A stretch of 32,440 nucleotides of DNA from Syntrophobacteraceae bacterium (GTDB lineage: Bacteria; Desulfobacterota; Syntrophobacteria; Syntrophobacterales; Syntrophobacteraceae). This document shows, piece after piece, positions 1 to 32,440 of the stretch. Numbering within the stretch: the first letter of the stretch is position 1; every line of letters begins with the position of its first letter. Under the pieces are notes generated by a model, which was given only the letters and a program-made list of their open reading frames with translations, was not told where the DNA came from and searched no databases. The stretch spans positions 1 to 32,440 of the forward strand of contig JADGQM010000009.1 in NCBI GenBank assembly GCA_017881795.1, read 5' to 3'. The position numbers and the translations under genes were made by a program.

Positions 1-618
1 CAGGCGGTCGGCAAAATTCCTCTTGATATTCGAGAACTGGGCGTTGACCTTCTGAGTATCTCCGGGCACAAAATTCGAGGACCAAAAGGGTCGGGAGCGC
101 TCTTCGTTGCCCGTGGGACGCAAGCTCCGGTGCTCATTCACGGTGGTCATCACGAACGCCGGCGTCGGGCAGGAACGGAAAATGTGCCGGCCATCGTCGG
201 CTTTGGGGAAGCCTGCCGGCTCGCGAAGAGAGACCTGGCTGAGAACAGTCGAACGACAAAGATTCTTCGAGATCGTCTCGAAGCAGGGATTTTGGCGACC
301 GTGCCTGGAGTGCTGATTAATACATGCTCCGAGCATCGTCTGCCAAACACTCTCAATGTGAGCTTCTCCGGAGTGGATGGCCAGTTGCTCGCCATGAATC
401 TTGATTTGATGGGGATCGCGGTTTCCACCGGTTCTGCCTGTCAGGCGGAAAGTCGCGAACCTTCTTACGTCCTTCTGGCCATGGGTCGCGATGCCGATCA
501 GGCATCAAACTGCATCCGGTTTTCGCTCGGCCCGGAAAACACCGCCGCCGAAGTGGATCGGGTCATTGAGGTGATTGCTCAACTGGCATCGGAACTGAGA
601 AGCCATGACTTCAGCTAA
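1..618 (+). CDS. Cysteine desulfurase, 5' end outside window
   Basis: This is the C-terminal 205 residues of a PLP-dependent class-V aminotransferase-fold cysteine desulfurase (NifS/IscS family), which removes sulfur from L-cysteine and passes it on as a persulfide. The reading frame is open from the first base, so the N-terminal part lies upstream. The PLP-binding lysine is visible in SGHKIRGPKGSG (visible residue 24), followed by the conserved region ending RRAGTEN. The persulfide-forming cysteine is in STGSACQ (visible residue 147). The stop codon overlaps the start of mnmA by 14 bases, so the two are probably translationally coupled, and this enzyme likely supplies sulfur for tRNA 2-thiouridine formation. 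Whether it is the general IscS or a dedicated desulfurase cannot be decided from this part. Confidence 0.93.
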   Translation, partial: QAVGKIPLDIRELGVDLLSISGHKIRGPKGSGALFVARGTQAPVLIHGGHHERRRRAGTENVPAIVGFGEACRLAKRDLAENSRTTKILRDRLEAGILATVPGVLINTCSEHRLPNTLNVSFSGVDGQLLAMNLDLMGIAVSTGSACQAESREPSYVLLAMGRDADQASNCIRFSLGPENTAAEVDRVIEVIAQLASELRSHDFS

Positions 619-1711
619 GGGGCGGGTCCTCATCGCCATGAGCGGGGGAGTGGACTCCAGCGTCGCCGCTGCCCTGCTCCTCGAAGAGGGCTATGAAGTA
701 ATCGGTGCGACGCTGCAATTGCAGTCCTGTGAGGATGCCACTTTCGGTCGCTCCTGCTGCACCGCTGCCGGTCCGACTCATGCCAGAGCGGTCGCCGGTG
801 TGCTGGGAATCCCTCATTACGTTCTGGACTGCCGTCGACCATTTCATGACACCGTACTGCAGTATAGCTGGAGGGAGTATTCCCGGGGGCGAACCCCGAA
901 TCCTTGCATTGTCTGCAATGAACGGATCAAGTTTGGCTTCCTGCTTGATGCCGCCAAATCAATGGGCGCTGCAAAAATCGCCACCGGCCATTATGTGCGC
1001 AAGGAAACGGACCGTAACGGCGGCATGGTCATGAGGCGCGGATTGGATCGGGGAAAGGATCAATCCTACTTCCTGTTCGCGCTCAGCGAGCAGCAACTGG
1101 CGGCAGCGCTCTTTCCCGTGGGACCGTTCGCCAAGACCGAGGTGCGCCGAAAGGCTCGTCTCCTGGGGCTCCCCAATGCGGACCTCGAAGAGAGCCAGGA
1201 TGCCTGTTTCCTAACCGACGGCGAGGTCTATGCCGAAATCTTGAGGCAGCGTTTTCAAGGGTTGGCGCAATCCGGACACATCGTGGACAGTGAAGGCAGA
1301 GTCCTGGGGAGGCATCAAGGTTTTCACCGGTTCACCGTCGGCCAGAGGAGAGGGCTTGGGATTGCGCTGGGCCGTAAGGCATGGGTAAAGGCCGTGGATC
1401 CTGAAAGCGGCAGAGTCACTGTTGTTGTTGATGAGAGCGAGCTGCTGTCCAAAGGCCTGGTCGCCGCAGGAGTCAGGTGGCATTGCCCGGTCAAGGATGT
1501 CGATAAAATCCTTTGTTCTGTGCAGATTCGCTATCGTCACGAAGCGGCGCCCGCCGTGATCGAGCACCTCGGACCGGAGCAGGTCCGGGTGACCTTCAAC
1601 CAGCCCGTCAGGGCCGTCACGCCGGGGCAGGCAGCGGTTTTCTATGACGGCGACAGGCTGCTCGGAGGCGGCTGGATCGAACGGCCATGTAATGGCGCAG
1701 ACAGCGATTAG
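605..1711 (+). CDS. mnmA: tRNA-specific 2-thiouridylase MnmA
   Basis: The 368-residue protein has the usual MnmA length. In the family it adenylates U34 of Lys, Glu and Gln tRNAs and replaces O2 with sulfur. The PP-loop ATP-binding motif MSGGVDSS is at residues 12-19. The two active-site cysteines are in place: Cys101 in NPCIVCNERIKFG and Cys201 in ESQDACFL. GHYVR (129-133) and the C-terminal beta-barrel region (GFHRFTVGQRRGLG onward) are also recognisable. The start ATG lies inside the end of the cysteine desulfurase gene (14-base overlap), which fits a sulfur donor-acceptor operon. No missing residues or frameshifts were seen. Confidence 0.96.
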   Translation: MTSAKGRVLIAMSGGVDSSVAAALLLEEGYEVIGATLQLQSCEDATFGRSCCTAAGPTHARAVAGVLGIPHYVLDCRRPFHDTVLQYSWREYSRGRTPNPCIVCNERIKFGFLLDAAKSMGAAKIATGHYVRKETDRNGGMVMRRGLDRGKDQSYFLFALSEQQLAAALFPVGPFAKTEVRRKARLLGLPNADLEESQDACFLTDGEVYAEILRQRFQGLAQSGHIVDSEGRVLGRHQGFHRFTVGQRRGLGIALGRKAWVKAVDPESGRVTVVVDESELLSKGLVAAGVRWHCPVKDVDKILCSVQIRYRHEAAPAVIEHLGPEQVRVTFNQPVRAVTPGQAAVFYDGDRLLGGGWIERPCNGADSD

Positions 1712-1745
1712 ACTTCAACACGTTTCACCATGAACGGAATTTCAT

Positions 1746-2762
1746 ATGAGTGAGAACCGGTACGCGAGGCAACAGATTCTGCCGGAATTCGGCCCGGAAG
1801 GTCAACAGAGGCTGGCCGACAGCTCGGTCTTGATTCTTGGCTACGGCGCCCTTGGCTGCGTGCATGGAGAGCTCCTGGCTCGGGCTGGGGTAGGGAGAAT
1901 ACGCATCGTCGACCGTGATCTTGTGGAACTCACCAACCTCCAGCGCCAGATTGCCTTCGATGAACATGACGCCAACTCACAGACCCCAAAAGCCGAGGCC
2001 GCGGCGCGCCGGCTGCGTGCCATCAACTCATCGATTGTGATCGAGGCGGAAGCGATTGATGTGACCCCGCGCAACATTGAAGCGTTCATCCGTGACGTCG
2101 ATGTGGTCCTCGACGCAACGGACAATTTCGAGACGCGCTACCTCCTGAACGACGCCTGCGTTAAATTCGAAAAACCCTGGATTTACGGCGGCGTGATCGG
2201 CACTGAAGGGGTGACCATGGCGATCCTTCCCGGCACAGGTCCCTGCTTGCGGTGTCTCATGCCGGATGCGCCGACGGCGGGGAGTTTTCCCACCTGTGAC
2301 ACCAGCGGCGTGCTCAACGCTGCGGTGGCGATCATCGCATCCTGGCAGGCTGCTGCTGCCTTACGTCTGCTGGTCGGGTCCATGCCGCCGCAACAGCGCC
2401 TGGTTTCCATCGATTGTTGGAATGGGCTGTTCAATTCATTCGCCGTGAATAAAGAGGATGGATGCCCCTGCTGTGGTTTGCGGAATTTTGAGTTCCTTGA
2501 GGCCAAAAGGACCGCATGGACCACCGTTCTTTGCGGTCGCAATGCCGTGCAGGTATCGCCACCCCAAGCCGTCAATCTCGATTTTACGGCGCTTACCGAG
2601 CGCTTGCAGCAGGCCGGGCGAGTCCTCCGCGGCGGCTTACTGCTTCGCTTTCAGACCACCGAGACCGAAATGGCCATTTTCCCGGACGGCCGGGCCATCA
2701 TCATGGGAACAACCGACGAGGCAAAAGCGCGAGGCTTCTACGCCAAGTATCTGGGGATCTGA
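1746..2762 (+). CDS. ThiF/MoeB/HesA-family E1-like adenylyltransferase
   Basis: This 338-residue protein has the E1-like fold that adenylates the C-terminus of a ubiquitin-like sulfur carrier (ThiS, MoaD or similar). The nucleotide-binding loop GYGALG is at 32-37, followed by the acidic and arginine residues of the IVDRDLVELTNLQRQ stretch (54-68). The zinc cysteines are Cys167/Cys170 (CLRC) and CPCC at 240-243. Cys184, in TCDTSGVL, is at the position of the catalytic cysteine in this family. The roughly 90 residues after the zinc site exceed a minimal MoeB/ThiF and contain a small-domain-like tail (FPDGRAIIMGTTDEAKA). It follows mnmA by 34 bases, so it may share the sulfur-transfer operon. 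No carrier protein is encoded in the window, so ThiF and MoeB roles cannot be separated. Confidence 0.88.
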   Translation: MSENRYARQQILPEFGPEGQQRLADSSVLILGYGALGCVHGELLARAGVGRIRIVDRDLVELTNLQRQIAFDEHDANSQTPKAEAAARRLRAINSSIVIEAEAIDVTPRNIEAFIRDVDVVLDATDNFETRYLLNDACVKFEKPWIYGGVIGTEGVTMAILPGTGPCLRCLMPDAPTAGSFPTCDTSGVLNAAVAIIASWQAAAALRLLVGSMPPQQRLVSIDCWNGLFNSFAVNKEDGCPCCGLRNFEFLEAKRTAWTTVLCGRNAVQVSPPQAVNLDFTALTERLQQAGRVLRGGLLLRFQTTETEMAIFPDGRAIIMGTTDEAKARGFYAKYLGI

Positions 2763-3002
2763 CGCAGCTTCAAAGGGCAACGTCCCGACATGACTGGCAG
2801 TTCCTCATCAGCTCGGAGTCTTGATCAAACAAACCGCGAAAGGCCATTCTGGGCGACTGTATCCGTCTCACTATGCTTTGTTCCCTGACTGTGGATGAAT
2901 CCCAAACGGCCTGCATATTTGACCGCAAAGATTTCGTAGACCGGCAGAGGGGTTGACATTCCGGCCTCGTTCGACAAAAAGGGAGAGCGCCTCTGTTTGA
3001 GA
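2763..3002. other. Non-coding spacer after the sulfur-transfer genes
   Basis: I see no credible gene here. It separates the plus-strand sulfur-transfer group from the long minus-strand block. A TTGACA hexamer at 2953-2958 has no acceptable -10 partner at normal spacing, so I do not call a promoter. Confidence 0.5.
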
Positions 3003-3031
3003 CAGCCTCCGCCAGGCTTTTGCGGAGGCTG
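3003..3031. terminator. Hairpin with 10-bp perfect stem (terminator-like)
   Basis: CAGCCTCCGC (3003-3012) pairs perfectly with GCGGAGGCTG (3022-3031). There is no T-tract on either side, so it is not a textbook intrinsic terminator. A close relative sits just downstream of the intact korC at 9595-9621, which suggests it was copied together with the gene end. Confidence 0.5.
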
Positions 3032-3047
3032 CCATGTTGCCCAAGGA

Positions 3048-3221
3048 TTATGCCGCGGCGGCTCCGAGCTCGAAACCCAATTCGAGCGCCTGCCGGTACA
3101 TGTCCAGGAAGGCTGGCGGGATGCGATCCTCCAGCATCTTCATGACGGATTCCTGTCTGACTACCCAGGTCAGTGCTGTTAACGCGCCAAGCATGCAGAT
3201 GTTGAACACGATCGGCTTGCC
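3048..3221 (-). pseudogene. Fragment of 2-oxoacid:ferredoxin oxidoreductase gamma subunit
   Basis: On the minus strand this encodes about 57 residues that align with the C-terminus of the intact korC product at 9639-10187, from IGKPIVFNICMLGAL to the end, with only a few substitutions (for example RIV to WVV, DMNRQ to DMYRQ). The N-terminal two thirds, including the GSGGQG nucleotide-binding loop, are absent. An open frame continues to 3338, but those residues (3222-3338) resemble nothing in the family and are probably chance. No start with a ribosome-binding site precedes it. It is a truncated duplicate, not a working subunit. Confidence 0.88.
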
Positions 3222-3343
3222 TATCTCTTTTCCTATGAACTCCCTAAAGAATTGGCCTGGAACGTGAAGCAAATTGCTTGGTGCCTGGGCTGCACGTCTC
3301 GCGCTCAAACAGCGTGCGCACTTGCTCTCGGTGCTCAACTACT

Positions 3344-4636
3344 TCATTGCGCCCGGGCTTTGGCTGCGTCCTTGTGTGAGCAGATTCGCAACGTTAGCCT
3401 CTGATGATCATCGAACGCAAAGCCTTCCGGAGTGTTCTCCAACTCAATCCCGTCTGTTCCTCGCACGTCCTTCGCCACAGCCTCCGAAACCAGGCATTCA
3501 TTCAAATAGAGTGTATTAGGAATGATAACGATGCGGAGGTCATTTGGCGGGATGGCGCACAGACTGCTCAAGGCGGCATTGACAAGCCCCCGTTCGGTAT
3601 CAAAGTACATGGGGATGGCAGCCCGAACCACAAAGGTGCTCGTCAGGCAGTTAAGATAGGTCGCTTGACGGTCCATCTTATCGACCACCAGTTTCGTGAC
3701 GAAGTCCGCCATACCAATACCAGTCGCGTTACCGTGGGATTCCTCCGAAAGGTCCAGTACCGCAATTCTCTTGATGGAGGGCTTGTCTGGTTCTGGGACT
3801 CCGTGGATACGAGCCCTGCCGATGATGTTGGTGTCCATTCCCGTGCCGCTAAAATTCTTGCCCATCTGCTCAATGATGAGAAAGTCGATCTCATCAACAG
3901 GGAGCCAGGGCATGAGCGTTTTCGAATATTTAAGAATCTCGGATTCCCGTTCGATCATATCATCTCTAGGAACGGCACAGATCAGGGCGGTCTCTTCATA
4001 GGCGTTTTCCACAATGGCCAGTCCTCCGAGGACCGGAAGATTACGCAGTATCACTTCGCCGATTTCGGGCAAGAGTCTTGGTAGCTCTCCTGGACCAAAA
4101 CCGTGAAACTGCTGGGCGCCTTTGGGTCCGCCCAAGCCGACCACGAGCATCTTAACGAGGCCGCTTTCCATGGGGCCCTTAAATGACGTGTGGGTCTTGA
4201 CTCGATTGACCACCAGGATGCCGTTTAGCGGGAGCGCCGACTTCAGAACGAACACCGGGAGACCTTCCGAGCTGTGGGCGATAGTGTGGCATTCAGCACA
4301 GGTCACTACCGGCGCACCCAGATTTGTTTCGGTAATGCCGAGGCTGTCAAGCACCTCCCGTTGACCGTGTTCCGAGCCTCCGCCATGGCTGCCCATGGCT
4401 GCGACCAGATAGGGCGATGCTTCAAGATCTTTAAGGTAATCGACGCAAGTCTTGAGCATGGGCAGCAAGTTTTGGATACCGCGACTGCCGACCGTGATGC
4501 CGATTTTTTGGTTCGGCCGAATGACGTCGCCCAGGCTCAATCCGGCCAACTCCTGCCGCACGACGGTTGCGATTTCCGCAACCGTCGGCCGTGCAAAGTG
4601 CTGCCTTAATCGGTACATCTTGGGGAGTTGCATCAT
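3344..4636 (-). CDS. LarA-like (DUF2088, lactate racemase N-terminal domain) protein
   Basis: This 430-residue protein belongs to the family carrying the lactate racemase LarA N-terminal domain; characterised members are nickel-pincer-cofactor 2-hydroxyacid racemases or epimerases. Visible family features are a glycine/serine-rich stretch (KIGITVGSRGI), AAMGSHGGGSEHGQREVL, and VNRVKTHTSFKGPMESG with a conserved histidine, followed by GLGGPKGAQQFH. I chose ATG 4636 because a purine-rich AAAGAGGCGG lies just upstream; the frame opens from TTG 4663. It is last in the minus-strand glcE-glcF-glcD run, 36 bases after glcD, so it may act on the same hydroxyacid. The pincer maturation genes larB, larC and larE are not in the window. 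The actual substrate, and whether nickel is used, are unknown. Confidence 0.8.
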   Translation of the reverse strand: MMQLPKMYRLRQHFARPTVAEIATVVRQELAGLSLGDVIRPNQKIGITVGSRGIQNLLPMLKTCVDYLKDLEASPYLVAAMGSHGGGSEHGQREVLDSLGITETNLGAPVVTCAECHTIAHSSEGLPVFVLKSALPLNGILVVNRVKTHTSFKGPMESGLVKMLVVGLGGPKGAQQFHGFGPGELPRLLPEIGEVILRNLPVLGGLAIVENAYEETALICAVPRDDMIERESEILKYSKTLMPWLPVDEIDFLIIEQMGKNFSGTGMDTNIIGRARIHGVPEPDKPSIKRIAVLDLSEESHGNATGIGMADFVTKLVVDKMDRQATYLNCLTSTFVVRAAIPMYFDTERGLVNAALSSLCAIPPNDLRIVIIPNTLYLNECLVSEAVAKDVRGTDGIELENTPEGFAFDDHQRLTLRICSHKDAAKARAQ

Positions 4637-4672
4637 GTTGTCCGCCTCTTTCCCTTTTCTCAAACTGCGTTC

Positions 4673-6067
4673 TCACGTGATCTGTTGCGAAATAGCGCTA
4701 AACATTTTGCCCGGGTTCAACAGGCCTTTCGGGTCAACTGAGTCTTTGACCTGCCGCGCCAGCGCAAAGCCGTCCCGGCCTGTTTCCCACTCAAGAAACG
4801 GGGCCTTCATATAGCCAATACCGTGCTCCCCGGAGAGAGTGCCTCCAAGCTCCAGGGTGCAACGGAACAATTCCTCTATCGCCCGCTCCACCCGCTGCAT
4901 TTCCTCCAGATTATGTTTATTGGTCAGGATGTTGGGATGCAGATTGCCGTCGCCCGCGTGACCGAATACCACCATCTTGAGGTCGTATTTTGTGGCGATC
5001 TCTTTGATCCGCCTCACCATCGCCGGCAACTGGCTCCGGGGAACGGTGGCATCCTCCGATATTTTGGTGGGATTGATCCTGCCGCATGCCGGTGAGATGG
5101 CCCGCCGGGCCCGCCACAATTTGTCGGCCTGATCCTCCGTCTCAGCAACCTGGATGTCTGATGCGTTGCACCTCTTGCAAACGGCGATCACGTGGTCGCA
5201 ATGCTTTTCCACAGCCGAAGGGGCGCCGTCCACTTCGATCAGCAAGATCGCTTCGGCAGCAACAGGAAGTCCCACCTTGAGGTAGTCTTCAACGGCGCGA
5301 ATAGTGAGATTGTCCATGATCTCCAGCGTGGTTGGAATGGTGCCCGAGGCAATCAGGGTGCTCACCGATGTGGCGGCGTCCTCGAGGGTTTCGAAAACGG
5401 CCAGGAGAGTCTTTTTAGTAGCGGGCTTGTCCACCAGCCGCAGGAAGATTCTGGTGACAATACCAAGAGTGCCTTCCGACCCCACCAAAAGCATCGTCCA
5501 ATCAGGGCCGCTCATCTCGCCATCAACCGGATTGCCCACCTGCACTAGGTCTCCAGAGGGCAGAACAACCTCAAGTCCCAGCACATAGTCTCGAGTGACG
5601 CCATACTTGACCCCGCGCGGGCCTCCCGCACATTCGGCAATGTTGCCGCCGATAGTGCAGACCTTGGAGCTGGAGGGATCGGGTGGATAGAAAAGCCCTG
5701 CCCGGCTCACTGCACTTGCAAGGTCGTCGGTGATGACGCCCGGCTCGACCGTCGCCACCCGGTTCACCACGTCTATCTCGAGAATCCGGTTGAGTCGCGT
5801 AAGGTCCAGACAGATGCCACCCTTGATTGGGACGGCTCCCCCGGAGAGGCCCGTTGAAGCGCCACGGGGGGTTATCGGGATGCCGCGCCGGGACGCGAGG
5901 CGAACTATTCCCATGATCTCCTCGACACTTCCAGGTCTGACCACCACCTCGGGGACGCCGCTCCGGAAGGTTGCATCACAGGAATAGCAGATACGGTCTT
6001 CCAGCTTGTCCATCACGTACTCCCTGCCGACGAGGGAGCTCAGCTCTTCGATTACTGGTGGTCTCAC
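4673..6067 (-). CDS. glcD: GlcD-like FAD-binding 2-hydroxyacid dehydrogenase subunit
   Basis: This 464-residue FAD-linked oxidase has the vanillyl-alcohol-oxidase fold used by glycolate oxidase GlcD and D-lactate or D-2-hydroxyglutarate dehydrogenases. The PP-type FAD-binding loop is PRGASTGLSGGAVP (about 86-99), followed by TVEPGV and by DPSSSKVCTIGGNIAECAGG, where the flavin contacts lie. LVGSEGTLGIVTR and the C-terminal VFGHAGDGNLHPN and LGGTLSGEHGIG motifs complete the family signature, with metal/substrate histidines present. Its start overlaps the glcF stop by 4 bases, so it is co-translated with the iron-sulfur subunit. It probably oxidises a 2-hydroxyacid and passes electrons through GlcF. 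The exact substrate (glycolate, lactate or 2-hydroxyglutarate) cannot be read from the sequence. Confidence 0.92.
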   Translation of the reverse strand: MRPPVIEELSSLVGREYVMDKLEDRICYSCDATFRSGVPEVVVRPGSVEEIMGIVRLASRRGIPITPRGASTGLSGGAVPIKGGICLDLTRLNRILEIDVVNRVATVEPGVITDDLASAVSRAGLFYPPDPSSSKVCTIGGNIAECAGGPRGVKYGVTRDYVLGLEVVLPSGDLVQVGNPVDGEMSGPDWTMLLVGSEGTLGIVTRIFLRLVDKPATKKTLLAVFETLEDAATSVSTLIASGTIPTTLEIMDNLTIRAVEDYLKVGLPVAAEAILLIEVDGAPSAVEKHCDHVIAVCKRCNASDIQVAETEDQADKLWRARRAISPACGRINPTKISEDATVPRSQLPAMVRRIKEIATKYDLKMVVFGHAGDGNLHPNILTNKHNLEEMQRVERAIEELFRCTLELGGTLSGEHGIGYMKAPFLEWETGRDGFALARQVKDSVDPKGLLNPGKMFSAISQQIT

Positions 6068-7359
6068 GAAATCACCTCCTTGCCTGGAATCCGATAGGCA
6101 GCTGCAAGGATTTCGGCCGTGTGCCTAACCTTGATCGTCCCTTGGCGCCGACTCAGACCATCATCGATATGCATCCGACAAACCGAACAGCCCGTTACGA
6201 GGACTTGAGCATTAGTATCCTGCGCCGCATCCAGCTTCTTATCGTTGATCTGCCGCGAGATGTCGTAGTAGGACAGGGAAAACGTGCCACCTGCCCCACA
6301 GCATTCGTCGGCGTGCGCCATTTCAACAAAGTCGATGCCTGGAATGGCCTTGAGCATCTGCCTCGGCTCTTGGGACACACCCATCCCTCGCACCAGGTGA
6401 CACGGATCGTGATAGGTCAGTTTGAGCTTCACCTCGTGGAAGTCCTCTCGATGACCGATCTCGACTAGAAATTGAGTGATATCATGCACCTTCGTGGCAA
6501 TCTCCGTCCATTTCTCTTTAAGGCGGGGGTCGTCGATGATGTGGCCGTACTCGTGCTTGAGTGCCAACCCACACGAGGGACAGCCGGTGATAATGGCATC
6601 GAGGGGTTGCTTCGAAAGCGCCTCGATGTTCCGCTCGGCCAGGTATCGACCGACGGGGAAATCACCGGACGTGAAGGCTGGAGTACCACAGCAATACTGA
6701 TCAATTGGAAGTGTCACCTCGATGCCATTGTGAACCAGAATGTCGACGATGGCTTTCCCGGCATCAGGATAGACATAGTTCAGCATGCAGCCGGTAAAAA
6801 AGGCTACACGCGCCCTTCTGGGACCACGGGGTTTAAGAACGAGCGGGTTGCTACGAAGCGGTTTCGTGGCAAGGGGTGGGATGATCCGCCTGGCGTTCAG
6901 GCCGGCGGCCGGCAAAGGAATCCTCGAGACCATGCCTCTTCCATCGGGTGAGTCTTTCAACACCAGCCTCTGGAGGAGCGTTCCTGCCCCCAGAGCTTTC
7001 TCGAACAGCCAACGATAAGTCAGTGAAGTAAAAGCCAGCTTTTTCATGAATGGTACGCTGTTTTCTTCCGCCAGCGCTTTGCGTGCATCAAGAAACAACC
7101 AATCGGTTTTGACACTGGAGGGGCAACCCGTAACACAGGCCTTGCACATCAGACATTGAGAGATGCGCTGCTGCATTTCATGGGTCAACTCCAGATCGCC
7201 TTCCGTTACCGCTTCGATCAGACGAACCTTGCCGCGGGCCGTGGAATTTTCGTTGCCCGTAACCGCGAATACCGGGCAGACCGAACGGCACGTTCCGCAA
7301 CGGATGCATTTGGCCAGCTGCTCCTGCCAATCATGTTTGTATTTGTCCGTAGTCTTCAT
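6064..7359 (-). CDS. glcF: GlcF-like iron-sulfur electron-transfer subunit
   Basis: This 431-residue protein has two N-terminal [4Fe-4S] motifs, C18-x2-C21-x2-C24-x3-C28-P and C69-x2-C72-x2-C75-x3-C79-P, followed by two CCG (cysteine-rich) domains marked by QYCCGTPAF and DECCGAGG. This is the GlcF/LldE/HdrD architecture, in which the CCG domains bind another iron-sulfur centre or quinone/thiol partner. It sits between glcE (6-base gap) and glcD (4-base overlap). The inferred role is to accept electrons from the flavoprotein subunits and deliver them to the membrane or another carrier. No membrane segment is apparent. Confidence 0.92.
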   Translation of the reverse strand: MKTTDKYKHDWQEQLAKCIRCGTCRSVCPVFAVTGNENSTARGKVRLIEAVTEGDLELTHEMQQRISQCLMCKACVTGCPSSVKTDWLFLDARKALAEENSVPFMKKLAFTSLTYRWLFEKALGAGTLLQRLVLKDSPDGRGMVSRIPLPAAGLNARRIIPPLATKPLRSNPLVLKPRGPRRARVAFFTGCMLNYVYPDAGKAIVDILVHNGIEVTLPIDQYCCGTPAFTSGDFPVGRYLAERNIEALSKQPLDAIITGCPSCGLALKHEYGHIIDDPRLKEKWTEIATKVHDITQFLVEIGHREDFHEVKLKLTYHDPCHLVRGMGVSQEPRQMLKAIPGIDFVEMAHADECCGAGGTFSLSYYDISRQINDKKLDAAQDTNAQVLVTGCSVCRMHIDDGLSRRQGTIKVRHTAEILAAAYRIPGKEVIS

Positions 7360-7365
7360 TCTAAT

Positions 7366-8562
7366 TTACCCCATGAGAATGCCGTCAGGGTCGACACATG
7401 CCTTGAGTGTTTGCTCCACCTGTCCCAGGACGTCTTGAGGAGCTTTTCCCAAGCTTCTATGATAGTTGCCTGAGATGAATCCTCCCGCTTCTTTGGCAGT
7501 CATGAGGACGCCCTCAACCCAAGAATCGATTCCGGTCGGGTCACCGGTGTAGAAGGCGTGGATTTTCCCCTCCGCGATTTGCCCGAAAAGTCCGTCAATT
7601 CCGGTCTTTTTTTGTGGCGCACCATAAAAAAAGTCCATGAATTTGGGCTGGTCGCTGTATCGGAGCTTCAGTTCATCGACCAAAGAGAAACCTGCTTCTG
7701 GGTTGAACAAACCCGTAAGAGAAGAGATTTCAGGGATGTCGGCTGGAGCCTCAGCCGCCATTATCGACTTGCTCTTCCTCAGCGCAGAATCCATCGCTTG
7801 CCACTCGTCATTCAGTTCATCCCGGACCCCGTCCACTTCGACCAGTACCAAGTGGTCGTCTGTTGCTGCCTTCTGGATGAAGGATTGGACAATGGGATCG
7901 AACCAGAACAGGTAAGCGGGCACGATCCTCGCGCTGCGGAGGGCGTCCACCAAGCCGAATACGTCTTCCAGGCAAGTGAAACGGGCGATGATAAGCCTTT
8001 TCGCTTCTGGCTCAGGTAGCAGTTTGAGAAGGAATTTGACAGGGATGCCAAGATTCGCATATGGACCGTTCATGAATCGGGTTAGATCATAGCCGGTGAC
8101 GTTTTTGACCGTCTTACCGCCGGTCTTTATGAGTTTGCCGTCAGGAAGAAGAATATCGGCGCCCATCAGGAAGTGCTTTGCAGGCCCATACTTGAGGCTG
8201 GCGATATTTGAGCAGCCCTCATAGAAGAATTGCCCGACCGTTTTTTCACGGAGAAAAGGGGTGGCGGCAGGGACGAAACGCAAGCGGTGCTCGATTAGAG
8301 CGTCGCTAAGGTCGCCGAGTCTAACCCCAGGCTCCACCCCAGCGACAAGGTTGGCGGTGTCGGTTTCGAGGATCTTATTCATGCGGGTTAATACAAGGTG
8401 GAGTCCCTGTTGTCCTGAGTCTCGGTGGATGTAAATGGGGGTTTTCTGGAGCTTTGCCTGATGCAGGATCGCGCGAATCTCCTCGACGTTCGATGGACGA
8501 TGGGCATTCCGCAGGGGCGTGTCCCCGGTGTGTGTTGATGAGTTGCTGAAAAGAGCGTCCAT
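7366..8562 (-). CDS. glcE: GlcE-like FAD-binding subunit (divergent)
   Basis: This 398-residue FAD-binding protein resembles the accessory flavoprotein GlcE of glycolate oxidase. The weak family pattern is VAGVEPGVRLGDLSDAL, then TVGQFFYEGCSNIASLKYGPA and GGKTVKNVTGYDLTRFMNG, which corresponds to the KNVxGYDL signature of GlcE. The usual glycine-rich PP loop is degenerate: IHRDSGQQGLHLVL stands where GlcD has GASTGLSGG, so FAD affinity may be altered. The start ATG is preceded by ACGAGGTCATC. It is first in a tight glcE-glcF-glcD run. A 212-base spacer separates it from the upstream metallo-hydrolase gene and may hold a promoter that I could not define. Confidence 0.83.
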   Translation of the reverse strand: MDALFSNSSTHTGDTPLRNAHRPSNVEEIRAILHQAKLQKTPIYIHRDSGQQGLHLVLTRMNKILETDTANLVAGVEPGVRLGDLSDALIEHRLRFVPAATPFLREKTVGQFFYEGCSNIASLKYGPAKHFLMGADILLPDGKLIKTGGKTVKNVTGYDLTRFMNGPYANLGIPVKFLLKLLPEPEAKRLIIARFTCLEDVFGLVDALRSARIVPAYLFWFDPIVQSFIQKAATDDHLVLVEVDGVRDELNDEWQAMDSALRKSKSIMAAEAPADIPEISSLTGLFNPEAGFSLVDELKLRYSDQPKFMDFFYGAPQKKTGIDGLFGQIAEGKIHAFYTGDPTGIDSWVEGVLMTAKEAGGFISGNYHRSLGKAPQDVLGQVEQTLKACVDPDGILMG

Positions 8563-8774
8563 GATGACCTCGTGTTATCCTCGATTTCCCAATAACTGTC
8601 CTTTTTGAAAGCCGTTTTCTCGTCGTGCGAATTGCTCTGCAAATGCATTCGGACCAGCGGCTGAGTTTGGATGACGACAATTAAGAGAATTTGTGGGCAA
8701 TACGTTGCGCGGAGAAAAATTCTAGGCGCCATCGCGCTTCAGCTACTCGCGAAGGACTTCAGTTTTCACCCGGC

Positions 8775-9554
8775 TCAAACCAGGCGGGTAATACCGTCAG
8801 CTACCATCGGGTAATCGGTGAGCATCTTCATATCGTGGCCGGGGAAGAGGAGATCTATAGAGGAGACCGCTGATTTCACCTTGTCATAGGTTGTCATCCA
8901 GGCCACCAAATCAACAATGAAACAGCTTGGAACCTCTTCTTGATAGTTCCTGAAAAGATGTCCACAATCCGATCCGAGGATGGCTGTGCCCCTGGCCGTA
9001 TTCACCGCCACCACCTGCAGCCCTGGAGTATGACCCGGAGCCGAGAGAAGCTCGATTCCGGGAAGGATCGCCTGGTCACCTTTTACGCAGACAAGTCGTT
9101 CTGTTCCCTCCAGATCGGCTAGGTATCTATTCCCCACCGGGTCAGTGACCATCAGGAAAGGCGGTTTCTGAGCCACGGGATCTTTGATCCAGAAATGGAA
9201 CTCCTCGTCCTGAATGTAGAAGGTTGCGTTGGGGAAGAGCTCGATCCCACTGATGTGGTCAAAGTGGACATGAGTGATAATGACCTTCTGCACCTCTGAC
9301 GCCTCAACCCCAATCCTCGCAAGGACCTCCACCGGGTTGACATAGCCCGGAATCTGCCGCGCCTTTGCAAGGGCAGGAGCGACGCCGCAATCGACAATCA
9401 GGGTTTCGCCATTCCCCCTGACAACCCAGACGTAGTAATTCCTTTCGATCTTCGTGTCCCAGTCGGTGAGCCAAAGGACCATGGCAACCGAGCTGACGAT
9501 GGGTCCTGCATATTTGACTGCATAGATCTCGTAGGCCGGCAGAGAAGTTGACAT
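8775..9554 (-). CDS. Metallo-beta-lactamase-fold hydrolase (lactonase-like)
   Basis: This 259-residue MBL-fold protein carries the metal motif THVHFDHISG (His95, His97, Asp99, His100), then a downstream APGHTPG histidine, a GSDCGH aspartate and LFPGHD. These complete a binuclear zinc or iron site. The N-terminal YYVWVVRGNGETLIVDCGV pattern resembles the N-acyl-homoserine-lactonase (AttM/AiiA) group more than beta-lactamases, so a lactone or ester substrate is plausible but unproven. I chose the ATG at 9554 because AAAGGAGA lies 5-6 bases upstream; an in-frame ATG 27 bases further out has no such site. It lies inside the direct-repeat-bounded block, directly after the korC terminator-like hairpin. 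Confidence 0.87.
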   Translation of the reverse strand: MSTSLPAYEIYAVKYAGPIVSSVAMVLWLTDWDTKIERNYYVWVVRGNGETLIVDCGVAPALAKARQIPGYVNPVEVLARIGVEASEVQKVIITHVHFDHISGIELFPNATFYIQDEEFHFWIKDPVAQKPPFLMVTDPVGNRYLADLEGTERLVCVKGDQAILPGIELLSAPGHTPGLQVVAVNTARGTAILGSDCGHLFRNYQEEVPSCFIVDLVAWMTTYDKVKSAVSSIDLLFPGHDMKMLTDYPMVADGITRLV

Positions 9555-9593
9555 GTGGGTCTCCTTTGAAAAATGAGCCAATGACCATTGGAG

Positions 9594-9815
9594 CAGCCTC
9601 CGCCAGACTATGGCGGAGGCTTGCGCGGGACCTAATGATCAAGCGGCTGCGGCGGTTCCGAGCTCGAAACCCAACTCGAGCGCCTGCCGGTTCATGTCCA
9701 GGAAGGCGGGCGGGATGCGATCTTCCAGCATCTTCATGACGGATTCCTGTCTCACTATCCGGGTCAGTGCTGTTAACGCGCCAAGCATGCAGATGTTGAA
9801 CACGATCGGCTTGCC
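9594..9815. repeat. Right copy of the ~220-bp direct repeat
   Basis: This is the copy that belongs to the intact korC gene: its last 57 or so codons (minus strand) plus the hairpin downstream. The left copy at 3003-3221 is truncated, so this copy is taken as the parent. Confidence 0.9.
9595..9621 (-). terminator. Terminator-like hairpin after korC
   Basis: AGCCTCCGCC (9595-9604) pairs perfectly with GGCGGAGGCT (9612-9621) around a 7-base loop. It lies 17 bases after the korC stop, where the long pxp-gdh-kor transcript would be expected to end. No T-tract follows, so efficiency is uncertain. Confidence 0.5.
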
Positions 9816-10187
9816 GATTTTGTCCATCACGGTCTGGTACATGGGAAGCTCTTTGTGGATGGCGTCCACCGTCCGCTCGATGCGAACATAGCGCGTGTCG
9901 GTGATGAGAAGCCCTCCCGGACGGATAATTGGAGAGAATTTCATATACGCTTCCTGGGTGAGACAGACCAGCACGTTGGCCTGGTCGACCTTCGGATAGA
10001 AAATCTCCGTGTCGGAAATAACCACGTCGGTTCGTGTTGCCCCACCTCTTGCAGCAGCGCCATAGATCTGAGTTTGAACGGCATTCAGGTTTTCGAGCAG
10101 AACGGCCGCTTCAGCCAGGATGATGGCGGCTGTGATCACCCCCTGTCCACCCGAACCAGTGAATACGAATTGAGATTTCTCCACCAT
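9639..10187 (-). CDS. korC: 2-oxoacid:ferredoxin oxidoreductase, gamma subunit (KorC)
   Basis: This 182-residue gamma subunit belongs to a CoA-dependent 2-oxoacid:ferredoxin oxidoreductase. The start shows FTGSGGQGVITAA, the characteristic glycine loop of the gamma domain, followed by YGAAARGGATRTDVVIS. The usual length is about 180 residues. Its ATG overlaps the korB stop by one base (TAATG). The four-gene order korD-korA-korB-korC and the glutamate dehydrogenase immediately upstream point to 2-oxoglutarate as substrate. Its 3' end was copied to 3048-3221. Confidence 0.92.
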   Translation of the reverse strand: MVEKSQFVFTGSGGQGVITAAIILAEAAVLLENLNAVQTQIYGAAARGGATRTDVVISDTEIFYPKVDQANVLVCLTQEAYMKFSPIIRPGGLLITDTRYVRIERTVDAIHKELPMYQTVMDKIGKPIVFNICMLGALTALTRIVRQESVMKMLEDRIPPAFLDMNRQALELGFELGTAAAA

Positions 10188-10990
10188 TATTTTCCCTCCT
10201 TCGCCCGCCGGATCACGGTGTCATAGGCCGAGCAGTATTCGGGCAATTCTTTTCGAACAAAAACTCCCCGTTCAATGAGCTCGGGATTCTGCTCTTTCGC
10301 TTTCGAGCCGATCGGGGTCGTAATCTTTTGCATGTACTTGAGCATGTCGACCGCATCTCCCTGGCGGTTTCTGCGTCCAAAATAGGTCGGGCACTGGGAC
10401 ATGACTTCCACCACTGAGAATCCGTTGTGGAGGATTGCCTCCTGGATGATCTCGGTCATCTGTTGAACGTGGAATCCAGTACTTCGTGCGACAAAGGTAG
10501 CGCCCGCGGCAGAAGCCAACTGAACCACATCAAAACTCTGGTCAACGTTGGTGTAGGGGGCGGTGCTGGCAAGAGTTCCATAGCCGGATAGCGGGGAGCA
10601 CTGACCACCGGTCATCCCATAGATCCGATTGTTCATCACAATAGCCGTAATGTTGATATTACGCCGGGCCGCGTGGATGAAATGGTTGCCTCCTATGGCA
10701 AGGGCGTCGCCGTCACCCATGGGAACGATCACATTCAACTCCGGTTTGCTCAGTTTCACCCCCGTGGCAAAAGCCAAGGCGCGACCGTGCAGGGTGTGCA
10801 GGGTATGAAAGTCAAGGTATCCGGCAATGCGAGAGGAGCAGCCGATGCCCGACACCATCACGATGGCGCTTTTGTCGATCCCCAGCTTCTCGACCGCTCG
10901 TATCAACCCGTTCAAAACGATGCCATGGCCGCAGCCCGCGCACCACATGTGCGGGAAAAACCGTTCGCGAATATAGTCTTTTACCGCCAT
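10187..10990 (-). CDS. korB: 2-oxoacid:ferredoxin oxidoreductase, beta subunit (KorB, TPP-binding)
   Basis: This 267-residue beta subunit contains the thiamine-diphosphate site. WCAGCGHGIVLNGL (about 16-29) opens the TPP domain, SGIGCSSR follows, and GDGDALAIGGNH with the later NNRIYGMTGGQ forms the GDG-x(n)-NN TPP/Mg motif. VMSQCPTYFGRRN near the C-terminus is typical of the 2-oxoglutarate-type enzymes. It lies 3 bases downstream of korA and overlaps korC. In the complex it decarboxylates the 2-oxoacid on TPP before transfer to CoA and electron transfer to ferredoxin. Confidence 0.94.
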   Translation of the reverse strand: MAVKDYIRERFFPHMWCAGCGHGIVLNGLIRAVEKLGIDKSAIVMVSGIGCSSRIAGYLDFHTLHTLHGRALAFATGVKLSKPELNVIVPMGDGDALAIGGNHFIHAARRNINITAIVMNNRIYGMTGGQCSPLSGYGTLASTAPYTNVDQSFDVVQLASAAGATFVARSTGFHVQQMTEIIQEAILHNGFSVVEVMSQCPTYFGRRNRQGDAVDMLKYMQKITTPIGSKAKEQNPELIERGVFVRKELPEYCSAYDTVIRRAKEGK

Positions 10991-10993
10991 TGC

Positions 10994-12142
10994 CTAAACC
11001 CCCTTTCCCTGAATCAAGTGCAAGGTCTTTTCAATATCGCTCGGGCTGATGAAGACGCCATCGACCCGGTTCGACAAAAACACCCGCTCCGGTCGATCCA
11101 CGGCCAGGCGGACGGACTGACACATCTGCCCCATGTTCATCTCGACGACCACCACAAGTCTTGCCCCGGCGGCCTTTTGCCTGATGAGATCGGAGGGAAA
11201 CGGCCACAGGGTCAGCAGTTCCAACAACCCAAAGCGCTCCCCGCGCTGGCGGTGTTTTTCCACGACCTCGCGGGCGGACCGTGCCGAGGAACCATAGGAG
11301 ATCAGCAGGCACTCGGCATCTTCGGTGTAAAACTCCTTAAACCTGGCTAGCTGGTTGGTTCGGTGTTCAATCTTATCCATCAGGTGATGGAGCAACTCGT
11401 TGATAATTTTCGGTTCATCCGAGGGAAAGCCCCACATGTCGTGATAGAGACCCGTCACGTTGTAACGATGAACGCCGCCGAAATCGGACATGGGCAGCCG
11501 GCCGTCCTCACGCGGCAAATAGGGATGATAGTTGACTCCTGGTTTTACCGACGTTCGCAAGCGCTCCACGATGGGAATCTCTCCCGGTTCCGGCAGCACC
11601 AGGCGCTCCCGCATGTGCCCCACCACCTCATCAAACAGGAGCACCACCGGGGTCCGGTAGGTCTCGGCGATATTGAATGCCTCCACGGTCATCGCGAAAA
11701 CGTCCTGGTGATTCGATGCGGTCAAGGCGACGATGGCATGATCGCCATGAGTCCCCCAGCGCGCCTGATTCACATCACCCTGATGAACGTGCGTGGGGAT
11801 TCCCGTTGATGGGCCGCCGCGTTGGACATTTACGATGACACAGGGGATTTCCGCCATGATGGCATAGCCAAGCGCCTCCTGCTTCAGGGAAAAGCCGGGC
11901 CCACTGGTCGCCGTCATGACCTTGCGCCCGGTGAGCGAGGCTCCGATGATCGCGCACATCGAGGCGATTTCGTCTTCCATCTGAATGAATTTGCCGCCGA
12001 TCTTCGGCAATCGGGAAGACAACTGTTCGGCAATCTCCGTCGAAGGGGTGATCGGGTAGCCGGCGAAAAACTCGAGCCCTGCATATAGCGCCCCTTCGAC
12101 GCATGCTTCGTTACCCTGAACAAATCTGATATTGTTACTCAT
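10994..12142 (-). CDS. korA: 2-oxoacid:ferredoxin oxidoreductase, alpha subunit (KorA)
   Basis: This 382-residue alpha subunit begins with QGNEACVEGALYAGLEFFAGYPITPSTEIAE (split here as QGNEACVEGAL and GYPITPSTEIAE), the pyrimidine-binding domain signature. ATSGPGFSLKQEALGYA and NVQRGGPSTGIPTHVHQGD, which bind substrate and CoA in characterised homologues, follow. The C-terminal domain II is complete. The length matches stand-alone KorA rather than fused PorA forms. A start with AGGATAACCAT upstream follows the small ferredoxin gene by 74 bases. In combination with KorB it forms the catalytic core. Confidence 0.94.
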   Translation of the reverse strand: MSNNIRFVQGNEACVEGALYAGLEFFAGYPITPSTEIAEQLSSRLPKIGGKFIQMEDEIASMCAIIGASLTGRKVMTATSGPGFSLKQEALGYAIMAEIPCVIVNVQRGGPSTGIPTHVHQGDVNQARWGTHGDHAIVALTASNHQDVFAMTVEAFNIAETYRTPVVLLFDEVVGHMRERLVLPEPGEIPIVERLRTSVKPGVNYHPYLPREDGRLPMSDFGGVHRYNVTGLYHDMWGFPSDEPKIINELLHHLMDKIEHRTNQLARFKEFYTEDAECLLISYGSSARSAREVVEKHRQRGERFGLLELLTLWPFPSDLIRQKAAGARLVVVVEMNMGQMCQSVRLAVDRPERVFLSNRVDGVFISPSDIEKTLHLIQGKGV

Positions 12143-12216
12143 ATGGTTATCCTGTCTTTGATAAGTGACATGAAAACATCAGTCTTTAGCATCCTAACCA
12201 GGAATCCCTCCGTCGA

Positions 12217-12447
12217 TTATCCGATATCCTCTTCTTCTATTTGTTCTTCCGCAACGATTTCGATCGCAAGATCCGGGCAACGCATCTCGCAAAGCCTGCA
12301 CACCACACAATCTTCGGTCCGCACTGGAACGGCTTTGTCCAGCTCGTCCATTTCCAGGACCTTCTTCGCGCAGAACGCGGCGCATATGCCGCAGCCCTTG
12401 CACCACTCCCGATTAATTTGGAGCTCTTTTAGTTTTCGTTTCCCCAT
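12217..12447 (-). CDS. korD: 2-oxoacid:ferredoxin oxidoreductase, ferredoxin-like delta subunit (KorD)
   Basis: This 76-residue 2x[4Fe-4S] protein has cysteines at 16, 19, 22, 26 (CKGCGICAAFC) and 47, 50, 53, 57 (CVVCRLCEMRCP). The first cluster motif ends in Cys-Ala instead of the usual Cys-Pro. The position immediately upstream of korA and the small size fit the delta subunit that carries electrons out of the complex to soluble ferredoxin. A GAGGAGATGAGCT site precedes the ATG. It could also act as a free ferredoxin, but the operon position favours KorD. Confidence 0.9.
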   Translation of the reverse strand: MGKRKLKELQINREWCKGCGICAAFCAKKVLEMDELDKAVPVRTEDCVVCRLCEMRCPDLAIEIVAEEQIEEEDIG

Positions 12448-12533
12448 AGCTCATCTCCTCAAATCTCCATTCGTTAATCGATTCAGAGTTCCACAACTTG
12501 AAACGCTGCCTTGATACCCTCTCCCCAAACAAT

Positions 12534-15410
12534 TCACCCTTTTCGGACCTCGGTTAAAAATTCATGGAAATCCACTTCGCCCGCCTCCAAACCGCGAGTG
12601 TAAATGAAGTGGCTTGCAAGCCAGGAAGAAACGATCGCTTTTGTATAATTGCGCGGGATGCGGTTGAGCATTTCCTGAATCCCAATGGCATCCACGAGAG
12701 TCGGTGGGCAGTGTTTCCCGAGAACCTTCGCACTCAGGTCCGGATCTTCACTGAGCGAGGATCGGCTGATGGCGTCAGTGATCTTGCTGATCTTATTACT
12801 CAGTTCGTCGGAAAGAACGGAAAGAGGCGCCCTCTGCAGACTGTGTTCGTACCAGAGAGACTCGAATTCCAGGCGAGCATTGGTTCTGATGATGTTCACC
12901 ACGTCCCGCACATAAGCTTCCCGAAACTCGGGAACCTTTCCATCCTGAACGACCAGACAACTTGCATACTCCTCATCGGTAAGAGCCAGGCTGGCAAGCA
13001 CCTCCAGAGATGAAGACGTCACCCCTCCCTTGTTCGTGGAAGCATCCTTGAAGACAATGACGCCTGCATTCTCTAAAGCGAGTCTGGCCTCCTGAGTTAG
13101 AAAAAGGTTCGCCCCTTCCACAATATACTTGAATCGTGGCGTACCATCCTTATCCAGCAACTGCCTCCAGTTTTGAATATTGATGGAGTTGGGGCGGCCT
13201 CCGCAGGGAACGAAGAGGTCGGCTTTGAGCATCGGGTTCAGATGAAAGTTGTTTCGAAATTCTGTTCCGTTGGCTGCTTCGGTGCCGTCAGGCAGAGTCA
13301 CATTACGGTCATGGACATGAACGAAAAACCCGCCGGAGGAGAGCTTCGATTGATCAAAACTTTCGACCATTTTCCGTTGTTTCGCCAGAGCCATCAACTC
13401 CTCGCGATTCAGACCATTGGGGTCGAACAGCACGCCGCTGCCATCCACGACACACACCGTTTGATCCTTTGCAACGAGAATCTCGTTGCTTCCCAAATCC
13501 CCATCCGGACCACCAATCTGAGCTTTAGTGATGCGCTCTTCCTCAAGACCCAGCTTGGAGAGGATCCCCAGCACATATTCATGGACGGAATATGTCGTCA
13601 TGCCATAGAAGTCGTGGGGAATCCCTCCCTCTTCCGAGGATTTGCCCGTCGAAAACGACTTCCAGAATTTGTAGCCCCTTTGCCGAGCGCGGCTTGAGGC
13701 CCAGTCCATCACATGCGCTGTACCTTCATCAGGCCCCAAAAAGAGGATTTCCTCCCTACCCAGGTAGTCTTTTACGGAATCATCAGGCAGAATCACATCA
13801 AGCAATCCATCCACGTATTTCTCGAATGCCTGTTCTCCTGCCTCCTGGGAATCCAGGTTTAGCAAGAGTGCCCCTTTTGCGCCCCCTTCGGGTATGTCTT
13901 TGTTCTTGCGCTGCTGGGTCAAAGCAAGCTGGTAGTTTTCATCGAAGATGAAATCCGCATTCTGGTCGTAGTTCTCGGCATCGCGGGACTTCACAATGCG
14001 GATCCCGCCTCGTGCAATATCCCGAAACCTTAAATGAAATCCATAAAACTCCTTGCCGAGCATCATGAAAAGGCTTTCAGGAGTCTTCTCGTAGGCGATG
14101 GCGTCCAAGAAAGCCGCCGGGCTCAAGCGGAACGCAAGCGAGGACTTCGCTTTCTTGTAGAAGTTTGTTTTCAGCACGGCGTTATTGAACAAAAGGAAGA
14201 ACTCCAATATCGCCCGGTCGATCTCAAAGGGTATTTCGGGAAGCTTCGGCCGGCATTCTTCTGATGCGGCAAGTCCTTCCGGGTTAAAGCGACAGGCGAA
14301 GTGAAAATAGAGTTCTTTGATGTTCTCGGGATAGTGAACGATGGATTGAAGAATCCGGTCTTCAGTATAAGAGTCTTTGACCAGCCGAGTCCGTAATCCT
14401 TTCAAGATATCCGTCAGGTCCGGCCGGTCCCTGAGCACCATCATCAGGGCCAGGTATTCCGGACCAAAGCTGCTCAGGAATTGATGAGTAAACCTCATGG
14501 CGCTGATTGCGTAAAAGGCCTCGTGCACGGAAAGCGTATTGTTTCGAATCAACGGCGACAGAGCATTCTCGGGGTTGATATAGATAAGGCCGATATCATG
14601 AACGATATCAGCTATATGAGCAGCCGCCGCCTGCCTGTTAACGTACACAGTATGGATCAGACGCCCGTTTGAAAACGGTTCCAGAAACTTGTACAGGCTA
14701 AACAAGCCATAATGGTTGATGATATCCGAAACACCCGATATGAAGCGATATCCACCCGATGCAGGGATCGAAATCATAATGCGCGTTTCATCTGCTTTTG
14801 TGTCACTGGCCTCGACATACGGCCGGCCTGATCCCAAAGAACGGCTCAACACCCCCTGATAGCGATCGAGCACAGGTTTGGTAGACATGGCAAGGAATTG
14901 CTTAGTCGCCACCTTGTGTATGTCGTCCTCTTGAGGAGCAGGCTCGGGCTCAGGATACTCGGGCCTTTCCACGAAATAGGTCCGGAATGGTGATTGCAGA
15001 GCAATACCGCGGGTACGATAGCTCTGAAGTCGGAAGGATGGAAAGAGCTTTTCAATCCTGCGCTCAATCTCAACCGCCTTGCCATGACCAGCATTGATTA
15101 TGTACATGGCGGAATCTTCCCGCTCGCTGATCAGATCCACCTCCAGTTGCTCGGAATCCCGATTGATGGCGATGATTTCTGCCGCCATGATCGACTCTAT
15201 ATGGTTGGCGATGGTCTCAGGGGGTGTGGTCCGAAAGTAGTAGGGCGCCATGCCGATTTTGCAGCAAAATGTGTGGAGCTCGCGCTCGACGTGTCCAACA
15301 GAGAAATTGCCTCGCCAGATGATAATGTTAGCTATCTTCTGTAACTCCTCTATCGGCAGACGAGTCGATTGGGCGGCCTCGGTTAATAATTCCATTAATG
15401 TGGTTCCCAT
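12534..15410 (-). CDS. Large NAD-type glutamate dehydrogenase (~958 aa)
   Basis: The protein is about 958 residues, close to the ~115-kDa class of NAD-dependent glutamate dehydrogenase and much longer than the ~450-residue hexameric enzyme. A long N-terminal regulatory part (about 1-440) precedes the catalytic domain. That domain holds DIARGGIRIV (about 465), KDIPEGGAKGALL (about 505, with the catalytic-type lysine), FLGPDEGTAHVMDWA, and the dinucleotide-binding turn GGPDGDLGSNE (about 635). It oxidises glutamate to 2-oxoglutarate and ammonium, linking 5-oxoprolinase upstream with KorDABC downstream. I placed the start at 15410 because AAAGGAGAAATCT sits immediately upstream; an earlier in-frame ATG at 15452 lacks such a site. 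NAD preference is a family-level inference. Confidence 0.88.
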   Translation of the reverse strand: MGTTLMELLTEAAQSTRLPIEELQKIANIIIWRGNFSVGHVERELHTFCCKIGMAPYYFRTTPPETIANHIESIMAAEIIAINRDSEQLEVDLISEREDSAMYIINAGHGKAVEIERRIEKLFPSFRLQSYRTRGIALQSPFRTYFVERPEYPEPEPAPQEDDIHKVATKQFLAMSTKPVLDRYQGVLSRSLGSGRPYVEASDTKADETRIMISIPASGGYRFISGVSDIINHYGLFSLYKFLEPFSNGRLIHTVYVNRQAAAAHIADIVHDIGLIYINPENALSPLIRNNTLSVHEAFYAISAMRFTHQFLSSFGPEYLALMMVLRDRPDLTDILKGLRTRLVKDSYTEDRILQSIVHYPENIKELYFHFACRFNPEGLAASEECRPKLPEIPFEIDRAILEFFLLFNNAVLKTNFYKKAKSSLAFRLSPAAFLDAIAYEKTPESLFMMLGKEFYGFHLRFRDIARGGIRIVKSRDAENYDQNADFIFDENYQLALTQQRKNKDIPEGGAKGALLLNLDSQEAGEQAFEKYVDGLLDVILPDDSVKDYLGREEILFLGPDEGTAHVMDWASSRARQRGYKFWKSFSTGKSSEEGGIPHDFYGMTTYSVHEYVLGILSKLGLEEERITKAQIGGPDGDLGSNEILVAKDQTVCVVDGSGVLFDPNGLNREELMALAKQRKMVESFDQSKLSSGGFFVHVHDRNVTLPDGTEAANGTEFRNNFHLNPMLKADLFVPCGGRPNSINIQNWRQLLDKDGTPRFKYIVEGANLFLTQEARLALENAGVIVFKDASTNKGGVTSSSLEVLASLALTDEEYASCLVVQDGKVPEFREAYVRDVVNIIRTNARLEFESLWYEHSLQRAPLSVLSDELSNKISKITDAISRSSLSEDPDLSAKVLGKHCPPTLVDAIGIQEMLNRIPRNYTKAIVSSWLASHFIYTRGLEAGEVDFHEFLTEVRKG

Positions 15411-15557
15411 AGATTTCTCCTTTGTTGGCGCCTGAAAGAAATGCTTTACCAATCAGGTCAAGGCCAAGGGGGCATTTTGCGCTGCCAGCATCACCGGAGT
15501 CGCCCGGGCCGTGTATCTCAGCCTCTTTGACATTCGATACTTGAGAGACCTCGGGCA

Positions 15558-16322
15558 TTAACTGGACTGGCCAAACGGTTCAAACACGATCGAATCCTTG
15601 TCCAGGAGCTTTCTGATTAACTTGATCATCTCCACCGCCCCCGGAGTGTCTCCATGGACGCATATTGTCTGTGCGACTATGGGCACTTCTACGCCATCGA
15701 TGGAGGTGATCTTCTGATGCTTCACCATCGACATGACCCGTTCGGCGACCAGGTTGATATCATGGATCACGGCGCCAGGTTTGCTCCGCGGGACCAGGGT
15801 GCCCTCGTTCGTATAAGCCCTGTCGGCAAATGCTTCTTCGACGTATTTGGCTCCAGCCTTCCTGGCAGCCTCCACCATTTGCGATTTACCCAAACACACC
15901 ATAAACAACCCGGGATCCACTGATTGAATCGCTTCGGCGATGGCGCCGGCAATGCGGATGTCTGTCGCTGCCATATTGTAGAGTGCTCCGTGAGGTTTCA
16001 CATGTTGCAGCTTCACTTCTTCAGACTGACAGATCGCCCACAGAGCGCCGATCTGATAGATGGTGTCGGCCCTTATCTCATCGGGTGAGGCTCCCATGTT
16101 TCTTCTTCCGAAACCAACAAGGTCGGGAAATGACGGGTGCGCACCGATGGCGATGTGGTGCTTTTTCGCCAGTCGTATGGTATGAAGCATGTTGCCGGGG
16201 TCTGAAGCATGGAATCCGCATGCAACATTGATCGAGGTGACGAAGGGCATGACTTCTTCGTCATAGCCCAGCTTGTAGGTCCCAAAGCTTTCTCCCATGT
16301 CACAATTCAGGTCTATCTTCAT
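15558..16322 (-). CDS. pxpA: 5-oxoprolinase subunit A (LamB/YcsF family)
   Basis: This 254-residue protein begins MKIDLNCDMGESFG, the hallmark N-terminus of PxpA (E. coli YbgL), followed by ACGFHASDP (acidic/His metal-type site), GAHPSFPDLVGFGRR, and HVKPHGALYN near 125. PxpA hydrolyses the phosphorylated 5-oxoproline intermediate in the PxpABC reaction that turns 5-oxo-L-proline and ATP into glutamate. The start was moved to 16322, where AAAAAGGAGCATGAAT precedes the ATG; the open frame extends 21 codons further without a comparable site. It follows pxpC and pxpB, and is 147 bases upstream of the glutamate dehydrogenase start. Confidence 0.93.
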   Translation of the reverse strand: MKIDLNCDMGESFGTYKLGYDEEVMPFVTSINVACGFHASDPGNMLHTIRLAKKHHIAIGAHPSFPDLVGFGRRNMGASPDEIRADTIYQIGALWAICQSEEVKLQHVKPHGALYNMAATDIRIAGAIAEAIQSVDPGLFMVCLGKSQMVEAARKAGAKYVEEAFADRAYTNEGTLVPRSKPGAVIHDINLVAERVMSMVKHQKITSIDGVEVPIVAQTICVHGDTPGAVEMIKLIRKLLDKDSIVFEPFGQSS

Positions 16323-16378
16323 ATTCATGCTCCTTTTTCCATGCGCATCCACGCTGTCTGATTCTTGTGAACGCCTGC

Positions 16379-17347
16379 TCAGCAAGCTGTCCAGACAAGG
16401 GATTGCTGCTCCTCCAAAAAACGCTCAATCTCAAAATAGCGATTCTCCTCGCTACGCAGAACCTCGAGCGCCTCCCTGTCCGAACAAGAGCGAAAACAAA
16501 CGGTATCGCCGGGCCGTCCCTGAGCGAGCCACGAAAGATCAGGACCAATCACTGTGGCTATCTTTGGATATCCACCCGTAGTTTGGCGGTCGGCCATCAT
16601 GACTATAGGCATGCCGTGGGCAGGCACCTGAACAGCGCCTTCAGGCAAAGCATCGGATATGATATCTGCTGCCCCGGCATGCTCGATCTTCGGTCCTTCA
16701 AGGCGGTATCCCATCCGGTCGGCTTCGTTGGAGACCGTGTACTTGCTTTCCATGAAAGTCCTGATGCCTTCCGGAGCAAACATGTCATCTTGGGGCCCCA
16801 TGACGACCCTCAAGGTCAGCTCCTGATCATAGCGAGCAGTGAATTGCTCGGGCAGAGTCGTCGGCAGAGCGCGCGACCCGACATCGTTGCCGACACGGAG
16901 GACGTCGTCTACTTTCAAGGGTCGCCCTTCCAGCCCCCCCACACCTGCCCGCGTGTAGGTGGACCGGCTTCCCAAAACCAGCGGCACCTTGATTCCGCCG
17001 TGGACGGCCAGGTAGGTCCGGCAACCAGCCGCCACATAATCAAATGAGAGTACGCTTCCTGCGGCCACCTGGAACGCAGACCAATTGGGGACCTTTGCCC
17101 CGTCTAGGTTCGGCTGCATATCGGCTCCACACAGGGAGACGAGGCATTGGCTCTCGAATTCGAAGGCCCCCCCGAGCATGGTCATTTCCAGAACGGCAGC
17201 ACCCTTGCGATTGCCTGCCAGGAGGTTGGCAACGCGAGAGGCATACCGGTCCATGGCGCCCGCAACAGGCATTCCATAGGCCTGGTAACCCCAACGGCCT
17301 TCATCCTGGACAGTGGAGAACAACCCCGGCTTAATCGTTTTAATCAT
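16379..17347 (-). CDS. pxpC: 5-oxoprolinase subunit C (KipA/biotin-dependent carboxyltransferase-like)
   Basis: This 322-residue protein opens with TVQDEGRWGYQAYGMPVAGAMD, split here as TVQDEGR and GMPVAGAMD, the conserved N-terminus of the allophanate-hydrolase subunit 2/KipA/PxpC family. AVHGGIKVPLVLGSRSTYTRAGVGG and MADRQTTGGYPKIATV are further family landmarks. With PxpB it forms the ATP-using part of 5-oxoprolinase. The start overlaps the pxpB stop by 8 bases. It is not fused to PxpB, in line with the E. coli YbgJ/YbgK pair. Confidence 0.92.
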   Translation of the reverse strand: MIKTIKPGLFSTVQDEGRWGYQAYGMPVAGAMDRYASRVANLLAGNRKGAAVLEMTMLGGAFEFESQCLVSLCGADMQPNLDGAKVPNWSAFQVAAGSVLSFDYVAAGCRTYLAVHGGIKVPLVLGSRSTYTRAGVGGLEGRPLKVDDVLRVGNDVGSRALPTTLPEQFTARYDQELTLRVVMGPQDDMFAPEGIRTFMESKYTVSNEADRMGYRLEGPKIEHAGAADIISDALPEGAVQVPAHGMPIVMMADRQTTGGYPKIATVIGPDLSWLAQGRPGDTVCFRSCSDREALEVLRSEENRYFEIERFLEEQQSLVWTAC

Positions 17348-18107
17348 CGGATATATCCTCCAGGCTTACTGTACGGATGTCAGGCGAGAAAAAACCAGCC
17401 TCTACATCCCGCCTGATATGGTGATATTCCTCAGGCGAGATGGGTATGAACCTCAAATAGTCACCGGCATCAAAGAGGAATGGATTGGCTGTGCCAGGAA
17501 GGAAAGGCCTTAATGGCGTGCGGCCTATCAATCTCCAGCCTCCGGGACTCTCAATCGGGTAAAGCCCCGTCTGTGCGCCAGCAATCCCCACGGAACCTTG
17601 CGGTATTTTCGCTCGAGGTTTTTCAAGCCGGGGGGTGGCTATTTTGTCGGACATTCCACCCAGGTAGGGAAATCCGGGTGTAAAGCCCAGCATGTAAACC
17701 AGATAGGGTCTGGAACTGTGGATCGTGATCACCTCTTCAATTGAAAGCCTATTGTGCTGCGCCACATACTCGAGGTCCGGCCCAAATTCGCCACCATAAC
17801 AGACGGGTACATGAACCACGCGCACCCCCTCCTTTTCCACAACTTCAAGGCCTTCGTCAGAGGCAAGCATTTGTTGAATTGCCTCGACCAGATCAGACCG
17901 GCTTATGTTGAAAGGGTCAAAGTAAACCAACAGTGAGCGGTAGGTCGGGACAACCTCGATCACGCCTGCAATGCTTTTCTGATTAATCCGTCTTGCCAGT
18001 CGCTGAACACGGGCATTGACTTCTGGAGAAATCAGATTCCCCAGCTCCACGACTAAACCACGTTCGCCAGCGGGCAGTACTCTGAACTCGGGTAATCTGC
18101 CGGTCAT
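17340..18107 (-). CDS. pxpB: 5-oxoprolinase subunit B (KipI-like)
   Basis: This 255-residue protein is the allophanate-hydrolase subunit 1/KipI/PxpB family member. The signature LGFTPGFPYLGG is near residue 145, followed by RLEKPRAKIPQGSVGIAG (split here as KIPQGSVGIAG) and YPIESPGGWRLIGRTP, which together are diagnostic. PxpB and PxpC use ATP to phosphorylate 5-oxoproline. The gene is 3 bases downstream of the MFS transporter stop, with GGAG six bases before the ATG. In Bacillus the homologue KipI inhibits the sporulation kinase KinA, but the full pxpABC set here favours the metabolic role. Confidence 0.92.
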   Translation of the reverse strand: MTGRLPEFRVLPAGERGLVVELGNLISPEVNARVQRLARRINQKSIAGVIEVVPTYRSLLVYFDPFNISRSDLVEAIQQMLASDEGLEVVEKEGVRVVHVPVCYGGEFGPDLEYVAQHNRLSIEEVITIHSSRPYLVYMLGFTPGFPYLGGMSDKIATPRLEKPRAKIPQGSVGIAGAQTGLYPIESPGGWRLIGRTPLRPFLPGTANPFLFDAGDYLRFIPISPEEYHHIRRDVEAGFFSPDIRTVSLEDISDD

Positions 18108-18110
18108 CTC

Positions 18111-19382
18111 CTACTCCAGTTCTGCTGCCTTCGTCTCCGGCACCAGGAAAATCGAAGCGGCACCGATGGCGAATGCAACAGCAGTTATTGTCAGTGCAGC
18201 GCCAACGCCATATTTGGTCGCAGCGAACCCAACTGTAGTCGGCGCTAAAGCGCTGGCCATTCTACCGACATTATAGGTGAACCCAAGACCAGCCCCTCTC
18301 GCCCGAGTTGGGAACAGTTCGGCGATGAAGACGCCGAAAGCACTGAAATACCCCGATCCAAAAAACCCGACAAAGGGACCAAGAATCAGGAGAAGAGTGG
18401 CGTCACGCGTGTTTCCATAGATGAATACCAAGACCGCGGCTATCAGCAGAAAGGCAGCAAACGTGGGCCGCCGTCCATATTTATCGGCAATAAACCCAAA
18501 AGTGACATATCCGAAGAAAGCGCCAATCATGGTGGGAATGATCCACATCGAGCTCTTGACAATACTGAGACCAGCACCGCCTTTGTCAGCCGAGCTGCTC
18601 AGAAATCCCGGCAACCAGGTGAACAGTCCCCAGTAACCAAACATAACGAAGATTGCTATGATCGTGCAGCAAACTGTATATCGTAGCAGATCCGGGCGGA
18701 AGATCTGTGTAAGACTGAAACCCTGTTTCTTTTCCTCATTGGCCTTTACCCAGATCTCAGGCTCTTCAACCTTGGTCCGAACCCAAAGCGTGAAGAGGGC
18801 AGGGATTATTCCTATGAAGAACAGAACACGCCAGCCAAGCCACGGGAGAATAGTACCGGCGACAATAGCTGCCAGGATGTACCCGATTGCCCAGCCGCCT
18901 TGCATGATCCCGATCGCTTTCCCGCGATGCTCAGGAGGCCATGTTTCCGAAACCAATAACGCGCCGGATGCCCACTCGCCGCCCATACCGAGTCCGAGGA
19001 GCGTGCGGGCAAGAGCAAGCTGCCAGAGATTCTGGGTGAGGCCGCTCACGCCCGACATGATGGAGAAAATCAGTACCGTTGCCATCAAGGCATTTTTTCG
19101 ACCGATGCGGTCGGCGATCACACCGAATGCAATCCCGCCGAAGGCCGAAGCAAACAAGGTAACGGATGCTAAGAAACCTGCTTCGGTTGCTGTCAGGTTC
19201 CACTCTTTCATGATGGTGGTTAAGGCAAAGACGTAGAGGAGCACATCGAATGCGTCGAGAGCCCACCCCATTTGTGCAGCTAACAACGAGTACCATTGGT
19301 TCTTGCTGATGGTTTTCCACCACGGAATGGTGGCGCTCACAGCGACCACTTCACTTGGCTGGGTTGCCACTGTTTCACTCAT
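18111..19382 (-). CDS. MFS transporter (sugar/organic-acid:H+ symporter type), candidate 5-oxoproline importer
   Basis: This 423-residue protein is a 12-helix major facilitator. The first half has GWALDAFDVLLYVFA in helix 1 and the loop-2/3 motif GVIADRIGRKNAL (about 82-94); the second half repeats it as FGFIADKYGRRPTF. LLGLGMGGEWASGALLV matches helix 4 of the NanT/ShiA/aromatic-acid symporter branch. It is the first gene of the minus-strand run leading into pxpBCA-gdh-korDABC, with GGGAGGAGAGGACA before the ATG. Location suggests it imports 5-oxoproline or a related acid; the substrate itself cannot be read from the sequence. Confidence 0.88.
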   Translation of the reverse strand: MSETVATQPSEVVAVSATIPWWKTISKNQWYSLLAAQMGWALDAFDVLLYVFALTTIMKEWNLTATEAGFLASVTLFASAFGGIAFGVIADRIGRKNALMATVLIFSIMSGVSGLTQNLWQLALARTLLGLGMGGEWASGALLVSETWPPEHRGKAIGIMQGGWAIGYILAAIVAGTILPWLGWRVLFFIGIIPALFTLWVRTKVEEPEIWVKANEEKKQGFSLTQIFRPDLLRYTVCCTIIAIFVMFGYWGLFTWLPGFLSSSADKGGAGLSIVKSSMWIIPTMIGAFFGYVTFGFIADKYGRRPTFAAFLLIAAVLVFIYGNTRDATLLLILGPFVGFFGSGYFSAFGVFIAELFPTRARGAGLGFTYNVGRMASALAPTTVGFAATKYGVGAALTITAVAFAIGAASIFLVPETKAAELE

Positions 19383-19542
19383 TGTCCTCTCCTCCCGAAG
19401 TTGATGAATTTGGATGATGAAATTTGCTGGTTTAATACTTCGCTTTTAAATGTTCTCAGGACCGACCCGCCCATTAACCCTTTGCTGTGAAGGTTCTGAG
19501 GCGGCGCCTAGCACCTTCCACAAGGCGAGTCCTTTGTCAGGT

Positions 19543-19559
19543 TCAGGGACGGGCCCTGA
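19543..19559 (-). terminator. Short hairpin after the binding-protein gene
   Basis: TCAGGG (19543-19548) pairs with CCCTGA (19554-19559) around a 5-base loop, 31 bases beyond the stop of the minus-strand binding-protein gene. It lacks a T-tract, so this is only a weak terminator candidate. Confidence 0.25.
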
Positions 19560-19589
19560 GCAGAGGAAATCAAACTCCACGATCAAGGC

Positions 19590-20759
19590 TTACGGACTGA
19601 TGCTGGTCACATAGGTGAACTTGCCGTCTTTCACCTGGTTGATCACCACGGCCCTTACCATGTTGCCCTCCTCACCCATGCTGATTTTCCCGAACAGTCC
19701 CTCGAAATCCTTGGTGTTTGCCAGAGCCTCCCGAACATCAGGGCCGGCCTCAGACTTAGCACGCTGGATAGCATCCATGAGAACGAAGTAGGCCTCAGCG
19801 CCCATGGCGGAGTTGCCATCCAAATCTTTGTTGAATTTCTTTTTATAGAACGCCAGAAAGTCTTTACCCAATGGGGTGGCCATCGCGGCTTCGTGGAAAA
19901 AAGCTGTGAAATACATACCCTCCACTGCCTCGCCTCCGAGCTTGATGAGATCATTTAACTGGACCGCGTCACCGGCCATGATGGGGATGTTGATCCCAAG
20001 CTCCTTGGCTTGCTTGGCCAACAGGGCAACCTCGGTATAGTAGTCGGGAGCGTAGATGAGGTCCGCTTTCGCTGCCTGCGCCTGGGTGAGCTCTGTGCGG
20101 AAATCCTTGTCGCCGGTCTTGATGTACGAGGTGTAGAGCACCTTGCCGCCCAGTTTGGTAAAGGAGCTGACGAAGTAATTGCCAAGCCCGACGCAGTACT
20201 CGTGGGTGATGTCGACGATCACCACGGCGGTCTTCGCCCTCAAATTCATTGCTGCCAGCATGGCGGCAATTTCAGCCTGGATGGGGTCGGTGAAGCAGGC
20301 TCGGAAGTAGTACTTCTTGCCCATGGTCACCAAAGGGTTGGTGGCTGTGGGCGAAATCATCGGGATTTCATGCTTCTCGCCGACGGGGCCGGCGGCAATG
20401 GAGGGGCCGCTGAAGGCCTCGCCGATAATAGCCGACACCTTGTCCTTCGTGATCAGGCGGTCAACAGCGTTTGGCGCTTCTTTCTTGTCGCTTTTTGTAT
20501 CCGCCAGGAAGAGCCTGATTTCCCTCCCAGACACCTGCGGCTTCATCTCGTTGGCTGCCCTGATGCCGTCCCACGTCGACTCGCCATAAGACGCCGCAGC
20601 GCCGGTCATGGGCAGATAAACCCCGACAAGAATCGGCTCTACAGGCGGCATAACAGTCGGTTCTATAACGAGCGGAACCTGCTTCTGTGCAGACACAACC
20701 GGTATGCCCAGCATGAAAGCCATTGCCGCTGTCAGTAAGACTGTAAACATTCTTTTCAT
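19590..20759 (-). CDS. ABC transporter substrate-binding protein, LivK-like
   Basis: This 389-residue periplasmic binding protein of the branched-chain amino acid (HAAT/Peripla_BP_6) type has an N-terminal signal peptide with hydrophobic core TVLLTAAMAFMLGIPVV and likely cleavage after VSA (24/25). The mature part starts with ILVGVYLPMTGAAASYG, typical of LivJ/LivK. The later IIGEAFSGPSIAAGPV and PMISPTATNPLVT blocks form the ligand hinge. No cysteine follows the signal, so it is a soluble periplasmic protein rather than a lipoprotein. AAGGGAGGGAAATAG is the ribosome-binding site. The cognate LivHMGF membrane and ATPase subunits are not in the window. The ligand may be an amino or organic acid, not necessarily leucine. 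Confidence 0.92.
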   Translation of the reverse strand: MKRMFTVLLTAAMAFMLGIPVVSAQKQVPLVIEPTVMPPVEPILVGVYLPMTGAAASYGESTWDGIRAANEMKPQVSGREIRLFLADTKSDKKEAPNAVDRLITKDKVSAIIGEAFSGPSIAAGPVGEKHEIPMISPTATNPLVTMGKKYYFRACFTDPIQAEIAAMLAAMNLRAKTAVVIVDITHEYCVGLGNYFVSSFTKLGGKVLYTSYIKTGDKDFRTELTQAQAAKADLIYAPDYYTEVALLAKQAKELGINIPIMAGDAVQLNDLIKLGGEAVEGMYFTAFFHEAAMATPLGKDFLAFYKKKFNKDLDGNSAMGAEAYFVLMDAIQRAKSEAGPDVREALANTKDFEGLFGKISMGEEGNMVRAVVINQVKDGKFTYVTSISP

Positions 20760-20911
20760 TCTATTTCCCTCCCTTGTGTTGAAAGTACCGTCTCTTTCCG
20801 GAGAACGTACTTACAGCAACCATTCCGGCTGAGGCCGAGCGGAAAGTTGCGGGCCTGGGCAACCGCAGGAAAGCTCATGAGCACCCCGATGTTCGCCGGG
20901 ACGGCGGTGAC

Positions 20912-20935
20912 GGGCGCCGAGCTGCTGCAGCGCCC
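20912..20935 (-). terminator. GC-rich hairpin after the amidohydrolase gene
   Basis: GGGCGC (20912-20917) pairs with GCGCCC (20930-20935); an inner GCTGC/GCAGC pair strengthens it. It lies downstream of the amidohydrolase stop (minus strand) and upstream of the binding-protein start. No T-tract was seen. Confidence 0.25.
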
Positions 20936-20967
20936 CTCCCTGGGGACCGGTTCGACAATCGCTCAGC

Positions 20968-22221
20968 TTATTTCATGGCCACAGGCAGATCCCAAACATT
21001 GTCGTACGCGTGAGCCGCTTCCCAGGCCCTCACCTTCGTTCTGGCAGCATCGAACAGGCGTACGTGATTGGCGTAATGGACCTTGTGGGCAACCTCAGGA
21101 CCAACCTTTTTCCACAGCGGCTCCAAAATGTCCTTAACGGCGAGATAATCCTCGACGGGCATTGGCTTTCCCAAAACCACGTTGCCCTTGTCGTCAAGTT
21201 TGTTCTTCGTGAAGATGACGGTATCGGAGCCCCAAAGAACCCTGTCCTGATAATTCTTGACGAAGTTGGCCCAATCATCAAGTGACGGCATACCGGGCTC
21301 CGGGTCCACCATGTATACCTGTACGAGGTCCCAGGAAAGGTCCACGTTCCAGTTTGGGCATGCGTCCAATATTTCGGAAAGCACCTGGAGGTGATTCGGC
21401 GCCGGCTTCACGAAGCGGCCGAGCCCGGTATGCGCCAGGTAGACCGCGGCCTTCGGGCTCTCCGTACAGAGATGCTTGTAGCCGGCCGTGTAAGGCGCCT
21501 CCGGCGACATGCTGACGACCTTGCCGTCGTACGACACCCCGGCGTGGTAGACATCGCTGTGGAGGCAGACCATCAGACCCGCTTCGCCCGCGAAATCGAG
21601 TATGGTCTTGAGCGATGGGTTATAGAGGGTGTTCCTGTCCGAATCGGTCGCGTCCGGGGGGAGCGTCTCACCCGGACCCAGGTCTGTCTTGATTAGATCG
21701 TCGTCTATCTTGTCACCGACGAGCTCCTTATGCACCGAGAACTCGCCTATACCTGAAAATACCCCCGGGAAGAGGATCAACATACGCTTGATATGGTTAA
21801 CACCATACTGATCCATGGGGTTGAATCCAACCATCATCGGATCGAGACGAGCCTTGTCGGCGGCGGACAGTGTGAGATAGTCCCTGGCGGTCATCACATC
21901 AACAAAGGAGTAGTAGTACATCCCCGCCTTCGGCCCCAGGTAGTAATTGGGCGGCATCTTGTCCCCTGCGTAGTGCTCGAAGCGATCCCACTTTTGCTCC
22001 AAGGGGAGGGGAAAAGCCACTGACCGTGCGATTTTGTCCCCCATGTACCTATCGATGATCTCCTTCATGGGAACGCCCTGCATGGCGTAATTCGCGTTGT
22101 GGAAGTGCGAATCGATGATCTGGTCAGCAGCATGAACCGCGAAGGCGCAGATCAACACCAGGAAGGGAACCACGATAAGCATTCCACGAATCTTTTGTGT
22201 TATCAGTCGTTTACTGTACAT
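20968..22221 (-). CDS. Secreted metal-dependent amidohydrolase (amidohydrolase-2 family)
   Basis: This protein is 417 residues from ATG 22221, which follows AAAGAGAGGGAAT; the frame opens 69 bases earlier without a ribosome-binding site. A signal peptide is clear: charged start, core MLIVVPFLVLICAFAV, cleavage after AHA (about 30/31). The mature TIM-barrel begins with IDSHFHN (HxH metal pair), then VCLHSDVYHAG and YLAHTGLG supply further histidines, and LWGSDTV an aspartate near the C-terminus. The metal site therefore looks intact, and the enzyme should act in the periplasm. The family hydrolyses or decarboxylates diverse lactones and carboxylates. It precedes the LivK-like gene by 208 bases, which suggests one transport/processing unit. 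Substrate unknown. Confidence 0.85.
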   Translation of the reverse strand: MYSKRLITQKIRGMLIVVPFLVLICAFAVHAADQIIDSHFHNANYAMQGVPMKEIIDRYMGDKIARSVAFPLPLEQKWDRFEHYAGDKMPPNYYLGPKAGMYYYSFVDVMTARDYLTLSAADKARLDPMMVGFNPMDQYGVNHIKRMLILFPGVFSGIGEFSVHKELVGDKIDDDLIKTDLGPGETLPPDATDSDRNTLYNPSLKTILDFAGEAGLMVCLHSDVYHAGVSYDGKVVSMSPEAPYTAGYKHLCTESPKAAVYLAHTGLGRFVKPAPNHLQVLSEILDACPNWNVDLSWDLVQVYMVDPEPGMPSLDDWANFVKNYQDRVLWGSDTVIFTKNKLDDKGNVVLGKPMPVEDYLAVKDILEPLWKKVGPEVAHKVHYANHVRLFDAARTKVRAWEAAHAYDNVWDLPVAMK

Positions 22222-22378
22222 ATTCCCTCTCTTTTTGGTTTGTCCAATCGAATGCCTCGCCGGCAGGCGGTTCGCACGCTCTTGAGGCAATGTGCCGTGT
22301 GTACTGTGAGCGAGGCGTTGTCTGTAAGGTGCTGAGCGAGCTAAAGGAAACGCAAACCTAGGGGATCAATCGAAAGAG

Positions 22379-22412
22379 GCCTCCAGGGAGCAATCATCAT
22401 CTCCCCGGAGGC
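22379..22412. terminator. Imperfect 12-bp hairpin
   Basis: GCCTCC-A-GGGAG (22379-22390) pairs with CTCCC-C-GGAGGC (22401-22412), one A/C mismatch, 10-base loop. On the minus strand it is followed by CTCTTTCG, a weak pyrimidine run, and would end transcription from the PRC-barrel remnant side. Confidence 0.4.
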
Positions 22413-22525
22413 TGCGTGCAGGCATTATCAGGATCCTTAACCTTTGACCTTCGTAATGGTCTGAGTGCTTTTTCATGACGGCCTCTCCACCATCGACAGG
22501 CAAGTTCCTCTACAACAACTTGCTC

Positions 22526-22675
22526 TCAAAATCCGAACCGAAAGGAGAGCAACGCGTAGGCCACGCGGTTCTTTCCGGCGTCGATCACCAGTTCGTGGAT
22601 CTTGCCCACATTCTCACTCTGGCGATTGACCACCGTTTCGCCGATGATCTTCGATGCCTGGACGATACCGCACAT
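22526..22675 (-). pseudogene. Truncated PRC-barrel domain protein
   Basis: The minus strand encodes 49 residues beginning MCGIVQASKIIGETVVN and continuing GKIHELVIDAGKNRVAYAL before stopping just after LLSFRFGF. This is the N-terminal half of a PRC-barrel domain (family pattern: SxLIGxxVxNxxGExLGxIxDLVID...VAYAVLSFGG). Members normally continue with a glycine-rich turn and a KLFAVPW-like strand. Here a stop intervenes, and the following ESKLL in the same frame resembles the lost strand, so a small deletion or frameshift is likely. No in-frame continuation upstream: a TAA lies eight codons before the ATG. It might be expressed as a short peptide, but I treat it as a remnant. Confidence 0.7.
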
Positions 22676-22941
22676 GGCCACCGACTTCTTGCTCGTTTAC
22701 TTCATACCTTACTTTTTTTGTTTGGATTATTGGGTTCAATATCTGCCCCCGACGACAGCCTGAGCGGTTTTCGCTTCGCATGGCATTATCATCGTCGGTA
22801 GGTTTCCACCTATCCCTAGCCTTATTGCCAAATATATGCCAGACAGATCAAGAGCCATCGCATTTTCTATTAAGCTCATATATATAAGCACTTACGGCAG
22901 GGCGAGACCCATCGAAGGTTGTGGACTTGACTAGAAAAAGT

Positions 22942-23051
22942 GTTGCATGCAACAGAAACGTTGCGTTTCTTCCATGTCACATGTAATACTTCAATGCCAG
23001 GGAGTACCTTTTGGGCCGAAATAGCCCAGGCGCGCAGAGATGCCTCTGCGC
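22942..23051. promoter_or_regulatory. Cluster of five dyad symmetries
   Basis: Three inverted repeats lie almost end to end: GTTGCATGCAAC (22942-22953, perfect), AGAAACG-TTG-CGTTTCT (22954-22970) and CATGT-C-ACATG (22973-22983). Two hairpins follow: TGGGC/GCCCA (23012-23028) and GCGCAGAG-ATGC-CTCTGCGC (23032-23051, perfect 8-bp stem). No gene starts close by on either strand, so this may be operators left from a lost gene, an untranslated leader or a small structured RNA. Function unknown. Confidence 0.4.
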
Positions 23052-23471
23052 TGTTCAGTCGGTCAGGGCTGGAATTCAGGGGCGCCATAACGGGACAGAT
23101 GCGACCTTCAGATCGGAGAATACTCTCTTTATGCGGTGTTCAACCGCATGATTGAGTCCTGCTCTAAAAGAGCGCTTCCTGATTGTTGTAACCACACTGC
23201 GATCCAACACATCCGTGCTGTCGACATTCAGGCGCTTGACTCGCCGCACTACTGGGAGAAATGGGATCGGGTCGAACAAAAAGACATCGAAATCATTTGA
23301 AATCGTCCAGGCCAGTCTGGATCGCTATCCAGTCGCAAGGCGGCGAAGAAGCACCTGATCGACATCCCCTCGAAATGCCCTTGGCGGTGTGCAACTCTGC
23401 ACGTGATGGCAGCCAAGAAATGGCTCATCAGACTGGCTTCCGGGTCCACTCAGGAATGACGAGCCGAAGAG

Positions 23472-23507
23472 AAAAAAATGGAGAGGCCGAAGAGCAGCCT
23501 CTCCATT
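23472..23507 (-). terminator. Rho-independent terminator of the AOR gene
   Basis: On the minus strand AATGGAGAGGC pairs with GCCTCTCCATT (23477-23487 and 23497-23507, 11 bp, 9-base loop) and the stem runs into seven T residues (A-tract 23472-23478 on the plus strand). It lies 24 bases after the AOR stop, a textbook arrangement. Confidence 0.88.
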
Positions 23508-23531
23508 CAATCGCCGTAAGCTGAACTGCTG

Positions 23532-25274
23532 CTACCAGTCAAACACGCGATCCAAATCTTCATCTTTCACGTCGAAGGTGACGTTGTGGGGGCCGACGGG
23601 TTCGTTTTTGAAGAACTCGGGCAAGCGGTCCTGTTGAGCGGAAAACCCGGCGCGCACATTGAAATCGCGTTCCGTGCTCAGGACCCGCTTGCCGAGCGCC
23701 ACCACGTCGTCGCCTGTCAGGTTCGTCCCGTAAAAGCCGTTGAGCAGGTCCAGGAGGGCCTGGAAGGTCTCCGGTTGATCGAGGAGGGCGAAGGCTATGA
23801 ACAGGCACATACCCGTTGAGTCTATCGCCGCAGTGGCGATCTGGAGATCCCGCGAGAGTTGGATCTGACCCTCGGGTTTTAGCGGATCGATAAAGCCTCC
23901 GACCCTGAGGATATTGGCGGTCACAGCATACCCCGCCGTGTGGTCGGCTCCCATGGGGCTGGTGGCATAGGTCACGCCAATGCCTTGGACCGCCCTGGGA
24001 TCGTAGGCTGGAAGCGCCTGCCCTTTGACCACCGGCACCCGTTCTACGCCGAAGACCTTACCCGTAACGGCGGCCCCTGCTCCCAGAATACGCCCCAAAT
24101 GAGTCCCCTGACCGACTTCCTTCATCAGGTTGATGGCGCCTTCGGCGTCGCCAAACTTGAGCAGCCCGGCTTCCATGGCAACACCGATGGTCACACCCAT
24201 CTCGATGCTATCCAGGCCGTAGTTGTCATCCAGAAAATCCAGCATGGCGATGGCGTCCAGATCGGATATACCGCAGTGCCCGCCATGAGCCCAAACGGTC
24301 TCATATTCGGGTTGTTTGCTGAGGAAGTTTCCATCTTTATCGAAGTAAGTGCCGGAGCAGCGGATGACGCAACCCCGGTGGCAACCGTGGGTTGCCGACC
24401 CTGGCCCGCCACGCAGGTTTTCAGTTTCAGCCTGGGTTTCGCCGCTGATTTTATGGGCGCCCTCGAAGCGTCCTTCCTTAAAGTTGTACGCAGGATAGCC
24501 TCCCGCTTCACACAGAATGTTGGTCAGGACATTGGTTCCGTAGGTGGGAAGGCCCTGGCCGGTTACCGGGTGATTTCTCAGTCCTTCGACGAACTTCTTG
24601 TTTGCGGCGTTGAATTTTTCCGGATCTTGCGGTGACCGCATCTTCGCTCCCGCATCATCGAGGACGATGGCCTTGATCCTCTTGGCGCCCATGACCGCAC
24701 CCATGCCTCCACGACCGGCATGACGGGTGGGCCGCAATTCCATGTCGGTGATGGCAATCGTTGCGGCACTCATCTTCATTTCACCGGCCGGGCCGATGGA
24801 GATACAAGTAATCTTCCTGCCATACTGATATTTCATCCGCTCCACCAACTCGTAGTTAGGGAGCAGTTTCAGACTGTTGTCGAGGATGACTTTGACGCCG
24901 CCCGGGTTGATGTGAACGCGGTAAAGGTCATCCTTTTGCGGCTTTCCCTCAAGGACCATGGCGGCATATCCCAACCGGGCCAGCACCTGAGCCGCCTGCC
25001 CGCCGGCATTGGCTTCCTTGATGCCCCCGGTGAGCGGGCTTTTGGCGCCGACCGAAAGGCGCCCCGACATGGCGGCGGTCGTGCCGCTGAGCATCCCCGG
25101 GGCAAGGACCAGCTTGTTATCCGCCCCAAGAGGGTGGCACAGCGGGGGAACCTCCCTGGCAACCATAGCCGAGGTGAGGGCTCTGCCTCCCAAGCCGGTA
25201 TAATCGCCCAAGGGTTCCTCGGTCACCTTTGGACCACCTTCAGCTCCCATATCGATTCTCAAAATCTTGTCCAT
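23532..25274 (-). CDS. aor: Aldehyde:ferredoxin oxidoreductase (tungstopterin enzyme)
   Basis: This 580-residue member of the AOR family oxidises aldehydes to acids, or the reverse, with ferredoxin, using a bis-pyranopterin tungsten cofactor and one [4Fe-4S] cluster. The N-terminal domain shows YTGLGGRAL, APGMLSGTTAAMSGRLSVGAKSP (split here as SGRLSVGAKSPLTG) and GGQAAQVLARLGYAA. RHAGRGGMGAVMGAKR (around 170-185) is a pterin-contact signature. GCHRGCVIRC near 300 and DSTGMCLF near 490 supply the cluster cysteines. I start it at 25274: AGGAGG directly abuts the upstream ATG 25283 (zero spacing) but is 9 bases from ATG 25274. It is a single-gene unit with its own terminator. Tungsten use is inferred from the family. 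Confidence 0.94.
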   Translation of the reverse strand: MDKILRIDMGAEGGPKVTEEPLGDYTGLGGRALTSAMVAREVPPLCHPLGADNKLVLAPGMLSGTTAAMSGRLSVGAKSPLTGGIKEANAGGQAAQVLARLGYAAMVLEGKPQKDDLYRVHINPGGVKVILDNSLKLLPNYELVERMKYQYGRKITCISIGPAGEMKMSAATIAITDMELRPTRHAGRGGMGAVMGAKRIKAIVLDDAGAKMRSPQDPEKFNAANKKFVEGLRNHPVTGQGLPTYGTNVLTNILCEAGGYPAYNFKEGRFEGAHKISGETQAETENLRGGPGSATHGCHRGCVIRCSGTYFDKDGNFLSKQPEYETVWAHGGHCGISDLDAIAMLDFLDDNYGLDSIEMGVTIGVAMEAGLLKFGDAEGAINLMKEVGQGTHLGRILGAGAAVTGKVFGVERVPVVKGQALPAYDPRAVQGIGVTYATSPMGADHTAGYAVTANILRVGGFIDPLKPEGQIQLSRDLQIATAAIDSTGMCLFIAFALLDQPETFQALLDLLNGFYGTNLTGDDVVALGKRVLSTERDFNVRAGFSAQQDRLPEFFKNEPVGPHNVTFDVKDEDLDRVFDW

Positions 25275-25325
25275 AAATGCCATCCTCCTGAAAGTAAAAA
25301 ATGAGAGATCATCGTTGGGATTGTT

Positions 25326-25355
25326 AATAGAACATTATGATAAATTAGTGGTCAA
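25326..25355 (-). promoter_or_regulatory. Candidate sigma-70-type promoter for AOR
   Basis: Read on the minus strand, TTGACC (25350-25355) and TCTATT (25326-25331) are 18 bases apart, about 50 bases before the AOR start. The -35 matches 5 of 6 and the -10 only 4 of 6 consensus positions. The rest of the 308-base spacer between the divergent AOR and DUF167 genes (25275-25582) shows nothing else I can name. Confidence 0.3.
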
Positions 25356-25582
25356 CGAAGAATTGCAAAAGCACCATCCAATGTTGTATAGTAGGTTCTG
25401 TTTTCCATCATCCATACGGAATGACTGAATTGGGTTGATCATCCGCGTGCTGCCTCTCCTACGAATGTTGAACTCCATGGCTCTCACAATTGTTTCCGGG
25501 TTGGCGCTTTCTCGGTAATTACGATCTGTTTCTGGCGCCTCCTCAGATTTGAGAAGTGTCCCACTCGACAGGAAGGACCAAC

Positions 25583-25897
25583 GTGCGCGATGAGCCTGCT
25601 GCATCCATGCGCGAGACTGCAGAGGGAACGATCATAGAAGTTTACGTTCAGCCCAGGGCGAGCAAGAATGAACTGGCTGGGATTCATGAACATACCTTGA
25701 AGGTCCGCTTAACGGCGTCGCCGGTAGAGGGAGAGGCGAATAAGGAATGCCTGAAGTTTCTCGCCAAGGTTTTCGGGGTCCCGAAAGCTCACCTGGAAAT
25801 TGTCCAGGGGCACAAATCCCGCAGCAAGACCATTCTCGTCCGGGGGGTCGTGCCGGAATTCATCCAAAACGTCCTCAAGCAGCTTGGCATCATTTGA
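25583..25897 (+). CDS. DUF167/YggU family protein
   Basis: This small protein is 104 residues from GTG 25583, which follows AGGAAGGACCAAC; the frame is open further upstream, but without a ribosome-binding site. IIEVYVQPRASKNELAGI, LKVRLTASPVEGEANKECLKFLAK and GHKSRSKTILV match the DUF167 (YggU) fold across its whole length, including the conserved PVEGxANxxxxxFLAK helix. The molecular function of the family is not established. It is followed immediately by a terminator-like hairpin, so it is probably a separate unit from the beta-oxidation genes. Confidence 0.85.
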   Translation: MRDEPAASMRETAEGTIIEVYVQPRASKNELAGIHEHTLKVRLTASPVEGEANKECLKFLAKVFGVPKAHLEIVQGHKSRSKTILVRGVVPEFIQNVLKQLGII

Positions 25898-25928
25898 TCG
25901 GCACCAATGTGGTGTTGAGAAATTTTTT
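25898..25928 (+). terminator. Terminator-like hairpin after the DUF167 gene
   Basis: TCGGCACCA (25898-25906) can pair with TGGTGTTGA (25910-25918) over 9 positions, two of them G-T, with a 3-base loop. A run of six T (25923-25928) follows four bases later. It starts right after the stop codon. Confidence 0.5.
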
Positions 25929-26021
25929 GCTTAAGCCGATACATTTTGTTAGTAGTAGAGATCATAACCTTATCAACCGACCTTCAGATGCAAAACGTCC
26001 ATTCCTTACAAGGAGGCAACC

Positions 26022-27197
26022 ATGCGTGAAGCAGTGATTGTCAGTGCGGTCAGGACTCCCCTGGGAAGCTTTAATGGTTCTCTGGGCTCAATCGGGGCAA
26101 CGAAACTGGGGTCTTTGGTCATCGAGGAAGCGGTAAAGCGGGCCGGAATCTCCAAAGAGGACGTCAATGAAGTAATTATGGGCATGGTGCTTCCCTGTGG
26201 TTACGGGCAGAACCCCGCCAAACAGGCTGCCGTCCAGGCCAACATGCCCTGGGAGGCGGAAGCTATTACCGTCAACAAGGTCTGCGGATCGGGCTTGAAA
26301 GCAGTGATGCTGGGGGCTCAGGCCATCCAGCTTGGCGATGCCGATGTGGTCGTTGCCGGAGGCATGGAGAACATGACTCTGGCGCCGTATTACCTGGACA
26401 AGGCACGGGCTGGATATCGCATGGGAGATGGCAAGATTTATGACCATATGGTCCACGACGGACTCTGGGATATCGTAAACGACTTTCACATGGGAATTTC
26501 CAATGAGCTGTGCTCAGAGAGATATAACGTCACTCGAGAGGACCAGGACCGCTACGCGGCCGAATCCTACCGACGCACCCTGACGTCCATAACATCGGGA
26601 AGATTCAAAGACGAAATCGTGCCCGTATCCGTTCCCTCACGCAAAGGTGAGCCGGTCCTCTTCAGCCAGGACGAATGTGCGCGGGAAACAACCTACGAAG
26701 CTCTGGCCAAAATGCGGTGGGCATTTAAGAAAGACGGCGTGACGACGGCCGGCAATGCTTCGGTTATCAGTGACGGCGCGGCGGCGGTGGTAGTCATGGC
26801 AAGGGAGAAAGCGGAAGCCCTGGGCTGTCGCATTATGGCGACCGTCGGGGCGCAGGCTTCGGCCGGTATTGATATGAAGTACGTCCTGGTGGCTCCCATC
26901 TGGGCAATCCCCAAGTGTTTAAAAAAAGAAGGACTCAGCCTGGGCGACGTGGACCTGTTCGAGGTCAACGAAGCCTTCAGTGGTTCTACGGTGGCGGTCA
27001 TGAAAGAACTCAAGCTTGATCCCGCTAAAACCAATGTCAATGGCGGCAGCGTTGCCCTCGGGCATCCCATCGGCGCCAGCGGTTGCCGGTTGTTGGTCAC
27101 ATTGCTGCATGAGATGGTTCGCCAGGATAAGAAGGTGGGGCTGGTTTCCCTTTGTCTGGGTGGGGGTGAAGCCGTGGCCTTGATCGTGAAGCGATAA
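26022..27197 (+). CDS. Acetyl-CoA C-acyltransferase (thiolase)
   Basis: This 391-residue thiolase has the normal length. The acyl-accepting cysteine is Cys88 in NKVCGSGLKAV; the second catalytic pair is His348 in GHPIGASG and Cys378 in SLCLGGGEA. The N-terminus EAVIVSAVRTPLGSFNGS is typical of acetoacetyl-CoA thiolases. AAGGAGGCAACC precedes the ATG. As the first gene of the plus-strand fatty-acid cluster it would cleave 3-ketoacyl-CoA to acetyl-CoA in the degradative direction, or condense acetyl-CoA in the synthetic one. Chain-length preference is not evident. Confidence 0.95.
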   Translation: MREAVIVSAVRTPLGSFNGSLGSIGATKLGSLVIEEAVKRAGISKEDVNEVIMGMVLPCGYGQNPAKQAAVQANMPWEAEAITVNKVCGSGLKAVMLGAQAIQLGDADVVVAGGMENMTLAPYYLDKARAGYRMGDGKIYDHMVHDGLWDIVNDFHMGISNELCSERYNVTREDQDRYAAESYRRTLTSITSGRFKDEIVPVSVPSRKGEPVLFSQDECARETTYEALAKMRWAFKKDGVTTAGNASVISDGAAAVVVMAREKAEALGCRIMATVGAQASAGIDMKYVLVAPIWAIPKCLKKEGLSLGDVDLFEVNEAFSGSTVAVMKELKLDPAKTNVNGGSVALGHPIGASGCRLLVTLLHEMVRQDKKVGLVSLCLGGGEAVALIVKR

Positions 27198-27258
27198 GGG
27201 GCGTCAGCAAGCAGAGCAGGTTAGAAGTCAGGTTTGCCAACAGGAGAAGGAGGAAATC

Positions 27259-28107
27259 ATGGAGCTGAAGACCTTTGGGGTGGTGGGTGCTGGTCAGATG
27301 GGTAACGGGATCGCTCAGGTGGCAGCCATGAGCGGTATGCAGGTGATCATGAACGACATCAAAGATGAGTTCGTGCAGCGTGGGCTCAAAAACATTACCA
27401 ACATCCTGAGTAGAAACGTGGACAAGGGAAAGATGAGCGCCGAAGAAAAGGATGCCATCCTCGGGCGCATCAAGACCAGCGTGCAGATCAAGGACATGGC
27501 GGCCGCCGATTATGTCGTGGAAGCGGCGACGGAGAATGAACCCATCAAACTGCAGATCTTTCGGGATCTCGATGCAGCCTGTGCCCCCGATGTCATCCTC
27601 GCTACGAACACCTCTTCCATTCCCATCGGTCGCATTGCCGCGCAGACGAAACGGCCCGAAAAAGTCATCGGCATGCATTTCATGAATCCCGTGCCGGTCA
27701 TGAAGCTCGTCGAGGTTATTCGGGGGCTGCGGACCTCGGATGAAACCTTTAAAGTGACCTGGGATCTTTCCCTCAAGTTTGGCAAGACGCCGGCGGAAGC
27801 GAACGACTTTCCCGGGTTTATTTCCAACCGGGTTCTCATGCCCATGATTAACGAAGCGGTCTATGCCGTCTACCACGGGGTGGGGAAGCCGGAGGACATT
27901 GACACCGTGATGCGTCTCGGGATGAACCATCCGATGGGGCCGCTGGCCCTGGCTGACCTCATTGGCCTGGATACCTGTCTTGCCATCATGGAGGTGCTCC
28001 ACAACGGCTTCTGTGATTCCAAATATCGCCCATGCCCGCTCCTTCGCAAATACGTTGAAGCCGGTTGGCTGGGGCGCAAGAGCGGGCGCGGATTCTACGC
28101 TTACTAG
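27259..28107 (+). CDS. hbd: 3-hydroxyacyl-CoA (3-hydroxybutyryl-CoA) dehydrogenase
   Basis: This 282-residue NAD(P)-dependent dehydrogenase has the length of Hbd. The dinucleotide-binding loop is GVVGAGQMGNGIAQ (7-20). The catalytic histidine is His140 in GMHFMNPVPVMKLVE, with the glutamate partner in that segment, and NDFPGFISNRVLMPMINEA follows. The C-terminal domain ends GRKSGRGFYAY, as in short-chain enzymes. GGAGAAGGAGGAAATC precedes the start, 61 bases after thiolase. It interconverts 3-hydroxyacyl-CoA and 3-ketoacyl-CoA between the acyl-CoA dehydrogenase and thiolase steps. The enoyl-CoA hydratase that should come between them is absent from the window. Confidence 0.95.
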   Translation: MELKTFGVVGAGQMGNGIAQVAAMSGMQVIMNDIKDEFVQRGLKNITNILSRNVDKGKMSAEEKDAILGRIKTSVQIKDMAAADYVVEAATENEPIKLQIFRDLDAACAPDVILATNTSSIPIGRIAAQTKRPEKVIGMHFMNPVPVMKLVEVIRGLRTSDETFKVTWDLSLKFGKTPAEANDFPGFISNRVLMPMINEAVYAVYHGVGKPEDIDTVMRLGMNHPMGPLALADLIGLDTCLAIMEVLHNGFCDSKYRPCPLLRKYVEAGWLGRKSGRGFYAY

Positions 28108-28143
28108 GCAGTCGTTAAGATTATCGGATTCATGACACAGCTT

Positions 28144-28193
28144 GTGGGGCAGGCTTTCCAGCCTGCCAGGGGCAGGTTGGAAAACTGCCCCAC
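28144..28193. repeat. Palindromic element between hbd and the first acyl-CoA dehydrogenase
   Basis: GTGGGGCAG (28144-28152) pairs with CTGCCCCAC (28185-28193), and the arms continue inward to give about 23 nearly complementary positions. The left arm by itself folds as GGCAGGCT-TTCC-AGCCTGCC (28148-28167). No T-tract follows. It looks more like a dispersed REP-type element than a terminator, though it could shorten transcripts after hbd. No second copy was found in the window. Confidence 0.6.
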
Positions 28194-28254
28194 CGTCAAG
28201 CATCAAACTGGGCCACTTATTTTGTGCAGCCCTTGACCGGGCAGGATGGATGAG

Positions 28255-29403
28255 ATGGACTTTGAATTGACGCAAGAACAAAAAACCATTCGGGATACTG
28301 CCGCACAATTTGTTAAACACGAACTGGAACCCATCGCCGCAGAATTAGACCAAACTAAGAATCGCGAAAAACTGAAAGGCATCTTGAAGAAGCTCGCGGA
28401 TCTCGGCTTCATGGGCCTTAACGTGGACCGTAAGTACGGAGGAACCGCGGCAGGAACCGTGGCTTTCTCCCTGGCCATGACGGAACTGGGGCGAGCCTGT
28501 GCTTCAACCACGGTGACCACGTCGGTCACCAACATGGTTGCCGAGGTGATCCAGGTGGTTGGCAGCGAACCATTGCGGGAGAAGTACATTCCGTCCCTTT
28601 GTAATGGTGAGTTTGCCGCCGGCGGTTTCGCACTGACTGAAGCCGGGGCCGGTTCGGACCCCGCAGCGATGCGCATGAGCGCCGTCCTGGATGGCGATCA
28701 TTGGGTGCTGAATGGCCAAAAGCTTTTTATTAGCAGTGCCGAATTTGCCGGTGTTTTTGTGGTGTGGGCGGTAAGCGATAAAGAAGCGCGCAAGGGCAAA
28801 GGGATCAGCTGTTTTCTGGTTGAGCCGTCATTCCCGGGCTTGAGGATCGGCAAGGAAGAAAAGAAACTCGGGCAGTTGGCCTCTCCGACCAACGAGCTGA
28901 TCTGTGACAACTGCCTCGTTCCGAAGGAAAACCTTCTGGGCGTCCCCAATGATGGTTTCCGGATTGCCGCTGCCGAACTGGCTGGTGGACGGATCGGCAT
29001 TGGCTCCATGTCTCTCGGCATCGGGCTGGCCGCCATGGATTTTGCCAGAGACTATGTCAAAGAACAGGCGCGGCTCGACTTGCCTGCCTTCAGGCGTCGA
29101 GGCGCCGACAGGATGCTTGCGGACAACACTACGCGCCTTGCGGGAGCAAGGTTTCTGCTTCTGCGTGCGGCTTTCCTTAAGGATCAGAAAACGTTCTATG
29201 CCAAGGAAGCTTCGATGGCTAAAGTCTATGCCACGGAAGCGGCAAACCAGGCCTGCCATGATGCCATGGAGATTCTCGGCGATTATGGCTATACTCAGGA
29301 TTGCCCCGTGGAACGTTTTTACCGCGATGTGCGCGTCACCTCGATCTATGAGGGAACCAGTGAAATCCAGCGCCTGATCATCGCGCGCGAATTGCTGCGG
29401 TAG
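28255..29403 (+). CDS. Acyl-CoA dehydrogenase family protein, first of a pair
   Basis: This 382-residue protein starts from ATG 28255 (MDFELTQEQ, the usual beginning; the frame also offers ATG 28246). The flavin-side motif TEAGAGSD (128-135) and FISSAEF (from 158) are in place, and the catalytic base is Glu366 in IYEGTSEIQRL. The C-terminal motifs that contact the neighbouring subunit's FAD are degenerate: where RxQFGxPI is expected there is EQARLDLP (270-277), the FQA-x-Q stretch is RRRGAD, and QIxGGxG is MEILGDYG (338-345). It is followed 66 bases later by a second acyl-CoA dehydrogenase with the opposite pattern, then by an ETF. It would form the catalytic half of a 2,3-dehydrogenation of an acyl-CoA. 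Confidence 0.93.
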   Translation: MDFELTQEQKTIRDTAAQFVKHELEPIAAELDQTKNREKLKGILKKLADLGFMGLNVDRKYGGTAAGTVAFSLAMTELGRACASTTVTTSVTNMVAEVIQVVGSEPLREKYIPSLCNGEFAAGGFALTEAGAGSDPAAMRMSAVLDGDHWVLNGQKLFISSAEFAGVFVVWAVSDKEARKGKGISCFLVEPSFPGLRIGKEEKKLGQLASPTNELICDNCLVPKENLLGVPNDGFRIAAAELAGGRIGIGSMSLGIGLAAMDFARDYVKEQARLDLPAFRRRGADRMLADNTTRLAGARFLLLRAAFLKDQKTFYAKEASMAKVYATEAANQACHDAMEILGDYGYTQDCPVERFYRDVRVTSIYEGTSEIQRLIIARELLR

Positions 29404-29469
29404 CTGAGCACAAGGAGCTCGATCGGTTAGCCCGCACAACCTTGTTCGTTTCCCAAGGCGGAGGTTATC

Positions 29470-30606
29470 ATGCACCTTGAACTGACAGAAGAACAACAAC
29501 TGGTCCGAGCCAGTGTGAGAGAGTTTTGTGAAAAGTATATAGAACCCTTAGCCGATGCGGTCGATCAGGAACCCTGTTTCCCTTCCGAGAATGTCAAGAG
29601 ACTGGCCGAACAGGATTGGCTGGGTATTCCCTATCCTGAAGAGTATGGTGGCGCTGGGGCCGACTATCTGACCCACATCATCGCCGTCGAAGAGCTGTCT
29701 CGTGCTTGCGCCGCCACCGGATCCATTGTCGAGGCCAATGCCTCCCTGGTCGGCTTTCCCCTGTTCAAGTTCGGCACGGAAGAGCAAAGAAAGAAATACC
29801 TCACCCCCCTTTGCAAGGGAGAAATGCTGGGGGCGTTCGCGTGGACCGAAGCCGGCGCCGCCACTGTCGCTTATGGAGCCACAACGGCGGTTTCGGAAGG
29901 CAACGAGTACGTGCTTAATGGCGCCAAAACGTTCGTTTTGTACGCCCCGGTTGCAGGGGTCTTCATTGTCTTTGCAGCCACCGACAAATCCAAGGGAACC
30001 GAGGGACTGAGCGCATTCATCGTCCCTGCCGACACTCCGGGAATTAAGGCCGGGGAGCAGGTGAAAAAAATGGGGTTGCGTGGTGCTTTGACCTCTGAGC
30101 TCGTGCTGAAGGACTGCCGCATCCCCAAAGAGAACCTGCTGGGTCAGGAAGGACAGGGGTTTACCATCGCCACAACGACCCTCGACGGTTGCCGGATAGG
30201 CATTGCCGCCCAGGCATTGGGTATTGCCGAGGCCGCTCTGGAGGAGTCCGTTCGCTACTCCAAGGAACGAGTCCAGTTTGACAAGCCGATCTGCACTTTC
30301 CAGGCAATCCAGTGGATGCTTGCGAATATGGCCATTGAAGTGGAAGTCTCCAGGTATCTGACGTATCACGCCGCCTGGTGTTATGATCAAGGTCTGCCTT
30401 ACAGCAAAGAAGCTGCCATGGCAAAGCTCATGGCTTCGCAGACGGCAGTGCGTCAGACCGACACGGCGGTCCAGATTCATGGCGGTATTGGCACCGTAAA
30501 AGGTCAGAAAGTCGAACGTCTCTATCGTGACGCCAAGATCACTCAGATTTATGAAGGCACTCCGGACGTCATGAGGATGACTATTGCCGACAGCCTGCTT
30601 CAGTAA
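29470..30606 (+). CDS. Acyl-CoA dehydrogenase family protein, second of a pair
   Basis: This 378-residue protein has GGAGG six bases before its ATG. It keeps the neighbour-subunit FAD motifs ERVQFDKPI (266-274), FQAIQW (277-282) and VQIHGGIG (334-341). The flavin-side motif is altered: TEAGAATV (126-133) replaces TExGAGSD, and FVLYAP (155-160) replaces the usual FITN/FISN. Glu362 remains in YEGTPDVMR, but the following S-E-I is P-D-V. LTLDGCRIGIAAQALGIAEAAL-type helices are normal (its version begins TTLDGCRIG). Together with the preceding gene it probably forms a heteromeric enzyme; as a homotetramer its flavin site would be unusual. It is 31 bases upstream of the ETF beta gene. Confidence 0.93.
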   Translation: MHLELTEEQQLVRASVREFCEKYIEPLADAVDQEPCFPSENVKRLAEQDWLGIPYPEEYGGAGADYLTHIIAVEELSRACAATGSIVEANASLVGFPLFKFGTEEQRKKYLTPLCKGEMLGAFAWTEAGAATVAYGATTAVSEGNEYVLNGAKTFVLYAPVAGVFIVFAATDKSKGTEGLSAFIVPADTPGIKAGEQVKKMGLRGALTSELVLKDCRIPKENLLGQEGQGFTIATTTLDGCRIGIAAQALGIAEAALEESVRYSKERVQFDKPICTFQAIQWMLANMAIEVEVSRYLTYHAAWCYDQGLPYSKEAAMAKLMASQTAVRQTDTAVQIHGGIGTVKGQKVERLYRDAKITQIYEGTPDVMRMTIADSLLQ

Positions 30607-30637
30607 TGATTTTAGAGAGAAATGAGAAAGGTGATCG

Positions 30638-31411
30638 ATGCTCAAGGTAATTACGTGTTTCAAATGGGTTATAGATGAAGCTGACGTCAAGGTTGACGCC
30701 AGTTCGCGGAGGCTCATTCTCGATCGAGTGGGTTATAAGATCAGCCTTTACGACCGGAACGCCATTGAAGAGGCAGCACTCCTTCAGGAAAAACACGGCG
30801 CCAGTATTGTTGCCGTAACCGTGGCGCCGCCCACCGCCAAGCAATGCCTGAAGGACGCACTCTCCCGGGGGGCTGATAAGGCCTGCTTCGTAAACGATCC
30901 TTCTCTGGTGGACCTCGAACCCACGCAGACTGCAGCCTTGCTGGCTGCCGCCATTAAAGGGCAAGGGGACTTCGACCTCATCCTCTGCGGCGAAGGTTCC
31001 AGTGACCTTTACACCCAGCAAGTTGGGCCGATCCTGGCTGAGAAGCTGGGTATTCCTTGTGGCACTTATGTTAACAAGCTGACGGTGATAGAGGGTGAGA
31101 AACGGGTTATCGCCGAACGCAAACTGGATGACTGTGTTGAGATCGTATCCATACAGTTGCCGGCTCTCGTGACGGTTTTGCCGGATATCAATACACCCCG
31201 GATACCCACTCTGAAACAGGTTCTCGCAGCCGGGAAAAAGCCCGTCGATAACATTACGTTAGATAAGCTTGAATCACCATCCGAACCAGGTTTGGAGACA
31301 ACCAGCATTTTGGGAGCGACGATGGAGCGGCGGCGTCTTAAGTTCGGGGCTGAAGCGGAAAATATCCGGGCAGCGGTAGGCGCCTTGTTGAAAGAAGGAG
31401 TTATCACTTAA
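30638..31411 (+). CDS. etfB: Electron-transfer flavoprotein beta subunit, FixA-type
   Basis: This 257-residue ETF beta subunit is closest in pattern to FixA (E. coli carnitine-pathway and nitrogen-fixer types): ITCFKWVIDEADVKVD at the N-terminus, then ISLYDRNAIEEAALL, and ILCGEGSSDLYTQQVGP in place of the canonical GxxxIDGDxxQVGP. LPALVTVLPDINTPRIPTLKQVL (here split: VLPDINTPRIP) is the usual recognition-loop region. It binds the AMP or second flavin of the ETF heterodimer and accepts electrons from acyl-CoA dehydrogenases. It is followed by its alpha partner after 13 bases. FixC/FixX-type quinone oxidoreductase genes, if present, lie beyond the window. Confidence 0.93.
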   Translation: MLKVITCFKWVIDEADVKVDASSRRLILDRVGYKISLYDRNAIEEAALLQEKHGASIVAVTVAPPTAKQCLKDALSRGADKACFVNDPSLVDLEPTQTAALLAAAIKGQGDFDLILCGEGSSDLYTQQVGPILAEKLGIPCGTYVNKLTVIEGEKRVIAERKLDDCVEIVSIQLPALVTVLPDINTPRIPTLKQVLAAGKKPVDNITLDKLESPSEPGLETTSILGATMERRRLKFGAEAENIRAAVGALLKEGVIT

Positions 31412-31424
31412 GGAGTGCTCATCT

Positions 31425-32381
31425 ATGGCAGGGATTTGGGTTTTCGCTGAAAACCGAGAACACACACTGGAACTCTTGAATGCCGGGAAGAGCCTGGCAG
31501 GAGATTTGGGGGCGAAGCTGGCGGCTTTTGCATCGAGCACCCAATTGGCCCAGGAATATATTGCTCATGGGGCTGATGAAGTCTTACTTCTCGCTCCACT
31601 CGCCGAGGACCAGCCGCTGGAATCCTACGTTCCCGTTATCGCCGATGCCGCCCGCACGGAAGACCCTGAGGTGTTTCTCATTGCAGCAACGCCGCGCGGG
31701 AAGGAAATCGCCGCTCGCGTTGCCGCCCGCCTGAATACGGGGCTTTGCAGTGACTGTAGTGGTTTTGAGCTCGATAAGGAAAAGAAACTGCTCAAAATGG
31801 ATCGCTTGTTTTTCGGGGGATTGGCAGTGCAGACGGTCATGTGCACTGCCCGTCCTCAGATGGCTACGATTCCTCCCCGGACTTTCGACCCAGCTACGGA
31901 GCAGGAGGGCCGGCAAGGAACGATAAAAGAGCTTCCGCCTGCTCCCTCCTCGGGTGTGCAAGTACTGCAAAGGACTCCGAAGACGCGAGAAGCTGTGGAC
32001 ATCACCGAAGCCAAGATCGTGGTTTGCGTCGGCCGGGGCGTGGCCAAGCAGGAAGATATCGCTTTAGCCAAGGAATTGGCCAAAGTGCTCGGCGGTGAGG
32101 TGGCCTGTTCGCGGCCAATCGCCGAAGAGTTGCACTGGCTGCCCGAGGAGGTATACCTGGGCATCTCGGGGAAAAAGGTCAAGCCCGATCTTTACGTCGG
32201 GATCGGCATATCCGGTCAGATCCAGCATGTGACAGGCATCCGGGACAGTAAAGTGATCTTTGCGATCAACCGCGACGAGAGCGCCCCTATTTTTGAAGCA
32301 GCCGACTACGGCATCGTGGGGGATCTCTACAAGGTTGTCCCGCAGCTCATCGAGGAATTCAAGTCAGCCTTGAAGCAATAA
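31425..32381 (+). CDS. etfA: Electron-transfer flavoprotein alpha subunit, FixB-type
   Basis: This 318-residue ETF alpha subunit has the N-terminal GIWVFAENREHTLELLNAG start and TPRGKEIAARVAARLNTGLCSDC. The FAD domain near the C-terminus is VVCVGRGVAKQEDIALA, ACSRPIAEE, GISGQIQH and FAINRDESAPIFEAADYGIVGD (split here as APIFEAADYGIVGD). All are complete, so FAD binding should be normal. Like its partner it resembles FixB. AAGGAGTGCTCATCT precedes the ATG. The last 59 bases of the window hold no gene start I can identify. Confidence 0.94.
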   Translation: MAGIWVFAENREHTLELLNAGKSLAGDLGAKLAAFASSTQLAQEYIAHGADEVLLLAPLAEDQPLESYVPVIADAARTEDPEVFLIAATPRGKEIAARVAARLNTGLCSDCSGFELDKEKKLLKMDRLFFGGLAVQTVMCTARPQMATIPPRTFDPATEQEGRQGTIKELPPAPSSGVQVLQRTPKTREAVDITEAKIVVCVGRGVAKQEDIALAKELAKVLGGEVACSRPIAEELHWLPEEVYLGISGKKVKPDLYVGIGISGQIQHVTGIRDSKVIFAINRDESAPIFEAADYGIVGDLYKVVPQLIEEFKSALKQ

Positions 32382-32440
32382 ACCAGGCGGCAGTATAGCA
32401 AGGAGCCGTTACAAAATAACCGTAGCAATTGCTCAGTTTG

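Follow-up and report, generated by a model that had tools for sequence, protein, structure and literature searches.

The window, that is, the whole stretch of DNA analysed, is the entire contig C456 (32,440 bases) of a draft genome of 4.4 Mb. At its right end, six consecutive genes on the + strand encode a thiolase, a 3-hydroxybutyryl-CoA dehydrogenase (HBD), two acyl-CoA dehydrogenases (ACADs), here called alpha and beta, EtfB and EtfA, and the contig ends 59 bases after EtfA (Table 1). No enoyl-CoA hydratase gene was found in this cluster (26022-32381), so that the product would be hydrated by an enzyme encoded elsewhere or past the contig end. The mechanical open reading frame of alpha runs from 28246 (Met1) to 29403 and its homologues begin at Met4 (28255); hence the residue named Glu366 in a preliminary description of this DNA is Glu369 in the numbering used here. 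Intact paralogues of alpha (G000:C380:455-1492, 72%) and of beta (G000:C39:7292-8419, 67%) are present elsewhere in the same genome.

Table 1. Features of the gene cluster and of the PimC/PimD-like pairs (module 1, thiolase-HBD-ACAD; module 2, ACAD-EtfB-EtfA; residue numbers refer to the protein named)
Feature	Position	Strand	Basis and remarks
Thiolase (acetyl-CoA acetyltransferase type), module 1	26022..27197	+	Profile match; 80% identical and syntenic in L152; syntenic with a single alpha-type ACAD in L016, L017, L019-L025, L028
HBD, module 1	27259..28107	+	NF004474 above cut-off
Alpha, SCAD/BCD-type ACAD, predicted catalytic; own-side FAD motifs kept, neighbour-side lost	28255..29403	+	Profile, motif alignment
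Alpha TEAGAGSD, 131-138, own-side FAD motif, intact	28636..28659	+	Motif alignment
Alpha FISS, 161-164, own-side FAD motif, intact	28726..28737	+	Motif alignment
Alpha EQARLDLPAFRRRGADR replacing ERxQFxxPIxxFQAIQW, 273-289; neighbour-side R, F, Q lost	29062..29112	+	Motif alignment; part-deleted in G021 alpha
Alpha MEILGDYG replacing xQxxGGxG, 341-348; Q342, G346 lost	29266..29289	+	Motif alignment; VRLLGDFG in G021
Alpha YEGTSEIQR, 368-376; predicted catalytic base Glu369 (Glu366 from Met4)	29347..29373	+	Motif alignment
Beta, BCD-type ACAD, predicted non-catalytic; neighbour-side FAD motifs kept, own-side lost	29470..30606	+	Profile, motif alignment, predicted fold
Beta TEAGAATV replacing TExGAGTD, 126-133; one residue deleted in alignment	29845..29868	+	Motif alignment; ARAGIAG in G021
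Beta FVLY (within TFVLYAP) replacing FI(T/S)N, 155-158	29932..29943	+	Motif alignment
Beta ERVQFDKPICTFQAIQW, 266-282, neighbour-side FAD motif, intact	30265..30315	+	Motif alignment
Beta VQIHGGIG, 334-341, neighbour-side FAD motif, intact	30469..30492	+	Motif alignment
Beta YEGTPDV (in IYEGTPDVMR), 361-367; Glu362 kept, flanking S/E changed	30550..30570	+	Motif lost in G021 (VCDSSSDALR)
EtfB, module 2	30638..31411	+	Profile; follows intact beta-type ACAD in L151 (S. fumaroxidans), L153-L155, L161
EtfA, module 2	31425..32381	+	Profile
PimC/PimD-like pair L197	350-1630, 1501-2712		
PimC/PimD-like pair L198	1453-2691, 2695-3846		
PimC/PimD-like pair L199	345-1484, 1501-2673		

By profile scores and in the tree, both window proteins fall inside the short-chain/butyryl-CoA dehydrogenase (SCAD/BCD) group. 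In an ordinary ACAD each FAD is sandwiched by two subunits. One of them contributes TExGAGSD, FI(T/S) and the T-x-E that follows the catalytic Glu (own side), and its neighbour lends the RxQF Arg, the FQ Gln and the QxxGG loop (neighbour side). The contacts were assigned to these sides from established knowledge of MCAD and SCAD, rather than from coordinates. All the motifs quoted in the preliminary description were found in place in both proteins, and the complementary motif loss that it had noticed in the two adjacent ACADs was confirmed against 146 intact homologues. Neither alpha nor beta carries a complete FAD site in a single polypeptide; one gene supplies the own side and the other the neighbour side, as in a heteromeric alpha2beta2 ACAD. 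Glu369 of alpha is presumably the catalytic base, a role known from SCAD, BCD and MCAD.

As a reference we used the 80 columns that are conserved in at least 93% of the 146 intact homologues. Alpha was changed in 11/80 of them (R274, Q276, F277, Q285, Q288, W289, Q342, G346 and three others) and beta in 9/80 (L130, G136, D138, I162, S213, G248, E373 and two others, given as the consensus residue in alpha numbering), and only one changed column was common to both. When the 12 FAD-contact columns were considered, the changes in alpha affected 4/5 neighbour-side and 0/7 own-side columns (hypergeometric P ~0.001), and those in beta 4/7 own-side and 0/5 neighbour-side columns (P ~0.002), although these sets follow the annotated FAD contacts of human SCAD and were drawn up after the motifs had been seen, so that the P values are indicative only. 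The motif split exceeds chance. The window beta still has Glu362 and 8 of the 12 FAD-contact columns; Thr364, Glu127 and a large part of the middle domain are likewise kept. The column changed in common, 300 of alpha (293 of beta), is the only one of the conserved columns to differ in each of the four heteromer proteins, i.e., those of the window and of the second pair described below: Ala is replaced by Gly in both alphas and by Val in both betas, and the position may lie at the new alpha-beta interface.

It had been stated beforehand that homologues with the same changes and no partner would speak against a heteromer. None was observed: the motifs were complete in ~120 alpha-type homologues, with identities of 54-77% and hosts ranging from Desulfobacterota to marine Gammaproteobacteria, and in ~47 beta-type homologues with identities of up to 75%, and within the order no second ACAD lay beside an alpha- or beta-type homologue in the stretches read. 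In the tandem ACADs of two loci (L037 and L089) both genes are intact, which indicates that adjacency alone does not bring about the losses.

One further adjacent pair with such losses, split in the same manner, was found in another genus of the family (L152, contig C271 of genome G021). There, the same alpha and beta are adjacent, again after thiolase and HBD, with identities to the window proteins of 80% for thiolase, 83% for HBD, 72% for alpha and 65% for beta. The losses affect the same sides as in the window pair, but they are more advanced: in alpha the RxQF loop is partly deleted and the QxxGG region reads VRLLGDFG, and in beta all 7/7 own-side FAD columns are lost, with ARAGIAG in place of TExGAGTD and VCDSSSDALR in place of IYEGTSEVMR, so that the catalytic Glu, present as Glu362 in the window beta, is gone. 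Transporter genes lie downstream of this second pair, and ETF genes do not adjoin it. The second beta also reads LDSERIS where the window beta has LDGCRIG, i.e., after loss of the usual Glu it carries one where isovaleryl- and long-chain acyl-CoA dehydrogenases have their catalytic base; this Glu is probably there by chance, because the FAD side of this beta is gone. The split pair is thus known from two occurrences in two genera, both in fragmented assemblies. No further split pair was found in a survey of the class and the phylum, in which the beta-like matches were intact; in the phylum scan, scoring covered a small number of top candidates from each genome.

In a maximum-likelihood tree the two alphas were sisters (100/98), as were the two betas (100/99), and each pair was nested among intact homologues, the nearest intact beta being a Syntrophobacter fumaroxidans protein; the members of the second pair were on long branches. 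Hence, the split most simply arose once, before the two genera parted, and the erosion would most simply have continued after their separation. The rates of the domains were mirror images of each other. Between genera the middle domain of alpha was 84.8% identical and its C-terminal, FAD-lending region 57.1%, whereas the middle domain of beta was 56.0% identical and its C-terminal FAD region 77.1%. The alpha contrast (27.6) was clearly outside the range of the intact pairs (maximum 24.4), and the beta contrast (-21.1) was at its very edge (minimum -21.0); of 4440 intact pairs of similar divergence, which are not mutually independent, none matched either contrast. Alpha is under purifying selection, with a dN/dS of ~0.07. 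For beta, dS was saturated, and the proportions (pN 0.22 vs pS 0.76) speak against free drift.

The gene order of the window corresponds to two modules placed end to end, both of which survive on their own. In module 1 an alpha-type ACAD directly follows thiolase and HBD, an arrangement found in many Syntrophobacteria and some others (loci in Table 1). In module 2 an intact beta-type ACAD is followed by EtfB, and by EtfA where the stretch reaches that far; in S. fumaroxidans this is Sfum_3931-3929. The HpaB family includes 4-hydroxybutyryl-CoA dehydratase, and Sfum_3932 scored as a member of this family by profile. A published description of Sfum_3931-3929 (PMC3570798) also covers the CoA-transferase Sfum_3933 and Sfum_3932, a putative hydroxylase. 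The context of both modules suggests C4 acyl-CoA chemistry.

A comparable division of labour is known from steroid catabolism. According to two reports, it is seen in the crystal structures of ChsE1-ChsE2 and ChsE4-ChsE5, enzymes of mycobacterial cholesterol breakdown, and in these as well as in IpdE1-IpdE2 and Scd1AB (and in CasC, a natural fusion) two ACAD subunits make one FAD site per alpha-beta, with one subunit carrying the flavin ring, the base and the substrate, and the other binding FAD by its ADP part (PMC11153573, PMC8399759). Heteromeric ACADs have been reported or proposed in other steroid pathways (PMC11153573, PMC8399759, PMC6678751). Unlike the window pair, the steroid enzymes lie in actinobacterial or proteobacterial steroid clusters and belong to a different ACAD lineage. 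Membership of the ChsE/IpdE family was rejected, since beta scored 84 bits against a cut-off of 450 with the IpdE2 model, in which alpha was not listed, and no IpdE2 match at E<=1e-40 was found anywhere in the genome; a steroid catabolic cluster was likewise rejected, the neighbours being thiolase, HBD, EtfB, EtfA and amino/oxo-acid genes. With the model for acryloyl-CoA reductase (AcrC) the two proteins scored 458 and 363 bits.

Another parallel exists in Rhodopseudomonas palustris, where pimCD belongs to an anaerobic pathway, as known from benzoate degradation. The pimC and pimD genes are annotated as the large and small subunits of pimeloyl-CoA dehydrogenase and have been tied to anaerobic aromatic degradation (PMC6974649), and a 2025 study suggested a heterotetramer for a PimCD-like dicarboxylic acyl-CoA dehydrogenase (PMC12543098). 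Three adjacent PimC/PimD-like pairs, which scored under the equivalog cut-off, showed the same complementary loss of FAD half-sites as the window pair. The PimC-like proteins have I(Y/W)GG(T/S)NEIQ, with Glu missing at the usual base position; at the isovaleryl-type position they carry one, within (T/E)HER. They differ from the window pair in this absence of Glu from YEGT, in their dicarboxylic substrates and in a lineage that lies outside the whole SCAD/BCD group in the tree; PimC/PimD membership of the window pair was rejected on the tree and on profile scores (TIGR03204/TIGR03203: 91/61 bits for alpha and 79/122 bits for beta, against cut-offs of 624/653). The original statement that no such arrangement had been described in an ETF-linked anaerobic beta-oxidation cluster was too strong, because pimCD belongs to an anaerobic pathway and pairs of this type are split; for a cluster of anaerobic beta-oxidation, pimC/pimD of R. 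palustris is a likely precedent. In sequence, in fold (beta only), in the neighbouring ETF genes and in the presumed C4 chemistry, the window pair resembles the homomeric BCD/SCAD enzymes (C. difficile Bcd, 5OL2; A. fermentans, 4L1F; rat SCAD, 1JQI; Sfum_3931), but these have a complete FAD site in one gene and the window pair divides it over two.

The two genes very probably encode the subunits of one heteromeric short-chain ACAD, most likely an alpha2beta2 tetramer with two FADs, which would have become split after an operon join. Complementary losses, their recurrence and the existence of intact relatives support the earlier proposal that each alpha-beta dimer has a single FAD site, to which alpha supplies the base. 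Alpha would hold the flavin ring and the substrate and carry Glu369, and Arg267, Phe270, Gln278, Gln335 and Gly338-339 of beta would clamp the ADP half of alpha's FAD across the dimer interface. Alpha has lost the lending side in both genomes, and beta has lost own-side residues in both, which leaves the reciprocal site damaged on its two faces and predicted to lack FAD. Electrons would pass to the EtfBA encoded next door, and the likely reaction is the interconversion of butyryl-CoA and crotonyl-CoA or of a close C4 substrate. From the comparison of sequences we infer the physical complex, its stoichiometry, the dead second site, the substrate and the partnership with ETF, and the heteromer would be obligate. 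The predicted fold of beta is a normal BCD/SCAD fold (pLDDT 91; best structure matches 4L1F, 1JQI and 5OL2), as expected of a subunit that must still dimerise. An AlphaFold prediction of alpha-linker-beta as a single chain, with two in-frame TAG read as Gln, gave a pTM of 0.45, too poor to bear on the heteromer, owing to a thin alignment (few beta-type rows, and MAFFT rows on one half only). Points that speak against the heteromer are the two occurrences in fragmented assemblies, the retention of Glu362 and 8 of 12 FAD-contact columns in the window beta, the missing enoyl-CoA hydratase gene and the absence of ETF genes beside the pair in G021.

Other readings of the two genes have to be weighed against the heteromer. 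They could be decaying duplicates, relics that lost different motifs by accident while the intact paralogues do the work, as the presence of these paralogues in the same genome and the long branches of the second pair might suggest. However, both frames are open in two genera, the dN/dS of alpha is low, the FAD-site losses are restricted to complementary sides in both lineages, and the halves predicted to be in use stay conserved, which decay would not spare; on selection and on the pattern of loss, pseudogene decay was rejected as most improbable. It is also very unlikely that beta is a structural or ETF-docking subunit rather than a FAD-site partner, with alpha binding FAD in an altered way, possibly in alpha-alpha dimers: an alpha-alpha site would miss the lending-side R, F, Q, Q and G, and beta keeps exactly those, its C-terminal FAD region being its best conserved part between genera, even if its origin in an ACAD-EtfB-EtfA module could have led to retention for ETF docking and its normal fold was kept. 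The remaining alternative is that both FAD sites are in use, the second one (beta own side plus alpha lending side) binding FAD weakly or having another function. This could account for the window beta retaining Glu362, Thr364 and Glu127 as well as a large part of the middle domain, but it is extremely unlikely given that the second beta is without all seven own-side columns and the base, and that both alphas have lost the lending side.

For the heteromer, we infer the following order of events: a thiolase-HBD-ACAD operon would have been joined to an ACAD-EtfB-EtfA operon one time in Syntrophobacteraceae, two compatible homomeric enzymes would then have been co-expressed, and complementary halves would have been lost afterwards. 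It is possible, although on balance doubtful, that the join itself turned two self-sufficient C4 dehydrogenases into an obligate heteromer, in which alpha does the chemistry and beta holds the FAD and docks its ETF; from the gene order, beta may dock the ETF of its own module. What appears to be new is not a kind of enzyme, but an independent and younger origin of the split design from short-chain-type enzymes with surviving intact relatives, so that an anaerobe would have evolved the split ACAD design of steroid catabolism a separate time, in enzymes of the short-chain type. Since each subunit still has close relatives that are intact and the two operon types also persist, which the older split cases lack, the path from homomer to heteromer can be reconstructed and tested. 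If the proposal is true, the way in which complementary losses give rise to an obligate heteromer becomes directly testable, because homomeric relatives and both ancestral-type operons persist in sister genera. There is also a warning for annotation: family models label both genes as ordinary complete ACADs, yet neither should work alone.

Some other genes of the window were recorded. Upstream of the cluster, on the opposite strand, lies a gene for an aldehyde ferredoxin oxidoreductase family protein (23532-25283, -). Genes of the 5-oxoprolinase type (LamB/YcsF, CT_A_B and CT_C_D; 15558-18107, -) are found beside an MFS transporter gene and adjoin that of a large NAD-glutamate dehydrogenase (12534-15452). 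In addition, a protein of 439 residues (3344-4663, -) had no Pfam matches and by eye resembles nickel-pincer racemases; its gene adjoins those of a FAD-linked oxidase and an Fe-S oxidoreductase of the glycolate/lactate oxidase type (4673-8562).
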